From Kitasatospora gansuensis (GTDB lineage: Bacteria; Actinomycetota; Actinomycetes; Streptomycetales; Streptomycetaceae): a DNA stretch of 64,000 nucleotides. The position numbers and the translations under genes were made by a program. The notes beneath the pieces are model-generated. The model had not been told where the DNA came from. It worked only from the letters and a program-made list of their open reading frames with translations, and searched no databases. Location: positions 4,464,001-4,528,000 of the forward strand of contig NZ_JACHJR010000001.1 in assembly GCF_014203705.1 (NCBI RefSeq). Direction: 5' to 3'. Of this stretch, positions 1 through 64,000 are shown piece by piece; position 1 is the stretch's first letter, and each line of letters opens with the position of its first letter.

Positions 1-54
1 GGGTGACCCCGGGGAGCTGGCCCTTCGTCGTTGCTCGAGCGGTGATGGCTGTGA

Positions 55-1044
55 CTATGGACGCTGGCGGGCCATCAGGGCTCGAAGCTCCTGTGGCGTA
101 GGCCATGGCGCGCGGCGGTGGACCATGCGGTGGCAGTTCGCGCAGATCAGAGCCAGGTCTGAGAGCTTCGTACGCCCTTCTCCTGCTTCATGCAGGGGGA
201 CTACATGGTGGCACTCGATGTATCCCATGCCGCGGTCGCCGTATGCGCGTTGGAAGTCGAAGTCGCAGACTTCGCAGGCGAGTCGGGAACCCTGGCCAAG
301 CACTGCGTTGATCTTCCGTTGGCGAAGCCCACGGTTGCGCTCACGGGCGAAGTGCTTGCGGACCAAGAGGCGGCCCTCTGGAGCGTCGAACTCGTCGGCT
401 TCCTCGTCGGCTGGCGGCAGCTCTCGCAGTTCCCCGCTCAGGATGCCTGCTCGGACGAGTTCCGCGGCGGCGGCCATCTCGAGCGGGCTGTCCAGGAAGG
501 CTTTGAGGACCGCAACGTCCCTCGCGCCGCCGTTGGTGGGCTTACCTGTGTAGTCCGGATGGTGAGTGGCGATGTCGAAGGTCTTGCGCGCTACGCCGTT
601 GTTGTTGCGGAAGGTGTCGTTCCGGGAGGATAGATCGTGGATTGGCATGAGTTGAAGCAACTCAGAAACCTCGATCACGCGCGGGTCTGTCGCACCCAGC
701 CCCTTCCAGCCGTTGTCTGCCGTGATGGCGCAAGCCAGCAGGATCTCGTCCCAGACCCAGTCGGGGTTTCGGATTGACTTCACCTCAAATCCGGCCCGCT
801 TAAGCCACGCCACGGCTTCCTGGAGGCCGCCATGAAAGGCGTGCGGTCCTAGGGCCTGGCCGTACTCGTATCGGTGGGCTACCCCGGCAATCGCCTTCGA
901 GTCATACTCCTTGGCGTCATGGACGAGAAGGTAGTCCCGAGCCGGACGGTAACCGTATGTGGTCAGGAAGGTCTCCTGGCCCACGCGGTCGTATTCATCG
1001 ATGGCTTTGAGGACTGACTCGCGCGTGAACTCTCCCTTACGCAT
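55..1044 (-). CDS. HNH endonuclease with ScoMcrA-like N-terminal head domain
   Basis: About 329 residues. The C-terminal 60 residues form an HNH nuclease: CEVC, then ECHHVVPL (metal and general-base histidines) and ICANCHRMVH (the N and last H, with a second Cys pair for zinc). The first about 95 residues (FTRESVLKAIDEYDR... to a GF-x-V end) resemble the N-terminal head of ScoMcrA-type modification-dependent restriction enzymes, by recollection of that family. The middle is not recognised; it may be a sensor of modified DNA. I chose the ATG at 1044 because TATGCT (1052-1057) lies seven bases upstream, as in a leaderless transcript; an ATG four codons earlier (1056) is also possible. The product is probably a defence nuclease; its target cannot be read from the sequence. 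Confidence 0.85.
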   Translation of the reverse strand: MRKGEFTRESVLKAIDEYDRVGQETFLTTYGYRPARDYLLVHDAKEYDSKAIAGVAHRYEYGQALGPHAFHGGLQEAVAWLKRAGFEVKSIRNPDWVWDEILLACAITADNGWKGLGATDPRVIEVSELLQLMPIHDLSSRNDTFRNNNGVARKTFDIATHHPDYTGKPTNGGARDVAVLKAFLDSPLEMAAAAELVRAGILSGELRELPPADEEADEFDAPEGRLLVRKHFARERNRGLRQRKINAVLGQGSRLACEVCDFDFQRAYGDRGMGYIECHHVVPLHEAGEGRTKLSDLALICANCHRMVHRRAPWPTPQELRALMARQRP

Positions 1045-1051
1045 GTTGCCC

Positions 1052-1057
1052 AGCATA
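1052..1057 (-). promoter_or_regulatory. Possible -10 box for a leaderless HNH nuclease transcript
   Basis: TATGCT fits the TANNNT pattern and ends seven bases before the ATG at 1044, so transcription would start at the start codon. There is no Shine-Dalgarno sequence upstream, which agrees. No convincing -35 was found. Confidence 0.35.
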
Positions 1058-1110
1058 GGAGTTGGCCCGAAGGGCAGCGGCAGGCACTGCGCCAGAGGCG
1101 AGGCCGCGTC

Positions 1111-2709
1111 CTAGGCCGCGCCGCTCGCTCTCCACTCGGGGGCATCGGCCTCCTCGTGGAACTCCAGCAGGTGCTCGCCGGCGAAGCGTTCCAGGGCGGT
1201 GCGGACTTCGGCGGGGGTGACGTAGAAGAACTCTCGGCGCAGGTTGATGCGGTTCACCCTGCTGGCATCGAACTCCTGGTGCAGGCGGCGTTCTAGGCCC
1301 ACGGCATCCGCGCTGAAGATCAGCGCGTGTACGTCGAAGCGGAACGGGACCGATGCGTCGCCCAGCTCGTTCACCCGGTCCATGGGTTCCAGCCGCCGGG
1401 TCATCCCGATCTTCACCATGTGCTCGCCGAAGGCGCCGATGTTGGAGATCACATAGACGTAGCCGGCCCGGATGTTCGCCTCCCGGTAGTCGACGGCCTG
1501 GAGGGCAGCGTCGATCTCGGCGAGTTTGGACTCTAGGTCGTCGATGGATGCCGGATTCGCCAGTGCACCGGAGGCACGTAGTCGCTGGAGGGCGCTCAGG
1601 TGGTGGCTGCGCTCCTTGTCCAGCCGGGCCCGCTCGCGTTCGATCTCGCGGTTCAGTGCCTCCTCCTCGCGCTGCTGTGCGCGCAACTCCCGGCGGTACT
1701 CTTTCTCCGCCTCCTGCTTGGCGAGGTAGTCAGCCGTCAGCTCCAACTCGCGTACCCGCAGGCGGTGGTACGGGTCGCTGATCCGGATCTGCATGGTCGC
1801 GCCGAGCCGGGCGATGGTCTGCCGGGACTTCTCCAGCCGGTCGACCAGGGACTCCAGCCGGTGCGGGCGCATGCTCCGTACTGCGTAGTCGACTTCAGCG
1901 TTGTATGCACGCAGCAGCAGCTTGGAGAAGTCCCGCACCATCTTGCGGCCCTCGGCGACGGACCCGTTGACCTGCCAGTTGGTGGCGGACAGCACGGCCT
2001 GTCCGCTCCGTGCCATCGTGCTGACGGAGTCCTTCAGGTCCGCGAGCACGGCTTTGTACGCGACCGCGTCCTCCAGCCGGTGCCGATACGCGTAGATCCC
2101 GACTTCCTGAAGCATCGCCACATCTTCCGTGAGGACGATGCCCTGCCGTGCGTGCCGGAGTTGTCGTTCGGCCTGTTCGGCCTCCCGCAGCGCCTCGTCC
2201 CGCTGGTGCCGTGCTGAGGCCAGTTCCGAACCGAGCTGCTCCGAGGCCCTTTCGGTCTTCTCCAGCAGCAGATCGTCCTGACAGGCTGCGTCGGCTGCCC
2301 ATGCCGCTCGTTCCAGCGCGGTTTGCTCGCTCAGCCGCTGATGAACGGATCGGAGCCTCTCGGTCTCGGCTGCCAGCTGGACGGCGTCGAGTCCCCAGAG
2401 CCGGGTCAGTTGGGCCTGCAGGCTCTCCACCTCCGCCGTCAGCCGGGCGTTCTCGGTGCGCACCTGCTCGGCGTCGGCTTCGGCCTGCCTACGGCGCCGC
2501 CCGAACGGGTTGCCGGCTGCACCCGTCGCAGCTGGAGGCTCGCTGGGACGGGACGCAGATGCGGCCTCCGAGCCATCGGGGAGTTCCGTCCACCACTTCC
2601 AGCCAGGGGGTGCCGGAGGCAGTGCCGGGTCGGGTTGCCACCCCTGTGGAGGTACCCACCCGGGTGGTGGCTGCGGCCACGACGGCGGTGGATTGAAGCG
2701 GTAGGCCAT
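1111..2709 (-). CDS. DUF4041 / T5orf172 GIY-YIG-like nuclease domain protein
   Basis: 532 residues. The N-terminus is a Pro/Trp-rich segment with repeated PPGW-like motifs, followed by a long charged coiled-coil core (about 80-430) typical of DUF4041. The C-terminus holds a GIY-YIG-like T5orf172/MUG113 domain: YVYVISNIG, then VKIGMTRR, and a conserved ERRLHQEF. Proteins with this layout are common in actinomycete accessory regions, and the domain is also found in phages; the substrate is unknown. The ATG at 2709 is preceded by GAAGGG at normal spacing, so I prefer it to the upstream ATG at 2757. The gene lies just upstream of the HNH nuclease on the same strand with 66 bases between them, so they may share a transcript and a defence role. 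Confidence 0.8.
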   Translation of the reverse strand: MAYRFNPPPSWPQPPPGWVPPQGWQPDPALPPAPPGWKWWTELPDGSEAASASRPSEPPAATGAAGNPFGRRRRQAEADAEQVRTENARLTAEVESLQAQLTRLWGLDAVQLAAETERLRSVHQRLSEQTALERAAWAADAACQDDLLLEKTERASEQLGSELASARHQRDEALREAEQAERQLRHARQGIVLTEDVAMLQEVGIYAYRHRLEDAVAYKAVLADLKDSVSTMARSGQAVLSATNWQVNGSVAEGRKMVRDFSKLLLRAYNAEVDYAVRSMRPHRLESLVDRLEKSRQTIARLGATMQIRISDPYHRLRVRELELTADYLAKQEAEKEYRRELRAQQREEEALNREIERERARLDKERSHHLSALQRLRASGALANPASIDDLESKLAEIDAALQAVDYREANIRAGYVYVISNIGAFGEHMVKIGMTRRLEPMDRVNELGDASVPFRFDVHALIFSADAVGLERRLHQEFDASRVNRINLRREFFYVTPAEVRTALERFAGEHLLEFHEEADAPEWRASGAA

Positions 2710-2816
2710 GACACGCACCCTTCGGGAAGGGGCAGGGGATCGGAACATGTCCGCCACTTACATGATGCGTGTCCCGGGCAGATCCGGGCAGTTCGGAGGG
2801 GACTGTGGCCGGTCGG

Positions 2817-4445
2817 TCAGCCTTCCGCGGACGCGGCGCCGAGGATGACCCGGTCGTGGGCCAGGTCGTGGAGGAGGGCGTCGAGCTTGGGGCGGTCGAC
2901 GGAGGACATCAGGAAGACGTGGGCGTAGCTGCGGCGGGTGGATTCGTCGCCGGGGGTGGTGAGGACGTCCTGGGAGGAGAGGGACCACTTCTCTACCAGG
3001 GCGGGGCTGGGGGTGCGGAAGCGGACGGTGATGGCGCCCGGGGTGCGGGCGGGCCAAAGGGTGAGGTTGTGGGAGAGCTCCAGGGCGTGGAGTTGGTGTT
3101 CCAGGTAGGCGGCGAGGTGTTGGGCTCGGCGGATGCGGTCTATCTGGTCCTGGTGGGAGTGGCGGGAGAGGTGGTCCCAGAGGATCAGGGGGGAGAAGCC
3201 GTTGCGTGAGCCGGCGAAGGTGGTGTCGGGGGCGCCGGTGTAGTCGGGTTGGGACGGCGGGGTGATCTGGTACTTGACCTTGGTCATGTAGATGCCGCAG
3301 GGCCAGGGGGCGCCGGGCCACTTGTGGCCGCTCATGGCGATGGAGGAGACCATGTCGAGGTCGCCGTGCTCGCGGGTGGGGAGGGTGAGGCCGAAGTCGA
3401 ACTCGGGGAGGTCGGTGTCGGGGGTCCAGCCGTGGGTGGGGTCCGCGGTGGCCATCCGGACGAACGGGGCGTAGCCGGCGCCGAGGGCGCCGTCGACGTG
3501 GATCCAGAAGCGGCGGCGCAGGTCGGTCAGGGGTTCGCCGGTGTGCGGGTCGCGGCCGTGGGTGACCTGACCCTGGATCAGGCCGTGGCGTTCGAAGACC
3601 GGGAGCAGGCGTTCGCAGGCGGTGCGGACGTCGTCGTGGGCGCCCTTGAAGGTGCTGCCGAGGTTCAGGCTGATGAAGATCGGGTGGCCCTTGGCGGCGA
3701 AGAACTCGACCAGGACGACCAGGGCGTCGATGTCGATCTCGCCGGTGCCGTCCCAGGAGTGGCCGGAGGGGCCGCTGCGGGAGGGGACTTCGGTGGGCCA
3801 GTCCCGGTCGAGCGGGCACTCGCCGGGGTACTGCTCGGTGCCCACCGCGTGGAAGGTGTCGACGCCCAGGACGCGGACCGCCTTGGCGAAGGAATAGTGA
3901 GTGTCCTCGGAGTAGAACGCCACCGGGTGGCGGGAGTTGGGGTTGACGGGGGCAGGTGGGAGGGAGGAGGTGGAAGGCTGGATGAGTTCTTTGCCGGTCA
4001 GGTAGTCGCGGGCGTTCCAGAGCGCGTACATGTTGCCCTCGGTCGAGCCCATGGAGAGGACGTAGCCCCAGTACGACTCCGGGTCGGCCGGGTCGTGCGG
4101 TCCGTTCGCGTGCCAGAGGGCGGCGTAGTAGTCGAGCACCGCACGTTCGACGACCTTGGTGTTCGGCTTGTAGCCGCCGCTCTGGAACGGGTCGCCGAGG
4201 TTGTTGATGTTGTGCTGCATGAACCGGCCGAGGTCGAAGGCGCAGCCGCCCATCTCCTGGGTGGCCTGGTAGCCGAGCAGGTTGCGGCGCTTCCTGGTCA
4301 GGTAGCCGTCCAGCCGGTCGAGGGCGCGCAGGCGCTGTCCGTCGCTCAGGCCGGCGGTGGGCAGGGCGAAGTCGGCGGAGTCCGGCTCCTCGGTCGGGGC
4401 CTGGGCGGGGAGGAGGGCGGGTCCGTCGAGGAGGGTTCGGCTCAT
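2817..4445 (-). CDS. PLP-dependent group II decarboxylase, histidine/aromatic amino acid type
   Basis: 542 residues, normal for the long actinomycete members of the pyridoxal-dependent decarboxylase family. Visible features are the substrate/cofactor region GSTEGNMYALW, an HVDGALG segment holding the Asp that binds the PLP ring nitrogen, and the Schiff-base lysine in SGHKWPGAP. It would decarboxylate an amino acid to an amine; the family is often annotated as histidine decarboxylase, but I cannot fix the substrate. It is divergent from an Lrp/AsnC regulator with 112 bases between them, an arrangement that suggests control by that regulator in response to an amino acid. Confidence 0.85.
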   Translation of the reverse strand: MSRTLLDGPALLPAQAPTEEPDSADFALPTAGLSDGQRLRALDRLDGYLTRKRRNLLGYQATQEMGGCAFDLGRFMQHNINNLGDPFQSGGYKPNTKVVERAVLDYYAALWHANGPHDPADPESYWGYVLSMGSTEGNMYALWNARDYLTGKELIQPSTSSLPPAPVNPNSRHPVAFYSEDTHYSFAKAVRVLGVDTFHAVGTEQYPGECPLDRDWPTEVPSRSGPSGHSWDGTGEIDIDALVVLVEFFAAKGHPIFISLNLGSTFKGAHDDVRTACERLLPVFERHGLIQGQVTHGRDPHTGEPLTDLRRRFWIHVDGALGAGYAPFVRMATADPTHGWTPDTDLPEFDFGLTLPTREHGDLDMVSSIAMSGHKWPGAPWPCGIYMTKVKYQITPPSQPDYTGAPDTTFAGSRNGFSPLILWDHLSRHSHQDQIDRIRRAQHLAAYLEHQLHALELSHNLTLWPARTPGAITVRFRTPSPALVEKWSLSSQDVLTTPGDESTRRSYAHVFLMSSVDRPKLDALLHDLAHDRVILGAASAEG

Positions 4446-4488
4446 GGGAGCTCAGGATGGAACCTGTGACGGTGACGGGGGAAGCCGT

Positions 4489-4503
4489 CCGAACAAGATT
4501 CGG
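4489..4503. promoter_or_regulatory. Inverted repeat, candidate Lrp operator
   Basis: CCGAA-CAAGA-TTCGG is a perfect 5-5-5 inverted repeat midway between the decarboxylase and the Lrp-family gene. Its size and place suit an Lrp/AsnC dimer site acting on both promoters. This is inference. Confidence 0.4.
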
Positions 4504-4557
4504 AATCAGCCGCCGAAACCTTGTGGATCGTCGGAACGGTGGGCGAACCTGTGCGCT

Positions 4558-5049
4558 GTGCCGAACTATTCTCACGCCCACCGGGCGCCCCTCGACGACG
4601 TGGACCGCGCCATCCTGCGGATCCTGGTCGACAACGCCCGCACGCCGAACAACGCGCTCGCCGAGGCGGTGGGGATAGCCCCGTCGACCTGTCTGGCCCG
4701 GGTGCGGGCGCTGCGCGAGCGTGGGGTGATCCGCGGGTTCCGGGCGGAGATCGCGCCCGCCGCGATCGGGCTGCCGTTGCAGGCGATGATCTCGGTCCGG
4801 CTCCGGGCGCACACCCGGGAGCAGAACGAGAGTTTCCGCGACACGGCTCCCGACATGCCGGGTGTGGTGGCGGTGTTCCACATGGCCGGTTCGGACGACT
4901 ACCTGCTGCATGTCGCGCTCGCGCACCCCGACGCGCTGCGCGACTTCGTGGTGGACCACCTCACCACCCACCCGGCGGTGGCCCAGACCCGGACCAACCT
5001 GATCTTCGAGCAGATCGCCGGCCGCCGGCACCTGACGCCGGAGCTGTGA
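4558..5049 (+). CDS. Lrp/AsnC family transcriptional regulator
   Basis: 163 residues. The N-terminal winged helix-turn-helix reads LDDVDRAILRILVDNARTP... ALAEAVGIAPSTCLARVRAL, the classic AsnC signature; the C-terminal RAM ligand/oligomerisation domain covers about residues 70-150, with VVAVFHMAGSDDYLLHV. I placed the start at the GTG at 4558 because it gives the usual family length and leaves a promoter region; the open frame extends further upstream and a GTG at 4600 is a weaker alternative. It probably senses an amino acid and controls the divergent decarboxylase. It converges on the membrane protein at 5072. Confidence 0.88.
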   Translation: MPNYSHAHRAPLDDVDRAILRILVDNARTPNNALAEAVGIAPSTCLARVRALRERGVIRGFRAEIAPAAIGLPLQAMISVRLRAHTREQNESFRDTAPDMPGVVAVFHMAGSDDYLLHVALAHPDALRDFVVDHLTTHPAVAQTRTNLIFEQIAGRRHLTPEL

Positions 5050-5071
5050 GGCGAGGGCCGGAAGGCGAGGG

Positions 5072-5866
5072 TCAGGAGGCGGCGGGCAGGGCGGCCGCCA
5101 CCTGGCCCCAGACCGGGTCGAGGGCGAGGGCGGACAGCTGCGCCCCGGTCAGCAGCGGCGGGTTCGGGTAGGGCGTCTTCCGGTCGGACCCCGGGCCCGG
5201 GATGTTGCCGGCACTGATCAGCACCAGGGTCCCGTCGGGTCGTAGCAGGGTGGCCTGCCAGTCCTGTTCGCCACCTGCGGCTCGGGGGGGCAGGTAGAGC
5301 GTCAGGAAGGCACCGTCGGGCTGCGTGGTGACGGTGCATCCCGGGATGTCGCACGGGGCGGGACGTACCGTCCCGTCCGCTGACGGGCGCGTGCGGCCGA
5401 CCTCGATCCTGACGGTGCCCGTGCCGGTGCCGTCCGACGCGGTGTAGGCGGCCGTCAACTGCTTGAAGGGGAACCCCGAAGTACGGTCGAGCTGCCAGGG
5501 GTTGCTCAGCTGCAGGTTGGTGGGCAGCTTCGAGCGGAGCAGTTCCAGGAGCTGGGCCGTACTCGCCGGCACCGGAGGTGTGGCGGTGGTCGCCACAACC
5601 GACGGCGCGGCCGACGGCGTGGCCGGTGCGCTCCGGGCGGCCGAGGGCGGGGGTGGCTGGACCGTGGTGCCGGGGACGAGGGCGAGGGTCGCCGCGCAGA
5701 CCAGGGCGAGGCCGCCCGCTCCGGCGGCGGTGCCGGTGAGGGTCCGCAGGCGTCGGGCGCGTCGGCCGCGGCGCAGCAGCTGCGCCAACGGTACGGGCCC
5801 GGTGGGCACCTGACGGTCCGTCAGGGCGTGCAGGGCGTGCGACATCCGTCCGTCGTCCTCGGTCAC
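5072..5866 (-). CDS. Membrane-anchored partner of the upstream ECF sigma factor
   Basis: 264 residues: a cytoplasmic N-terminus of about 45 residues rich in Arg, one membrane segment (LTGTAAGAGGLALVCAATLA), a Pro/Ala/Thr linker, then an extracytoplasmic domain of about 170 residues with a CDIPGC motif. No zinc-binding HxxxCxxC anti-sigma motif is present. The GTG start at 5866 overlaps the sigma factor stop by four bases (GTGA) and has AGGAG eight bases upstream, so the two are translationally coupled. The arrangement matches the sigma/membrane-protein pairs of the SigE family, so an anti-sigma or signal-sensing role is likely but not shown. Confidence 0.75.
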   Translation of the reverse strand: MTEDDGRMSHALHALTDRQVPTGPVPLAQLLRRGRRARRLRTLTGTAAGAGGLALVCAATLALVPGTTVQPPPPSAARSAPATPSAAPSVVATTATPPVPASTAQLLELLRSKLPTNLQLSNPWQLDRTSGFPFKQLTAAYTASDGTGTGTVRIEVGRTRPSADGTVRPAPCDIPGCTVTTQPDGAFLTLYLPPRAAGGEQDWQATLLRPDGTLVLISAGNIPGPGSDRKTPYPNPPLLTGAQLSALALDPVWGQVAAALPAAS

Positions 5867-6372
5867 GGCGTGGTCTCCTGGTTCGCTAGCAGGGTGGTGC
5901 GCAGCCGGGCCATCGCCCGGGCGTTCTGGCTCTTCACGGTGCCGACCGAGCAGCCCAGGGCGGCGGCGGTGGCCTTCTCCGACAGGTCCTCGAAGTGACG
6001 CAGGACGACCACGGCGCGCTGGCGTTCGGGCAGTGCGCGCAGGGCGAGCTGGAGTTCGTCCAGCTCGTCGATCCGGCCGCCGAGCGGGTCCACGGGCCGG
6101 GCGGCGCTCTCGGGCAGGTCGGCGGTGAGCAGTTCCCGCCGCCGCCGGCGCCACCAGCTGACGTGGTTGTTGGCCAGCATCCGCCGCAGGTAGGCGTGCG
6201 GATCGTCGGTGGCTGCCCGGCGCCAGCGGACGTAGAGCTTGACCAGGCAGTCCTGGAGCAGCTCTTCGGCGCGGTGCCGGTCGCCTGTCAGCAGTGTCGC
6301 GGTGCGCAGGTGTCGGTGCCAGGCGGCCTCGACGAAGTCCGCGTACGCGGCGTCCTCGGTTTCTCGACTCAC
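5863..6372 (-). CDS. SigE-family ECF RNA polymerase sigma factor
   Basis: 169 residues. Region 2 is seen in LTGDRHRAEELLQDCLVKLYVRW and the following DDPHAYLRRML; region 4 in LPERQRAVVVLRHFEDLSEKATAAALGCSVGTVKSQNARA, a helix-turn-helix. It lacks the sigma 3 region, as ECF factors do, and has the length of the SigE-fam group. The start is taken at GTG 6372 just before SRETEDAAY; there is no strong ribosome site, so it could be a few codons off. It is translationally coupled to the membrane protein downstream and divergent from the sugar-binding protein gene. Confidence 0.88.
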   Translation of the reverse strand: MSRETEDAAYADFVEAAWHRHLRTATLLTGDRHRAEELLQDCLVKLYVRWRRAATDDPHAYLRRMLANNHVSWWRRRRRELLTADLPESAARPVDPLGGRIDELDELQLALRALPERQRAVVVLRHFEDLSEKATAAALGCSVGTVKSQNARAMARLRTTLLANQETTP

Positions 6373-6440
6373 GAGGGACAGACGCGCGAGCGGTGGTGAA
6401 AGGTTGTCGGGCTCACCTACGGCAGAATGCAGTCGTCTTT

Positions 6441-6478
6441 TTGCGAAATCCTGTCGACATCTTGTGGTCATCTGTCGA
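6441..6478 (+). promoter_or_regulatory. Candidate LacI-family operator before the sugar ABC operon
   Basis: TTGCGAAATC-CTGTCGACAT-CTTG occupies 6441-6464 and a second CTGTCGA lies at 6472-6478. The segment shares CTGTCGA-M-AT-Y-TTG and the leading TTGCG with the region upstream of the second glucanase (minus strand, 20118-20142). Shared sequence before two distant genes of one apparent pathway suggests the LacI-type regulator at 16098 binds here. The inner TGTCGACA is an 8-base palindrome. Confidence 0.45.
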
Positions 6479-6565
6479 GCAGTGGTTAAGTGACGGAGCC
6501 GCCGGGAGAAGCACTCAGCACTGCGGCACCCAACCCACCCATGCCCGCAGAAGGGTTCCTCCGTC

Positions 6566-7963
6566 ATGAGCAGAACTGGGCTCGTCCGTAGATCCGTCGT
6601 TGTCGCCGTGGCCGCCGGGATGAGCATGTCCCTTGCCGCCTGCGGCAGTTCGGGTGGTACGGGCGGAGGTGACGGGGCAGCGAAGGGCAGCGGGTCGGCG
6701 ACGCTGGACCCGGCGGCGAAGGTGACCGTCAGCGTGGACTGCCAGCCGCCGGTGACCAAGGCGGCGGAGCGCAAGCAGTGGGACCAGGACGTCGCGGCGT
6801 TCGGCAAGCTGTACCCGAACGTGACGATCAAGAGCAAGGACGCCTCGCCCTGCGAGGAGGCGGCGCCGTTCACCGCCCAGCTCAAGGGCAAGACGCAGAC
6901 CGACGTCTTCTACACCTACTTCACCGACCTCAACCAGGTGCTGGACGCGGACGGTGCCGAGGACATCAGCGCGTACGTCAACGAGACCACCGTCCCGGCG
7001 CTGAAGGACATCGACCCGTCGGTACTGGCCACCCTCAAGGACGGCGGCAAGCTCTACGGCCTGCCGACCTCGAACTACAAGATGGGCCTGCTGTACAACC
7101 GCAAGCTGTTCAAGCAGGCGGGCCTCGACCCGGAGAAGCCGCCGGCCACCTGGGCGGAGATCCGGGAGTCGGCGAAGAAGATCGCGGCGCTCGGCAACGG
7201 GGTGAACGGGTACGGCGAGTACAGCGCGACCAACCAGGGCGGCTGGCACTACACGGCCGAACTGTACGGCCTGGGCGGCAAGATGGTGAGCGACGACGGC
7301 AAGAAGGCCGCGTTCAACACGGCCGAGGGCAAGCAGGTCCTGCAGAACCTGTACGACATGCGCTGGACCGACAACACCATGGGCGCCGCGCAGAGCCTCA
7401 AGTGGCCCGACCTGATGACCCAGATGGCGGCCGACAAGCTCGGCATGTACGTCGGCGCGCCGGACGACATCACGTACATGGTGCAGACGCTCAAGGGCGA
7501 CTACGAGGCGTACGGCATGGGGCCGATGCCCGGGGCCAAGGCGGCGCTGCTCGGCGGCAACGACTACATGTTCAAGAAGGGGTCCAGCCCGGACCAGATC
7601 AAGGCGGGCATCGCCTGGATCAACTTCAAGTACCTGACCCTCGGCAAGGGCCAGTTCGACTACGCGCGGACCAAGACCGACGGGCTGCCGGTCGGCCTGC
7701 CGCAGCCGTTCTTCTTCACCGGCGCGAGCCTGGCAGCGGACAACAAGGCGAAGGCAGCCAGCGCCACCGTGCCGGTGCAGAACTACGCGCCGTACCTGGC
7801 CGTCGCGGTGCCCGGCAAGACCGAGCCGGCCAACGCGCAGCAGATCTACAAGGTGCTGGACAACCCGGTCTCGGCGGTGCTGACGGACAGGAACGCCGAC
7901 GTCGCCAAGCTGCTCGCCGACGCGGAGACCCAGGTCAACCAGGTGCTGGCCAGCCTCCAGTAG
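6566..7963 (+). CDS. Extracellular sugar-binding lipoprotein of an ABC transporter
   Basis: 465 residues. Signal peptide with lipobox LAAC, the acylated Cys being residue 26, then a Gly/Ser/Thr linker and a family 1 type solute-binding fold (VTVSVDCQPP..., DVFYTYFTDLNQVLDADGAEDIS, YGLPTSNYKMGLLYNRKLFKQAG). It would catch an oligosaccharide outside the membrane and hand it to the two permeases that follow. The neighbours (alpha-glucosidase and two alpha-1,3-glucanases) suggest nigero-oligosaccharides as the ligand; this is inference. No ATPase gene is present, as usual for streptomycete CUT1 importers, which share the MsiK ATPase encoded elsewhere. Confidence 0.92.
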   Translation: MSRTGLVRRSVVVAVAAGMSMSLAACGSSGGTGGGDGAAKGSGSATLDPAAKVTVSVDCQPPVTKAAERKQWDQDVAAFGKLYPNVTIKSKDASPCEEAAPFTAQLKGKTQTDVFYTYFTDLNQVLDADGAEDISAYVNETTVPALKDIDPSVLATLKDGGKLYGLPTSNYKMGLLYNRKLFKQAGLDPEKPPATWAEIRESAKKIAALGNGVNGYGEYSATNQGGWHYTAELYGLGGKMVSDDGKKAAFNTAEGKQVLQNLYDMRWTDNTMGAAQSLKWPDLMTQMAADKLGMYVGAPDDITYMVQTLKGDYEAYGMGPMPGAKAALLGGNDYMFKKGSSPDQIKAGIAWINFKYLTLGKGQFDYARTKTDGLPVGLPQPFFFTGASLAADNKAKAASATVPVQNYAPYLAVAVPGKTEPANAQQIYKVLDNPVSAVLTDRNADVAKLLADAETQVNQVLASLQ

Positions 7964-7971
7964 CGGACCCC

Positions 7972-7997
7972 GGGGGCCGGCCGCCGGGCCGGCCCCC
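7972..7997 (+). terminator. GC hairpin after the binding-protein gene (partial terminator or mRNA stabiliser)
   Basis: GGGGGCCGGCC pairs perfectly with GGCCGGCCCCC around a four-base loop, nine bases after the binding-protein stop and 40 before the next gene. In such operons a hairpin here commonly lets the binding protein be made in excess of the permeases. There is no U-run. Confidence 0.6.
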
Positions 7998-8036
7998 GCC
8001 GGGGGAGTACCGACGATCCAGCGGGAGAACGAAGCG

Positions 8037-8960
8037 ATGGCAGCGATCAGTGTCGCCGGGAAGGCGGCCAGACCCACCACCCACGAAGGAAGGCTGTGGC
8101 GGAAGGTCCGTCAGAACCTCACCGCGCACGGCTTCCTGTTCGGCGCCCTGCTCTGCTTCGGCTTCTTCACCTGGTACCCGATGGTCCGTGAAGTGGTGAT
8201 GAGCTTCCAGAAGACCAAGCGGGGGAAGACCAGTTGGGTCGGGCTGGACAACATCGACCAGCTGCTCCAGGACCCGGCGTTCTGGCAGGCCTGGCGGAAC
8301 ACCCTGCTGTTCACGCTGCTGGCGCTGGTGCTCGGCTTCGCGGTGCCGTTCTTCGTCGCCGTGCTGCTGAACGAGCTCCGGCACGCCAAGTCGTACCTGC
8401 GGATCCTGGTGTACCTGCCGGTGATGATGCCGCCGGTCGCCTCGGTGCTGCTCTTCAAGTACTTCTACGACCCGGACTTCGGGCTGTTCAACAGCATCCT
8501 GCGCGCTCTGCACCTGCCCACCTCGGCCTGGCTCAACTCGCCGGACACCGCGATGCTCTCGGTGGTGATCGCGTCCACCTGGATGAACATGGGCGGCGCC
8601 ACGCTGATCTACCTGGCGGCCCTGCAGGGCATCCCCGGTGAGCTGTACGAGGCGGCCGAGCTGGACGGGGCCGGCCTGTGGCGCCGGGTCTGGCACGTCA
8701 CCATCCCGCAGACCCGGCTGATCCTCTCGCTGCTGTTGCTGCTCCAAGTGGTCGCCACCATGCAGGTGTTCGTCGAACCCTTCCTGCTGACCGGCGGCAA
8801 CGGGCCGCAGGGGTCCACCACCACGGTGGTCTACCTCGTCTACCAGTACGCCTTCAACTTCAACAACTACGGCGCCGCCTCGGCGCTCGGCCTGATCATG
8901 CTCGTCGTGCTGGCCGGATTCTCCGCCCTGTACGTGCGCCTGTCCCGGAAGGCTGACTAG
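8037..8960 (+). CDS. Sugar ABC transporter permease, MalF/UgpA type
   Basis: 307 residues with six predicted membrane helices after a basic N-terminus. The cytoplasmic EAA loop that contacts the ATPase reads YEAAELDGAGLWRRVWHVTIPQ (split here: EAAELDGAG then TIPQ). Start ATG at 8037 has GGGAGAA upstream. It pairs with the next gene to form the membrane channel of a CUT1 importer; three bases separate the two genes. Confidence 0.93.
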   Translation: MAAISVAGKAARPTTHEGRLWRKVRQNLTAHGFLFGALLCFGFFTWYPMVREVVMSFQKTKRGKTSWVGLDNIDQLLQDPAFWQAWRNTLLFTLLALVLGFAVPFFVAVLLNELRHAKSYLRILVYLPVMMPPVASVLLFKYFYDPDFGLFNSILRALHLPTSAWLNSPDTAMLSVVIASTWMNMGGATLIYLAALQGIPGELYEAAELDGAGLWRRVWHVTIPQTRLILSLLLLLQVVATMQVFVEPFLLTGGNGPQGSTTTVVYLVYQYAFNFNNYGAASALGLIMLVVLAGFSALYVRLSRKAD

Positions 8961-8963
8961 ACC

Positions 8964-9848
8964 ATGGACGAGCCGCTGACCCGGACGCTGATCTCGCAGA
9001 CCCAACTCGACCGTCCGCGCGGCAGGTTGCTGTACCGGACCGTGCTGGTGCTGACCGTGGCCGGCTTCACCGTGGTCTTCCTCGGGCCGCTGTACTGGCT
9101 GGTGACCGGTGGGCTGAAGTCCACCGCCGAGGTGATCCAGAACCCGCCGACGTTGTTCCCGGCCGAGCTGCACCCCGACACCTACGCCACCGCCTGGCGC
9201 CAACTCGGCATGGGGCGGCTGCTGTTCAACACGCTGTACTACGCCTTCGGGGCGCTCGCCCTCCAGCTGTTGTTCGACGTGGCGGCGGCGTACGCGCTGT
9301 CCAAGCTGCGGCCGGTGCTGGGGAACCTGATCCTCGGCATGATGCTGGCGACCCTGATGATCCCGGCGGCGGTGCTGATCGTGCCGCAGTACCTGACCGT
9401 GCTCGATCTGCCGCTGCTGCACGTCAACCTGGTCAACACGCCGTGGGCGATCTGGCTGCCGACGGTGGCGAACGCCTTCAACATCTTCCTGCTGAAGCGG
9501 TTCTTCGACTCCATCCCGGAGGACCTGATGGCGGCGGCCGCGATCGACGGGGCCTCCCCGTTCCGGGCGCTGTGCTCGATCGTGCTGCCGATGTCGCGGC
9601 CGATCCTCGGGGTGGTGTCGATCTTCGCGGTGGTCAACGTCTGGAAGGACTTCCTCTGGCCGATGCTGGTCCAGCCGGATCCGGCCAACCAGACGCTCAA
9701 CATCGGCATCAAGTCGCTCTCGATGGGCGTGCCGCAGAACGTGATCATCGCCGCGCTGGCGATCGCCTCGGTGCCGACCGTGGTCTTCTTCCTGATCTTC
9801 CAACGCAACATCATGTCCGGGCTCACCTCCGGCGGACTGAAGGGCTGA
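8964..9848 (+). CDS. Sugar ABC transporter permease, MalG/UgpE type
   Basis: 294 residues, six membrane helices, EAA-loop variant AAAIDGASPFRAL followed by IVLP. The ATG at 8964 follows the previous stop by three bases with little ribosome site of its own, so translational coupling is likely. It is the second half of the channel. The intracellular GH13 gene follows after 73 bases, consistent with one transcript. Confidence 0.93.
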   Translation: MDEPLTRTLISQTQLDRPRGRLLYRTVLVLTVAGFTVVFLGPLYWLVTGGLKSTAEVIQNPPTLFPAELHPDTYATAWRQLGMGRLLFNTLYYAFGALALQLLFDVAAAYALSKLRPVLGNLILGMMLATLMIPAAVLIVPQYLTVLDLPLLHVNLVNTPWAIWLPTVANAFNIFLLKRFFDSIPEDLMAAAAIDGASPFRALCSIVLPMSRPILGVVSIFAVVNVWKDFLWPMLVQPDPANQTLNIGIKSLSMGVPQNVIIAALAIASVPTVVFFLIFQRNIMSGLTSGGLKG

Positions 9849-9921
9849 GCCCGACTGAAGGGCTGAGACCGCAGGGCCGACCGGAGCCGAGCACGGGCGC
9901 CGACCCGAAAGGACCCCCACC

Positions 9922-11547
9922 GTGGGACAGCAATCCCGGCTCCCCTCCGAGCACCCGGACTGGTGGCGCGACGCGGCGATCTACCAGGTGTACCCGCGCA
10001 GCTTCGCCGACGGCGACGGTGACGGCACCGGAGACCTGGCCGGGGTCCGCGCCCGACTGCCCTATCTGGCCGAACTCGGCATCGACGCGGTCTGGTTCAA
10101 CCCCTGGTACCCCTCGCCGATGGCCGACGGCGGCTACGACGTGGCCGACTACCGGGGCGTCGACCCGCTGTTCGGCACCCTGGACGAGGCCGAGAAGCTG
10201 ATCGCCGAGGCGCTCGGCCTCGGCATCCGTACCGTGGTGGACATCGTCCCCAACCACGTGTCGGACCAACATCCGTGGTTCCGGCGGGCGTTGGCGGCGG
10301 CGCCGGGCAGTCCGGAGCGCGAGCTGTTCCACTTCAGGCCCGGCCGGGGGGAGAGCGGCGAGCTGCCGCCGAACGACTGGGTGTCGGAGTTCGGCGGCTG
10401 CCCGTGGACCAGGCTGCCGGACGGCGAGTGGTACCTGCACCTGTTCGCCACCCAGCAGCCCGACCTCAACTGGGCGCACCCGCTGGTGCGTTCGGAGCAC
10501 GAGGAGATCCTCCGGTTCTGGTTCGACCGGGGCGCGGCGGGGGTGCGGATCGACTCGGCCGCGCTGCTGGCCAAGGACCCGGCGCTGCCGGACTTCGTCA
10601 AGGGCCGCGACCCGCACCCGTTCACCGACCGGGAGGAGCTGCACGGCATCTACCGCTCCTGGCGGGCGATCGCGGACGAGTACCCGGGCGAGCGGATCCT
10701 GGTCGGCGAGGTCTGGCTGCCGGACGCCGAACGGTTCGCCCGCTACCTGCGGCCGGACGAGCTGCACACCGCGTTCAACTTCGACTTCCTGGCCCGCCCC
10801 TGGGAGGCCCGCGCCCTGCGCGAGTCGATCGACGGCACGCTCGCCCTGCACGCCCCGGTCGGCGCCCCGGCCACCTGGGTGCTGTGCAACCACGACGTGA
10901 CCCGGACGGTGACCAGGTACGGCCGCCGGGACACCCGCTTCGACTTCGCCAGCAAGACCTTCGGCACCCCCACCGACCCCGGGCTCGGCCGCCGCCGGGC
11001 CCGCGCGGCGGCCCTGCTCTCACTGGCCCTGCCCGGTGCGGTCTACCTGTACCAGGGCGAGGAGCTCGGCCTGCCCGAGGTCGAGGACCTGCCGCTGGAC
11101 CGGCTGCAGGACCCGATGCACCTGCGCTCCGGCGGCACCGACCCCGGCCGGGACGGCTGCCGGGTGCCGCTCCCCTGGTCGGGCGACCGACCCCCGTACG
11201 GGTTCAGCCAGGCTCCGGCCGAGCCCTGGCTCCCGCAGCCGGCCGACTGGGCCGACCTCACGGTCGAGGCCCAGTCGGCCCGGGCTGACTCGATGCTCAC
11301 CCTCTACCGCACCGCGCTCGGGCTGCGCCGGGCCGAAGTGGCGCTGCGCGGCGACAAGTTCGAGTGGCTGCGCAGCCCGTCGGAGGTGCTCGCGTTCCGG
11401 CGCGGGACCGACTTCCGGTGCGTGGTCAACTTCGGGCCCGAGCCCGTCCTGCTGCCCCCGGGGCAGCCGGTCCTGCTGGCCAGCGGGCCGCTCACCGAAG
11501 GCGGGCTGCTGCCCGCCGACACCGCCGTCTGGCTGCGCAGCCACTGA
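9922..11547 (+). CDS. Cytoplasmic GH13 alpha-glucosidase / oligoglucosidase
   Basis: 541 residues, no signal peptide. All four GH13 motifs are present: DIVPNHVS (region I), GVRIDSAAL with nucleophile D211 (II), VGEVW with acid/base E263 (III) and CNHDV with H324/D325 (IV). The QVYPRSFADGDGDGTGDL start is typical of oligo-1,6-glucosidase / alpha-glucosidase enzymes of the GH13_23/30-like groups. GTG start with AAAGGA eight bases upstream. It would split the imported alpha-linked oligosaccharides to glucose; whether it prefers alpha-1,3 links cannot be read from sequence. Confidence 0.92.
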   Translation: MGQQSRLPSEHPDWWRDAAIYQVYPRSFADGDGDGTGDLAGVRARLPYLAELGIDAVWFNPWYPSPMADGGYDVADYRGVDPLFGTLDEAEKLIAEALGLGIRTVVDIVPNHVSDQHPWFRRALAAAPGSPERELFHFRPGRGESGELPPNDWVSEFGGCPWTRLPDGEWYLHLFATQQPDLNWAHPLVRSEHEEILRFWFDRGAAGVRIDSAALLAKDPALPDFVKGRDPHPFTDREELHGIYRSWRAIADEYPGERILVGEVWLPDAERFARYLRPDELHTAFNFDFLARPWEARALRESIDGTLALHAPVGAPATWVLCNHDVTRTVTRYGRRDTRFDFASKTFGTPTDPGLGRRRARAAALLSLALPGAVYLYQGEELGLPEVEDLPLDRLQDPMHLRSGGTDPGRDGCRVPLPWSGDRPPYGFSQAPAEPWLPQPADWADLTVEAQSARADSMLTLYRTALGLRRAEVALRGDKFEWLRSPSEVLAFRRGTDFRCVVNFGPEPVLLPPGQPVLLASGPLTEGGLLPADTAVWLRSH

Positions 11548-11653
11548 GGGGACCGCTGATGGCCCGGTCGCCACCCGCCCGGCAAGGTTCCCCCACTCCT
11601 CACCCCCACTCCTCACCCCCACCCATCGTTCGGACGACGAGACAGAGGAAACC

Positions 11654-14600
11654 GTGAGAACCCGAGCTCCGATCCCCCGGCTGGTGGCCACCGCGGCCAC
11701 CATCAGCCTGCTCGCCCTGGCGGGCCCGATGCTGCCCACCACCGCCTCGGCGGCCGGTGGCCCCAACCTGGCGGCCGGCAAGGCCGTCGCGGCCAGCAGC
11801 TCCACCGGCGGCCAGGCCGTCGGCAACATCAACGACGGCAACCAGTCCACCTACTGGGAGAGCAGCAACGGCAGCCTCCCGCAGTGGGTCCAGGTCGACC
11901 TGGGCACCGCCGCCAGCGTGGACGAGGTGGTGCTCAAGCTGCCCGCCGCCTGGGGCAGCCGCACCGAGACCCTGGCCGTCCAGGGCAGCGCGGACGGCAC
12001 CAGTTTCAGCACCCTGACCAACTCGGCGGGCTACAGCTTCGATCCGGGTGCCGCGAACACCGTGAAGATCGGCTTCCCGGCCGCCACCACCCGGTTCGTC
12101 CGGCTGGCGATCAGCGCCAACACCGGCTGGCCCGCCGCCCAGATCTCCGAGCTCGAGGTGCACGGCGCGACCGGCACCAGCGCCAACCTGGCCCAGGGCC
12201 GCAACCTCACCGCGAGCAGCTACAGCCAGACCTACACCGCGAACAACGCCAACGACGGCTCCCAGTCGAGCTACTGGGAGAGCGCCAACAACGCGCTGCC
12301 GCAGTGGATCCAGCTCGACCTGGGCGCCTCGGTCGCGGTGAACAAGCTGGTGCTCAAGCTCCCGGCGGGCTGGGAGAAGCGCACCCAGACGCTCGCGGTC
12401 CAGGGCAGCTCCAACGGCACCGACTTCACCGACCTGGCCACCTCCACCGGCTACGTCTTCGATCCGGCCACCGGCAACGCCGTGACCGTCGACTTCGGCA
12501 CCGCGACCACCCGGTACATCCGGCTGAACGTCACCGCCAACACGGCCTGGCCGGCCGCCCAGCTGGCCGAGCTGGAGGCGTACGGGCCGACCACCGGGGA
12601 CACCCAGGCGCCGTCCGCGCCCGCCAACCTGGCATACGGTCAGCCGAGTTCGGGTCAGATCAAGCTGACCTGGGACGCCGCCACCGACAACACGGGTGTC
12701 ACCGGCTACGACATCTTCGCCAACGGCGAGCTGCTCACCAGCGTCGGCGGCAACGTGCTGGCCTACACCGACACCCGGCCCGACAGTGCCACCGTGTCGT
12801 ACTTCGTCCGGGCCAAGGACGCGGCGGGCAACCAGTCCGGGAACAGCAACACCGTCACCCGTACCGGCGCGACCGGGGACACCCAGGCGCCGTCCGTGCC
12901 CGCCAACCTGGCGTACGGTCAGCCGAGTTCGGGTCAGATCAAGCTGACCTGGAACGCCGCCACCGACAACGTGGGTGTCACCGGCTACGACGTGTACGCC
13001 AACGGGGTGCTGCGGACCAGTGTCGGCGGCAGTGTGCTGACGTACACCGACAGCCAGCCGGACAGCGCCACCGTCTCGTACTACGTCAAGGCAAAGGACG
13101 CGGCGGGCAACCAGTCGGCGAGCAGCAACACCGTGCTGCGCAGCGGCAGCACCGGCGGCACCAACCTGGCGGCGGGCAAGGCGATCACCGCCTCCTCCTC
13201 GGTCTTCACCTTCGTCGCGGCCAACGCCAACGACAACGACACCGCCACCTACTGGGAGGCCAACGGGCAGCCCGGCACGCTGACGGTGCAGCTCGGTTCG
13301 AACGCCGCGGTGGACTCCGTGGTGGTCAAGCTCAACCCGGCCGCGGCCTGGGGCGCGCGGACCCAGACCATCGAGGTGCTCGGCCGTGACCAGGGCGCGA
13401 GTGGGGTCTCCAGCCTGGTGGCCGCGAAGAGCTACTCGTTCGACCCGGCCTCCGGCAACACGGTGGCCATCCCGGTCGGTGCCACCGCGGCCGACGTCCA
13501 GCTGCGGATCACCGCCAACTCCGGTGCGGGCGGCGGCCAGGTGGCCGAGTTCCAGGTGATCGGCACCCCGGCGCCGAACCCGGACCTCACCGTCACCGGC
13601 ACCACCGCCACCCCGGCCAACCCGGTGGAGACCGACGCCGTCACGCTGGCCGCCACCGTCAAGAACGTCGGCACGCTGCCCTCGGCCGCCACCGCCGTGG
13701 ACCTGTTCCTCGGGTCGACCAAGGTCGGCACCGCGCAGGTCGGCGCGCTGGCCGCCGGTGCCACCGGCACCGTCTCGGTCAACGCCGGGGCGCAGAACGC
13801 CGGCAGCTACCAGGTGAGCGCCAAGGTCGACCCGGCCAACACCGTGGTCGAGCGGGACGAGACCAACAACAGCTACACCGCCCCGGCCGCCCTGGTGGTC
13901 AGTCAGGTCGCCAGCTCGGACCTGGTGGCGGCCCCGGTCAGCTGGTCGCCCGGCAACCCGGCCACTGGCAACGCCGTCACCTTCTCGGTGGCACTGAAGA
14001 ACCAGGGCACGGTGGCCTCGGCCGCGGGTGCGCACGGCATCACGCTCACCGTGGCGGACCAGAGCGGTGCGGTGGTCAAGACACTGACCGGCTCCTACAC
14101 CGGCGCGATCGCGGCCGGTGCCACCACCGCCCCGGTCGGCCTGGGCAGTTGGACGGCGGGCAACGGCAAGTACACCGTGCAGACGGTGATCGCCAACGAC
14201 GCCAACGAACTGCCGGTCAAGCAGGCCAACAACACCAGCAGCCAGTCGCTGTTCGTCGGCCGCGGCGCCAACATGCCGTACGACACGTACGAGGCCGAGG
14301 ACGGCGTGCTGGCCGTCGGCGCCTCGCTGGTCGGCCCGAACCGGACCGTCGGCGACCTGGCCGGCGAGGCCAGCGGCCGTCGTGCGGTGACGCTCAACTC
14401 CACCGGTGCCTCGGTCGAGTTCACCACCAAGGCGCCGACCAACACCCTGGTCACCCGGTTCTCCATCCCGGACGCGGCGGGCGGCGACGGGATCAACTCG
14501 ACGCTGAGCGTGTACGTCAACGGCAGTTTCCTGAAGACCATCGACCTGACCTCCAAGTACGCCTGGCTGTACGGGAGTGAGACCGGTCCGGGCAACTCGC

Positions 14601-15940
14601 CCGGCGCGGGCGGCCCGCGGCACATCTACGACGAGGCGAACGTGCTGCTCGGCACCACCGTCCCGGCGGGCAGCAAGATCAAGCTGCAGAAGGACGCGGG
14701 CAACACCTCGCAGTACGCGATCGACTTCGTCAGCCTGGAGCAGGCCACCGCGACCCCGAACCCGGACCCGGCGCACTACACCGTCCCGGCCGGCTTCACC
14801 CACCAGGACGTGCAGAACGCCCTGGACAAGGTCCGGATGGACACCACCGGCACGCTGGTCGGCGTCTACCTGCCGACCGGTGACTACCAGACCGCCGGCA
14901 AGTTCCAGGTCTACGGCAAGGCCGTCAAGGTGATCGGTGCGGGCCCCTGGTTCACCCGGTTCCACGCCCCGGACACCCAGTCCAACACCGACGTCGGCTT
15001 CCGCTCCGAGGCCAGCGCCAACGGCTCGACCTTCGCGGGCTTCGCCTACTTCGGCAACTACACCTCGCGGATCGACGGCCCCGGCAAGGTCTTCGACTTC
15101 TCCAACGTGGCCAACACGGTGATCGACAACATCTGGGTCGAGCACATGGTCTGCCTGTACTGGGGCGCCAACACCGATTCGATGGTGATCAAGAACTCCC
15201 GGATCCGGGACACCTTCGCCGACGGCATCAACATGACCAACGGCAGCACGGACAACCTGATCAGCAACAACGAGGCCCGGGCCACCGGGGACGACTCCTT
15301 CGCGCTGTTCTCCGCGATCGACGCGGGCGGGGCGGACGAGAAGAACAACGTCTTCGAGAACCTGACCTCGATCCTCACCTGGCGGGCGGCCGGTGTGGCG
15401 GTGTACGGCGGGTACGCCAACACCTTCCGCAACATCCACATCGCCGACACCCTGGTCTACTCGGGCATCACCATCAGCTCACTGGACTTCGGGTACCCGA
15501 TGAACGGCTTCGGGACCGACCCGACCAACCTGCAGAACATCTCCATCGTCCGGGCGGGTGGCCACTTCTGGGGCTCGCAGACCTTCCCCGGCATCTGGGT
15601 CTTCTCGGCCTCGAAGGTGTTCCAGGGCATCCGGGTGAGCGACGTGGACATCGTCGACCCGACCTACCACGGCATCATGTTCCAGACGAACTACGTGGGC
15701 GGTCAGCCGCAGTTCCCGGTCAAGGACACCGTGTTCACCAACGTCTCGATCAGCGGGGCGCAGAAGAGCGGTGACGCGTACGACGCCAAGTCGGGCTTCG
15801 GGATCTGGGTCAACGAGGCGGCCGAGGCCGGTCAGGGCCCGGCGGTCGGCAGCGCGGTCTTCAACAACCTGCGGCTGAGCGGGAACTTCCAGAACATCCG
15901 GAACACCACCTCCACCTTCACCCTGACCGTCAACCCGTAA
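11654..15940 (+). CDS. Secreted multidomain alpha-1,3-glucanase, GH87 type
   Basis: 1428 residues. Order: signal peptide (cleavage near ASA-AGG, 33), two F5/8C discoidin domains (about 38-173, 176-313), two FnIII domains (315-406, 408-500), a third discoidin-like domain (501-640), two CARDB domains (641-750, 754-870), a carbohydrate-binding-like domain (YEAEDG, 875-1033) and a C-terminal beta-helix (1039-1428). In the helix FADGIN and ATGDD give Asp1190, 1213 and 1214; this D, +23, +24 spacing is the one I recall for the catalytic aspartates of GH87 alpha-1,3-glucanases. The GTG at 11654 has AGAGGAA close upstream. Probably the last gene of the uptake operon, ended by the hairpin at 15964. 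Nigeranase (mycodextranase) activity is an alternative. Confidence 0.85.
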   Translation: MRTRAPIPRLVATAATISLLALAGPMLPTTASAAGGPNLAAGKAVAASSSTGGQAVGNINDGNQSTYWESSNGSLPQWVQVDLGTAASVDEVVLKLPAAWGSRTETLAVQGSADGTSFSTLTNSAGYSFDPGAANTVKIGFPAATTRFVRLAISANTGWPAAQISELEVHGATGTSANLAQGRNLTASSYSQTYTANNANDGSQSSYWESANNALPQWIQLDLGASVAVNKLVLKLPAGWEKRTQTLAVQGSSNGTDFTDLATSTGYVFDPATGNAVTVDFGTATTRYIRLNVTANTAWPAAQLAELEAYGPTTGDTQAPSAPANLAYGQPSSGQIKLTWDAATDNTGVTGYDIFANGELLTSVGGNVLAYTDTRPDSATVSYFVRAKDAAGNQSGNSNTVTRTGATGDTQAPSVPANLAYGQPSSGQIKLTWNAATDNVGVTGYDVYANGVLRTSVGGSVLTYTDSQPDSATVSYYVKAKDAAGNQSASSNTVLRSGSTGGTNLAAGKAITASSSVFTFVAANANDNDTATYWEANGQPGTLTVQLGSNAAVDSVVVKLNPAAAWGARTQTIEVLGRDQGASGVSSLVAAKSYSFDPASGNTVAIPVGATAADVQLRITANSGAGGGQVAEFQVIGTPAPNPDLTVTGTTATPANPVETDAVTLAATVKNVGTLPSAATAVDLFLGSTKVGTAQVGALAAGATGTVSVNAGAQNAGSYQVSAKVDPANTVVERDETNNSYTAPAALVVSQVASSDLVAAPVSWSPGNPATGNAVTFSVALKNQGTVASAAGAHGITLTVADQSGAVVKTLTGSYTGAIAAGATTAPVGLGSWTAGNGKYTVQTVIANDANELPVKQANNTSSQSLFVGRGANMPYDTYEAEDGVLAVGASLVGPNRTVGDLAGEASGRRAVTLNSTGASVEFTTKAPTNTLVTRFSIPDAAGGDGINSTLSVYVNGSFLKTIDLTSKYAWLYGSETGPGNSPGAGGPRHIYDEANVLLGTTVPAGSKIKLQKDAGNTSQYAIDFVSLEQATATPNPDPAHYTVPAGFTHQDVQNALDKVRMDTTGTLVGVYLPTGDYQTAGKFQVYGKAVKVIGAGPWFTRFHAPDTQSNTDVGFRSEASANGSTFAGFAYFGNYTSRIDGPGKVFDFSNVANTVIDNIWVEHMVCLYWGANTDSMVIKNSRIRDTFADGINMTNGSTDNLISNNEARATGDDSFALFSAIDAGGADEKNNVFENLTSILTWRAAGVAVYGGYANTFRNIHIADTLVYSGITISSLDFGYPMNGFGTDPTNLQNISIVRAGGHFWGSQTFPGIWVFSASKVFQGIRVSDVDIVDPTYHGIMFQTNYVGGQPQFPVKDTVFTNVSISGAQKSGDAYDAKSGFGIWVNEAAEAGQGPAVGSAVFNNLRLSGNFQNIRNTTSTFTLTVNP

Positions 15941-15963
15941 CCCCGTAACACCCACCGAGAGCG

Positions 15964-15996
15964 GTGCCGCCGGGAGTCCTGACCTCCCGGCGGCAC
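15964..15996 (+). terminator. Strong terminator hairpin after the glucanase
   Basis: A perfect 13-base stem (GTGCCGCCGGGAG with CTCCCGGCGGCAC) and seven-base loop, followed by TTT, 24 bases after the stop codon. It ends the transporter/glucanase transcript before the regulator gene. Confidence 0.85.
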
Positions 15997-16050
15997 TTTC
16001 GGCTGCCCGGGAAAGGACCGTGATGTCCGGAAAGAGCATGTCGCCCACCG

Positions 16051-16091
16051 CGCAAGAAAGCGCAAAAACCTTGCGTCCGAAGACGTACACT
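16051..16091 (+). promoter_or_regulatory. Promoter and candidate self-operator of the LacI-type gene
   Basis: CGCAAG (16051-16056) and CTTGCG (16070-16075) form an inverted repeat just upstream of TACACT (16086-16091), a good -10. TACACT ends six bases before the ATG at 16098, so the transcript may be leaderless. A repressor bound to the repeat would cover the promoter, suggesting self-control. Confidence 0.5.
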
Positions 16092-16097
16092 CGCGGC

Positions 16098-17111
16098 ATG
16101 ACACGACGACTTGCCCAGGTGGCGCAGAAGGTCGGGGTCAGCGAGGCCACGGTCAGCCGGGTGCTGAACGAGAAGCCCGGCGTCTCCGAGGCGACCAGGG
16201 CGGCGGTGCTGACGGCGCTGGACGTGCTCGGCTACGAGCGGCCCACCCAACTCCGCGGTGAGCGGGCCCGGTTGGTCGGCATGGTGATGCCGGAGCTGCA
16301 GAACCCGATCTTCCCGGCCTTCGCCGAGGTGGTCGGCGGCGCGCTGGCCGGCCAGGGGTTCACCCCGGTGCTCTGCACCCAGACCGCGGGCGGCGTCTCC
16401 GAGGCCGACTACGTGGACCTGCTGCTCTCCCAGCAGGTCTCCGGGGTGGTCTTCTTCGGCGGTCTCTACGCCCAGGCGGACGCGGCCCACGAGCACTACG
16501 AGCGGCTGGCCGAGCGCAGCCTGCCCACCGTGCTGCTGAACGCGGCCATCGACGGCCTGGACTTCGCCCGGGTCTCCTGCGACGACGCGGTGGCGGTGGA
16601 GCAGTCCATCGGCCACCTGCGGCAGTTGGGGCACCGGAAGATCGGCCTGGTGCTCGGCCCGAGCGACCACGTGCCGTCCCAGCGCAAGCTGGCGGCGGCC
16701 CGGGTGGCGGCCGCCAAGGCCGGCCTGGAGCTGCCGGACCAGCACGTGGAGCGGGCGCTGTTCACCCTGGAGGGCGGCCAGGCGGCCACCACCAGGCTGC
16801 TCCGGCAGGAGGTGACCGGCATCATCTGCGCGAGCGACCCGCTGGCGCTGGGGGCGGTCCGGGCGGTCCGCCGGGCCGGGCTCTCGGTGCCGGACGACGT
16901 GTCGGTGATCGGGTACGACGACTCGTCCTTCATGAACTGCACCGACCCGCCGCTGACCACCGTGCGGCAGCCGATCGAGGCGATGGGCCGGGCGGCGGTG
17001 GACCTGCTGGCCGGGGAGATCGGCGGCGCCAAGATCACCCACGACGAGCTGCTGTTCGAGCCCGAGCTGGTGGTGCGCGGCTCGACCGCGCCGCCGCGCT
17101 CGCGCGGCTGA
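16098..17111 (+). CDS. LacI-family transcriptional regulator of the glucan locus
   Basis: 337 residues, the standard LacI/GalR length when started at the ATG at 16098. The helix-turn-helix is LAQVAQKVGVSEATVSRVLN, then a hinge and a periplasmic-binding-like sensor domain (LVGMVMPELQNPIFPAFAEVVGG... to VIGYDDSSFMNCTDPPLTTVRQP). It sits between the two glucanase genes and near the importer, so an alpha-glucan oligosaccharide is the likely inducer. It converges on the second glucanase and shares a terminator with it. The open frame upstream of 16098 overlaps the promoter and is probably not translated. Confidence 0.92.
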   Translation: MTRRLAQVAQKVGVSEATVSRVLNEKPGVSEATRAAVLTALDVLGYERPTQLRGERARLVGMVMPELQNPIFPAFAEVVGGALAGQGFTPVLCTQTAGGVSEADYVDLLLSQQVSGVVFFGGLYAQADAAHEHYERLAERSLPTVLLNAAIDGLDFARVSCDDAVAVEQSIGHLRQLGHRKIGLVLGPSDHVPSQRKLAAARVAAAKAGLELPDQHVERALFTLEGGQAATTRLLRQEVTGIICASDPLALGAVRAVRRAGLSVPDDVSVIGYDDSSFMNCTDPPLTTVRQPIEAMGRAAVDLLAGEIGGAKITHDELLFEPELVVRGSTAPPRSRG

Positions 17112-17122
17112 CCGCACGTCGG

Positions 17123-17156
17123 AAAGCCCTGACACCCGAGGGGGTGTCAGGGCTTT
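17123..17156. terminator. Bidirectional terminator between lacI-type gene and second glucanase
   Basis: A 15-base stem (AAAGCCCTGACACCC with GGGTGTCAGGGCTTT) around a four-base loop sits between two convergent genes. The flanking A and T runs give a U-run on both strands, so it can end transcription both ways. Confidence 0.88.
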
Positions 17157-17169
17157 CGCGCTCGGTGGG

Positions 17170-20025
17170 TCAGGAGGCGTACGCCTGGAGGTCGGAGAGT
17201 TGGGCGGCGGGCCAGCCGGTGTTGCCGGTGAAGGTCAGCCGCAGGTGGCGGGCGGCGGCGCCGGGGAAGCTGACCGTGACGGTGTTGCCGGTGGCCGGGT
17301 CGAAGCCGTAGCCCGCCGAAGCCTTCACGGTGGTCCAGCTGCTGCCGTCGGTGCTGGTGAGCACCGAGAGCGTCTCGGTCCGCGCGCCCCACCCGGCCGG
17401 CAGTCGGAGCACCAGGCGGCCCACGGTGGACTGGCTGCCGAGGTCGGCGCTCAGCGACTGCGGGAAGGCGTTGTTGGCGCTCTCCCAGTAGCTGTTCGGG
17501 TCACCGTCGTTGGCCCGGGACGGGACGTAGACGTCCACGCTGCTGGTCGCGGTGAGGGTCCGGCCCGCGAGCAGGTTCGGGTTGGCGGGCGGGGTGCTCG
17601 GGGGAGTGGTGGTGGGCGGGGTGGTCGGGGTGCCGCCGGTGAGTACGGTCAGCTCGGAGAGCTGGGCGGCGGGCCAGCCGGTGTTGCCGGTGACCGTGAC
17701 GCGGATCCAACGGGCGCTGGTGGAAGGGAAGTTGACGGTGGCGGTGTTGCCGGAGGCCGGGTCGAGCAGGACGCCCCGCGAGGAGGCCAGCTCGGTGAAG
17801 GTGGTGCCGTCGGTGGAGCCCGTGACGCTCAGGGTCTCGGTCCTGGCCTCCCAGCCGGCCGGCAGCCTGAGCTGGACGCCGTTCACGTTGGCGGCGGTGC
17901 AGCGGTCGACCGTGAGCGACTGCGGGAAGGCGTTGTTGGCGCTCTCCCAGTAGCTGGCCGCGTTGCCGTCGATCGCGTTGGCCGCGCCGTAGTTCTGGTT
18001 GCTGCTGGTCGCGGTCGCGCTCGGCGCGCAGACCGGCGGCGTGGAGGTCGAGGGGGACGGACTGGGCGACGGGGACGGGGAGTCGGAGGGTGAAGGGGAA
18101 GGCGAGGGCGAGGGCGGAGTGCCGTTGGACGGCCGCCCGCCGTAGGTGAACTTCGGGTCGGGCCAGACACCCGAGCAGGTCGAGCCCGACCAGCCGGAAT
18201 TGCCGCCGCCGTCGGTGATCACGAAGCCGGTGCCGACGCAGTTGTGGGTCGGGGTGGCGGACTGCGCGATGTTCTTCGCCGTCACGTTGGTGAACTTCAT
18301 GCTCGCGTTGGCCTGCGCCTGGATCGCGTAGGTGCCCGCGCCGTCGATGTTCACGTTGGTGAAGCTGATCCCGCCGGCCGCGCCCTCGATGGTCTGGATC
18401 GCCTCGTACGAGCTGTCCAGGATGTCGCTGTCGGTGATGTTGATGGCCGCGCCGCTGATCGCCTCGTTGAGGCCGCTGAACCAGACCGCGCCGACCCCGA
18501 AGTTCCAGTTGTAGTCGCTGTTTCCGGTCCGGATCAGGGTGTTCCGGGCGGCGGTGATGGTGCCCGCGACGGCGGTGCCGTAGCCCGAACTGACGCCCGG
18601 GTAGCGGTTGGCGATGTGCAGGCCGCCGCCGTTGCTGATGGTGTCCGCCATCACGTTGTCCGAGATGGTGAAGTCCTTGCCGCCGTACGTGACGACGTTG
18701 TTGGCCAGGATCGGCAGCACGACCGTGTTGTGGGTGAAGCTGTCGCCCACGTTCGGCACCCGCTCCGGCCAGGAGGCCAGGCCGTCGTCACCGGTGTTGC
18801 GGACGAAGGTGTTGGTGACGGACGAGTTGGTGACGCCGGTGTGGAAGTTCACGCCGTCGGCGGTCTGGTCCAGGATCCGGCTGTTGCGGATGGTGAAGCG
18901 GTCCATCGGGCCGTCCATCCAGGCGGCCACCTTGGTGTGCTGGATCCACAGGTTGTCGACCACCGAGTTGCTCATCGCGCCGCCGATGGCGTTCACCTGG
19001 TCGTCGTCGATCCGCTCCTGGATGTCCCCGATGATGGCGAAGTCTTTGAGCGTGACGTTCCGGCTCGGGCCGTTCGCCTCATGCGGTCGCACCGCGCCGC
19101 CGTAGCCGCCGCCGGGTACGTACTTGCCGTAGATGCCGGCCGCCCGGTTCCGGTTCACCGGGTCGCGCCCGCCGAGCACGCTGTACCAGGGCCCGGCCCC
19201 GGCCAGCGTGACGCCGTCCACCACCACGTGGTCGTAGAGGGTGAAGTTCCCCTGCGGGATGAAGACCGTCTTCCCCTGCGCCTGACCGGCGTTGACCGCC
19301 GCCTGGAACTTCGCGGTCGAGTCGGTGGCCCCGCTCGGGTCGGCGCCGAAGTCCGTCACCACGTCAAGTGCCCCGGCGGGCTTGGCTATCGGGGCGGCGA
19401 CCTGCTCGAAGTCGGCCAGGTCGACGGTGAAGCTGGGCGACTGCGCGGTGGAGGAGACCTGAAGCCGGACCTTCGCCCCGGCGGGCAGGGTGGAGCCGAA
19501 CATGGTCCGGGTCTCGTCGTAGAAGTGGTGCGGATTGGTGTCGCCGGGGTTGTTGTTGAACGGGTAACCCCCGTAGTACCAGCCGTACTTGGAGGTGACC
19601 GGCAGGTCCTTCAGCTTCGACCCGTTGACCAGCAGGTCGATCGAGGCGGTCCGCCCCTTGCCGTCGGCGGTGTCCGGCAGGCTGTACCGGAAGCTCATCG
19701 CGTTGGCGGGCGCGGTGAGGGTGAACTCCACGTACTGGCCGGTGGAGTTGAGCGTGACGGCCTGTCGACCGGAGGCCTCCGAGGGGAGGGTGCCGTAGCG
19801 CCGCTCGGGGCCGATCACGGTGCCGTTGGTGGCCGCGTACTCGGCCTCCTGCTCCTTGAACGGCACGGTGGCACCCCGGCCGGTGACGTCCAGCGGGGAC
19901 AGGGTCGGTACGGCGGCGGCGTGTGCGGACTGGGCGGTCAGGCCGAGCAGGGCGGCGGAGCTCAGTGCGGCGGCCGTCAGCACGGCGAGCGGGGCGCGCA
20001 GGCGGCGGAGCGGGGGTGGCTGCAT
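17170..20025 (-). CDS. Second secreted alpha-1,3-glucanase, GH87 type, with two C-terminal discoidin domains
   Basis: 951 residues. Signal peptide (cleavage after AQSAHA, 36), a carbohydrate-binding-like domain (EQEAEYAATNG, about 52-205), then a catalytic beta-helix (about 213-640). TADGVN and NTGDD give Asp390, 413 and 414, the same D, +23, +24 spacing as in the glucanase at 11654 and as recalled for GH87. A Pro/Ser repeat linker, a discoidin domain, a Pro/Thr linker and a second discoidin domain follow. The domain order is reversed compared with the other glucanase, so the pair probably differ in how they grip the polymer. ATG at 20025 has AAGGAAG upstream; the open frame extends 39 codons further but would start inside the promoter. 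Confidence 0.85.
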   Translation of the reverse strand: MQPPPLRRLRAPLAVLTAAALSSAALLGLTAQSAHAAAVPTLSPLDVTGRGATVPFKEQEAEYAATNGTVIGPERRYGTLPSEASGRQAVTLNSTGQYVEFTLTAPANAMSFRYSLPDTADGKGRTASIDLLVNGSKLKDLPVTSKYGWYYGGYPFNNNPGDTNPHHFYDETRTMFGSTLPAGAKVRLQVSSTAQSPSFTVDLADFEQVAAPIAKPAGALDVVTDFGADPSGATDSTAKFQAAVNAGQAQGKTVFIPQGNFTLYDHVVVDGVTLAGAGPWYSVLGGRDPVNRNRAAGIYGKYVPGGGYGGAVRPHEANGPSRNVTLKDFAIIGDIQERIDDDQVNAIGGAMSNSVVDNLWIQHTKVAAWMDGPMDRFTIRNSRILDQTADGVNFHTGVTNSSVTNTFVRNTGDDGLASWPERVPNVGDSFTHNTVVLPILANNVVTYGGKDFTISDNVMADTISNGGGLHIANRYPGVSSGYGTAVAGTITAARNTLIRTGNSDYNWNFGVGAVWFSGLNEAISGAAINITDSDILDSSYEAIQTIEGAAGGISFTNVNIDGAGTYAIQAQANASMKFTNVTAKNIAQSATPTHNCVGTGFVITDGGGNSGWSGSTCSGVWPDPKFTYGGRPSNGTPPSPSPSPSPSDSPSPSPSPSPSTSTPPVCAPSATATSSNQNYGAANAIDGNAASYWESANNAFPQSLTVDRCTAANVNGVQLRLPAGWEARTETLSVTGSTDGTTFTELASSRGVLLDPASGNTATVNFPSTSARWIRVTVTGNTGWPAAQLSELTVLTGGTPTTPPTTTPPSTPPANPNLLAGRTLTATSSVDVYVPSRANDGDPNSYWESANNAFPQSLSADLGSQSTVGRLVLRLPAGWGARTETLSVLTSTDGSSWTTVKASAGYGFDPATGNTVTVSFPGAAARHLRLTFTGNTGWPAAQLSDLQAYAS

Positions 20026-20117
20026 GGGGGGATGCACTTCCTTGCTGGTCGCGTGGGTGGAACGGCCGAGCGTTGGAGAGACTAGGCGCGACGGTGCATG
20101 AAGTCCATGTAAATGTG

Positions 20118-20142
20118 CAAAATTTCGACAGCTATCACGCAA
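20118..20142 (-). promoter_or_regulatory. Candidate LacI-family operator before the second glucanase
   Basis: Read on the minus strand: TTGCGTGATAG-CTGTCGAAAT-TTTG. Compared with 6441-6464 upstream of the sugar-binding protein, 12 of 14 bases match in the CTGTCGA-M-AT-Y-TTG part and TTGCG is also shared. The site lies about 95 bases before the start codon at 20025. Confidence 0.45.
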
Positions 20143-20157
20143 GTACGTCGGATCGGG

Positions 20158-21276
20158 TCAGTGCTGCGGCAGGGTGACCGCGTCGACCACGTCCCGCAGG
20201 TCGTACCGGCGGCGGTAGGCCGTGCGCTGCCGCTCGGCGCCGCCGCCGTGCTTGCGCAGCTCCGTCCACAGCCTGTGGACGGTCGTGGTGTCCCCGGCGG
20301 CGGCCAGGCCGGGGGCGGTCCGGCGGAGCAGGCGGTCGACCAGCTCGTGGGCGGGGGCGGGGGCGCCGGTGGTCAGGTCGACCCCGGCGCCGGTCAGGCC
20401 GTCCCGGGCGGCCCGCCAGTGCGCGGCCCGGAGCAGCGAGTCGGGCACCTGCGGGGGCCGGACGCCCCGGACGGCCTCGGCCAGCAGGACGGTGGCCAGC
20501 GCCCGGGCCAGCCCGGCCAGCAGGACGACCACCCCGGGGTCGGTGCTCACGTCGCAGACCCGGATCTCCACGGTCGGGAAGCGCTCGGAGGGCCGGGCGT
20601 GCCAGTAGGCCATCCGCCGGTCGAGCAGCAGGCCGGAGTCGACCAGCCGGTCCAGCAGTGCGTCGTACTCGGCGGCGTCGGCGAGCAGCGGGGTCGGCCC
20701 GGCGCCCGGGAACTGCGCCCAGCGCAGGGTGCGCCAGCCCGCGTACCCGGTGTCCCGGCCGTCGTGGAAGGGCGAGTTGGCGGCGATCGCCTGCAAAATC
20801 GGCAGCCACGGCCGGAGGTGGTTGGTCAGCTGGACGGCGCTCTCCCGGTCCGGCACCCCGAGGTGGATGTGGCACCCGGCCACGCCCGCGCCCTGGTCAC
20901 CGTGGACCAGCGGCCCGTACTCGGCGACCATCAGCCGGTACCGGTCCTGGTCGCTGACGTCGAGTCGGGTGGCGGAGGGGATCACCATGGTGCCGGAGGC
21001 CACCGCCCGGCAGTCCGCCTGGTCGGCCGCGGCGGCGACGCCCGCGCGCAGCCGGAGCAGCTCGTCGCGCAGCTGGTCCAGGGTGTGCACCGGTACGGTC
21101 CGGGTCTCCACCATGGTCGGGAACAGCTCGCAGCCGACCTGGTCGCCGAGCAGCTCGGTGGCGGTCTTCAGGACCGTCGGTGCCGCGCCGACGGCCGACC
21201 GGCTGTACCGGTCGGCGAGCAGGAACTCCTCCTCGACCCCGATGGTCGGCAGCTGGCCCGCACCGGACTCCGACAT
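20158..21276 (-). CDS. Carboxylate-amine ligase, glutamate-cysteine ligase 2 (YbdK) family
   Basis: 372 residues, normal for the GCS2/YbdK family. Start region TIGVEEEFLLAD is the nucleotide/metal-binding signature; CHIHLGVPDRE and the VEIRVCDVS segment are also typical. It would join an amino acid to a carboxylate (gamma-glutamylcysteine-like chemistry) with ATP; the true substrate in streptomycetes is unknown, since mycothiol uses another route. ATG at 21276 is chosen for family length. Its 3' end lies only 15 bases beyond the operator of the glucanase, with no visible terminator. Confidence 0.88.
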   Translation of the reverse strand: MSESGAGQLPTIGVEEEFLLADRYSRSAVGAAPTVLKTATELLGDQVGCELFPTMVETRTVPVHTLDQLRDELLRLRAGVAAAADQADCRAVASGTMVIPSATRLDVSDQDRYRLMVAEYGPLVHGDQGAGVAGCHIHLGVPDRESAVQLTNHLRPWLPILQAIAANSPFHDGRDTGYAGWRTLRWAQFPGAGPTPLLADAAEYDALLDRLVDSGLLLDRRMAYWHARPSERFPTVEIRVCDVSTDPGVVVLLAGLARALATVLLAEAVRGVRPPQVPDSLLRAAHWRAARDGLTGAGVDLTTGAPAPAHELVDRLLRRTAPGLAAAGDTTTVHRLWTELRKHGGGAERQRTAYRRRYDLRDVVDAVTLPQH

Positions 21277-21395
21277 CGCCCACCGTCCCGTTCCCGTGGT
21301 TCCGCCTGTCGCTGGGCAGTCTGCCCGGCCGTCGGTGAACGAACCACGGGACACGCCTGCCCGATCGGGTGGAGCAACGACGGACAAGCCCGAGC

Positions 21396-21569
21396 TCAGT
21401 GGCGGTTGCCCAGCGCGAAGAGCAGGATCACGAACCCGGCGAAGAGGTGCGTGCCGGCGATGTAGATGGACGCCCGGACCAGCATCTGGCGGCGCCTGCT
21501 CTTCTCGTCCCGGACGGCGCTGCTCCGAACGGCTCCGGTCCCGGCATCGCTCCGAACGGCCTCGGTCAT
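21396..21569 (-). CDS. Small membrane protein, DUF6126 family
   Basis: 57 residues: a charged N-terminus (about 29 residues, ending KSRRRQML) followed by one membrane helix (ASIYIAGTHLFAGFVILLFA) and a short NRH tail. The pattern matches the DUF6126 family of streptomycete single-pass proteins. AAGGAG lies seven bases before the ATG, a near-perfect ribosome site that confirms the start. Function unknown. Confidence 0.75.
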   Translation of the reverse strand: MTEAVRSDAGTGAVRSSAVRDEKSRRRQMLVRASIYIAGTHLFAGFVILLFALGNRH

Positions 21570-21597
21570 CGTCGGGCTCCTTCGGGTCGCGGCCGGG

Positions 21598-22131
21598 TCA
21601 GATCCCGAGTGTACGGGCGCGCGCGGCGGCCCGGTCGAGCACTCGGTGGACGTCCGCCTGCCGGGTGGCCGGGTCGTCGTTGTACTCGTCGGGGGAGCTG
21701 ACGGGGTGTCCGCCCGCGTGCAGCACCTCCATCACCTGGATCCGGGCCCGGCGGGCGTCCGCCGGGGAGCCGAAGCCGTGGGCCAGTACGGCGGCCTGGG
21801 CGCCGAGCAGGCAGACCCGGCCCTCGGCGTCCCACATGGTGCCCTGCACCCAGCCGGCCGCGGCCAGGTACCGGGAGGTCAGGGTGAGGTGCCCGGCGAT
21901 GCCGACCCGGGTGGGCGCGGGCGGCCTGCGCAGCAGGCGGTCCAGCAGGGTCGCGGCCGGCGGCCGGTACTCCGCGTACCAGGGCTGCCTGACGCTGCCG
22001 AGCGGGCAGACGTACGGCAGCTCGGGGCGGGCCGGGGAGGAGGCGAGGTAGGCCTCGATCTCGGCGACCAGGTCGGAGCTGTCGACGGTGAGCAGGGGCG
22101 GGAGAATTAACGGCTTATGGGGTGATTTCAC
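21598..22131 (-). CDS. DUF6197 family protein
   Basis: About 177 residues. It resembles the DUF6197 family (small actinomycete proteins with AGHLTLTSRYLAAAGWVQG and an HAGGHPVSSPDEYND stretch). No catalytic motif or signal peptide is seen. The GTG at 22131 is uncertain because the purine-rich AAGAAAGG abuts it too closely; no better start was found. It stands 28 bases upstream of the DUF6126 gene, so the two may be cotranscribed. Confidence 0.6.
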   Translation of the reverse strand: MKSPHKPLILPPLLTVDSSDLVAEIEAYLASSPARPELPYVCPLGSVRQPWYAEYRPPAATLLDRLLRRPPAPTRVGIAGHLTLTSRYLAAAGWVQGTMWDAEGRVCLLGAQAAVLAHGFGSPADARRARIQVMEVLHAGGHPVSSPDEYNDDPATRQADVHRVLDRAAARARTLGI

Positions 22132-22238
22132 CCTTTCTTGATACCGGACGTTCCGGCGGCGCGCCGGGGCCGACTCGCGGGGCGTTCCCGGCGCGGCGGA
22201 AATCGGGAATCCGGCGGTCGGCCGTGGGTGGGCGCGGG

Positions 22239-22244
22239 TAGCGT
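22239..22244 (+). promoter_or_regulatory. -10 box for a leaderless ogt-type transcript
   Basis: TAGCGT ends six bases before the ATG at 22251, with no Shine-Dalgarno sequence. Transcription would begin at the start codon. Confidence 0.4.
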
Positions 22245-22250
22245 GCTGGT

Positions 22251-22808
22251 ATGTCGATCTCCTGGGTGACCGTGCCGACGCCGCTGCCGAGCGGGCCGCT
22301 GCGGCTGGCCGTCACCGAGCAGGGAGTGGCGGCGGTCTCGTACCACGGGGACGCGATCGGGGGCGTGCCCGGCCGGGTGGGCATACCGGAGTGCGTGGAC
22401 GAGAGCCGGGCCGGGCTGGTGCGGGCCCGGCTGGCGGAGTACTTCGAGGGCCGGCGGACCGAGCTGGGGCTGCCGATCGACTGGCGGTTCACCACCGGGC
22501 CGCACCGCACCGTGCTGCAGACCCTGACCGCCCAGGCCGGCTACGGGCAGACCCTCACCTACGGCGAACTCGGCGCCCGCAGCGGGGTGTTCGAGGACTT
22601 CACGGACGGCGGATGGACCGCCGCCCGGACGGTGGGGAAGATGATGGGCGCCAACCCACTCTGCCTGCTGGTGCCCTGCCACCGGGTGGTCGCCTCGGAC
22701 GGTCTCGGCGGCTTCGGCGGCGGGCCGCGCGGCCTGGAGATCAAGCGCTGGCTGCTCACCCTGGAGGGCGTGCTGCCGCCCACGCTGGACTGGAACGGCC
22801 CCGGCTGA
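22251..22808 (+). CDS. ogt: Methylated-DNA-[protein]-cysteine S-methyltransferase
   Basis: 185 residues. The acceptor cysteine is C143 in the invariant VPCHRVV motif, with the helix-turn-helix YGELGARSG before it and GLGGFGGG after. It removes alkyl groups from O6-alkylguanine by suicidal transfer to C143. The length and N-terminal domain fit Ogt rather than Ada; no DNA-binding activator domain is present. The probable leaderless start is supported by the -10 box at 22239. Confidence 0.93.
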   Translation: MSISWVTVPTPLPSGPLRLAVTEQGVAAVSYHGDAIGGVPGRVGIPECVDESRAGLVRARLAEYFEGRRTELGLPIDWRFTTGPHRTVLQTLTAQAGYGQTLTYGELGARSGVFEDFTDGGWTAARTVGKMMGANPLCLLVPCHRVVASDGLGGFGGGPRGLEIKRWLLTLEGVLPPTLDWNGPG

Positions 22809-22833
22809 CCCCGGGGCCCCGGCGTAGGACCGG

Positions 22834-23952
22834 TCAGACCAGGGCGGCCAGCGGCTTCGGCTGGTGCAGGGTCTCCGCCCGGTGCACGGCCACCACTGCC
22901 TGCTGCGGGGCCACCGGCTGGTGCAGCGCGGCCGCCAGCGGCGGCAGCACCGGCTGGATGCCGGCCACCAACGCGTAGTCCTCGCCGAGCAGTTCGTCGG
23001 CCGGCGGCAGTACGGGCAGCCGGCCGAGCGCCAGCTGCAGGGCGGCCAGCGGCAGGTTGAGCCCGCACAGCCGCAGCTGGTGCAGACCACCGGACGGCCG
23101 GGTGTTGATGTCCAGCAGCACCGGTACGCCCCGGTGGTGGCGGAACTGCACGTTGGAGAGGTACGCCATCCCGAAGGTCTCGATCAGCCGCCGGGTCGGC
23201 TCCAGGTACACCGGGTCGACGGTGAAGCTCCGGCGGCGGCTGCTCTTGGTGCGGCCGACGGCGGCCAGCAGCCGGCCGTCCGGGTCGGCCAGGCAGTCCA
23301 CCGAGACCTCGGGGCCCTCCAGGTAGGGCATCACCAGCAGGTCGACCGGCCCGGGGGCGGCGGCGATCGCCTCGGCCAGCTGGCCGAGCTGCACGCTCCC
23401 GCTGGGCCAGCCGGCCAGCAGCCCCAGGTGGAACGGCTCCCGGGTGATGGTGCGGAAGCCCTCGCCGCCCGCGCCGCTGGCCGGCTTGAGGCAGGGCTGA
23501 TCCCCGGCGTACTCCAACTCCTCCACCGCGCGCAGAAGTTCGTCGGCGGTCCGGACGTGGTGCCAGCTCGGCACCGGCAGTCCGGCGGCCGCCATCGCGA
23601 CGTAGCCGTCCACCTTGCTCTCGAAGGTGGCGATCGCCTGGGCGGGCGGGCAGATCAGCGCGGTGCCGAGGGCGGCGAACTCGGCGCCGCGCCGGGCGAT
23701 CGCGAGCTGGTGCAGCCGGGGGAGGAAGACGTCGATCCGGTGCCGGTCGCAGAAGTCGAGGGCGAACTCGACGTACGCCTCGGCGGACAGCCCGTCCGGC
23801 TCCAGCAGACCGTGGTCGGCGGCCGCCAGCACGGGGGAGTCGGCGTCCACGTGGGTGGCGTAGACCTCCACCGGCGCCGTCCGCAGCAGGTCGATGAAGA
23901 AGACGTTCTCGGCGTAGGTGCGGTTCAGCCAGACACGGGTGGGGGCGATCAC
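22834..23952 (-). CDS. ATP-grasp domain protein
   Basis: 372 residues. The N-terminal Rossmann-like part (VWLNRTYAENVFFIDLL) is followed by ATP-grasp elements: a nucleotide-binding lysine in CLKPASGAGGEGF, a VMPYLEGPEVSVDC strand pair, and the metal site LLDINTRPSGGLHQL. Such enzymes join a carboxylate to an amine or thiol through an acyl-phosphate. The partner substrates are not identifiable. It is divergent from the encapsulin operon across a 432-base region, so a functional link is possible but unproven. Confidence 0.85.
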   Translation of the reverse strand: MIAPTRVWLNRTYAENVFFIDLLRTAPVEVYATHVDADSPVLAAADHGLLEPDGLSAEAYVEFALDFCDRHRIDVFLPRLHQLAIARRGAEFAALGTALICPPAQAIATFESKVDGYVAMAAAGLPVPSWHHVRTADELLRAVEELEYAGDQPCLKPASGAGGEGFRTITREPFHLGLLAGWPSGSVQLGQLAEAIAAAPGPVDLLVMPYLEGPEVSVDCLADPDGRLLAAVGRTKSSRRRSFTVDPVYLEPTRRLIETFGMAYLSNVQFRHHRGVPVLLDINTRPSGGLHQLRLCGLNLPLAALQLALGRLPVLPPADELLGEDYALVAGIQPVLPPLAAALHQPVAPQQAVVAVHRAETLHQPKPLAALV

Positions 23953-24384
23953 GGGGGTCTCCCAGGGAAAAAGGGCAGCAAAAGGCGTGGGAGGGCGGCT
24001 GGCAGAGGATGGCCGACCGGCCTTGGCTGCGCCCTTGAAGTGGCACCTTAGCGCTCTCGGCCGAACGGATGAACGGGGGGTGGCGGCCGATCCGCGGCGC
24101 CGATCGGGGGGATCCCCGACGCTCCGTCAACTCACCTGAAAGGCCGCCAAGTTGACCTGGCGGTCGACAGGTTTCCGGGATGTGAATTCTTCGACGGCCG
24201 GAGTGCGACGGCGTACGCCATGCACAAAAACGGCGCCTTCGGAGCGCGAACGTCCGAACAGTCACTGATTCGGGTGAGCCCGGTGGCATTTGTCGATCAG
24301 CTGAGCCCGCCCGGCCGTCACCATGAACCACGCAACGCGATCAGTCCATCGTGCCCGCATCGTGCTCGCGGAGAGGCCCCCTCG
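23953..24384. other. Intergenic region between ATP-grasp and encapsulin genes
   Basis: 432 bases without a supported gene. It must hold both divergent promoters. GTCAAC (24126-24131), GTTGAC (24151-24156) and GTCGAC (24163-24168) are related half-sites in mixed orientation, forming the imperfect repeats GTCAAC...GTTGAC and GTTGACC-TGGC-GGTCGAC; they may be regulator sites. The encapsulin ribosome site GGAGAGG is at the right end. Open frames that cross this region are GC-frame artefacts. Confidence 0.5.
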
Positions 24385-25830
24385 ATGTCCATCACCACCA
24401 ATGTCGGTATCCCCCACCAGGGTGGGGAGCCACCGGCCGGGGTCGGCGTGCACCCGCACCCGGCGGCCCAGCGGCAGAGCCTCGGCACCGAGGCCGCCCG
24501 ACAACTGGCGACCACCACCAAGTCCGCCCCGCAGATGCAGGAGATCACCGACCGCTGGCTGCTCAAGGCGCTGCCCTGGGTCGAGGTCGCGGGCGGTGCC
24601 TACCGGGTGAACCGGCGGCTGAGCCACGCCGTCGGTCAGGGCCGGGTGGCCTTCGAGCAGACCGGCTCCGAGGTCCGGGTGGTGGCGCCGACGCTCCGGG
24701 AGATCCCGCTGCTCCGCGACTTCCCGGACGACCGGCTGCTGGTCGAGCTGGCGGGCCGGTTCACCGCCCGTACGGTCGCCCCCGGCGAGCTGCTGGCGGA
24801 GGCCGGGCAGCCGGTCGACCAGGTCTTCCTGATCGCCCACGGCAAGCTCGACCGGCTGGGCACCGGCAAGTACGGCGAGACCACGCTGCTCGGGATGGTG
24901 GCCGACGGCGACCAGCTGGGCGACGAGGCCCTGCGGCAGCCCGATGCGCTCTGGCCGTACGCGGTCCGGGCCGCCACGGCGGGCACCGTGCTGGCGCTGC
25001 CTCGGGCGGCCTTCCAGGAGCTGACCGAGCGGTCCCCCGCGCTGCGCGAGCAGATCGAGCGGTACGCGGCGGGCACCCGGCACGCCGTCAACAAGTACGG
25101 CGAGGCGGAGATCGAGCTGTCCGCCGGGCACCGGGGCGAGGTCGGGCTGCCGGGCACCTTCGTGGACTACGAGCTCCGGCCGCGCGAGTACGAGCTGAGC
25201 CTGGCGCAGACCGTGCTCCGGGTGCACACCCGGGTCGCCGACCTCTACAACGAGCCGATGAACCAGACCGAGCACCAGCTCCGGCTGACCGTCGAGGCAC
25301 TGCGCGAGCGCCAGGAGTACGAGCTCGTCAACAACCCCGAGTTCGGCCTGCTGGCGACCGCCGCGTACGAGCAGCGGATCTCCACCCACTCCGGGCCGCC
25401 GACCCCGGACGACATGGACGACCTGCTCAGCCGACGCAAGAGCACCCGGTACTACCTGGCGCACCCGAGGGCGATCGCCGCGATCGGCCGGGAGGCCGGC
25501 AAGCGCGGCCTCTACCCGGAGACGGTCGAGCTGGACGGTAAGCGGCTCACCGCCTGGCGTGGGGTGCCGATCCTGCCCTGCGACAAGATCCCGATCAGCA
25601 AGGGGCAGACCACCTCGATCCTGGCGATGCGCACCGGGGAGGACAACCAGGGGGTGATCGGGCTCCGGCAGACTGGTCTGCCGGACGAGTACGAGCCCGG
25701 GCTCTCGGTGCGGTTCATGGGGATCGACGAGAAGGCGATCACCTCCTACCTGGTGAGCACCTACTACTCCGCCGCGGTGCTGGTGCCGAACGCGGTCGGT
25801 GTGCTCGAGAACGTCGACATCGCGTCCTAG
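24385..25830 (+). CDS. Family 2B encapsulin nanocompartment shell protein
   Basis: 481 residues. Residues about 100-225 form a cyclic-nucleotide-binding-like domain ([49 protein letters not shown]) inserted in an HK97-like shell fold; the C-terminal half ([21 protein letters not shown]..., [22 protein letters not shown]..., [26 protein letters not shown]) matches family 2B encapsulins, by recollection. Many copies assemble into a protein shell in the cytoplasm. The ATG at 24385 has GGAGAGG at good spacing. The next gene, a polyprenyl synthase 61 bases downstream, is a known cargo type for this family. Confidence 0.88.
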
Positions 25831-25891
25831 GGCCGCGGTACCGAGCTGCGGGCGGTCCGCGCGCAGCCACTTCTTCTGGGGGAGGACGTAC

Positions 25892-26944
25892 ATGGGGATC
25901 TTCGCGATCGAGCGGGAGAGCCGCGAGGGGGTCGAGGCCATCGAGGTGCTGGCCCGCTCCCGGGCGGTGGTGGATCCGGTGCTGCGGGCGGCCGTCGAGT
26001 CGCTGCCCGCCGCGATGCGGCGGGTCTCGGGGTACCACTTCGGCTGGTGGGAGGCGGACGGCACGGACTCGACCGCCGGTTCGGGCAAGGCGATCCGCCC
26101 GGCCCTGGTGCTGGCGGCGGCCCAGGCGGTCGGGGCCGCCCGGCCCGCCGTCGCGGTCCGGGCGGCGGCCGCCGTCGAGCTGGTGCACAACTTCACCCTG
26201 CTGCACGACGACGTGATCGACCGGGACGACACCCGGCGCCACCGCCCCACCGCCTGGCGGGTGTTCGGCGCCACCGAGGCGATCCTGGCGGGCGACGCGA
26301 TGCACTCGCTGGCCCTGCGGGTGCTCGCGGAGGACGAGCACCCGGCCGCCGCGGTGGCGGTCCGTCGGCTGGCCGACTGCGTGGTCGAGCTCTGCGAGGG
26401 CCAGCAGGCGGACTGCGCCTTCGAGCGGCGCGACGACGTCTCGCTGGCCGAGTGCCTGGCGATGGCCGAGGCCAAGACCGGTGCCCTGCTCGGCGCCGCC
26501 TGCGCGATCGGCGCGCTCTACGGCGGTGCCGGGGAGCAGGCGGCGGACGCGCTGGACGCGTTCGGCCGGGAGATCGGGCTGGCCTTCCAGCTGATCGACG
26601 ACCTGATCGGCATCTGGGGCGACCCGGCGGTCACCGGCAAGCCGGTCGGCGCCGACCTGGCCGCCAGGAAGAAGTCCCTGCCGGTGGTCTTCGCGCTCGC
26701 CGCCGACCGCCCAGGCAGTGCCCGATTGGCCGAACTCTACGCACTGGACCGCCCGTTGACCGCCACCGAGCTGCACGAGGCGGCCGCCGCGGTGGACCAG
26801 GCCGGCGGCCGGGCCTGGGCGCAGAGCGAGTCCTGCGAGCGGATGGCATCCGCGATCGCCCACCTCGCGGACGCCGTCCCCGACCCGTCGGCGGCCGACG
26901 ACCTGCTGGCGCTGGCGGAGCTGGTCACCCGACGGGCGTACTGA
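25892..26944 (+). CDS. Polyprenyl synthase, probable encapsulin cargo
   Basis: 350 residues, trans-isoprenyl diphosphate synthase fold. The first Asp-rich motif is DDVIDRDD; the second is LIDDLIGIWGD, the variant common in actinomycete enzymes. It condenses isopentenyl diphosphate with an allylic diphosphate; chain length is not readable. ATG at 25892 has GGGGGAGG upstream. Its place right after the shell gene marks it as the probable cargo. Only about 20 residues precede the catalytic fold, so I see no long disordered targeting segment like those described for some family 2 cargos; how it would be loaded is open. Confidence 0.87.
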   Translation: MGIFAIERESREGVEAIEVLARSRAVVDPVLRAAVESLPAAMRRVSGYHFGWWEADGTDSTAGSGKAIRPALVLAAAQAVGAARPAVAVRAAAAVELVHNFTLLHDDVIDRDDTRRHRPTAWRVFGATEAILAGDAMHSLALRVLAEDEHPAAAVAVRRLADCVVELCEGQQADCAFERRDDVSLAECLAMAEAKTGALLGAACAIGALYGGAGEQAADALDAFGREIGLAFQLIDDLIGIWGDPAVTGKPVGADLAARKKSLPVVFALAADRPGSARLAELYALDRPLTATELHEAAAAVDQAGGRAWAQSESCERMASAIAHLADAVPDPSAADDLLALAELVTRRAY

Positions 26945-26952
26945 GCACCTCT

Positions 26953-26987
26953 CGGGCGGCACCGCCGTGGTCTGGCGGTGCCGCCCG
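26953..26987. terminator. Bidirectional terminator between polyprenyl synthase and epimerase
   Basis: A perfect 14-base stem (CGGGCGGCACCGCC with GGCGGTGCCGCCCG) and seven-base loop between convergent genes. Confidence 0.85.
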
Positions 26988-26995
26988 CTGTCGGC

Positions 26996-28003
26996 TCAGC
27001 CCAGCTTGGCCAGCAGCTGCTGCTCCTTCGCCCGGTCGATCCCGAGCGGGGTGGTGCCCTGCCGGTAGGGGTCGGCGGCCGGGCCGCGCTGCTGGATCCA
27101 GGCCCAGGTGTCGGCGACCGTCTCGGCCAGCGGGCGGGTACGCAGTCCGGCCGCCGCGGCTTTCGCGGAGTCGGTGGCCCAGATGCCCGACCACTCGGCC
27201 GAGGACGGACTCCAGAGCGGCAGTTCGACCCACGGCATCACCTCCGCCTCCGCGAGCAACTCGTCCGGCGCCCAGACCAGTTCGGCCCTGCTGCCGGTGA
27301 CCGCCACGCAGGCTTCGAGCATCCCGCGCATGGTGCTGGTGCCGGGCAGCGCGGTGGTGACGTACCGTCCGGCGTCGCCCCGCTCCAGCAGGTCGAGCCC
27401 GAAGGCGGCGAAGTCCCGGGCGTCGATCAGCTGGAGCTTGCGCTCCGGGTCGCCGCCCGCGAGCACCCGGCCCCCCTCGGCGATCCGCTCCAGCCACCAG
27501 GGCAGCCGGCCCACGTTCTCGTACGGGCCGATCAGCAGGCCGCAGTTGAGGATCAGCGACCGCTCGGGCCCGAACGCCTCCAGCACCGCGCGCTCGCAGC
27601 CGGCCTTGAGGTGGTTGCCGGGCGGCTGGTCGGCCGGGGTGTCGGCGGGGCAGGGCTGGGTGGCGGAGTTCTCGTCGACCGGCAGCGCGGGCCAGTCGGT
27701 GAAGGCGTGCACGGAGGAGACGAAGGTGTAGTGGTCGGTGTGGTCGCGCAGCGTCCGGGCGGCCAGCGCGACCGCGTACGGCTGCTGCCCGGCGCTGTCC
27801 ACCACGGCGTCCCAGCGGCGGCCCTCGACCAGCCGGGCCAGGTCCTCGGGGGAGTTGCGGTCGCCCCGGACGGCTTCGACGCCGGGCTGGTCGGGGCCGG
27901 AGAGGCCGCGGTTGAAGGTGGTGACCCGATGGCCACGCCGCAGGGCTTCGGACACGTAGGCGCGGCCGAGGAAGGAGGAGCCGCCGATCACGAGGAGGTT
28001 CAT
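26996..28003 (-). CDS. NAD-dependent epimerase/dehydratase family protein
   Basis: 335 residues. Extended short-chain dehydrogenase fold: LLVIGGSSFLGRAYV carries the glycine-rich NAD motif, FNRG follows beta2, and a sugar-nucleotide-epimerase-like C-terminus ends in IDRAKEQQLLAKLG. The usual YxxxK catalytic pair is not obvious, so it may be an isomerase-like or atypical reductase of this superfamily. It converges on the encapsulin operon and is divergent from the DUF1254 genes. Confidence 0.82.
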   Translation of the reverse strand: MNLLVIGGSSFLGRAYVSEALRRGHRVTTFNRGLSGPDQPGVEAVRGDRNSPEDLARLVEGRRWDAVVDSAGQQPYAVALAARTLRDHTDHYTFVSSVHAFTDWPALPVDENSATQPCPADTPADQPPGNHLKAGCERAVLEAFGPERSLILNCGLLIGPYENVGRLPWWLERIAEGGRVLAGGDPERKLQLIDARDFAAFGLDLLERGDAGRYVTTALPGTSTMRGMLEACVAVTGSRAELVWAPDELLAEAEVMPWVELPLWSPSSAEWSGIWATDSAKAAAAGLRTRPLAETVADTWAWIQQRGPAADPYRQGTTPLGIDRAKEQQLLAKLG

Positions 28004-28171
28004 ACCGTCAGCCTGCGCCCGTCGGGCGGTGGCCGGAAGCGGGGTTCGCCCTGGGCAAAGCCGGTTCGCCGAGAGCTGACGCTCCGTCCGACATGCCGGT
28101 CGGTCGTGGGCGGCATAGCATCCGTTCCGTACGGTTCATGACGGTATGTCCGACCTGGGGAGCGCGACGGC

Positions 28172-29530
28172 ATGGGTAACCCGGCACTGGTGGATCCGGC
28201 GACGGTGCGCAGGACGGCGGCGGAGGGCTGGATCTGGGGATTCAGCCTGCTGGAGAACTACCGCACCATGTACCCGCAGGCCATCGACGAGGCGGACCCC
28301 CGGTACGTGGGCGGCTTCGGCGTCTTCCGGCACTACCCGAAGCCCTTCACCCCCGCCAACACCGACGTGGTGACCCCGAACAACGACACCCCCTACTCCT
28401 GGGCCTGGCTCGACCTGCGGGCCGAGCCGTGGGTGATCGAGGTCCCGGCGATGAACCGCTACTACGTGATCCCGGTGCACGAGCTGGACACCCCGTACGT
28501 CGGCTTCGTCGGCTCCCGGACCACCGGCCAGGAGGCCGGCCGTTACCTGGTCACCGGCCCCCGGCACCACGACGTCCCGGCGGACGGCTTCGACGGGGTG
28601 CTGCGCGCCGACACCGAGCTGGTCGGCATCCTCGGCCGCACCTACCTGGCCGGCCCGGAGGACGTACCCGAGCTGGAGCGGATCCAGGGCAGGTACCGGC
28701 TGCTGCCGCTCAGCGCGGACCGGGGCACCGAGCCGCCGCCGGCCCCGCACGAGCCGGTCTGGCCGGTCTGGCGGGAGGAGATCCGGGACACCCTGGAGTT
28801 CTTCGTCCTGCTGGACTTCCTGCTCGGCTTCTTCCCGCCCCGGCCGGCCGGCAGCGCCTTCCCCGCCGAACAGGACCTGCGCCGCCGACTGGCCGAACTC
28901 GGCATCGGTGTCGGCGACTTCGAGCCCGCCACGCTGACCGCCGAACTGCGCGAGTCGATCGCCCAGGGCATCGCGGACGGCCGGGCCGAGCTGGAGCGGG
29001 CCGCCGCCGGGACCGTAGGTTCTACCGGCCTGTTCGGCACCCGGGCCGAGCTGGGGGAGGACTTCCTCGCCCGCGCGGTCGGCGCCCACATGGGCCTGTA
29101 CGGCCTGCCGTCCGCCGAGGCCTGGTACGGCGGCTGGGCGGCGGACAGCGAGGGCAACCGCCCGCCCGACGCCTCGGAACGCGACTACGTGCTGCGCTTC
29201 CCGCCCGGCAAGCTGCCGCCGGCCCGGTTCTTCTGGTCCGCCACCATGTACCGGCTGCCCGAGCGGCTGCTGGTGGACAACCCGCTGCAGCGGTACTCGA
29301 TCGGTGACCGGACCCCCGGTCTGGTCTACGACCCGGACGGCGGCCTGACCCTGCACGTCCGGCACAAGCGCCCGGCCGACGCCGACCACAACGCCAACTG
29401 GCTGCCCGCTCCCGACGGCCCGTTCACCGTCGTGATCCGGCTCTACGGCCCCGATCAGGCCGTCCTGGACGGCAGTTGGACCCTCCCCGTCCTCGCCCTG
29501 CGCGGGCCGGAGGAGGAGGACCAGGCGTGA
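28172..29530 (+). CDS. DUF1254/DUF1214 protein, first of a tandem pair
   Basis: 452 residues. The N-terminal DUF1254 part includes WGFSLLENYRTMYPQ and NTDVVTPNNDTPYSWAW; the C-terminal DUF1214 part includes NPLQRYSIGDRTPGL and ADHNANWLPAPDGPF. No signal peptide is seen, unlike many Gram-negative members. Biochemical function of the family is not established. The ATG at 28172 has GGGGAG upstream. It overlaps the next gene by four bases (GTGA), showing a translationally coupled pair. Confidence 0.82.
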   Translation: MGNPALVDPATVRRTAAEGWIWGFSLLENYRTMYPQAIDEADPRYVGGFGVFRHYPKPFTPANTDVVTPNNDTPYSWAWLDLRAEPWVIEVPAMNRYYVIPVHELDTPYVGFVGSRTTGQEAGRYLVTGPRHHDVPADGFDGVLRADTELVGILGRTYLAGPEDVPELERIQGRYRLLPLSADRGTEPPPAPHEPVWPVWREEIRDTLEFFVLLDFLLGFFPPRPAGSAFPAEQDLRRRLAELGIGVGDFEPATLTAELRESIAQGIADGRAELERAAAGTVGSTGLFGTRAELGEDFLARAVGAHMGLYGLPSAEAWYGGWAADSEGNRPPDASERDYVLRFPPGKLPPARFFWSATMYRLPERLLVDNPLQRYSIGDRTPGLVYDPDGGLTLHVRHKRPADADHNANWLPAPDGPFTVVIRLYGPDQAVLDGSWTLPVLALRGPEEEDQA

Positions 29531-30822
29531 CCGCGGCCGACCCGGAGGCCCTCGCCGCGGCGGCCTACGTCTACGGCTCACCGCTGGTCAGCGGCCTCAC
29601 CACGGTCGACCGGTGCGCGCGGCAGGGCCTGGGCGGCCTGACCGGCACCGGGTACAACCGCTTCGGCCACGCCGACCGGGCCGTCGCGGCCGGTTCGGTG
29701 AACGCCGCCGCCGTCTGCTCGATCGCCCAACTCGACCTCTCCGGAGGCCCGTTGGTGCTCGACGTGCCGGACACCGGCGGTGCCTACCTGGTGCTCCAGT
29801 TCGTCGACGCCTGGACCAACAACTTCGCCTACCTGGGCCGCCGGGCCACCGGCACCGGCGCGCAGCGCCGCCTGCTGGTGCCCCCGCACTGGCACGGCAC
29901 CCCCGAACCGGGCCTCCAGGTCATCGAGTGCCCGACCACGGTCGCCACCGTGATCGGCCGCACCGCCTGCGAAGGACCGGCCGACCTGCCCCGGGTCCGC
30001 GCCCTGCAGGCCGGGCTGACCCTCAGCCCGCTGGAGCCCGGCGGGGTGTACGCGGGCCTGCCCGAACCCGACCCCGAGGTGCCGGAGGAGTTCCACTTCC
30101 TGGAGCAACTCCGGCTCTGGGCAGCGCAGTTCCCGCCCGCCGTGCCCGACGTCGAGTATCAGCAGCGGTTCGCCCCGCTCGGTCTGCTGGACGCGGGCGT
30201 CTCGCCCTACCGCAACCCCGCCCCCACCTGGGCCGCCGCGCTGGCCGCCGGCCTGGCCGAAGGCCGCCGCCTGGTCGAGCAGGCCGGCCGCCCCGACCCC
30301 GACCGGCCGGGCGGCGAGTGGACGCTGAACCTGCATCTCTTCGACTACAACCTGGACCACCTCGGCCCCGGCACCCTCGACGACCCGCAGTGGCGGATCC
30401 CCGACCGCCGGGCCGCCCACCTGACCCGCGCGGTCGCCGCCCGCGCCGCACTCTGGGGCAGCCACGCCTACGAGGTGGTGCAGGCGACCACCTCCCAGGA
30501 CGCCGACGGCAGGCCGCTCACCGGCGCCCGCTCGTACACGCTGCGCTTCGAGGAACCGCCACCGGTGGACGCCTGCTGGTCGCTCACCCTGGACGACGCC
30601 ACCGGCCACCGCTCGATCGGCGACCGCACTCCGGGCCTGGTGTACGCACCGGACGGCTCGCTCACCCTGCTGCTCCAGTACGAGCGGCCGGACGACGCCG
30701 ACCACAGCGCCAACTGGCTGCCCGTCCCGGCGGGGGAGTTCCGCGCGGTGATCCGGCTCCACCAGCCGGGCGCCGCCGTGCTGGACGGCACGTACCGGCT
30801 GCCGCCGCTGCGACCGCACTGA
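29527..30822 (+). CDS. DUF1254/DUF1214 protein, second of a tandem pair
   Basis: 431 residues, a diverged copy of the preceding gene: AAYVYGSPLVSG at the N-terminus (DUF1254) and HRSIGDRTPGLVYAPDG plus ADHSANWLPVPAGEF at the C-terminus (DUF1214). The GTG start at 29527 lies inside the preceding stop. Both copies keep the C-terminal core, so they may form a hetero-oligomer. No known activity. Confidence 0.82.
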   Translation: MTAADPEALAAAAYVYGSPLVSGLTTVDRCARQGLGGLTGTGYNRFGHADRAVAAGSVNAAAVCSIAQLDLSGGPLVLDVPDTGGAYLVLQFVDAWTNNFAYLGRRATGTGAQRRLLVPPHWHGTPEPGLQVIECPTTVATVIGRTACEGPADLPRVRALQAGLTLSPLEPGGVYAGLPEPDPEVPEEFHFLEQLRLWAAQFPPAVPDVEYQQRFAPLGLLDAGVSPYRNPAPTWAAALAAGLAEGRRLVEQAGRPDPDRPGGEWTLNLHLFDYNLDHLGPGTLDDPQWRIPDRRAAHLTRAVAARAALWGSHAYEVVQATTSQDADGRPLTGARSYTLRFEEPPPVDACWSLTLDDATGHRSIGDRTPGLVYAPDGSLTLLLQYERPDDADHSANWLPVPAGEFRAVIRLHQPGAAVLDGTYRLPPLRPH

Positions 30823-30930
30823 AAGGCCCCGCTGAAAGAAAGTGCTCCTGCGGCGCGACATCCTGGCAGCTCACGTAGTCATGAGGGGTATGCACGGGGA
30901 TCGCGGAACAAGGGAACAGGCGGGCACCGA

Positions 30931-31437
30931 GTGAAATCAGCACAGGAGGATGAGTACCTGGAGTTCGTGGCTGAGCGGGCAAAGGCGCTGTACCGCTCGG
31001 CGTACGTCCTCGCGGCCGGTGATGTGCACCTCGCCGAGGACCTGGTCCAGGAGACCCTCAGCCGGGTGTACGTGCACTGGAACCGGGTGGCCGGTGCGGA
31101 CAGCCCGGCGGCCTACGCCCAGACGGTGCTGGTCCGCACCTTCCTCAGCCTGCGGCGTCGGCGCAGCACCGGCGAGCGTCCGATCGGGAACCTGCCCGAC
31201 GACGCGGCGTCCGGCCCGGACACCGCACTGCGGCTGACCCTGCTGGACGCGCTCGGCCAACTGCCGCCCCGCGACCGGGCGGTGCTGCTGCTGCGCTACT
31301 GGGAGGACCGCAGCATCGAGGAGACCGCCCGGATGCTCAAGCTGAGCAAGAGCGCGGTCCGCTCCCAGGGCACCCGGGCGCTCGCCAGGGTGCGCGCTCT
31401 GCTCGGTGACAGCCTGTCCGACCTGGTTCCGCACTGA
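30931..31437 (+). CDS. SigE-family ECF RNA polymerase sigma factor
   Basis: 168 residues. Region 2: YRSAYVLAAGDVHLAEDLVQ and DSPAAYAQTVLVRTFLS; region 4: LPPRDRAVLLLRYWEDRSIEETARMLKLSKSAVRSQGTRA. Same group as the factor at 5863 but clearly diverged. GTG start at 30931. The next gene encodes a membrane protein, giving a second sigma/membrane pair in the window. Confidence 0.88.
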   Translation: MKSAQEDEYLEFVAERAKALYRSAYVLAAGDVHLAEDLVQETLSRVYVHWNRVAGADSPAAYAQTVLVRTFLSLRRRRSTGERPIGNLPDDAASGPDTALRLTLLDALGQLPPRDRAVLLLRYWEDRSIEETARMLKLSKSAVRSQGTRALARVRALLGDSLSDLVPH

Positions 31438-31510
31438 GCATCCGTGCCCGCAGGTCAAACCGCTCACACGTCCTCATCAGCGACCGAAAAACCGAAAAGG
31501 TGACACCAGC

Positions 31511-32314
31511 ATGCCGTTCGAAGCAGATTTCGCCCATGCCGTGAACCGCACGACCGACTCCCTCGAACCCGACCTCACCGCGCTCCTGGGCGGAGCCGTC
31601 CAGCGCGGACGGAGCCGTCGGCGTCGGCGCAGCGCCGGCGTCATCGCCGGGGTCGGCACCTGCGCCGCGGTCGCGGCGGCCGCCCTGGCGATCCCCGGCA
31701 CGTCCGTCGGGACCCACCTTGGTGGCTCCGACATGGAGATGGTGGCGCTGGCGATGCCCCGGTCCGCGATCAGTGGCGACCAGATGACCGCGGCCCTGCA
31801 GAAGACGTTCCCCGGGGGCCGGTTCAGCCAGGTGACCGGGCAGAGCAACAACCCCTCGGATCCGCGCGGCGGGCTGGTCGCCAACGGCGGACTGGTCCTC
31901 GACGACGGTCAGGGCGCCGCGTTCGTCGGTGTCTCGACCGTGCGGCTCAAGCTGCCGCTCAAGGACGGCGACGGGCTGAACTGCGAGCGGACGCCCGCGC
32001 GTCCCGCAGGTGACACCTGCGCGATGAGCGAGCTGCCGAGCAGCGCCGCGATCCCGGGCGGTGCCGTCGTGATGTTCGAGCAGAGCGCGGCCAAGCAGCC
32101 GGCCACCGCCGACACCGCCCGCCGCTGGACGGTGACGGTGACGGTGAAGTCGACCGGCGGGCAGCTCCAGCTGGTGGAGTGGAACAGCACCGGCGGGGGC
32201 AGCGGCGCCGACACGCCGAAGCCGACCCGGGTCGCTCCGCCGCTCTCCGAGCAGCAGGTGGTGGCCGCGCTCACCGGCGAGGTCTGGGCGCCGATCCTCG
32301 GTGCCGTCGCCTGA
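31511..32314 (+). CDS. Membrane protein encoded after the SigE-type factor
   Basis: 267 residues: a cytoplasmic segment of about 38 residues ending in a very basic RGRSRRRRRS, one membrane helix (AGVIAGVGTCAAVAAAALAI), and an extracytoplasmic domain of about 200 residues with a CERTPARPAGDTC loop that could be disulfide-bonded. No zinc anti-sigma motif. The ATG at 31511 is used because it begins the basic-TM unit; 73 bases separate it from the sigma gene. A role in controlling that sigma factor is inferred from position only. Confidence 0.72.
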   Translation: MPFEADFAHAVNRTTDSLEPDLTALLGGAVQRGRSRRRRRSAGVIAGVGTCAAVAAAALAIPGTSVGTHLGGSDMEMVALAMPRSAISGDQMTAALQKTFPGGRFSQVTGQSNNPSDPRGGLVANGGLVLDDGQGAAFVGVSTVRLKLPLKDGDGLNCERTPARPAGDTCAMSELPSSAAIPGGAVVMFEQSAAKQPATADTARRWTVTVTVKSTGGQLQLVEWNSTGGGSGADTPKPTRVAPPLSEQQVVAALTGEVWAPILGAVA

Positions 32315-32355
32315 CGTGCCGTCGGGTGACGTGGCGTTGTCTGACGTGGCGTCGG
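32311..32355. repeat. Three tandem 15-base repeats
   Basis: Three consecutive 15-base units, each with (C/G)TGACGTGSCGT followed by CGG, GTT/TGT or CGG, begin at the stop codon of the membrane-protein gene. The first copy supplies the stop. Copy number may vary by slippage. Confidence 0.7.
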
Positions 32356-32388
32356 GCGACCGACGGCGCTTCTAACGTGAGGGATGGT

Positions 32389-32407
32389 GCGGCGGCCGGG
32401 CCGCCGC
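32389..32407. terminator. Short GC hairpin between convergent genes
   Basis: GCGGCGGC pairs with GCCGCCGC around a three-base loop in the 217-base gap between the membrane protein and the BACON-domain gene. It could act as a terminator, but the loop is small and there is no U-run. Confidence 0.4.
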
Positions 32408-32531
32408 GGTAGGCCGGTGCGGGGGCCGACGTGGCACCCCCCGCCGTCGGGCGCCGGGGCGACCGCCCGGGATGCCCGGGGTGCGGTACCTCATCGCGTA
32501 CTCCCCGGGGCGTCGGCCCGCGATCGGCCCG

Positions 32532-34172
32532 TCACGGGGACGCGGGCGTGCTCGGCCCGGTGCTCGGCGTGGTGCTCGGCGTCGGGGAGTGGCCGGGGGT
32601 GTCGCCCGGCGTGGGCGTGGGGCTGCCGCTCGGCGGCGCGCTCGGTGTGGGAGAGCCCGTACCACTCGGAGTCGGTGACGGCCTCGAGGTCGGTGTCCGC
32701 TCCGGTTCCGGGGTGCCGGGACCGGTCGGTGCGGGCGAGGAGGCCGGCGGCTGGGTGGGGATGCCCCGGTCGGACGGGCCGCCCTCCAGGGTGACCACGG
32801 CCTGGGACGGGGGCAGCGCGATCCGGGCCCGCCACTGGTGGTCCGGCGCCCGGGACTGATCGACCGTCACGGTGACGGTGATCCGCTGGGCCGGGGCCAG
32901 GGTGCCGGAGTCGCGGCTCAGCCGGAGCCAGTCGACGTCCAGTTCGGCGTGCCAGCGGATCGTGGTGCCACCGGAGTTGACCAGGGTGATCACCGTGCGC
33001 TCGCCGAACTCCTGCGCCTCGACCGTCAGCTGTCCGGGGCCGGCCGGCGGCTGGGCGGGAGCCTCCGGCCGGGGCGTGGCGTTGCCCAGCCGGGTGGCCC
33101 CGTGCCCCGGAACCGGGACAGCCGGACCCAGGACGGACGGCAGCAACGTTTCTGCGCCCATGGTGACCGAACCGGCCAGCTCAAGACCGTGCTCCGAGCC
33201 GACCGGCGTCACCGGTACCTCCCGGACCGACGGCCCGGCGGACGGCCGCGCGGGTGTCTCCACCCGCACCGAGGAGACCGCCGCCGTCCCCGCCGTACCC
33301 TCGCCGCCCCGGTGCGCACCCCAGAGCGCCACCACCGGAGCCGTCAGCACCGCCGCCAGCACGCCCGTGGTCACCACCCGCTGACGCACCGCCAGACCAC
33401 CCAGCCGACTCGGCGCCCGGTGGCGGGGGAAACCCCGCTGGTCGAACCGGAGCGCACCCTCCTCGGGACCGGCCGGCCGCCGGGACACCATCCGGGCCCG
33501 CAGCTCCTCCGGCGCGGGCAGCAACGGCAGCCCGGGCAGCGCCGCCAGGCCCCGGCCCAGCTCGCCGGAGACCCGCTCCGCCGTGCCCCGGCAGGTCGGG
33601 CAGTCCACCACGTGCCGCACCAGCTCGCGGCGCAGCGCCGGACCGAGCACCCACTCCCGCCAGCTCTCCGCCCCGGCCCCGCCCAGCTCGGCCAGCACCG
33701 GGCAGCTGCCCACCCCGAGCACCAGCAGCGCGACCCTGGTCCGCCACACCTCCGCCTCGGCGGCGGCCAGCAACTCGTCGCCCGCCGCCCTGGACAGCCC
33801 CAGCACGGCCGCCACCTCGTCCGGCCCGAGCCGGTGACGCACCGCCAGCTCCAACGCCTCGCGCTGCTCCGGCGGCGTCCCGGCCGCCTCCGGCCAGGCC
33901 AGCGACGCCAGCTCCGCCCGGTGCTCCGGCCCCGGCGCCACCAGGCCCTCGGCCAGCCGCCGCAGACAGCAGTGCCGCGCCAGCGAGTACAGCCAGGCCC
34001 GGCGCAGCGCGGGATCGGCCAGCCGCTCGCCGTGCCGCAGCGCGAGGTCGCGCACCTCGCGGACCGCCGCGACGGTGGCGTCGTGCTCGCACAGGACGGA
34101 GAGACAGTACGTGAACAGCCCGTCGGCGTACTGGTCGTAGGCCGCCGCCGTGGACGTGGGGGAAGTCGTCAC
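32532..34172 (-). CDS. Sigma-like / zinc-finger / transmembrane / BACON domain protein
   Basis: 546 residues from the GTG at 34172. Residues 1-150 look like ECF sigma regions 2 and 4 in degenerate form (YDQYADGLFTYCLSVL..., HRLGPDEVAAVLGLSRAAGDELL). Residues 187-194 form HVVDCPTC, the HxxxCxxC zinc motif of ZAS anti-sigma factors. One membrane helix follows (about 266-286), then an outside BACON-type beta-sandwich (about 380-455; TVEAQEF... VDWLRLSRDSGTLAP) and a Pro/Ser/Thr tail. So sigma-like, anti-sigma-like and cell-surface modules sit on one chain. It may be a membrane-tethered sensor. An upstream GTG at 34190 is possible. Confidence 0.75.
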   Translation of the reverse strand: MTTSPTSTAAAYDQYADGLFTYCLSVLCEHDATVAAVREVRDLALRHGERLADPALRRAWLYSLARHCCLRRLAEGLVAPGPEHRAELASLAWPEAAGTPPEQREALELAVRHRLGPDEVAAVLGLSRAAGDELLAAAEAEVWRTRVALLVLGVGSCPVLAELGGAGAESWREWVLGPALRRELVRHVVDCPTCRGTAERVSGELGRGLAALPGLPLLPAPEELRARMVSRRPAGPEEGALRFDQRGFPRHRAPSRLGGLAVRQRVVTTGVLAAVLTAPVVALWGAHRGGEGTAGTAAVSSVRVETPARPSAGPSVREVPVTPVGSEHGLELAGSVTMGAETLLPSVLGPAVPVPGHGATRLGNATPRPEAPAQPPAGPGQLTVEAQEFGERTVITLVNSGGTTIRWHAELDVDWLRLSRDSGTLAPAQRITVTVTVDQSRAPDHQWRARIALPPSQAVVTLEGGPSDRGIPTQPPASSPAPTGPGTPEPERTPTSRPSPTPSGTGSPTPSAPPSGSPTPTPGDTPGHSPTPSTTPSTGPSTPASP

Positions 34173-34289
34173 CCGTCCGACGCTAGGCACCGCGCTGCGG
34201 CCCGGGGCCGATTCGGGCCCCTTGTACTTCTTTCGGGTAACAACACCACCCGACCGAGAACCTTTTGCAGAGGCCTCAGCCGGAGCTGA

Positions 34290-34405
34290 CCAGGGGCTCG
34301 GGGAACTGCGACGCCGACCCTTGCAAGGTGATCGTGCGTAGGTGGTCAGGCACTTTCGTATGTGACCCCGGCGTCAGATCTCCTCGCAGTTCCCCGAGCC
34401 CCTGG
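34290..34405. repeat. Long inverted repeat upstream of radA
   Basis: 22-base arms (CCAGGGGCTCGGGGAACTGC plus GA, 34290-34311, and its exact reverse complement, 34384-34405) flank a 72-base loop. The GGGGCTCGGGGAACTGCG core resembles an intergenic repeat I recall as frequent in streptomycete genomes. It lies in the 300-base gap between two divergent genes. It could fold as a stem-loop RNA or be a remnant of a small non-autonomous element; no target-site duplication was identified. Confidence 0.7.
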
Positions 34406-34474
34406 ATAGTGCAACCGGGCGCCCTGCAGAAGGCGCAGCCCTCACTGTCGGTGCCAGCCGCTACGGTGTGCCCC

Positions 34475-35986
34475 ATGGCTGCCCGCACCAAGACCACCGC
34501 CAAGCCCCGCCCGGCATACCGTTGCACCGAGTGCGGCAACCAGCTGCCCAAGTGGGTCGGCCGCTGCCCCGAGTGCAACGCCTGGGGCACCGTGGAGGAG
34601 TACGGCGCCGTCCCGATCCGGACCACCGCCGCAGGCCCGGTCAGCACGCCGGCGAAGCCGATCGGCCAGATCGACGGCAAGGTCGCCACCGCCCGTACCA
34701 CCGGTGTCCCCGAGCTCGACCGGGTGCTCGGCGGTGGCCTGGTGCCCGGCGCGGTGGTGCTGCTCGCGGGTGAGCCCGGTGTCGGCAAGTCGACCCTGCT
34801 GCTGGACGTGGCGGCCAAGGCGGCCAGCGACCAGCACCGCACCCTGTACGTGACCGGTGAGGAGTCGGCCAGCCAGGTCAGGCTGCGCGCCGACCGGATC
34901 AACGCGCTCTCCGACCACCTCTACCTGGCCGCCGAGTCGGACCTCGGTGCGGTGCTCGGGCACATCGAGGCCGTCAACCCCGGTCTGCTGATCCTGGACT
35001 CGGTGCAGACCATCGCCTCCGCCGAGCTGGACGGCGCGCCCGGCGGCCCGGCCCAGGTCCGCGAGGTGGCGGGTGCGCTGATCCGGGCGTCCAAGGACCG
35101 CGGCATGGCGACGCTGCTGGTCGGCCACGTCACCAAGGACGGTTCGATCGCCGGGCCCCGGCTGCTGGAGCACCTGGTCGACGTGGTGCTGAGCTTCGAG
35201 GGCGACCGGCACGCTCGGCTGCGGATCATCCGCGGCATCAAGAACCGCTACGGCGCCACCGACGAGGTCGGCTGCTTCGAGCTGCACGACGAGGGCATCG
35301 TCGGCCTGGCCGATCCGTCCGGGCTGTTCCTGACCCGGCGTGACAAGCCCGTCCCGGGGACGTGTCTGACGGTCACCCTGGAGGGCCGCCGTCCGCTGGT
35401 GGCCGAGGTGCAGGCGCTGATGGTGGATTCGCAGATCCCGTCCCCGCGCCGGACCACCTCCGGTCTGGAGTCGCCCCGGATCGCGATGATCCTGGCGGTG
35501 GTGGAGCGGCACGGCGGCGTGAAGCTCGGCAAGCAGGACATCTACACCGCGACGGTCGGCGGCGTGAAGCTCACCGAGCCGTCCGCCGACCTGGCGATCG
35601 CGCTCGCGGTGGCCAGCTCCTCCTCCGACACCCCGCTGCCGAACGGCCTGGTGGCGATCGGTGAGGTCGGCCTGGCGGGCGAGGTCCGCCGGGTGACGGG
35701 CGTTCAGCGGCGGCTCGCCGAGGCGCACCGGCTGGGCTTCACGCACGCCCTGGTCCCGCCGGATCCGGGCAAGGTCCCGCGCGGCATGAAGGTGGTCGAG
35801 GTGGCCGACATCGGGGAGGCACTGCGGGCCATCCCGGGCCGCCGCAAGGCCGCCGCGAAGCCCCGTACGGAGGCCGCCGGAGGGCCGCCCGCGCCCCGTC
35901 CCGCACCGGTCGCGGCACCCGTCGTGGCCTACCCGGAGGAGCTCATGGAGGGCTGGGAACCGGTCGACTCGGACGAACTCAACTGA
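34475..35986 (+). CDS. radA: DNA repair protein RadA
   Basis: 503 residues. N-terminal zinc finger (CTECGNQLPKWVGRCPEC), a RecA-like ATPase with Walker A GEPGVGKST and Walker B LLILDSVQ, the RadA signature KNRYG (KNRFG family motif), and a C-terminal Lon-protease-like domain. RadA is a helicase-like motor that extends recombination intermediates. ATG at 34475 has no Shine-Dalgarno; TACGGT (34462-34467) ends seven bases upstream, consistent with a leaderless transcript. disA follows 123 bases downstream, the conserved actinobacterial order; RadA is known to bind and inhibit DisA in some species. Confidence 0.96.
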   Translation: MAARTKTTAKPRPAYRCTECGNQLPKWVGRCPECNAWGTVEEYGAVPIRTTAAGPVSTPAKPIGQIDGKVATARTTGVPELDRVLGGGLVPGAVVLLAGEPGVGKSTLLLDVAAKAASDQHRTLYVTGEESASQVRLRADRINALSDHLYLAAESDLGAVLGHIEAVNPGLLILDSVQTIASAELDGAPGGPAQVREVAGALIRASKDRGMATLLVGHVTKDGSIAGPRLLEHLVDVVLSFEGDRHARLRIIRGIKNRYGATDEVGCFELHDEGIVGLADPSGLFLTRRDKPVPGTCLTVTLEGRRPLVAEVQALMVDSQIPSPRRTTSGLESPRIAMILAVVERHGGVKLGKQDIYTATVGGVKLTEPSADLAIALAVASSSSDTPLPNGLVAIGEVGLAGEVRRVTGVQRRLAEAHRLGFTHALVPPDPGKVPRGMKVVEVADIGEALRAIPGRRKAAAKPRTEAAGGPPAPRPAPVAAPVVAYPEELMEGWEPVDSDELN

Positions 35987-36109
35987 CCCAGACCTCCTTA
36001 TTGCCGAACGCCGTTAGACTTTCCCCTGTTTAATCGGCATGAAGTGCAGTAATGAGAGACAGACCGTCGGGCACCACGCCACACGGTCCGGGTCGACCGG
36101 AGGAGTCAC

Positions 36110-37216
36110 GTGGCAGCCAACGACCGGGCGGACAAGTCCTCCCGCGAGGAGGCCCTACTGCGGGCTTCCCTCACTGCCATCGCGCCGGGCACGGGTCTGC
36201 GCGACGGTCTGGAGCGGGTGCTCCGGGCCAACACCGGCGGACTGATCGTGCTCGGCTTCGACAAGACGGTGGACTCCATCTCCACCGGCGGCTTCGTGCT
36301 GGACGTCGAGTTCACCGCCACCCGCCTGCGCGAACTGTGCAAGCTGGACGGCGCGGTGGTCCTGGACAAGGACATCACCAAGATCCTCCGGGCCGGCGTG
36401 CACCTGATGCCCGACTCGACCATCCCCACCGACGAGACCGGCACCCGGCACCGCACCGCCGAGCGGGTCAACCGGCAGACCGGCTTCCCGGTGGTCGCGG
36501 TCTCGCACTCGATGCGGCTGATCGCGATGTACGTGAACGGGACCCGCCGGGTGCTGGAGGACTCCACCACCGTGCTCTCCCGGGCCAACCAGGCACTGGC
36601 CACCCTGGAGCGCTACAAGCTCCGCCTCGACGAGGTGGCCGGCACCCTCTCCGCGCTGGAGATCGAGGACCTGGTCACCGTCCGGGACGTCACCGCGGTC
36701 GCCCAGCGACTGGAGATGGTCCGGCTGATCGCGGCCGAGATCGCCGGCTACGTGCTCGAACTCGGTACCGACGGCCGCCTGCTCTCGCTCCAGCTGGACG
36801 AGCTGATCGCGGGCGTCGAACCCGAACGCGAACTGGTCGCCCGGGACTACTTCCCCGAGCGGGCCGCCAAGCGCGGCAAGACCGTCCCCGAGGTGCTGGC
36901 CGACCTGGAGGCGCTCACCCACGCCGAGCTGCTCGACCTGCAGACGGTCGCCAAGGCCTTCGGCTACCCCGGCACGCCGGAGTCGCTGGACTCGGCGGTC
37001 TCGCCGCGCGGCTACCGCCTGCTGGCCAAGGTGCCCCGACTGCCCAACACGGTGATCGAGCGGCTGGTCGAGCACTTCGGCGGCCTGCAGAAGCTGCTGG
37101 CCGCCAGCATCGACGACCTGCAGACGGTCGAGGGCGTCGGCGAGACCCGGGCCCGCTCGGTCCGGGAGGGGCTCTCCCGGCTCGCAGAATCGTCCATCCT
37201 GGAGCGCTACGTCTGA
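36110..37216 (+). CDS. disA: DNA integrity scanning diadenylate cyclase DisA
   Basis: 368 residues. The N-terminal DAC domain carries LDGAVVLDKD (DGA motif) and GTRHRTAERV (RHR motif), which bind ATP and form c-di-AMP. A helical linker and a C-terminal helix-hairpin-helix DNA-binding domain (VEGVGETRARSVREGL) follow. It makes c-di-AMP and stops when it meets branched DNA. GTG start at 36110 follows GGAGGAGTCAC. Probably cotranscribed with or close behind radA. Confidence 0.96.
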   Translation: MAANDRADKSSREEALLRASLTAIAPGTGLRDGLERVLRANTGGLIVLGFDKTVDSISTGGFVLDVEFTATRLRELCKLDGAVVLDKDITKILRAGVHLMPDSTIPTDETGTRHRTAERVNRQTGFPVVAVSHSMRLIAMYVNGTRRVLEDSTTVLSRANQALATLERYKLRLDEVAGTLSALEIEDLVTVRDVTAVAQRLEMVRLIAAEIAGYVLELGTDGRLLSLQLDELIAGVEPERELVARDYFPERAAKRGKTVPEVLADLEALTHAELLDLQTVAKAFGYPGTPESLDSAVSPRGYRLLAKVPRLPNTVIERLVEHFGGLQKLLAASIDDLQTVEGVGETRARSVREGLSRLAESSILERYV

Positions 37217-37271
37217 CCCGGTGTCCGACCCGCGCGTGGCCGTTCCGCTGCCCGCCGGACCGACCCCGGGT

Positions 37272-37889
37272 TCAGCTCTCGGTGGGGTCGGCCGGCTTCA
37301 CCGCGTAGAGCAGGCTGAGCAGCGTGACGTCCACGGCGTCCGGGTCGGTGCTGTCGCCCTCGGCTGCCAACTCGTCGAGGATGCCGCCGAGCTGGTTGCG
37401 CAGCCGGACCACCCGCTCGGGGCGCAGGCGCAGCGTGAAGTGGCTGAACATCGCGGGTGAGGCGGGCTTGCCGGGCGCGGTGCTCGGCAGGTCGAGCCGG
37501 TCCGCCAGGTAGTGGTTCCGGAAGTCGGCGCGGACCAGGTCGAGCGCGGCGAGCAGCGGGCCGATCGCCTCCTGCCGGTCGATGCTGCCGTCGGCGAAGA
37601 CCGCGCCGGAGAGGCGCAGTGACTTCTGAGCCGGGCGGTAGCGGCTCTCGGTGATGCCGGAGACCACCCGGGTCCCGGCCACCATGATCAACTCGGTCTG
37701 CTCGAGCTGCTTGATGTGCCGGTAGAGCTTGGTCGGCGGTTCGTCGAGCGCGGCGGCGATCTCCTTGACCGTCAGCGGCTGCGGGTCGCGCTGCATCAGC
37801 GCGCCGATGATCGACAGCCGCATGGGGTCGGCCAGGGCCTTCAGCGTTGCCAGGTCGCTGACTTCACGCTCACTCAGTTGCTCATCCAC
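37272..37889 (-). CDS. ArsR-type helix-turn-helix regulator
   Basis: 205 residues. Winged helix-turn-helix at the N-terminus (LKALADPMRLSIIGALMQ, LTVKEIAAALDEPPTKLYRHIKQLEQTELI), then a larger C-terminal domain than in minimal ArsR proteins, of the kind found in regulators beside exporters. No metal-binding cysteines are seen, so the signal is probably organic. GTG start at 37889. It is divergent from an MFS exporter, and two matching palindromes lie between them. Confidence 0.82.
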   Translation of the reverse strand: MDEQLSEREVSDLATLKALADPMRLSIIGALMQRDPQPLTVKEIAAALDEPPTKLYRHIKQLEQTELIMVAGTRVVSGITESRYRPAQKSLRLSGAVFADGSIDRQEAIGPLLAALDLVRADFRNHYLADRLDLPSTAPGKPASPAMFSHFTLRLRPERVVRLRNQLGGILDELAAEGDSTDPDAVDVTLLSLLYAVKPADPTES

Positions 37890-37891
37890 TG

Positions 37892-37909
37892 GTTCATTAA
37901 CCCATGAAC
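37892..37909. promoter_or_regulatory. Operator palindrome 1 for the ArsR-type regulator
   Basis: GTTCAT-TAACCC-ATGAAC, a perfect inverted repeat with the core TTCA-N8-TGAA, three bases before the regulator's start codon. The same core and spacing recur at 37948-37961. Confidence 0.6.
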
Positions 37910-37929
37910 GTCAACGCTTGCGCAAACAA

Positions 37930-37979
37930 TCACCCTTCTGCAACCATTCACTCAAGCGTGAATGGTTGCAGAAGGGTGA
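37930..37979. promoter_or_regulatory. 22-base perfect inverted repeat with operator palindrome 2
   Basis: Arms 37930-37951 and 37958-37979 are exact reverse complements around the six-base loop TCAAGC. The centre holds TTCA-N8-TGAA, as in the first palindrome. The arm length exceeds a simple operator, so it may also fold in RNA. It lies 31 bases before the exporter start. Confidence 0.75.
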
Positions 37980-38009
37980 CCGTGCACGTTCGGGTGAACG
38001 GGGTGGGGC

Positions 38010-39314
38010 ATGACCACGCAGCAGCTGGTGGACCAGGTCGAGGAGCACGAGGCGGCACCGGCCGCCGAGCGCCACGACGTCCCGCTGCGCCGCAACTGGC
38101 GCTACCAGGCGATGTGGAGCGGAGCCGCCGCCTCGATGCTCGGCACGATGGTCGCCGACACCGCCTACCCGCTCCTGCTGCTGGCGATGACCGGTTCCCC
38201 GCTGCTCGCCGGAGCGTTCGGCGCGGTCCAGTTCACGGCCTCGCTGCTGTTCGGCCTGCACGGCGGCGCCCTCGCCGACCGCCGCGACCGCCGGGTGATC
38301 CTGATCGCTGCCGACGCCGTCCGGGTGCTGGCCACCCTCTCCGTCCCGGCCGCGCTCTGGCTGGACTGCTTCACCGTCTGGCACGCCCTGCTGGTCGCCG
38401 CCTTGATCGGCGCCACCACCGCCTACGCGGGCCCGGTCCGGACGCTGGCGGTGCGTTCGCTGGTGCCGGGCCACCAGCTCCGGCAGGCGCTCACCCAGGA
38501 CGAGGTGCGGGTCAACGGCGCGGTGCTGCTCGGCCCGCCGCTGGCCGGGCTGCTGCTCGGCCTCGGCCGGGCCGTCCCGTTCCTCGCCACCGCCCTCGCC
38601 TCGCTCTACTCGCTCGCCACCGCCTGCCTGGTCCGGTTCGACGGCCGCCCGGCCGCAGCGGCAGGCGACGGTGAGAAAAACGAGGCCCGGGAGAACGGCG
38701 GCGCACTCGAGGGCCTCCGTCAGCTGTGGGGCAACCCGGTGATGCGGGCGATCGTCGGCGTGGTCGGCGTGATCAACCTGATCGGCGCCGCGACGCTGCT
38801 GCCGCTTATGGTCCTGCTCCGGGACGGCGGCACCTCGACCACCGGTACCGGCCTGGTGCTGGCGGGCGAGGCGGTCGGCGGACTGCTCGGCGCCCTGCTG
38901 GTCCGTCCGCTGCACCGTCACCTGCGCCCCGGGCGGCTGCTGCTGGCCGTCGCCTGGGCCGTGGTCCCGCTGCTGCTGACCCCCGCCCTGGTCAGCGGTC
39001 CGGTCGCGCTCTTCCTGATGCTGCTGGTGGTCTCGCTCGGTGTGCCCGCGCTGCGGGTGATGGTGGACCTGCTGATCTTCCAGCAGGTTCCGGACGCCCT
39101 GCGCGGCCGGGTGATCGCCGCGACCATGACGCTGTTCATGCTCGGCGTGCCGCTGGGCAGCTTCGCCAGTGGGCTGCTGCTCGACCACCTCCGGCCGGTC
39201 GTCGTCCTCCAGCTGCTGACCGCCCTGCTCGCCGTCGCCCTGCTGCCCGCCACCTTCAACCGCCCCCTGCGGCAGGCACTCTGGCCCGCCCAGGCCACCG
39301 CCACCGCTCAGTAG
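38010..39314 (+). CDS. MFS transporter, 12-helix exporter type
   Basis: 434 residues with about 12 hydrophobic helices and the MFS loop motif GALADRRDRRVIL between helices 2 and 3. It resembles MFS_3/EntS-type exporters (AMWSGAAASMLGTMVADTAYPLLLLAMTGS). It is divergent from an ArsR-type regulator and ends at a strong terminator. Substrate unknown; the organisation suggests drug-inducible efflux. Confidence 0.87.
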   Translation: MTTQQLVDQVEEHEAAPAAERHDVPLRRNWRYQAMWSGAAASMLGTMVADTAYPLLLLAMTGSPLLAGAFGAVQFTASLLFGLHGGALADRRDRRVILIAADAVRVLATLSVPAALWLDCFTVWHALLVAALIGATTAYAGPVRTLAVRSLVPGHQLRQALTQDEVRVNGAVLLGPPLAGLLLGLGRAVPFLATALASLYSLATACLVRFDGRPAAAAGDGEKNEARENGGALEGLRQLWGNPVMRAIVGVVGVINLIGAATLLPLMVLLRDGGTSTTGTGLVLAGEAVGGLLGALLVRPLHRHLRPGRLLLAVAWAVVPLLLTPALVSGPVALFLMLLVVSLGVPALRVMVDLLIFQQVPDALRGRVIAATMTLFMLGVPLGSFASGLLLDHLRPVVVLQLLTALLAVALLPATFNRPLRQALWPAQATATAQ

Positions 39315-39318
39315 AACC

Positions 39319-39360
39319 CCGACGCCCGCCCGCCCCTACGTAGGGGCGGGCGGGCGTCGG
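39319..39360. terminator. Bidirectional terminator, 42-base perfect palindrome
   Basis: Two 21-base arms are exact reverse complements with no spacer, giving a stem of 17-19 pairs closed by a CTACGTAG turn. It sits between convergent genes (MFS and the membrane protein). Confidence 0.9.
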
Positions 39361-39379
39361 TACGGGCGCTGACGGTGGG

Positions 39380-40231
39380 TCAGTCCTCCAGGCGGATCGA
39401 GGTGCGGGCCGAGACCGGGCCGCCGGCCGGGCCGTTGAGGGTGGCCTGGACGAGGTAGCGGCCGATCGGCGCCGGGGTGGTGTCCGGGGTGGCGCACTGG
39501 GGCTTGCTGCGGCCGCGCTCCCAGGTGAAGGTCTCGGTCAGGCCGCTGCCCGCGCCGAGCTGGACCCAGGTGTCCTGACGGTCCGTCGGGCAGTCGCCGG
39601 AGGACCAGACCCGCTCGTTGGACTCGGCCAGCGTGACGGCCACCGTGGAGGCCGTCCGGCCGAGGTTGACCCTGCACGTGCCGGTTGAGGTGTTCCGTAC
39701 GGTGAGCGAGAGCCGGGGCTTGTCCTTGGCCTTGTAGGCGTCCTGACTGCCCGCCAGCTCCAGCGAGACCTGGGACGCGGTGCAGACCGGGAGGGCCATC
39801 ACCTCGGCGGTGTTCACCGGAGGGGGAGTGCTGCCGCCGCCGGTGGTGCCGCCCGCGCCGCCGGTCGTACCGCCGGCAGAGGTGCCGGCAGTGCCGGACG
39901 TGCCTGACGTGCCGGAGGCCCCCGTGCCGCCCGTGGTCAGGCTGACCTCGCCGCCGCCGGAGCCGGAGACCCCGCCGGTGGCGGTCGAGCCGCCGCTGCC
40001 GCCCGGGCGGGTGGTGATCGCCGGTCCGGTGGGGTCGGCGCCCGGGGTGATCGACTGGGCCGGGGCGGGCTGGGCCACCTTGCCCTGGCCGGATTTCCCG
40101 TCGCCGCCGGGGCCCGTGACCAGCCAGAGGACCAGCGCGAGGAGGGCTGCCACGGCTACGAGCACGACGACGCGCCGTCGCCAGTAGATCGAGGCCGGCA
40201 GCGGTCCCACGGGTTGACGCAGAGAAGGCAC
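39380..40231 (-). CDS. Single-pass membrane protein with Gly/Thr-rich linker and Ig-like extracellular domain
   Basis: 283 residues. A short cytoplasmic N-terminus with YWRRR, one helix (VVVLVAVAALLALVLWLV), a long Gly/Ser/Thr/Pro linker (about 45-135), then about 145 residues predicted to be beta-rich (VSLELAGSQDAYKAKDKP..., SLTVRNTSTGTCRVNLG..., TFTWERGRSKPQC). The pattern suggests a cell-surface protein; no function is known. I use the GTG at 40231 because TAGAGT (40238-40243) ends six bases upstream, as for a leaderless message. Confidence 0.72.
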   Translation of the reverse strand: MPSLRQPVGPLPASIYWRRRVVVLVAVAALLALVLWLVTGPGGDGKSGQGKVAQPAPAQSITPGADPTGPAITTRPGGSGGSTATGGVSGSGGGEVSLTTGGTGASGTSGTSGTAGTSAGGTTGGAGGTTGGGSTPPPVNTAEVMALPVCTASQVSLELAGSQDAYKAKDKPRLSLTVRNTSTGTCRVNLGRTASTVAVTLAESNERVWSSGDCPTDRQDTWVQLGAGSGLTETFTWERGRSKPQCATPDTTPAPIGRYLVQATLNGPAGGPVSARTSIRLED

Positions 40232-40237
40232 GCGCAA

Positions 40238-40243
40238 ACTCTA
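40238..40243 (-). promoter_or_regulatory. -10 box for a leaderless transcript
   Basis: TAGAGT on the minus strand, six bases before the GTG at 40231, with no ribosome site between. Confidence 0.4.
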
Positions 40244-40300
40244 CGAGACCCGGCGGACCCGATGGTGCATCAACACCGCTGCTGCGCCGGTTCCTTCACA

Positions 40301-40603
40301 TCATCCGTGTTTTGCTCCGGACGGGGGAGCGGCGGCGGAGCAGCGGGCGGGCGGCCGGGGAGCGGGGAGGCCCGCGGCACGGGCCACCCCCGGGAATCCC
40401 TGGCGGATGAAGTCCCTGAACTCGTCGTAGCTGATCTCCTGGTCATTGTCCGCGTCGGCGAACGCGAAGGTCTGCGCCGCGTTGGCGTCGCTCACCGCCG
40501 GGTTCTCCTGAAGGTGGGACTTCAGCTCGGAGGCGGTGATGAACCCGTCCCCATCAGCGTCGATCTCGTTGGACTGGCGGCGGGCGTGCTCTTCCGTGGC
40601 CAT
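40301..40603 (-). CDS. EF-hand calcium-binding protein
   Basis: 100 residues. Two EF-hand loops: DADGDGFITASE and DADNDQEISYDE, each with Asp/Glu at the calcium-coordinating positions. It resembles small streptomycete calcium-binding proteins such as CabC/calerythrin relatives. AAAGGAG lies six bases before the ATG at 40603, which fixes the start. The Pro/Ala-rich C-terminal tail (about 25 residues) is outside the EF-hand pair. Probably a calcium buffer or sensor. Confidence 0.88.
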   Translation of the reverse strand: MATEEHARRQSNEIDADGDGFITASELKSHLQENPAVSDANAAQTFAFADADNDQEISYDEFRDFIRQGFPGVARAAGLPAPRPPARCSAAAPPSGAKHG

Positions 40604-40687
40604 TCCTCGCTCCTTTGCGAGGTGCCGAATTCGGACAGGAGAAATCATGGAACCGGCCGGTATCCGTTTGTCCACGCTCCGCAAATT

Positions 40688-40707
40688 ATCAATTTGTTGT
40701 TATTGAT
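40688..40707. promoter_or_regulatory. AT-rich inverted repeat upstream of EF-hand gene
   Basis: ATCAAT-TTGTTGTT-ATTGAT, a perfect six-base-arm repeat in an unusually AT-rich stretch (about 40675-40715). It lies between the divergent EF-hand and mutY genes and is a candidate promoter/operator. Confidence 0.45.
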
Positions 40708-40760
40708 CAACTATTCCCCTGGACGGAGCAGGGCGGCCCGCATGGCAGGATGGACGCGCC

Positions 40761-41654
40761 ATGGCTGCCACTCCCGTGACCCCCGCCCCGCTGCTGCACT
40801 CGACCGTGCTCGACTGGTACGAGTCCAACGCCCGTGACCTTCCCTGGCGCACCCCGGAGGCTTCGCCCTGGGCCGTGATGGTCAGTGAGTTCATGCTCCA
40901 GCAGACCCCGGTGAAGCGGGTGCTGCCCGCGTACGCCGCCTGGCTGGAGCGCTGGCCCACCCCGGCCGACCTGGCCGCGGACGCGCCGGGTGAGGCGGTC
41001 CGGATGTGGGGCAGGCTCGGTTATCCGCGCCGGGCGCTGCGGCTGCACGCCGCCGCCGTCGCGATCACCCGGGAGCACGGTGGCCGGGTCCCGGACGACC
41101 ACGCCGCGCTGCTCGCGCTGCCGGGCGTCGGCGAGTACACCGCCGCCGCCGTGGCCTCGTTCGCCTTCCGCCAGCGCCACGTGGTGCTGGACACCAACGT
41201 CCGCCGGGTGTTCGCCCGCGCGGTCGACGGCGTGGAGTACCCGGCGCAGGCCACCACGGCCGCCGAGCGCCGGACCGCGACCGGCCTGCTGCCCGCCGAC
41301 ACCGGGACCGCCGCCGCCTGGGCGGTCGGCGTGATGGAGCTCGGCGCGCTGGTCTGCACCGCGCGCAGCCCCGACTGCGGCGGCTGCCCGCTGCGCCGGC
41401 ACTGCGCCTGGCAGGCGGCGGGCTGCCCGCCGTACCAGGGCCCGCCCCGCCGGGGGCAGACGTACGAGGGGACGGACCGTCAGGTTCGGGGCAAGTTGCT
41501 CGCCGTCCTGCGGGACGCGCACGGCGAGGTGCCGCAGGCCCGGCTGGACGCGGTCTGGCCGGACCAGGTCCAGCGGGCCAGGGCGCTCGACGGCCTGGTC
41601 GCGGACGGGCTGGTGGAGCCGGTCGCCCAGGGCGTGTACCGGCTCCCGCAGTAG
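40761..41654 (+). CDS. mutY: A/G-specific adenine glycosylase
   Basis: 297 residues. EFMLQQTPVKRV holds the catalytic Glu region, LPGVGEYTAAAVASFAF is the helix-hairpin-helix, DTNVRRV contains the catalytic Asp, and CTARSPDCGGCPLRRHC is the 4Fe-4S loop (C-x6-C-x2-C-x5-C). It removes adenine mispaired with 8-oxoguanine. The C-terminal NUDIX-like 8-oxoG recognition domain is short, as in other actinomycete MutY proteins. A 23-base-pair terminator follows. Confidence 0.94.
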   Translation: MAATPVTPAPLLHSTVLDWYESNARDLPWRTPEASPWAVMVSEFMLQQTPVKRVLPAYAAWLERWPTPADLAADAPGEAVRMWGRLGYPRRALRLHAAAVAITREHGGRVPDDHAALLALPGVGEYTAAAVASFAFRQRHVVLDTNVRRVFARAVDGVEYPAQATTAAERRTATGLLPADTGTAAAWAVGVMELGALVCTARSPDCGGCPLRRHCAWQAAGCPPYQGPPRRGQTYEGTDRQVRGKLLAVLRDAHGEVPQARLDAVWPDQVQRARALDGLVADGLVEPVAQGVYRLPQ

Positions 41655-41656
41655 AA

Positions 41657-41708
41657 ACGTCGGATGCCCGGGCCGCCCCACGAAAGGGGCGGCCCGGGCA
41701 TCCGACGT
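41657..41708. terminator. Bidirectional terminator, 23-base stem
   Basis: Arms 41657-41679 and 41686-41708 are exact reverse complements around ACGAAA. It separates convergent mutY and the exporter gene. Confidence 0.92.
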
Positions 41709-41712
41709 GACG

Positions 41713-43284
41713 TCAGACCGCAGCGGCCTCGAGCGACTTCTCGGCGGGCTCGTCGCCCGCCCCGCGCAGCGGGGTCTCCCGCATGAACAGTGCGGCGGCC
41801 ACGGCGACCAGGCTGATCACCGCGCCCCAGAGGAAGACGGTGTGCATGCCGTTGGAGACGGCGTGGTGGTACGCGTCCTGGAACTTCGCGGGCAGGGCGC
41901 GCAGCGCGTCCGGACCCAGCTGGCCGTGTCCGCCGGGGACCTGCGCACCGGAGGCGGCCATGGTCGAGGTGACCTGGTTGTTGAACAGGGCGCCGAACAG
42001 GGCGACGCCGAACGAGCCGCCGATGGTGCGGAACAGGGTGGCGGTGGAGCTGGCCACGCCCATGTCCTTGAGCTCGACGCTGTTCTGCGCGACCAGCATG
42101 GTGATCTGCATCAGGAAGCCCATGCCGGCGCCGAGCACCACCATGTAGCAGGCCGAGGTGAACTGGCTGGTGTCGGTGCCCAGGGTGGAGAGCAGCAGCG
42201 AGCCGCCGGCCATCACGGCGGTACCGATGATCGGGAAGACCCGGTACTTGCCGGTCTTGGTGACGATCCCGCCGACCACCAGCGAGACGACCAGCATGCC
42301 GAACATCATCGGCATCAGCAGCAGCCCGGAGTTGGTCGCCGAGGCGCCCTGCACGGTCTGCTGGTAGAGCGGCAGGAAGGTGACGGCGCCGAACATCGCG
42401 AAGCCGACGATGAAGCCGATCACCGAGACCAGCGCGAAGTTCCGGTTGCGGAATAGGCCGAGCGGCAGCATCGGCTCCTCGGCCTGCTGCTCGACGTAGC
42501 AGAAGCCGATCAGCGAGGCGGCCGCGAGCGCGGTCAGGCCGAGGATCTGCTTCGAGCCCCAGGCGTACTCCTGGCCGCCCCAGGTGGTGATCAGGACCAG
42601 CGAGGTGATGCCGACGGTGAGCAGGATCGCGCCGAGGTAGTCGATCTTCGCGGTGGAGCGGACCTTGGGCAGCTTGAGCGTCACCACGATGAAGGCGAGC
42701 GCGACGACACCGAGCGGCAGGTTGATGTAGAAGGTCCAGTGCCAGCTCAGGTGGTCGGTGATGAAGCCGCCGACCAGCGGGCCGCCGATGGTGGCCAGCG
42801 CCATCACAGCGGCGAACATGCCCTGGTACTTGCCGCGGTCCCGCGGCAGCACCAGCGCGCCCATGATCGACATCACGCCGACCATCAGACCGCCCGCGCC
42901 CAGGCCCTGGATCGCGCGGAAGGCGATCAGCTGGGTCATGGTCTGCGAGAGCCCGGAGAGCGCCGAGCCGAGCAGGAAGATCCCGATCGAGATCAGGAAG
43001 GTGCCCTTGCGGCCGTACAGGTCGCCGAGCTTGCCCCAGATCGGGGTGGAGGCGGCGGTGGCCAGGGTGTACGAGGTGACCACCCAGGAGAGGTGCTCGG
43101 CGCCGCCGAGGTCTCCGACGATGGTGGGCATCGCGGTGCCCACGATCAGGTTGTCCAGCATCGCCAGGAGCATGGCGACCACCAGACCGATCATCACCAG
43201 CCGGATCTCGCGCGGGCTGCGCGGCGTCGGATCGGCCTCCGGCACCTCGGCCGCCGCCGGGGTGTCGACCTGCTGTTTCGGCAT
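41713..43284 (-). CDS. MFS drug exporter, DHA2 family (14 helices)
   Basis: 523 residues, about 14 hydrophobic helices, with the DHA2 motifs LDNLIVGTAMPTI (helix 1), GKLGDLYGRKGTFL (motif A) and GPLVGGFITDHLSWHW (motif C, antiporter). It exports organic compounds in exchange for protons. Divergent from a TetR-type gene with an operator between; probably induced by its substrate. It may serve the polyketide cluster that starts 2.5 kb away, but mutY on the other side marks the chromosomal context. Confidence 0.92.
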   Translation of the reverse strand: MPKQQVDTPAAAEVPEADPTPRSPREIRLVMIGLVVAMLLAMLDNLIVGTAMPTIVGDLGGAEHLSWVVTSYTLATAASTPIWGKLGDLYGRKGTFLISIGIFLLGSALSGLSQTMTQLIAFRAIQGLGAGGLMVGVMSIMGALVLPRDRGKYQGMFAAVMALATIGGPLVGGFITDHLSWHWTFYINLPLGVVALAFIVVTLKLPKVRSTAKIDYLGAILLTVGITSLVLITTWGGQEYAWGSKQILGLTALAAASLIGFCYVEQQAEEPMLPLGLFRNRNFALVSVIGFIVGFAMFGAVTFLPLYQQTVQGASATNSGLLLMPMMFGMLVVSLVVGGIVTKTGKYRVFPIIGTAVMAGGSLLLSTLGTDTSQFTSACYMVVLGAGMGFLMQITMLVAQNSVELKDMGVASSTATLFRTIGGSFGVALFGALFNNQVTSTMAASGAQVPGGHGQLGPDALRALPAKFQDAYHHAVSNGMHTVFLWGAVISLVAVAAALFMRETPLRGAGDEPAEKSLEAAAV

Positions 43285-43321
43285 GCTTCTGTCTCCCGCT
43301 GCGGGTACCGGTGGCTAACTT

Positions 43322-43339
43322 ACTTGCCGACCGGCTAGT
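43322..43339. promoter_or_regulatory. TetR-type operator
   Basis: ACTTGCCG-AC-CGGCTAGT, an 18-base pseudo-palindrome with 7 of 8 pairs matching, 38 bases upstream of the exporter start and between it and the TetR-type gene. Arms of this kind are typical for regulators beside DHA2 exporters. Confidence 0.6.
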
Positions 43340-43491
43340 GAATGGACCAGTGGCACGGTAAGTTGTCCGTATGCTGGGCGTCAAGCCGATTACTCGCGTA
43401 CGAGCCCGGCGGCAGGGAGAATGCGGGACCGGAGACCCGGGACACCGCAGTCTCACCCCCCGATCGCAGTCCTGAGGCAGGCCGCCAACCC

Positions 43492-44112
43492 ATGAGCACC
43501 ACGCAGACCCCCCGTACCGACACCAGGGCGCGGATCATCGACGTGGCGCTGACGCTGTTCGCCGAGCAGGGGTATGAGAAGACCTCGCTGCGCGAGATCG
43601 CGGACCGGCTCGGGGTCACCAAGGCCGCGCTGTACTACCACTTCAAGACCAAGGACGACATCGTCCACGGCATCGTGGAGAGCATGGCCGCGCCGATCGA
43701 CGAGGCGATCGCCTGGGGCGAGGGCCGGTCCTGGTCGCCGGAGCTGCGGGACGAGCTGGTCCGCCGGTTCGCCGCCGGGATGGCCGAGCGGGCGCCGCTG
43801 CTGCGGTTCTTCCACGAGAACCAGCCCTCGCTGCGGGACTCCCCGGCCGGGCTGCAGTTCAAGGCCCGGATGTTCGCGATGATCCGGCTGGTGCACGGTC
43901 CGGACGCGAGCTTCCAGAACCGGCTGCGGGCCGCGATGTCGCTGTTCTCGATCAACACCGCGCTCTTCCTGCTCAAGCACGACCAGGAGGGCGGGCACGG
44001 CCCGGAGGACGGGCCCTGCGCGGGCCACGGCCCGGCCGCCACGCTGGCGGAGGCGACCGACGCGGCCCTGGAGGTCGCGCTGGAGATCGCCGGCCTGATC
44101 GACCCGGCCTGA
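43492..44112 (+). CDS. TetR/AcrR-type repressor of the adjacent exporter
   Basis: 206 residues. Helix-turn-helix TSLREIADRLGVTKAALYYHFKTKDD near the N-terminus, then an all-helical ligand domain. The ATG at 43492 gives the family length; an in-frame extension upstream covers the operator and is unlikely to be translated. A Gly/His/Pro-rich segment (HDQEGGHGPEDGPCAGHGPA) is an unusual insertion in the ligand domain. Expected to repress the divergent exporter gene. Confidence 0.9.
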   Translation: MSTTQTPRTDTRARIIDVALTLFAEQGYEKTSLREIADRLGVTKAALYYHFKTKDDIVHGIVESMAAPIDEAIAWGEGRSWSPELRDELVRRFAAGMAERAPLLRFFHENQPSLRDSPAGLQFKARMFAMIRLVHGPDASFQNRLRAAMSLFSINTALFLLKHDQEGGHGPEDGPCAGHGPAATLAEATDAALEVALEIAGLIDPA

Positions 44113-44139
44113 CCCCTGCTCCAGGGCGAAGCAGGGGTC
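44111..44139. terminator. Hairpin between convergent TetR and MMPL genes
   Basis: GACCCCTGCT pairs with AGCAGGGGTC around nine bases, directly after the TetR-type stop codon. Confidence 0.75.
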
Positions 44140-44150
44140 CAGCCGTGGCG

Positions 44151-46421
44151 CTACCGCCGGCTGTGCCGGCCGCCCGCGCCCTCGGCGGGCGATCCGCCGA
44201 CGCCGATCAGATCCGCGGTCTCCGGTTCGCCGAGGCCCTCGCCCGCGCGGAGCGGGGACGGCAGACCGGCCCCCTCCACGTCGACGTTCGGCAGCAGCCG
44301 CCCCAGCCAGCCGGGCAGCCACCAGGCCTTGTCGCCGAGCAGCGCGAGCACCGCCGGCACGATCGTCATGCGCACCAGGAAGGCGTCGAAGAAGACGGAG
44401 ATGCCGAGCCCGAAGCCGATCATCTTCACCATCTGCTCGCTGGAGCCGATGAAGCCCGAGAAGACCGAGATCATGATGACGGCAGCCGCGGTGACCACCC
44501 TGGCGCCGTGCCGGAAGCCGGTGACGATCGCCTGCGCGGGGGCCTCCCCGCCGACGTACGCCTCGCGCATCCGGGTCACCAGGAAGACCTCGTAGTCCAT
44601 CGCGAGGCCGAAGACCAGGCCCACCATGAAGATCGGCATCATCGACATGATCGGGCCCGGCTGCTCCACGCCGAAGACCGCGGCGAGCCAGCCCCACTGG
44701 AAGACCGCCACGACGGCGCCGAGCGCGGCGAGCACCGACAGCAGGAAGCCGAGCGCCGCCTTCAGTGGGACCAGGATCGAGCGGAAGACGATCACCAGGA
44801 GCAGGAACGCCAGCCCGACCACCAGGGCCAGGTACGGCACCAGCGCGTCGTTCAGCTTCTGCGAGAAGTCGATGTTCATGGCGGTGGCGCCGGAGATCAT
44901 CAGCTCGGCACCGGTGTCGGCCTTGATGCCCTTGCCCTTGGCGCGGATCGCCTGGACGACCTCCTCGGTGTCCACCGAGCTCGGCTTGTACTGGGAGACG
45001 ACGGTGAGCAGCGCCGTGTCACCGGCATCGTTGAACATCGCCGGGGAGACCTTCGCGACCCCGGCCGTGCTCCGCACCCGCTCCGCGACGCCGTCCACCG
45101 AGGCCTTCGGATCGGCTGCGTGGCTGACGTCCACAACCGCGATCAGCGGGCCGTTGAAACCCGGGCCGAAACCCTCCGAGAGCAGGTCGTAGGCCTTGCG
45201 CTGGGTGCTTCCGGCGGGCTGGGAGGCGCCGTCGGGCAGGCCGAGTTCGAGTGAGGCGACCGGGATGGCGGTCGCGCCGAGCCCGAGGACCGCGGCGAGC
45301 AGGACCGCCACCGGGTGGCGCAGCACGAACCCCGCCCAGCGGGTGCCCGCGTTCGGCTTCGTGGACCCGGCCGTCGCGCCGCCCGGCTGCGCGTTCTCCC
45401 GCCGGGCCCGGCGGCCGTACACGCGCTTGCCGACGTAGCCGAGCAGCGCCGGGATCATGGTGAGCGCGATCAGGACCGCGATCGCGACGGTGCCGGCCGC
45501 CGAGCCGCCCATCTTGGTGAGCATCGGCAGGTTGACGACGGCCAGGCCGGCCAGCGCGATCACCACGGTGAGGCCGGCGAAGACCACGGCCGACCCGGCG
45601 GCGCCGACGGCCCGGCCCATCGCCTCCTCCCGTTCCCAGCCGTCGGCGAGTTCGGAGCGGTAACGGGAGACGATGAACAGCGCGTAGTCGATGCCGACCG
45701 CCAGGCCGATCATCATGGCCAGCGTCGAGCTGTCGGTCCCCAGGTCGAGCGCCTTGGCGAGGGCGGTGACGGAGCAGACCCCGATGCCGACCCCGATGAG
45801 CGCGGTGAGCAGCGGCAGCCCGGCGGCCACCAGGGAACCGAAGGTGACGACGAGGACCACGGCCGCCATCGCGATGCCGATGAACTCGGTGCCCCCGGCC
45901 TCCGGATCCGCCTGGAGCGCGTCGCCGCCGAGCTCGACGGTGAGCCCGGAGGCCCGCGCCCGGGCGACCGTCTCCTGCAGGGCGTCGCGGTCGGCGTCCT
46001 TCAGCTCCGGCGGGGAGACCTTGTAGTCGACCGAGGTGTAGGCGATCGTGCCGTCCTCGCTGACGGTCTTCTCGGTGAACGGGTCGGAGGCCGAATCGAC
46101 CTGCGGCGAGCTGGACTTGAGCTCGGCGACGGTCTTCTCGATCTTCTCCTTGGTGCCGGCGTCGCGCACCGTGCCGCCGGCCCCGGCCTTGAAGACGACC
46201 CGGGCGGTGGCACCGTCCGCGTTCATGCCGGGGAAGCGCTGGTCGAGCAGGTCGAACGCCTTCTGCGCTTCGGTGCCGGGGATCGAGAACGAACTGTCCA
46301 CGGCGGTCGGTGCGTTGGCAGCCGCCACGCCCGCGAGGACGAGCAGCGCCACCCAGAGGAGAGTGACGAAGTGACGTCGTCGGTAGGAGAATTTGCCGAG
46401 TCGATAGAGGAATGTGGCCAC
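44151..46421 (-). CDS. MMPL-family RND transporter
   Basis: 756 residues with about 12 helices in the two-half RND layout: an N-terminal helix (FVTLLWVALLVLAGVAAAN), a first extracytoplasmic loop, a five-helix bundle with VGIDYALFIVSRYRSEL, a second loop, and a second bundle with LAMDYEVFLVTRMREAY. These GxDY/MDYE motifs are the proton-relay positions of MMPL proteins. It probably exports a lipid-like or polyketide product. GTG at 46421 is the best start. It is the last gene of the leftward run that begins with the response regulator, so it may be the exporter of the polyketide cluster. Confidence 0.9.
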   Translation of the reverse strand: MATFLYRLGKFSYRRRHFVTLLWVALLVLAGVAAANAPTAVDSSFSIPGTEAQKAFDLLDQRFPGMNADGATARVVFKAGAGGTVRDAGTKEKIEKTVAELKSSSPQVDSASDPFTEKTVSEDGTIAYTSVDYKVSPPELKDADRDALQETVARARASGLTVELGGDALQADPEAGGTEFIGIAMAAVVLVVTFGSLVAAGLPLLTALIGVGIGVCSVTALAKALDLGTDSSTLAMMIGLAVGIDYALFIVSRYRSELADGWEREEAMGRAVGAAGSAVVFAGLTVVIALAGLAVVNLPMLTKMGGSAAGTVAIAVLIALTMIPALLGYVGKRVYGRRARRENAQPGGATAGSTKPNAGTRWAGFVLRHPVAVLLAAVLGLGATAIPVASLELGLPDGASQPAGSTQRKAYDLLSEGFGPGFNGPLIAVVDVSHAADPKASVDGVAERVRSTAGVAKVSPAMFNDAGDTALLTVVSQYKPSSVDTEEVVQAIRAKGKGIKADTGAELMISGATAMNIDFSQKLNDALVPYLALVVGLAFLLLVIVFRSILVPLKAALGFLLSVLAALGAVVAVFQWGWLAAVFGVEQPGPIMSMMPIFMVGLVFGLAMDYEVFLVTRMREAYVGGEAPAQAIVTGFRHGARVVTAAAVIMISVFSGFIGSSEQMVKMIGFGLGISVFFDAFLVRMTIVPAVLALLGDKAWWLPGWLGRLLPNVDVEGAGLPSPLRAGEGLGEPETADLIGVGGSPAEGAGGRHSRR

Positions 46422-46523
46422 GGAGGCGTACTTCCGTTCAGGTTGTGGGCTTGTTGGGAAGCCGGGCATCGCGGGGCACGGACGCGCGGCACGGTCGTGG
46501 CTCGCCCGGTATCTGGCGGGTGG

Positions 46524-47180
46524 TCAGTTCGCCTGGGGCCGATGGGCGTTCGGGACGCCCGGCAGCTGACGCGCGGCCCGGCGCAGTTCCCTGCTGGCGA
46601 TGGCGTCGTCCGCGCTGTCGCCCGGTCGCCGCAGTGCCCGCCACTCGGCGGGGTGGAGCTCCGGCGCGTGGCGCAGCCGGTGGTGGTCGTGGTGGGGGGC
46701 CGAGGCCAGGCAGGAGCACCGGCCGTCCCCCGATGTGTAGACGGCGGCGAAGTCGTCGTCCCAGTCGCACCGGGCGAGCCGGCCCGCCCGGTCCGGGTGG
46801 AGGACGAGCCTGCCGTGCCCGTCCCGGTGGCGCAGTTCCACCCGGTCGGGCCGGTCCTCGGTGAGCCGGAGGCCGGGCACTCCGGCCAGCCGTTCGTCGG
46901 AGCCGGCGGTCAGCACCGCCGGGCACAGCCGGTGGAGCAGGTGGCCGAGCAGCGACGGCTCGACGACCAGGTGCAGGCAGGCGGGCCCGGCCGTCGCGGA
47001 GCGGAGCCCGAAGGCGCCGCCGCCCAGGGGCCCGAGGTCCGTGACGCATTCCAGCAGGCAGTCCATGAGGTGGCGCTCCAAGCGGAGTTGGCCTCGGCAC
47101 TCGGCGGTCGCCGCTCCCCGGTCGTGCAGGAGCGCGGTGCGGTAGGCGCCGATGACACGCTGCTCGAACCAGATCGTCAT
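46524..47180 (-). CDS. Unrecognised protein in the regulator-reductase-exporter run
   Basis: 218 residues, ATG at 47180, 19 bases after the reductase gene stop. I do not recognise the family. It has a short hydrophobic/aromatic start (MTIWFEQRVIGAYRTALL), several His and Cys residues, a PHHDHHRLRHAPELH segment and an Arg-rich end. No signal peptide or membrane helix. Codon use and GC resemble the neighbours. The close spacing suggests cotranscription with the reductase and so a link to the cluster. Confidence 0.6.
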   Translation of the reverse strand: MTIWFEQRVIGAYRTALLHDRGAATAECRGQLRLERHLMDCLLECVTDLGPLGGGAFGLRSATAGPACLHLVVEPSLLGHLLHRLCPAVLTAGSDERLAGVPGLRLTEDRPDRVELRHRDGHGRLVLHPDRAGRLARCDWDDDFAAVYTSGDGRCSCLASAPHHDHHRLRHAPELHPAEWRALRRPGDSADDAIASRELRRAARQLPGVPNAHRPQAN

Positions 47181-47199
47181 CGGACCGCGGGCCCCCCGG

Positions 47200-47940
47200 T
47201 CACAGGCTGATGCCGCCGTCGATGGTGATGGTGGCGCCGGTGATGAACGCCGCCTCGTCGCTCGCCAGGAAGGCGATCAGCGCCGCCACCTCGGCCGGCT
47301 CGCCGTACCGGCCGAGGGCGGTCAGCGGCAGCAGGGGTACGTCCATCGGCCCCTCCTCGTCGAGCATCGCGGTTCTGATCGGACCGGGCGAGATCAGGTT
47401 GACCGTGGTGCCCTTGGGGCCGAAGTCGCGCGCGAGCCCCTTGGTCATGCCGATCAGCGCCGACTTCGTCATGCCGTACAGGGCGCCGCCGGGCTGCGGG
47501 TACCAGTGCGCCCCGACGCTGCCGATGTTGACGATCCGTCCGCCCTCGCCGAGATGCGGTTCCGCGGCGCGGGCGCCGAGGAAGGCGGCCCGCAGGTTCA
47601 CGGCGAGGATGCGGTCCACCTCCTGCTCCGAGATGTCCTTCAGCGGACCGCCCAGCAGGATCCCGGCGTTGTTGACCAGGATGTCCAGCCGGCCGTACTC
47701 CGTGACGGTCCGTTCGACGGCGGCGGCGACGGCCACGGGGTCACCCGCGTCGGCGCGTACCGCCGTCGCCCTGCGCCCGGTGGCCTCGATCCGCCGCGCC
47801 ACCTCCGCGGCGTCGTCGGCGGAGCTCGCGTAGGTCAGCACCACGTCGGCACCGTCCTGTGCGAGCCGTTCGGCGGTGGCGGCGCCGATGCCCCGGCTGG
47901 CCCCGGTGACCAGGGCCACCTTTCCGGTCAGGTCGGCCAT
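47200..47940 (-). CDS. Short-chain dehydrogenase/reductase, FabG-like
   Basis: 246 residues, classical SDR. NAD(P) motif TGASRGIG, NNAG after beta4, active site Ser in GSVGAHWYPQPG and YGMTK (Tyr-x3-Lys), and a C-terminal ITIDGGISL. It probably reduces a keto group of a polyketide intermediate or tailoring product; it is separate from the C9 ketoreductase at 57936. AAGGG precedes the ATG. Upstream TAGCGT (minus strand, in 47941-48077) is a possible -10. Confidence 0.9.
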   Translation of the reverse strand: MADLTGKVALVTGASRGIGAATAERLAQDGADVVLTYASSADDAAEVARRIEATGRRATAVRADAGDPVAVAAAVERTVTEYGRLDILVNNAGILLGGPLKDISEQEVDRILAVNLRAAFLGARAAEPHLGEGGRIVNIGSVGAHWYPQPGGALYGMTKSALIGMTKGLARDFGPKGTTVNLISPGPIRTAMLDEEGPMDVPLLPLTALGRYGEPAEVAALIAFLASDEAAFITGATITIDGGISL

Positions 47941-48077
47941 TTCATTTCCCTTCGACGATTTCCCGTTTTCGCGAGCACGCTATCGACCCCGGGGCTTTCA
48001 GGTCCATTGTTTCGGTGCATGGTCCGCGAAATCCTTACGTGAATATCCGGAGTCGCCCGCAAGGGCGCGGCGGCCGG

Positions 48078-48788
48078 TCAGGCCATCATGAATCCGACCC
48101 CGCGTACGGTGATGATCCAGTCATTCCGGCCGAGTTTGGTCCGGATGCTGCTGACGTGGGTGTCGATGGTTCTTCTGGACCACGAGGCGCCCCAGACCTG
48201 CCGCATTATCGTCTCCCGGGAAAGCACGGTGCCGGGGTGGGAAGCCAGCAGATGCAGGAGTTCGAACTCCTTTTTGGTCGTCTTGATCGTCCGGTCCTTC
48301 AGCGTCACCTCGCGCCGGCCGGTGTCGATTCGCAGGCAGCCGTGTTCGATGACACGTTCCGCATTCCGGCCGACCCGGACCCGGCGCATCACCGCGTCGA
48401 TCCGGGCGGCCAGCTCGTGGGATCCGCACGGCTTGACCACGTAGTCGTCCGCGCCGGCCCGCAGTCCGAGGACGGCGTCCCGTTCGGCCCCGCGGGCCGT
48501 GATGGCGATGATTGGTGTGTCCGAGGCGGCCCGGATCATCCGGCAGATCTCCAGTCCGTCCCGGTCGGCCAGATCGAGGCCGAGCAGGACCAGGTCGACC
48601 TCCCGGAAGGCGTCGAGCGCCTCCCGTCCGGTGGAGACGGCGCTCACCTTGCACCCGTAGAAGCTCAGACCCTGTTCGAAAATCTCCCTGTCCCGGCTGT
48701 CGCTCTCGACGACGAGCACGCGCCACGTGATGTCCGCGCCGATGTCATCGATCGTCTCTGTCATTGGCTGAATGAAGCCATTGCGCAT
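48078..48788 (-). CDS. Atypical OmpR-type response regulator, JadR1/LanI-like
   Basis: 236 residues: receiver domain (about 22-135) and OmpR winged helix (about 145-235). The receiver looks unable to be phosphorylated in the usual way: where VLLD is expected it reads DLVLLGLDLADRDG, so the phospho-acceptor is Gly70 with Asp moved to 72, and the acidic pair is ESD (28-30). Lys119 and Thr97 remain. Atypical regulators of this type (JadR1, LanI) activate aromatic polyketide clusters and can sense end products, from published work as I recall it. No sensor kinase is nearby. It heads the leftward run to the exporter. Start could also be the Met at 48764. Confidence 0.87.
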   Translation of the reverse strand: MRNGFIQPMTETIDDIGADITWRVLVVESDSRDREIFEQGLSFYGCKVSAVSTGREALDAFREVDLVLLGLDLADRDGLEICRMIRAASDTPIIAITARGAERDAVLGLRAGADDYVVKPCGSHELAARIDAVMRRVRVGRNAERVIEHGCLRIDTGRREVTLKDRTIKTTKKEFELLHLLASHPGTVLSRETIMRQVWGASWSRRTIDTHVSSIRTKLGRNDWIITVRGVGFMMA

Positions 48789-49167
48789 GTTTATGGCACC
48801 CCCGATGCCTACATGTTCAACACTGTGACGGGCGCGAGCCGCGGCACAATGGTTTTAATCAGAAACTTCTCTGTGGTGCGCTCCTGTTTCGCGCGCGAGC
48901 CCCGTTGTTCGCGCGCGGTGGTCATTTTACTCGGCGTCGATTATTTCTTGATTCGACGTTTAAGGAGACTGTCTGCATCCTCACATACGCTCTGGCGGTG
49001 ATCAACGTGCGCCAGTGGATTGGCCGGAAACAGACTCCCCTTCGCGGGCCCTTGCGTGCTTGCGGGATGATGTGGGTCACAGTCGGCGGGTCAAATGAAT
49101 TTCTTTGGCGGGGTGGTCGCCAGGCGATGGAGGTGGGGCTCCGGCCGCCCGGTGGCCACCCCCGGGA
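48789..49167. other. Low-GC intergenic region with paired repeats upstream of the regulator
   Basis: 379 bases, notably less GC-rich than the surroundings, with no supported gene. TTCGCGCGCG occurs at 48888-48897 and again at 48908-48917, exactly 20 bases apart (two helical turns), a layout suited to a dimeric OmpR-type regulator. A TTATTTCTTGATTCGACG stretch near 48939 is AT-rich and may be part of the promoter. The regulator gene reads leftward from here and the DHA2 gene ends here. Confidence 0.55.
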
Positions 49168-50799
49168 TCACGCCGCGGGCCGTCCCGGCGGCGCCGTCGC
49201 CGCCGTGGCCGGCGCCCCGGCCTGGGCGCCCACCGACGCCGCGCCGGCCGGGCCCGTGCCCGGACCTCCGCCCGGTGCCCCGCCGGGCTTCCCGCGCAGC
49301 GGGACCTCCTTGACGGCGAGCGCCGCGAGGAAGGCCGCGGCGCAGATGACGGCGGCGACCAGGAAGATGTGCTGGGTGCCCTCGGCGACCGCGCCCAGGT
49401 AGGCGTCCCGGGCGCCGGCCGGCAGGCCGGCCAGGGCGGAGGCGCTGAGCTCCAGGTCGGAGTTGCCCGTGCCGGAGCCGGGCAGGTGGTTCTCCAGGGC
49501 CCGGGTGAACAGGGAGCCGAACACGGCCACGCCCAGCGAGCCGCCGATGGTCCGGAAGAGGGTGACGCCCGCCGAGGCGACGCCCATGTCCTTCATCTCG
49601 ACGCTGTTCTGCGCGATGGTCGTGGTCATCTGCATCAGGAAGCCCAGTCCGACGCCGACCAGGACCATGTAGAGGCTGGTCACCAGGCGGGAGGTGTCGG
49701 TGTCCATGGTCGACAGCAGGAACAGGCCGACGGCCAGGCAGGCCGACCCCACGATCGGGAAGATCTTGTACTTGCCGGTCCGGGACATCACCTTGCCGAC
49801 GATGTTGGACACCAGGGCGATCGGCGCCACCATCGGCAGCAGCAGCAGACCGGAACTGGTCGCGTCCGCGCCCTGCACGCTCTGCTGGAACAGCGGCAGG
49901 TAGAGGGTCGCGCCGAACATGGCCGCGCCGGCGGCACAGACCATGACCGAGGCCATCTTGTAGTTGCCGGTCGCGAACACCCGCAGCGGCAGCACCGGTT
50001 CGGGTGCGCGCCGCTGTGAGGCGACGAAGGCGAACAGGCCGACGACCGCGGTCACGAACAGCCCGATGATCTGCCACGAGCCCCAGGCGTAGGTGGTGCC
50101 GGCCCAGGTCGCGGCCAGCACCACGGAGCTGATGGTGATGGTCATCAGGACGATGCCGAGCCAGTCGATCTTCGCCTTGCTCCGCTGCCGGGGCAGCTTC
50201 AGCATCACCTGGCACCAGACGAAGGTGACCAGGCCGAGGGGCAGGTTCACGTAGAACGCCCAGCGCCACCCGAGGTGACCGGTGATCAGACCGCCGAGCA
50301 GCGGCCCGCCGACCGTGCCCACGGCCATCACGGTGGCGGTCATGCCCTGGTAGCGGCCGCGCTCGCGCGGTGCGACCAGCGAACCGATCAGGGCGAAGGC
50401 CAGCGAGGCCAGGCCACCGGCGCCGAGGCCCTGGATCACCCGGAAGGCGATCAGCTGCGACATGGACTGGGCGGCGCCGGAGGCGACCGAACCGACCAGG
50501 AAGACCGCGATCGCCGTGAGGTAGGCGTGCTTGCGCCCGTACAGGTCACCACACTTGCCCCAGACGGGCGTGGAGACGGCGGTGGCGAGCGCGTACGCGG
50601 TGACCACCCAGGAGATGTGGTCCAGGCCGCCGAGGTCGCCGACGATCGTCAGCATCGAGGTGCTGACGATGGTGTTGTCGAGCATGGCCAGCAGCATGCC
50701 GAGCATCACGCCGAGCAGGGTCCAGCGGATGTTGGCCGGCGTGGCGGCCGGCTCCGAGGGGGGTGCGCCGACCGGAGGGGTCGGGGATGACGTAGACAC
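49168..50799 (-). CDS. MFS drug exporter, DHA2 family (14 helices), polyketide cluster
   Basis: 543 residues. Same subfamily as the exporter at 41713: LDNTIVSTSMLTI, GKCGDLYGRKHAYL (motif A) and GPLLGGLITGHLGWRW (motif C). A Gly/Pro/Ala-rich C-terminal tail of about 40 residues is extra. GTG at 50799 has AAAGGA eight bases upstream. Divergent from a TetR-type repressor; probably self-resistance and export of the cluster product. Confidence 0.92.
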   Translation of the reverse strand: MSTSSPTPPVGAPPSEPAATPANIRWTLLGVMLGMLLAMLDNTIVSTSMLTIVGDLGGLDHISWVVTAYALATAVSTPVWGKCGDLYGRKHAYLTAIAVFLVGSVASGAAQSMSQLIAFRVIQGLGAGGLASLAFALIGSLVAPRERGRYQGMTATVMAVGTVGGPLLGGLITGHLGWRWAFYVNLPLGLVTFVWCQVMLKLPRQRSKAKIDWLGIVLMTITISSVVLAATWAGTTYAWGSWQIIGLFVTAVVGLFAFVASQRRAPEPVLPLRVFATGNYKMASVMVCAAGAAMFGATLYLPLFQQSVQGADATSSGLLLLPMVAPIALVSNIVGKVMSRTGKYKIFPIVGSACLAVGLFLLSTMDTDTSRLVTSLYMVLVGVGLGFLMQMTTTIAQNSVEMKDMGVASAGVTLFRTIGGSLGVAVFGSLFTRALENHLPGSGTGNSDLELSASALAGLPAGARDAYLGAVAEGTQHIFLVAAVICAAAFLAALAVKEVPLRGKPGGAPGGGPGTGPAGAASVGAQAGAPATAATAPPGRPAA

Positions 50800-50900
50800 G
50801 ACAGACGTCCTTTCGGTGGCGCCGAAGGTGTGCGGAAGGGAGGGGAGCGCGATGAGGTGGGGAGTGGCGGTGTCCGGCCACTCGTGCCCCACCAGAACAG

Positions 50901-50938
50901 CACACTCGATTCAAAAGTGCAACGAGGCAATGTTTTGA
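50901..50938. promoter_or_regulatory. TetR-type operator, copy 1 of the shared element
   Basis: CACACTCG-N6-AAGTGCAA at 50901-50922 is repeated exactly, with the same six-base spacing, upstream of the flavin monooxygenase (52794-52815). Next to it TCAAAA (50911-50916) and TTTTGA (50933-50938) form an inverted repeat. It lies between the divergent exporter and TetR genes. Confidence 0.65.
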
Positions 50939-50967
50939 GTGAGGCACCTAGGAGGTACGATCCAGTC

Positions 50968-51564
50968 ATGACCGACACAGTGATGGGCCGCCGTGAGCGG
51001 AAGAAGGCAGCCACCCGCCAGGCGCTGGCCGATGCGGCGCTGGAGCTGTTCCTGGAGCGCGGGTACGACAAGGTCGGGGTGAAGGACATCGCGGACGCCG
51101 CCGACGTCTCCACCACGACCCTCTTCAAGCACTTCGCAGGCAAGGAGGCGCTGGTCTTCGACGAGGACGCCGCGAACGAGGCGGTGCTGGTGGGCGCGGT
51201 GCGCAACCGCGCGCCTGGTCAGTCGATCCCCGCGGCCCTGCACCAGGTGATCCTGCATCTCCGGAGCGATGCCGAGCCGGACGATCCGCGCGTCATCGCC
51301 TTCCTCGAACTGGTCAACTCCACCCAGGCGTTGCGCGAGTACGCGCACAAGATGTGGATGCGGCACCAGGTCGCGGTCGCGCACGCCATCGCCGAGGAGG
51401 TCGGCGCCCCCGCCGACGATCCGCGGTGCGCGGCGCTGGCGCTGTTCGCGCTGGAGGCGCCCAGCCTGCTGGAAGGGCGCGACGGCGACACCCAGGAGGT
51501 CCTGGGCGGTGCCTTCGAGCTGCTGGAGCGGGGCTGGTCCGGCCTGTTCGGCCCGGACGCCTGA
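50968..51564 (+). CDS. TetR/AcrR-type repressor, polyketide cluster
   Basis: 198 residues. Helix-turn-helix VGVKDIADAADVSTTTLFKHFAGKE, preceded by the GRRERKKAATRQALADAALELFLERGY helix seen in this family (in short: RRERKKAATRQAL). The ATG at 50968 gives the normal length; an AGGAGGT lies 13 bases upstream. It probably represses the divergent exporter and, through the same element, the monooxygenase. The ligand is likely an intermediate or the product. Confidence 0.9.
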   Translation: MTDTVMGRRERKKAATRQALADAALELFLERGYDKVGVKDIADAADVSTTTLFKHFAGKEALVFDEDAANEAVLVGAVRNRAPGQSIPAALHQVILHLRSDAEPDDPRVIAFLELVNSTQALREYAHKMWMRHQVAVAHAIAEEVGAPADDPRCAALALFALEAPSLLEGRDGDTQEVLGGAFELLERGWSGLFGPDA

Positions 51565-51608
51565 GCTCCGAACCGGCTTTCCGAGCCGGGTGCCTGACGC
51601 CCCGTCGG

Positions 51609-52748
51609 CTACGGGACGGGTGACGTCATGAGGGCGCGCAGCCGCCGCGCCGCGCCCTCGGCGGCCGAGGCGGCGCGCGAGCGCATCTCGTACTCGTAGA
51701 CCAGCACGGCCGTGTCGTCGCCGGCCGCGGCCGCCAGGACGGCCCGGGCCAGGTCCGCGCCGTCGCGCAGCGCCAGATCCGCTCCCCGGTCGAACGGCTG
51801 GATCGGATGGGCCGCCTCCCCGACCAGGGTCACCCCGGAGACGTGCCGCCACGCGGGCGGTCCCGGCAGGGCGTACACCGGACGGACCACCAGGCCCCCG
51901 TCGCTCTTCCGGAGGGCGTACAGCAGCCGCTCGTCCCAGCCGTCGAAGACCTCCAGCAGCCGGCTGCGCAACACGGCCTGGTTCCGGGCCGCCAGGCCGC
52001 AGGAGATCCACCAGCTCTCGGGGGCGCGGAAGACGGCGTGCAGGCCGACGCTGCCGGCGCCGTCCCGTTGGGCGAGCAGGACGCGGTCGGTGTCCCGTGC
52101 GACCAGGGTGCCGGCGCCCACCAGCCAGGCGAGGTCGACGTGGCGGGTGTCGACCGTGTCGTAGCCGGCCTCGACCGACATGACGCCCGTGTAGCCGGGC
52201 GTGGCGCGGCAGAGCAGTGCCCGCACCCGGGACCAGGCGCCGTCGGCGCCGACCACCAGGTCGTAGTCCTCCCGGCGGCCGTCGCCGAAGTGCAGCCGCC
52301 AGCGGCCGCCGCTGCGCTCGGTGAGGTCGACGACGAAGTGCCGCCAGGACACCGTCCGGACATCGAGGGACTCCAGCAGGAGCGCCCGGAGCCGCCCGCG
52401 GTCGATCACCGCGTCCCGGTCCGCCGACCACTCCTCGGCCGGTTGCGGGTCGGTGGGCGGCGGATCGTGGTGCAGTAACGCGGCGGTGTAGGGGTCGAAG
52501 ACCCGCAACTCCCGTCCGGCGGGCCGGCAGGCCGCGCGGAACCGGCCGGTCAGCCGGGCCGCCGCGAGTGCGGCCTGCCCCAGGTCGGCGCGGAGCTGGA
52601 CGCTGCCCCGGTGCGGCCGCGCGCCGTGTTCGGGGTCCCGTTCGAAGACCGACACGGACATCCCGTGCGCCTGCAGCACGCGTGCGCAGGCCAGCCCCCC
52701 CAAGCCCGAGCCGACGATCGCGATCCGCGGGTACCCGGCCGACTGCAC
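51609..52748 (-). CDS. FAD-dependent monooxygenase, class A hydroxylase type
   Basis: 379 residues. FAD motif IVGSGLGGLACARVL, the DG motif LVVGADGAWSRVR, and the second FAD motif TLVGEAAHPIQPFDRGADLAL (in short GEAAHP, where GDAAHP is usual). It would hydroxylate or oxidise an aromatic polyketide with NAD(P)H and oxygen. GTG start at 52748 with AAAGGGGA upstream. It carries the same TetR-type element as the exporter, so oxidation and export may be induced together. Confidence 0.88.
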   Translation of the reverse strand: MQSAGYPRIAIVGSGLGGLACARVLQAHGMSVSVFERDPEHGARPHRGSVQLRADLGQAALAAARLTGRFRAACRPAGRELRVFDPYTAALLHHDPPPTDPQPAEEWSADRDAVIDRGRLRALLLESLDVRTVSWRHFVVDLTERSGGRWRLHFGDGRREDYDLVVGADGAWSRVRALLCRATPGYTGVMSVEAGYDTVDTRHVDLAWLVGAGTLVARDTDRVLLAQRDGAGSVGLHAVFRAPESWWISCGLAARNQAVLRSRLLEVFDGWDERLLYALRKSDGGLVVRPVYALPGPPAWRHVSGVTLVGEAAHPIQPFDRGADLALRDGADLARAVLAAAAGDDTAVLVYEYEMRSRAASAAEGAARRLRALMTSPVP

Positions 52749-52793
52749 GGGGCGTCCCCTTTCGAAGCTGGTAGTCCGACGGTCTCACAAAAC

Positions 52794-52815
52794 CACACTC
52801 GCTACGCAAGTGCAA
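52794..52815. promoter_or_regulatory. TetR-type operator, copy 2 of the shared element
   Basis: CACACTCG-CTACGC-AAGTGCAA, matching the element at 50901-50922 in both eight-base arms and spacing. The inner CACTCGC-TAC-GCAAGTG is a near-perfect palindrome (6 of 7 pairs). It lies 45 bases before the monooxygenase start. Confidence 0.65.
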
Positions 52816-52977
52816 TGACTCCACTTTCTGTTCCGCTGCACCGATGCGGCGGGAGAGCGGTGCCTGACGCGTTCTGCGCGAAGAGTTGACACTTCCTGGA
52901 CACTCCGGCAGGGGTGCCACCCCTATGTTTTCGGTGACGCCCGATAACGAGCAGGTTCCCACCGAGAGGGACTATTC

Positions 52978-54237
52978 GTGAGCCAGACTCCCACTGTCGA
53001 CAATGTGAACGACGCGCTCGGAAATGCCGCCGACGCGGTCGACCTTCCGACGTATCCGGTAACCCGGACATGCCCTTATTCGGCACCTCCCGTCTACGAG
53101 GAGGTCCGAAACGGCGAGCGCCCCAAGAAGGTGCGCATGCAGGACGGAAACCCGGCCTGGATGCTCACCCGCTACGAGGACGTCCGCTCGGTCCTCGCCG
53201 ACCCCCGGTTCAGCGCGGACCGGCTCGCCCCCGGATTCCCGATCCTGGCCCCCGGCCAGCGCGAGGGCCTCTCCCGGCAGCCGAAGTTCATGCTGAGCAT
53301 GGACGGCAAGGAGCACAACGACGCCCGGCGGCCGGTGATCAGCGAGTTCTCCGTGCGCAGGGTCGCCACCATGCGGCCGCGCATCCAGCAGATCGTCGAC
53401 GAGGCGATCGACGAGCTGCTGAAGCAGCCGCAGCCCGCCGACCTGGTGAAGTGGATCGGCCACCCGGTGCCGGCCATGATGGTCGCGGAACTCGTCGGGG
53501 CCCCGCTGGAGCAGCAGCCCTATTTCCGTGACCTCACCTCCAGGATTCTGGCGAAGGGCGTCACCTGGGAAGAGCGCTTCGAGATTTCCAAGACGCTGCG
53601 GAAATTCATGGACGAGCTCATTCAGAGCAAGGCCGAGAATCCCGGTGACGACCTGCTGAGCCGTCAGATCATCCAGCAGCGGGAAGAGCACGGCGAGGTC
53701 AATTTCGAGGGCCTTTCCGCGCTCGCGCACCTGCTGCTGTTCGCCGGCCACGACTCCAGCGCAGGACTGATCTCGCTCGGCGTCTACACCTTCCTCACCA
53801 ACCCCGAGCAGCGCGCGGCGGTCATGGCGGAGCCGAAGGAGCGCATCCCGCTGGCCATCGAGGAGATGCTGCGCTTCTACTCGATCACCGACATCGGCGC
53901 GGCCCGGGTGGCGCTGGAGGACGTCGAGATCGGCGGGGTGACGATCCGGGCCGGCGAGGGCGTGATCGCCTCCGTCTACGCCGCCAACCACGACCCCGAG
54001 GTCTTCGAGAACCCGGGCGAGCTGGACCTGCTGCGCGGCGACCGGCACCACGTCGCCTTCGGCTACGGCCCGCACCAGTGCCTGGCGCAGAACCTGTCAC
54101 GCCTGGAGCTGGAGATCGTCTTCGAGACCCTCTTCCGCCGCATCCCCACGCTGCGGCTCGCGGTCGACGTGGACGAACTCCCGTTCAAGTACGACTCGGT
54201 GGTCTTCGGACTGCACGCGCTCCCCGTCACCTGGTGA
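52978..54237 (+). CDS. Cytochrome P450, polyketide tailoring
   Basis: 419 residues. I-helix LFAGHDSSAG (256-262, variant of AGxDTT), ExxR at E296-R299 (EEMLR), and heme loop FGYGPHQCLA with the axial Cys368. Soluble bacterial class I P450 that takes electrons from the ferredoxin encoded next. GTG start with GAGAGG eight bases upstream. It heads the rightward PKS transcript; a TTGACA at 52886 may be the -35. Expected to hydroxylate, epoxidise or couple the aromatic product. Confidence 0.92.
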   Translation: MSQTPTVDNVNDALGNAADAVDLPTYPVTRTCPYSAPPVYEEVRNGERPKKVRMQDGNPAWMLTRYEDVRSVLADPRFSADRLAPGFPILAPGQREGLSRQPKFMLSMDGKEHNDARRPVISEFSVRRVATMRPRIQQIVDEAIDELLKQPQPADLVKWIGHPVPAMMVAELVGAPLEQQPYFRDLTSRILAKGVTWEERFEISKTLRKFMDELIQSKAENPGDDLLSRQIIQQREEHGEVNFEGLSALAHLLLFAGHDSSAGLISLGVYTFLTNPEQRAAVMAEPKERIPLAIEEMLRFYSITDIGAARVALEDVEIGGVTIRAGEGVIASVYAANHDPEVFENPGELDLLRGDRHHVAFGYGPHQCLAQNLSRLELEIVFETLFRRIPTLRLAVDVDELPFKYDSVVFGLHALPVTW

Positions 54238-54247
54238 GGGGCGGGTC

Positions 54248-54442
54248 ATGCGGATAACGACACACGCCGAGCGCTGCGTCGGCTCCGGCCAGTGCGTGCT
54301 CACCGAACCCGCGGTGTTCTCGCAGGACGACGACGGCGTCGTCACGCTGCTCACCGACCGGCCCGAAGGCCCGGCCGCGGAGGGGGCGCGCAAGGCGGTG
54401 TTCGTCTGCCCCACCAGGTCCCTTTCCCTCATGGAGGATTGA
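54248..54442 (+). CDS. [3Fe-4S] ferredoxin, partner of the P450
   Basis: 64 residues. Three cysteines, C10, C16 and C54 (CVGSGQC and VCPT), fit the [3Fe-4S] ferredoxins that serve streptomycete P450s. Ten bases after the P450 stop, and its own stop shares a base with the next start. No reductase gene is nearby; a housekeeping one would be used. Confidence 0.9.
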
Positions 54443-55122
54443 TGCGCACGACCGTGACTCTGACCAGGACGGCCCCCGAGTCGGAGCAGGACATCACGGG
54501 AGCGTTCGCCAGGTTCGACGCCTCTCCGGCGCCCGCCTCGCTGGGCACGCTGCGACGCCAACTGTTCGGCTACCACGACCTGTTGGTCCACATCCAGGAC
54601 TTCGCGTCCGAGCAGCCGGCCGTACCGGGCATCGAGCTGAAGGCCGACCCCGACTTCGGCCGGCTGACCGAGGACCTCGCCCCGCTGCTCTCCGCGTACG
54701 AGGAGGGCGCCGAACTCGCGCCGCTGGACGCGATGGCGACCCGCTTCTACGCCTGGCAGGGCAAGCCGGTCGCGGCCGGGGAGGTGCTGCACAGCACGGT
54801 CATCGTGAACCGGATGGACCCGGTGGTGATCCCCGAGGTGTCGCGGCTGTTCGCCGAGCTCGACGCCACCGACTTCCCGCACCACATGGGCACCCGCCGC
54901 CGGCAGCTGTTCAACCTCGGCGGCGTCTACTTCCACATCCAGGACTTCGTGCTGGCCGACGGGTACGCGCTGATCGACCAGGCGTGGAAGGAGGCCGACC
55001 CCCGGTTCATCAAGATCTGCCGCGAGCTGGAGCCCCTGGTCAAGGTGTACGACCCGGCCACCTGGCGCTCCACCGCCGACCAGGTCGGCACCCGCTTCTA
55101 CCGCTGGGAGGCATCGGCATGA
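54442..55122 (+). CDS. Fused double TcmI-type polyketide cyclase
   Basis: 226 residues made of two TcmI-family cyclase domains (PF04673-like), about 1-110 and 111-226, where the family is normally a single domain of about 108 residues. The halves align well: [19 protein letters not shown] against [19 protein letters not shown], and MATRFYAW against GTRFYRW. Both keep an Asp (26 and 141), the paired Arg and the His of HIQDF (50 and 165), which correspond to active residues as I recall them for TcmI, so neither half is clearly dead. It would close later rings of the polyketide. Coupled at both ends (TGATG, ATGA). Confidence 0.85.
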
Positions 55123-56390
55123 GCGCCAGGCGCGTGGTCATCACCGGGATGGAGGTGCTCGCCCCCGGCGGTGTCGGCACCGAGGCCTTCTGGAGCCTGC
55201 TGAGCGAAGGCCGTACGGCCACCAGGACGATCACCTTCTTCGACCCCACCCAGTTCCGCTCCCGGGTCGCCGCGGAGATCGACTTCGATCCCTACGCGCA
55301 CGGCCTGACCCCGCAGGAGGTCCGGCGGATGGACCGGGCCGCGCAGTTCGCCCTGGTCGCGGCGCGCGGGGCACTCGCCGACAGCGGCCTGGAGACCGGC
55401 GCGCTCGACCCGTACCGGATCGGCGTCACCATCGGCAGCGCCGTCGGCGCCACGATGAGCCTGGACCAGGACTACCGCACCGTCAGCGACGGCGGCCGGC
55501 TCGACCTGGTCGACCATGGCTACGCCGACCCGTTCTTCTACAACCACTTCGTGCCGAGCTCGTTCGCGGCCGAGGTGGCCCGCTCGGTAGGCGCCCAGGG
55601 CCCGGTCAGCGTGGTGTCGGCCGGCTGCACGTCCGGGCTCGACTCGGTCGGCTACGCCGTCGAGCTGATCCGCGAGGGCTCGGCCGACGTGGTGATCACC
55701 GGTGCGAGCGACGCACCGATCTCGCCGATCACGATGGCCTGCTTCGACGCGATCAAGGCGACCACGCCGCGGTACGACGACCCGGCGCACGCCTCCCGCC
55801 CGTTCGACGGCACCCGCAACGGGTTCGTGCTCGGCGAGGGCTCGGCGGTCTTCGTCCTGGAGGAGCTGGAGAGCGCACGGCGCCGCGGGGCCCGGATCTA
55901 CGCCGAGATCGCGGGGTACGCGACCCGCAGCAACGCGTACCACATGACCGGTCTGCGCCCCGACGGCGCGGAGATGGCGCAGGCCATCACCGCGGCCCTG
56001 GACGAGGCCCGGATGGACCCCACGGCCATCGACTACATCAACGCGCACGGCTCGGGCACCAAGCAGAACGACCGGCACGAGACCGCCGCGTTCAAGCGCA
56101 GCCTGGGCGAGCACGCCTACCGCACGCCGGTGAGCTCCATCAAGTCCATGGTCGGGCACTCGCTGGGCGCGATCGGCTCGATCGAGATCGCCGCCTCCGT
56201 ACTGGCGATCCGTCACAACACCGTCCCGCCGACGGCGAACCTGCACACCCCCGACCCCGAGTGCGACCTGGACTACGTGCCGCTGACCGCTCGCGAGCAG
56301 GTGGTCGACACCGTCCTCACGGTCGGCAGCGGCTTCGGCGGATTCCAGAGCGCCATGGTGCTGACCCAACCGGAAAGGAGCGTCGCGTGA
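55119..56390 (+). CDS. Type II PKS ketosynthase alpha
   Basis: 423 residues. Catalytic Cys170 in [10 protein letters not shown], His310 in [11 protein letters not shown] and His347 in [10 protein letters not shown]. It condenses malonyl units on the ACP with KS-beta to build the poly-beta-ketone chain. ATG overlaps the cyclase stop by four bases, and its stop overlaps the next GTG by four. Chain length cannot be set from KS-alpha alone. Confidence 0.97.
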
Positions 56391-57580
56391 CGGCCTCAGT
56401 GGTGGTGACCGGACTGGGCGTGACCGCGCCCAACGGGCTCGGTGCGCGGGACTTCTGGAACGCGACGCTGGCCGGCAAGAGCGCCATCGGACCGCTCACC
56501 CACTTCGACGCCTCGCCCTACCCGGCGAAGCTCGCCGGGGAGATCACCGGCTTCACGGCCGAGGACCACCTGCCGAGCCGGCTGATGCCGCAGACGGACC
56601 GGGTGACCCGGCTCTCCCTGATCGCCGCGGACTGGGCGCTGGCGGACGCGCGGGTGCGGCCGGCCGAGCTGCCCGAGTTCGACATGGGTGTGATCACCGC
56701 CAGCTCGGCGGGCGGATTCGAGTTCAGCCAGCGCGAGTTGAAGAACCTCTGGAGCCAGGGCGGCCAGTACGTCAGCGCCTACCAGTCCTTCGCCTGGTTC
56801 TACGCGGTCAACACCGGCCAGATCTCGATCCGCAACGGCATGAAGGGCCCCAGCGGCGTGGTCGTCACCGACCAGTCCGGCGGCCTGGACGCGGTGGCCC
56901 AGGCCCGTCGCCAGATCCGCAAGGGCACCCGGCTGGTGGTGGCCGGCGCGGTGGACGCGCTGCTCTGCTCCTGGGGCTGGGTGGGTCTGCACACCAGCGG
57001 CCGGCTCAGCACCGCCACCGAGCCCACCAACGCCTACCTCCCGTTCGACGACCGGGCCGGCGGCCATGTGGCCGGTGAGGGCGGCGCGCTGCTCATCCTG
57101 GAGTCGGCGGAGTCGGCGCGGGCCCGCGACGCCAAGGTGTACGGCGAGATCGCCGGGTACGCCGCCACCTTCGACGGGCAGGAACCCGGGCTGCGCAAGG
57201 CCGTCGAACTCGCCCTGGCCGACGCCCGGTTGGCGCCTTCCGAGGTGGACGTGGTGTTCGCCGACGCGGCGGCCGATCCCGAGCTCGACCGGATCGAGGC
57301 CGAGACGCTGGTCGCGGTTTTCGGCGAGCGCGGCGTCCCGGTCACCGCCCCCAAGACCATGACCGGCCGCCTGTACGCGGGCGGCGCCGCACTGGACCTG
57401 GCCACCGCCTTCCTCGCCCTGGAGGACGGCGTGATCCCGCCGACCGTCCACGTCGAGGCGGCCGAGCGCTTCGGCCTCGACCTGGTCGTCTCCCAGCCGC
57501 GCCCGGCCGCCCTGCGCACCGCGCTGGTCCTGGCCCGGGGTCACGGCGGCTTCAACTCCGCCATGGTCGTGCGTGCCTGA
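56387..57580 (+). CDS. Type II PKS chain length factor (KS-beta)
   Basis: 397 residues, homologous to KS-alpha, with the active Cys replaced by Gln163 in [11 protein letters not shown], the hallmark of chain-length factors. It pairs with KS-alpha and sets the number of extensions. GTG start in the preceding stop. Confidence 0.96.
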
Positions 57581-57629
57581 TCAGCCATCAGTCCCCGCCC
57601 CCACATCCCCTCAAGAAAGCGGAACCCCC

Positions 57630-57893
57630 ATGTCCCAGACCTTCACGCTCGACGACCTCAAGCGGATCCTGCTCGAAGGCTCCGGCGCCCCCGAGGGCAC
57701 CGGCCTCAGCGGGGACATCCTCGACACCGAGTTCAGCGACATCGGCTACGACTCGCTCGCCCTGCTGGAGACCGCAGGCCGGGTCGAGCGCGAGTACGGC
57801 ATCGAGCTGGACGAGGCCGTCGTTGGCGACGCCAGCACCCCGCGCGCCTTCCTCGACGCCGTCTCCGCGCACCTGATGACCCCGGCCGCCTGA
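57630..57893 (+). CDS. Type II PKS acyl carrier protein
   Basis: 87 residues. Ser42 in IGYDSLALLE receives the phosphopantetheine arm. Acidic helix 2 region as expected. ATG at 57630 starts the protein; an in-frame extension upstream is not supported. The transferase to activate it is probably the one at 61196. Confidence 0.96.
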   Translation: MSQTFTLDDLKRILLEGSGAPEGTGLSGDILDTEFSDIGYDSLALLETAGRVEREYGIELDEAVVGDASTPRAFLDAVSAHLMTPAA

Positions 57894-57935
57894 ACCTCGG
57901 CCCACACCGCGGACATCCCGCAGAGAAGAGAAGTC

Positions 57936-58721
57936 ATGACACAGCAGGAGCGTCGGGTCGTCCTGGTGACCGGTGCCACCAGCGGAATCGGTCTGGCCGT
58001 CACCCGGCTGCTGGCCGGCCAGGGCCACCAGGTCTTCATCGGGTCGCGCACCGAGGACAAGGTCCTCACCACCGTCAAGCAGCTCCGGGAGGAGGGGCTC
58101 GACGTCGACGGCGTCGTCCTCGACGTACGGTCCCGGGACTCGATCGGCGCGTACGTCCAGGCCGCCGTCGACCGGTTCGGCCCGGTGGACGTGCTCGTCA
58201 ACAACGCGGGGATCAGCGGCGGCGGGGTGACCGCCGACATCACCGACGAGCTGTGGGACAACCTGATCGAGACCAACCTCAACAGCGTGTTCCGGCTGAC
58301 CCGCGAGGTGCTGACCACCGGCGGGCTGCGGCACCGGAGTTGGGGCCGCATCATCAACATCGCCTCGACCGCGGGCAAGCAGGGCGTCGTGCTGGGCGCT
58401 CCGTACTCCGCCTCCAAGCACGGCGTCGTCGGCTTCACCAAGGCCCTCGGCAACGAGCTGGCGCCCACCGGCATCACGGTCAACGCCGTCTGCCCCGGCT
58501 ACGTCGAGACGCCGATGGCCGAGCGCGTGCGGCAGAACTACAGCCGGCTGTCCGGTGCCACCGAGGAGGCGGTGCTGGAGAAGTTCCAGGCCAAGATCCC
58601 GCTGGGCCGCTACTCGACCCCCGAGGAGGTGGCCGGTCTGGTCGGCTACCTGGTCTCCGACACGGCGGCCGCCATCACCTCGCAGGCCCTGAACGTCTGC
58701 GGTGGCCTCGGCAACTTCTGA
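57936..58721 (+). CDS. Polyketide C9 ketoreductase, ActIII family
   Basis: 261 residues. SDR with TGATSGIG (NADP), NNAGIS, Ser144, Tyr157 and Lys161 (APYSASK) and the PGYVETPMAERVR motif typical of C9 ketoreductases of the actinorhodin type. It reduces the C9 keto group after the first ring fold. Its presence makes this a reducing cluster, and the following bidomain aromatase fits. Confidence 0.95.
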   Translation: MTQQERRVVLVTGATSGIGLAVTRLLAGQGHQVFIGSRTEDKVLTTVKQLREEGLDVDGVVLDVRSRDSIGAYVQAAVDRFGPVDVLVNNAGISGGGVTADITDELWDNLIETNLNSVFRLTREVLTTGGLRHRSWGRIINIASTAGKQGVVLGAPYSASKHGVVGFTKALGNELAPTGITVNAVCPGYVETPMAERVRQNYSRLSGATEEAVLEKFQAKIPLGRYSTPEEVAGLVGYLVSDTAAAITSQALNVCGGLGNF

Positions 58722-58763
58722 GCCGCCCAGACCCGTCCTTCCCCGAGCTCCGAGGAGTCCAAC

Positions 58764-59714
58764 ATGCCGTCCGAGCTGCACGAGTCCGGACACGAGATCA
58801 AGATCTCGGCTCCGGCCGAGACCGTCTACCGCCTGCTGGCGGAGGCGGACGACTGGCCCCGGGTGTTCCCCCCGAGCATCTACGTCGACCACCTGGAGCG
58901 CGGCGAGCGGGAGGAGCGGATCCGGATCTGGGCGACCGCGGGCGACACCGTCAAGAACTGGACGTCGCACCGCACCCTGGACCCGGAGCAGCTCCGGATC
59001 CGGTTCCGGCAGGAGGTCAGCACGCCCCCGGTGGCCGCGATGGGCGGTGCCTGGCACATCGAGGCGCTGCCGTCGGGGGAGACGCTGGTCCGGCTCGACC
59101 ACGACTACCGGGCCGTCGACGCCGACAGCCTCGGCTGGCTCGACGACGTGGTGGACCGCAACTCCCGCACCGAGCTGGACTCGCTGAAGGCGATCGCCGA
59201 GGCGGCCGGCGCCGTGGACGAGCTGACCTGCTCGTTCGAGGACACCGTGCACATCGCCGGCGCCGCCCGGGACGTGTACGAGTTCATCTACCGGGCGGAC
59301 CTGTGGACCGAGCGGCTGCCGCACGTCCTCGCGGTGCGCCTCGACGAGCCGGCGGAGCACCTGCAGACCCTGGAGATGGACACCCGCTCCAAGGACGGCG
59401 GCTTCCACACCACGAAGTCGCACCGGGTGGGGCTGCCGCCGTACCGGATCGCGTACAAGCAGGTCACCCTGCCCGCGCTGATCACCCTGCACACGGGGTA
59501 CTGGACGATCACCCCGACCGACGACGGCGTCACGGCCTCCTCCCAGCACACCTTCACGGTCGACACCGGGAAGATCGCCGGGATCCTGGGAGCGGACAAG
59601 ACCGTCCAGGACGCGATCGACTTCGTCCGCACCGCGCTCAGCACCAACAGCCTGGCGACGCTCGGCATCGCCAAGGCGTACGCGGAAGGGCTCGCCGGGG
59701 GCGACCGGCCGTGA
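58764..59714 (+). CDS. Bidomain aromatase/cyclase
   Basis: 316 residues with two START-like (SRPBCC) halves, about 1-155 and 156-316, each beginning with an HEIKISAPAETVYRL- or EDTVHIAGAARDVYEF-like strand. Bidomain enzymes of this type close and aromatise the first ring (C7-C12) of C9-reduced chains. Start ATG at 58764 has GAGGAG upstream. The stop overlaps the next GTG. Confidence 0.94.
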   Translation: MPSELHESGHEIKISAPAETVYRLLAEADDWPRVFPPSIYVDHLERGEREERIRIWATAGDTVKNWTSHRTLDPEQLRIRFRQEVSTPPVAAMGGAWHIEALPSGETLVRLDHDYRAVDADSLGWLDDVVDRNSRTELDSLKAIAEAAGAVDELTCSFEDTVHIAGAARDVYEFIYRADLWTERLPHVLAVRLDEPAEHLQTLEMDTRSKDGGFHTTKSHRVGLPPYRIAYKQVTLPALITLHTGYWTITPTDDGVTASSQHTFTVDTGKIAGILGADKTVQDAIDFVRTALSTNSLATLGIAKAYAEGLAGGDRP

Positions 59715-60610
59715 CAGTGGCGCAGCTGGCCGGCCCCGAGGCGGCGGCCGAGGCTCGGAGCATCACCCTGGACGCGGGCGGGATCACCCTCTCCGCCCTG
59801 CTCACCCGCCCCGCCCAGTCCCCGTGCCGGGCGATGGTGGTCGCCCTGCACGGGGCGGGGATGAGTGCGGCGTACTTCCGCGGACCGGCCCATCCGGAGA
59901 CCTCGTTCCTCTCCCTCGCCGCGGACCTCGGCTTCGCGGCGGTGGCCGTGGACCGGCCCGGCTACGGGCACTCGGCCGGGCAGCTGCCCGAAGGTCAGGG
60001 GATCGCGGACCAGGCGGCCACCCTGGCGGCGGCCCTGCGCGGTCTGGCGGCCCGGTACGACACCGGTGCCGGGATCTTCCTGCTCGCCCACTCCTTCGGC
60101 GGCAAGGCGGCGCTGCGGATCGCGGCGGACGGGGCGGTGCCGGGGCTGCTGGGCCTCGACATCTCCGGCTGCGGCGAGGAGTACGCGGCGCCGCCCGTCG
60201 CGGAGACCCCGCGCGGCGGCCGGAACTGGCGCCTCAACTGGGGGCCGCTGCGCCTCTACCCGCCGGGGACCTTCCAGGCCGGCGGCGCGGTCGTGGCGCC
60301 CGTGCCGTCGCGCGAGCTCGCGGACGCCGTCCGCTGGCAGGAGGAGTTCGCCGGGCTGGCGGGGCGGATCCGGGTGCCGGTCCGGTTCACCTTCGCCGAG
60401 CACGAGTCGTGGTGGCGCCACGACCAGCAGGCCGTGGCCCGGCTGCGGTCCCGGCTGAGCGCGTCACCCCGGGTCGTGATCGACCACCAACCCGACGCGG
60501 GCCACAACATCAGCCTCGGCTGGACGGCCCGCGCGTACCACCTGAGGACGCTCGGCTTCGTGGAGGAGTGCGCGGCCCGCAGGGCAGCCGGAAAGGAGCA
60601 CCGAACATGA
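59711..60610 (+). CDS. Alpha/beta hydrolase
   Basis: 299 residues. Nucleophile elbow AHSFGG with Ser128, oxyanion region HGAGM, a possible acid Glu230 in FAEHE (usually Asp) and His265 in DAGHNIS. It may release or cyclise the chain, or hydrolyse an ester. GTG start within the aromatase stop; stop within the next start. Confidence 0.88.
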   Translation: MTVAQLAGPEAAAEARSITLDAGGITLSALLTRPAQSPCRAMVVALHGAGMSAAYFRGPAHPETSFLSLAADLGFAAVAVDRPGYGHSAGQLPEGQGIADQAATLAAALRGLAARYDTGAGIFLLAHSFGGKAALRIAADGAVPGLLGLDISGCGEEYAAPPVAETPRGGRNWRLNWGPLRLYPPGTFQAGGAVVAPVPSRELADAVRWQEEFAGLAGRIRVPVRFTFAEHESWWRHDQQAVARLRSRLSASPRVVIDHQPDAGHNISLGWTARAYHLRTLGFVEECAARRAAGKEHRT

Positions 60611-60999
60611 CACAGGACATCGTCGGGGTGTGGCACCTGGAGGCCTTCCACGACCTGGACGAGGCCGGGCGGCCCGTGGGCGAAGGCCCGCTGGGCCCCT
60701 CGCCCGAGGGAATGCTGGTTTACACGGCCGACGGCCACGTCTCGGTGAGCATGATGCCGACGACACCGGGGCCCGGCCCGTCCTACATGGGGTACGCGGG
60801 TGAGTGGTGGGTGGCCGACGGCGAGGTCGTGCACCGGATCCGGATCTCCTCGCGGGCCGACTGGGTCGGCGTCGAGCAGACCCGGGACGCCCGGCTCGAC
60901 GGCGACCTGCTCACCGTCCGGGCCACCCGGGAGGTCGACGCGCGGCAGCAGCGTCGGGTGCTCGTGTGGCGCCGGGCCGGGCAGTCCGGAGCGGCTTGA
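60607..60999 (+). CDS. Lipocalin-like domain protein
   Basis: 130 residues. IVGVWHLEAFHDLDEAGRPV, EGMLVYTADGHVSVSMM and the final VDARQQRRVLVWRR match the small lipocalin-like family common in bacteria (an eight-strand barrel). It could bind or shape a hydrophobic polyketide. It is coupled to both neighbours (ATGA; TGATG). Confidence 0.8.
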   Translation: MTQDIVGVWHLEAFHDLDEAGRPVGEGPLGPSPEGMLVYTADGHVSVSMMPTTPGPGPSYMGYAGEWWVADGEVVHRIRISSRADWVGVEQTRDARLDGDLLTVRATREVDARQQRRVLVWRRAGQSGAA

Positions 61000-61199
61000 T
61001 GGGTACCCCGGTGCACACGGCGGTCCCGTCCGCCGAGGGTGACGAGCACCCGTTGGTGGCGGCCCTGAGCATCTTCGCCCCCGGTGCCCTGCGGGTGCTC
61101 GGCGGTGCCGGGTCCGCCCGCGAGCCGGCCGAGTGGCCGACTCCGCTGCCGGGGCGGCAGGTGGCCCGTCGGCGCACCCGGCTGAGGGCGACCAGGTGA
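60999..61199 (+). CDS. Small protein of unknown function, translationally coupled
   Basis: 66 residues, unrecognised. The ATG shares a base with the preceding stop and its own stop overlaps the next GTG by four bases, so it is probably translated in the cluster message. It has an acidic N-terminus, a hydrophobic middle (PLVAALSIFAPGALRVLGGAG) and an Arg-rich C-terminus (RRRTRLRATR). No membrane prediction is strong. Could assist folding or bind a partner enzyme. Confidence 0.6.
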   Translation: MGTPVHTAVPSAEGDEHPLVAALSIFAPGALRVLGGAGSAREPAEWPTPLPGRQVARRRTRLRATR

Positions 61200-61984
61200 C
61201 ACCGGGTCGGTCGCGGACCAGGTTCCTCGCCCACGACCTGGACACCCCCGGGGCCGAGGAGCTCGCAGCGGCGGTCTTCCGGGTGCTGCCCGCGGCCGAG
61301 CGCGAGCGGGTCCTGCGGCTGCACCTGCCGTCGGACCGGACCCGGTCGACGATCGCCCGGTGGCTGGCCCGCCGGGCCGCCGCCGACCTGGTCGGCGAGC
61401 CGTGGACGGCGCTGCGGCTGGCCCGCCACGCCGACGGACGCCCTCGGGTTGAGGACCGTCCCGAGCTGTCGCTGAGCATCGCGCACAGCGGCCGGTACGC
61501 GATGGCGGCCGTGGCGGTGGGCGCGCTGGTCGGGATCGACACCGAGCAGGTCTCGCGGGTGGCGGCGCTGCCCGACAGCTTCTTCCTCACCCCTGCCGAG
61601 TCGGCGGCACTGCCGCCGGCCGCGGAGGGGCCGGAGCACCGGGCGGCCCTGTGGGTGCTGAAGGAGGCGGCCGTGAAGCTCACGGGCGAGGGTCTGCGCG
61701 GCGGTCTGCGGCGGATCGGCTTCGAGCCGCGCGGGGAGTGCCTGCCCTACGTCGCCCGGACGACGTACACCACGGCGGAGTTCAGGGCTCTCCGGCTGCC
61801 CGGTGGATATGTTGCGGCGGTGGGGGTTTCCTCGGGCACCCCGCCCCACCGACCGGAGTTCGTCGGCGCCGCCCGTGGAACAGGCCCGGCGACAGAGAGG
61901 ACCGACTGCCCGTGGACGACCGAGCCCACCAGCACAGCGAGGGAACACCCGAGGACGGCCCCGGTGACGGCCGGCCGGCGCTGA
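61196..61984 (+). CDS. 4'-phosphopantetheinyl transferase, Sfp type
   Basis: 262 residues. GIDTEQV (metal ligands D115 and E117) and WVLKEAAVKLTGEG (K156, E157, K161) are the Sfp-type signatures. It attaches the coenzyme-A arm to the ACP. The last about 45 residues, after GGYVAAVGVSSG, are a low-complexity extension that overlaps the next small frame. Confidence 0.92.
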   Translation: MTPGRSRTRFLAHDLDTPGAEELAAAVFRVLPAAERERVLRLHLPSDRTRSTIARWLARRAAADLVGEPWTALRLARHADGRPRVEDRPELSLSIAHSGRYAMAAVAVGALVGIDTEQVSRVAALPDSFFLTPAESAALPPAAEGPEHRAALWVLKEAAVKLTGEGLRGGLRRIGFEPRGECLPYVARTTYTTAEFRALRLPGGYVAAVGVSSGTPPHRPEFVGAARGTGPATERTDCPWTTEPTSTAREHPRTAPVTAGRR

Positions 61985-62052
61985 CCGCCGAGGAGCGGGC
62001 GCAGGGCCACGACGAGGAGCTGGAGCCCCACATCTGGCTCAGCGTCAACTGA
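61912..62052 (+). CDS. Possible 46-residue acidic peptide
   Basis: GTG start at 61912, overlapping the transferase by 73 bases in another frame, with AGAGAGGA 12 bases upstream. The peptide is acidic and Gly/His-rich, then LTAEERAQGHDEELEPHIWLSVN (in short: AQGHDEELEPHIWLSVN). The end looks like a real amphipathic segment rather than a GC-frame artefact. No family recognised. It may be a cluster-encoded small protein; a random frame is possible. Confidence 0.4.
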   Translation: MDDRAHQHSEGTPEDGPGDGRPALTAEERAQGHDEELEPHIWLSVN

Positions 62053-62280
62053 CCGGTCCCTCCTCACCCCAGAGACCCCCGACGGCCGGCGTGCTGTCGC
62101 CTGCCGGACAACCTCCGCCGTGGCGACGCCCCCCGGCACGGACCAGGGAAGGCGCCGAAGCGCCGAGGCGGACCCCCGGCCTCCGCGCGGAGCGACACCC
62201 TGGGCACGGCGACGCACGCCGCCGTCGGGACGGAACGGATCAGGCGGATGGGCCGTCACCCGCCGCCGACTCCGCACACA

Positions 62281-62312
62281 CGAGGGCCCCGTCCGGTCGG
62301 ACGGGGCCCTCG
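62281..62312. terminator. Bidirectional terminator closing the polyketide cluster
   Basis: A perfect 14-base stem (CGAGGGCCCCGTCC with GGACGGGGCCCTCG) with a GGTC loop. It lies in the 276-base gap between the convergent cluster end and the M23 peptidase gene; the rest of the gap holds nothing I can support. Confidence 0.88.
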
Positions 62313-62328
62313 TCGCGGTGACGCGGGA

Positions 62329-63099
62329 TCAGAAGGTGACGCCGCGCGCCGAGAGGAAGGCGATCGGGTCGATCACGGCGCCGTACTTGTTGGCGCTGCG
62401 GATCTCGAAGTGCAGGTGCGGTCCGGTGGAGTTGCCGGTGGTGCCCGCCTTGCCGATCTGCTGACCCGCCGTCACGGTCTGCCCGGCGTGCACCGAGAGC
62501 GCGGACAGGTGGGCGTACTCGGCGAAGTGGCCGTCCGAGAGCCGGAGCACCACCTCGTTGCCGTACGCGCCGTCGTACCCGGCCGAGACCACGGTGGCGT
62601 CGCCGACCGCGAGCAGCGGGGTGCCGACGGACACCGCGAAGTCCACGCCGGTGTGATAGCCGGCGGCGTACTCGGGGTTCTTCACGCCGTACGGGTTGCT
62701 GATCCGCTCGCCGGGCGTCGGCGCGGACCAGGCCGGGGCGACGACGGGCGCCTGGGTGGGCGCGGGTGCGGCCTCCGGGGCCGGTGCGGGGGCGGGGGCC
62801 GGCTCCGGTGCCGGGGCGGGCGCCAGGTTGTCCGCGACGGCCACCGCGTCCTGCGAGGAGCCGGAGCCGGGCAGCTCGTACGGGGTCGGCGCGGCCACCT
62901 GCACTATGGCGGCCTGCTGGGGGCTGCCGAAGGCGGCGGAGGTGAAGGCCGAGCTGCCCGGGGTGGTCGGCAGCACGGTCTGCGCGGCGGCGGTCGCGGG
63001 GAGCAGCAGGGCGCCGCCCGCCAGCGTCAGGGCACCGCTCCAGGCCACTACCGTCCGGCGTTCCCGCACCCAGGCGGTGACGCGGTGAAGGGAAGACAT
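62329..63099 (-). CDS. Secreted M23-family peptidoglycan endopeptidase
   Basis: 256 residues. Signal peptide (about 1-39, ending LLLPATAAA), an Ala/Pro linker (PAPAPEPAPAPAPAP), then an M23 LytM-like domain (about 130-256): GYHTGVDFAV (HxxxD zinc ligands), HFAEYAHLSAL and GPHLHFE. It cuts stem-peptide or cross-bridge links in the wall. Separate from the cluster. GAGGTG lies 11 bases before the ATG. Confidence 0.93.
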   Translation of the reverse strand: MSSLHRVTAWVRERRTVVAWSGALTLAGGALLLPATAAAQTVLPTTPGSSAFTSAAFGSPQQAAIVQVAAPTPYELPGSGSSQDAVAVADNLAPAPAPEPAPAPAPAPEAAPAPTQAPVVAPAWSAPTPGERISNPYGVKNPEYAAGYHTGVDFAVSVGTPLLAVGDATVVSAGYDGAYGNEVVLRLSDGHFAEYAHLSALSVHAGQTVTAGQQIGKAGTTGNSTGPHLHFEIRSANKYGAVIDPIAFLSARGVTF

Positions 63100-63522
63100 C
63101 GGGCGACGACACCTCGTAGGTCGGGAACAGGGGGACCAGTCAGATGTAAACGGTCACCGCGGGTGCCCCAAAATGGTGTGACGTACTACGGCGTGTAGTC
63201 AGTACGGGCCAGGAACTTCCGGCGATCGGAGTAATGATCTTCCGACCGGCGCACCCAATCGGGCGAAACGGGCATTCCGCCCCGTCGACCGGGATCTACT
63301 ACCCGGCCTCGTATCCGCCGCCGAGGGTGTGACGAGCCCCACCGGAGGGCCTGGTCTACCCGCCCTCGCCGGGCCGCAATCGTGAGCCGGGTCACACCCC
63401 GATCCCCACCCCTGTCCGCGGCGCTTCCGCTGTCCAGTTCGTGCGCCGCCGTGCCAGGCTGATCGGCGTCCGCAGTACGCCCTGCCCCGAGCCACCCCGT
63501 CCCCCCTACCGGAGGAACTCCG
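63100..63522. other. Intergenic region between peptidase and aldehyde dehydrogenase genes
   Basis: 423 bases holding two divergent promoters. On the minus strand TTGGGG and TACATC are 17 bases apart before the peptidase gene. ACTACACGCCGTAGT (minus strand, near 63185-63199) is a five-base-arm inverted repeat. A Crp-like site is listed separately. I looked for the c-di-AMP riboswitch found before some streptomycete wall hydrolases and did not see its conserved blocks. Confidence 0.5.
63381..63396. promoter_or_regulatory. Candidate Crp binding site
   Basis: CGTGA-GCCGGG-TCACA fits TGTGA-N6-TCACA in all but the first base. It lies about 127 bases before the aldehyde dehydrogenase and 280 before the peptidase gene. 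Streptomycete Crp binds such sequences. Confidence 0.5.
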
Positions 63523-64000
63523 ATGGCGGCACCACAGCTCAAGCCCGGCACGTCCTGGACCGAGACCTACGCCCGCTGCGTCCGGGCCGCGCCGGAGGCC
63601 TTCACCCCCGACCGGCTGCTCAACCTGGTGCGCGGCGAGTGGCGCGCCGTCGGCACGCCGGGCGAGCACAGCACGCCGCTGGACGGCACCGCGATCCCCG
63701 GCCCGCCCCGGATCGGCCCCGAGGAGGCCGAGGCCGCCGTCGCGTTCGCGATCGAGCAGCACGCCGCCTGGTCCCGGGTGCCGCTGGACGAGCGGAAGGC
63801 CCGGGTGGCCGCCGCCGTCGACGGCCTGGCCGAGCAGCGCGACCTGCTGGCCCTGCTGCTGGTCTGGGAGATCGGCAAGCCCTGGCGGCTGGCCTGCGCG
63901 GACGTGGACCGGGCGCTCGACGGGGTGCGCTGGTACCTGGAGCAGATCGACCGGCAGCTGGCCGGCCGTACCCCGCTGCCGGGCCCGGTCTCCAACATCG
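63523..64000 (+). CDS. Aldehyde dehydrogenase family protein, 5' part
   Basis: 159 residues visible; the gene runs off the window. EEAEAAVAFAIEQHAAWSRVPLDERKARV and LLALLLVWEIGKPW... ADVDRALDG are the start of an NAD(P)-dependent aldehyde dehydrogenase fold (in brief: the typical W-x-x-x-P-x-x-x-R and EIGKPW blocks). The N-terminus is about 60 residues longer than in minimal family members. GGAGG precedes the ATG at 63523 by seven bases. The catalytic Cys/Glu are beyond the end, so the substrate is unknown. Confidence 0.82.
   Translation, partial: MAAPQLKPGTSWTETYARCVRAAPEAFTPDRLLNLVRGEWRAVGTPGEHSTPLDGTAIPGPPRIGPEEAEAAVAFAIEQHAAWSRVPLDERKARVAAAVDGLAEQRDLLALLLVWEIGKPWRLACADVDRALDGVRWYLEQIDRQLAGRTPLPGPVSNI

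Follow-up and report, generated by a model that had tools for sequence, protein, structure and literature searches.

An actinomycete gene cluster that probably serves alpha-1,3-glucan utilisation: two secreted GH87 glucanases beside an importer, a cytoplasmic glucosidase and a LacI-family regulator

Alpha-1,3-glucan is a major polymer of fungal walls and a part of dental mutan, and the import and final breakdown of its fragments by bacteria have been little described. Here we ask whether the genes packed together in the 64,000-nucleotide stretch of DNA analysed (the window; G000:C1:4464001-4528000 of an 8.3 Mb genome, with a G+C content of 65-78% in 2-kb steps) make up a complete locus for the use of this polymer, as an earlier note had claimed. 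We consider it very likely that they form an alpha-1,3-glucan utilisation locus. The components named in the note were all found by Pfam matches, as follows:

6566-20025, plus strand except GH87B: the locus, with all named parts
6566..7963, plus strand: solute-binding protein (SBP) of a CUT1 importer, a lipoprotein (PF01547, 1.6e-27; lipobox LAAC)
8037..8960, plus strand: CUT1 permease of MalF type (PF00528, 2.1e-18)
8964..9848, plus strand: CUT1 permease of MalG type (PF00528, 1.6e-13)
9922..11547, plus strand: cytoplasmic GH13 alpha-glucosidase (PF00128, 2.8e-94; N-terminus without a signal peptide by inspection)
11654..15940, plus strand: GH87A, secreted (CatAgl_D1 PF22815, 2.4e-77; CatAgl_D2 PF22816, 4.5e-109)
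16098..17111, plus strand: LacI-family repressor, MalR-like (helix-turn-helix PF00356, 2.6e-13; sugar-binding PF13377, 1.8e-38)
17170..20025, minus strand: GH87B, secreted (PF22815, 2.3e-49; PF22816, 7e-16)

The plus-strand order is thus SBP, permease, permease, GH13, GH87A and LacI, and GH87B converges on these genes from the minus strand. The spacing of the first five genes makes a single operon possible. GH87A starts with a signal peptide at a GTG (11654), and for LacI a start at 16098 is preferable, since the longer ORF would take in a predicted palindromic operator (16060-16076). The range first proposed ran to 20142 and does contain the locus, but that position is an upstream TTG, and the signal peptide of GH87B begins instead at the ATG at 20025. 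As to completeness, genes for secreted cutting, import, cytoplasmic hydrolysis and LacI control are all in place, while the ATPase gene is encoded elsewhere.

Other genes of the window were observed in passing. An ECF sigma factor ORF (5863-6891, minus strand) lies divergent from the SBP gene, within window positions 5072-6891, and the ORF adjoining it (5072-6154, minus strand), which has no Pfam match, may encode its membrane partner. A pyridoxal-dependent decarboxylase-like gene is found at 2817-4445 (minus strand), with neighbours carrying T5orf172/DUF4041 and HNH domains, and an SrpI-like encapsulin shell gene with a cyclic-nucleotide-binding domain at 24220-26944 (plus strand; PF19307, 5.9e-137; PF00027, 2.4e-12). 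A polyprenyl synthetase gene (PF00348, 3.2e-61) follows the latter, making an encapsulin-terpene pair possible.

The choice of polymer had been made to depend on the catalytic spacing of the two large secreted glucanases, and a placing of the catalytic domains outside GH87 had been set beforehand as one result that could refute it; in the search, neither domain falls outside the family. Both proteins match the Pfam CatAgl D1 and D2 profiles and, judged from sequence, are GH87 members, with solved GH87 alpha-1,3-glucanases as their best matches in the PDB: chain 6k0m, which we take to be Agl-FH1 of Paenibacillus, for GH87A (427 bits, 1.6e-126) and 7c7d for GH87B (371 bits, 1.9e-109). Residues D1190, D1213 and D1214 of GH87A align with three Asp of 6k0m, each of which is Ala in one mutant chain (6k0p, 6k0q, 6k0s), and GH87B carries ADGVN-(17)-TGDD (GDD at residues 413-414), the same ADGxN-(17)-TGDD arrangement as in GH87A; the spacing had been read correctly in both. 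According to PMC11475409, 7c7d comes from Streptomyces thermodiastaticus HF 3-3.

The two enzymes are built differently around this catalytic unit. GH87A has a signal peptide followed by two discoidin, two FN3-like and one further discoidin domain, a CARDB-type region (one repeat matched by the profile and another visible on inspection) and GH87 D1+D2; its FN3-like repeats fall under the Pfam cut-off and match PDB 1k85 at 2.6e-15. GH87B runs from a signal peptide through GH87 D1+D2 and a Ser/Pro linker to two discoidin domains. Accessory domains of this sort bind alpha-1,3-glucan in related enzymes, and the discoidin-type domains would probably anchor the present enzymes to the glucan. The genome carries a third GH87 gene away from the locus (L065, G000:C1:764069-765034).

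The families of the two enzymes point to alpha-1,3-glucan as the probable polymer. The chief rival substrate is a nigeran-type glucan of fungal walls with mixed alpha-1,3/1,4 linkages, in which case at least one GH87 enzyme would be a mycodextranase, the ligands would be nigerose and 4-alpha-nigerosyl-nigerose, and the GH13 enzyme would keep alpha-1,4 activity. Mycodextranases of GH87 cut mixed alpha-1,3/1,4-glucan, at alpha-1,4 linkages in nigeran, and yield nigerose and 4-alpha-nigerosyl-nigerose. Such an assignment would suit a family whose characterised enzymes are all mutanases or mycodextranases (PMC13421300), a Streptomyces mycodextranase already being known (PMC11475409), and a GH13 enzyme related to those of maltase type. 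Solved alpha-1,3-glucanases are nevertheless the nearest to both GH87A and GH87B in a comparison set that contained no mycodextranase sequence, and the GH13 enzyme lacks the V-A-H segment of six of the seven maltase-type paralogues. We judge the mixed glucan unlikely and continue with alpha-1,3-glucan.

The GH13 glucosidase, which had rightly been called cytoplasmic, has all its catalytic residues, namely the nucleophile D211 (followed by Ser), the acid/base E263 and the Asp of the NHD motif, D325, and its nearest PDB entries are the alpha-glucosidases 8yif (1.6e-158) and 8yie. In a tree of 121 rows, built by a quick method with a midpoint root, the seven maltase-type paralogues (two of them long rows) are together on the same side of a branch supported at 98% SH-aLRT. 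All 24 closest orthologues of the genus have Ser directly after the nucleophile, and all seven maltase-type paralogues have Val; 13 intermediate rows of the genus divide into seven with Ser and six with Val, and 77 GH13 proteins from the loci of the best 80 of 584 SBP relatives (see below) into 69 and eight. Since Val also occurs within such loci, Ser at this position is dispensable. The surrounding region II reads V-A-H in six of the seven maltase-type paralogues and S-A-A/G in the closest orthologues. Thus, on sequence grounds, the enzyme is a paralogue that has diverged from the maltase-type enzymes and has an altered segment in its active site. Region II is known to bear on specificity in GH13, as described for an insect subfamily (PMC13000629), and its change suggests an altered linkage preference, putatively for alpha-1,3 bonds. 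By reading of the match list, GH13 matches of at least 730 bits come from the very 30 of the 61 genus genomes that carry the SBP and GH87 (see below), and lower-scoring maltase-type homologues raise the total to 60 of 61. One GH13 gene of 65% identity (L081, G030:C1:944575-946200) was seen where the other cluster genes were not found beside it.

The CUT1 importer is represented by a family 1 SBP lipoprotein and two permeases, as had been proposed, and lacks an ATPase gene at the locus. A structure search with the predicted SBP model (mean pLDDT 79) gave an SBP of Thermotoga lettingae as the nearest chain (Z 35.7), followed by a binder of cyclic maltosyl-maltose (Z 32.7), and other alpha-glucoside binders, among them a cycloalternan binder (Z 30.9); chains that bind different sugars, or ligands that are not sugars (dinucleotides, glycerol phosphates), score close behind. 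Because near chains bind many different ligands, the fold fits an alpha-glucan and cannot name the ligand, for which nigero-oligosaccharides are our candidates. Genome-wide, one MsiK/UgpC-like ATPase exceeds the curated cut-off (470 bits; G000:C1:4462519-4463601, minus strand), and its gene lies 400 bases outside the window start, ~7 kb from the SBP gene. One MsiK is common to several importers in streptomycetes, and an MsiK-type ATPase presumably energises this importer as well. MsiK as a conserved neighbour was rejected: tblastn at E<=1e-80 over the 139 loci L041-L179 found a single match (46%, L140), so its nearness to the SBP gene here is probably chance.

The packing of cutting, import, hydrolysis and control genes into one place is not a matter of chance. 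Across 61 genomes of the genus, in each of which the best 27 SBP candidates were scored, 33 of the 37 SBP matches have a GH87 gene no more than 20 kb away, against ~1.3% expected per match. PF22816 occurs in 30 of these genomes and the SBP (E<=1e-60) also in 30, and the two sets are identical (30/30 present and 31/31 absent; Fisher 4e-18, ignoring kinship); all such co-occurrence counts are inflated by shared ancestry. Around GH87A-type genes, 24 stretches of ~20 kb (L041-L064) were compared, and the SBP, both permeases and GH13 were found in 23 and LacI in 22. The remaining stretch, in genome G005, has none of them, and an importer set lies beside a GH87B gene elsewhere (L066). The commonest order is LacI, GH87A, SBP, permeases and GH13, while in the window and in L049 GH87A follows GH13; the order thus varies among stretches and the content stays.

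A scan of 197 genomes of the class (best eight SBP candidates scored in each) found GH87 in 34, in 32 of them over the cut-off, and the SBP at the preset E<=1e-60 in 32, of which 25 have GH87 and seven do not. The SBP scores are bimodal, with at least 398 bits in 18 genomes and at most 230 in 14, and when split in this way, which was chosen after the scores were seen, GH87 is present in 18 of 18 genomes of the upper group (Fisher 2e-16) and in seven of 14 of the lower. Four of these seven lower-group genomes (G096, G211, G241 and G260) have an SBP of 35-36% identity within 6 kb of GH87. Since 16 of the 34 class genomes with GH87 lack an SBP scoring 398 bits or more, GH87 does not require this importer. 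That count would also be expected if the GH87 enzymes were mainly antifungal weapons, the importer served some other alpha-glucoside (e.g. maltodextrin) and the neighbourhood were incidental, an explanation to which the kinship of the importer, GH13 and LacI genes with a maltodextrin-type cluster lends itself. However, the same genome has a separate maltodextrin-type cluster (L087), the SBP and GH87 occur in identical sets of genus genomes, and the gene content is constant despite the varying order; we therefore regard this explanation as very improbable and retain a locus for alpha-1,3-glucan use.

Relatives in named genomes were collected with an alignment of 16 SBPs, and the best 80 of 584, with L122 and L172 from one genome, come from Streptomyces, Kitasatospora, Streptacidiphilus, Micromonospora, Actinoplanes, Streptosporangium, Amycolatopsis, Rhodococcus and others. 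A match to a GH87 catalytic profile built for this analysis lies within 10 kb in 63 of these 80 loci (ADGxN...GDD in 60 of the 63). PF22816 is found elsewhere in the genome for 14 of the 17 loci without a local GH87, several of which are on short contigs, and is absent for three, placing GH87 somewhere in the genome for 77 of the best 80. By tblastn with whole GH87 proteins 64 of the 80 loci match, but accessory domains can match alone, and the profile count of 63 excludes L134. Substitution by another glucanase was considered and rejected: Pfam searches covering 13 of the 17 loci (all except L112, L134, L152 and L166), with 19 large ORFs among them, returned no glycosidase, a weak result in that 10 of the 19 ORFs matched no family and may have been translated in the wrong frame. 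Two further observations concern the relatives themselves. Six loci (L083-L086, L168, L171) form a second cluster type, with an SBP of 44-46% identity and GH87 between the second permease and GH13. SBP relatives of 45-50% identity also occur on six large replicons filed as plasmids in Embleya, Streptantibioticus, Streptomyces and Nonomuraea (NZ_CP108785.1, NC_016113.1, NC_017585.1, NZ_CP023408.1, NZ_LT559118.1, NZ_CP109493.1).

The LacI regulator, also correctly named, has candidate sites at three promoters:

6440..6445, plus strand: TTTGCG, the sole half-site of the SBP promoter region, with flanking TTTTTGCGAAATC..GTCGACATCTTGTGG like several orthologues
16060..16076, no strand assigned: GCGCAAAAACCTTGCGT, a predicted operator for LacI in the leader of the repressor gene; most orthologues compared have a site like it at much the same place
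20116..20143, minus strand: upstream region of GH87B, with two half-sites, CTTGCG and TTTGCA

In 106 upstream regions (27.6 kb) of related and hence not independent sequences, TTGCGT occurs 79 times and CTTGCG 108 times on the two strands, where 3.4 and 12.6, respectively, would be expected from the loci. Pairs, defined as two YTTGCR within 35 bp, precede 31 of the 41 LacI genes of the clusters and 22 of 37 SBP genes, versus eight of 202 other upstream regions taken from simple ORF prediction. They are likewise found upstream of GH87B in two of five cases within the cluster and four of six away from it, of other GH87 genes in three of 16 and of GH13 in one of 44; there are none in 23 GH87A upstreams, in 37 of first-permease genes (an operon-internal control) or in the four LacI upstreams of maltodextrin-type loci. 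The promoters carry MalR-like half-sites, with CTTGCGT oftener than CTTGCAG: the commonest seven-mers of the cluster upstreams are CTTGCGT (57) and TTTGCGC (33), with only 17 of CTTGCAG. A single fixed palindrome was rejected as the operator, as spacing and orientation vary among the promoters of LacI, SBP and GH87B; a genome search for the strict form RCGCAARNNNYTTGCG gave five matches at four sites, one site being at the locus and read on both strands. The third GH87 gene (764 kb) has the palindrome TAGCAAG-AAC-CTTGCTA (TAGCAAG-N3-CTTGCTA) upstream. The repressor probably binds the YTTGCR half-sites and would be released by an inducer.

Given the gene content, families, catalytic residues, linkage and co-occurrence, and half-site enrichment observed, the locus may work as follows. 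Two secreted GH87 endo-glucanases of different branches, held on insoluble glucan by their discoidin-type domains, would release nigero-oligosaccharides, which the lipoprotein and permeases would import with energy from a shared MsiK-type ATPase and the cytoplasmic GH13 glucosidase would split to glucose; the MalR-like repressor, sitting on YTTGCR half-sites, would keep the genes off until an imported oligosaccharide frees it. The use of alpha-1,3-glucan originally proposed is thus supported by GH87 membership and by the conserved linkage of genes for cutting, import, hydrolysis and LacI control, with the exact polymer a matter of likelihood. We hold more tentatively, at a little short of evenly balanced, that a copied maltodextrin module of actinomycetes (LacI, CUT1 importer and GH13) was converted to serve alpha-1,3-glucan. 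The GH13 clade would then be a new nigero-oligosaccharide glucosidase with mostly Asp-Ser for Asp-Val in region II, the SBP a dedicated nigero-oligosaccharide receptor, and the repressor shifted from CTTGCAG towards CTTGCGT, in a class-wide regulon for feeding on fungal walls that reaches distant GH87 genes in trans. The transporter, glucosidase and repressor that track GH87 in actinomycetes are directly testable candidates, the gene set is a marker to predict actinomycetes feeding on fungal walls, and the enzymes are candidates for making or removing nigero-oligosaccharides.

The gene set appears not to have been studied previously as a unit. Searches of open PMC text, which mostly leaves subscription literature outside, yielded GH87 clusters of other phyla and neither a description of this actinomycete locus nor a paper combining GH87, LacI, ABC transporter and Streptomyces. 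Streptomyces isolates growing on mutan are described in PMC11475409, the main text of which has neither 'transporter' nor 'LacI'. The nigerose cluster of Lachnoclostridium phytofermentans (PMC9061262) is similar in having GH87 near ABC importer and LacI genes, with a proposed role in nigerose breakdown, but it relies on a GH65 nigerose phosphorylase and GH31_u1 as inner enzymes, in contrast to the maltase-related GH13 glucosidase here. The predicted GH87 PUL of Prevotella melaninogenica also combines a GH87 mutanase with uptake and regulation genes, but differs in its TonB/SusD-type uptake and its GH97 and GH99-type enzymes; to the knowledge of the authors of that 2026 paper, no GH87-containing PUL had been characterised (PMC13421300). 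The solved enzymes 6k0m and 7c7d are alike in their catalytic domains (three Asp compared for 6k0m), but are catalytic units solved alone, whereas the GH87 genes here are coupled to import genes. Closest to home are four maltodextrin-type clusters (L087, that of the same genome, L090, L091 and L093), which we take to be of the malR-malEFG-aglA type of streptomycetes. They resemble the locus in their CUT1, GH13 and LacI genes, with identities, where matched, of 26-28% for the SBP, 27-36% for the permeases, 56-57% for GH13 and 51% for LacI; GH87 is absent from all four stretches. Both types share a CTTGC core in their known or predicted operators, with CTTGCAG, the core of the MalR and AcrC operators (PMC5526262), in the maltodextrin-type clusters (CTTGCAG...CTGCAAG in three of the four loci examined) versus CTTGCGT and TTTGCGC as the commonest in the GH87-type clusters. 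Most likely, then, this is an actinomycete utilisation locus of the CUT1/LacI/glycosidase kind, here for alpha-1,3-glucan, whose gene set recurs in many actinomycetes.
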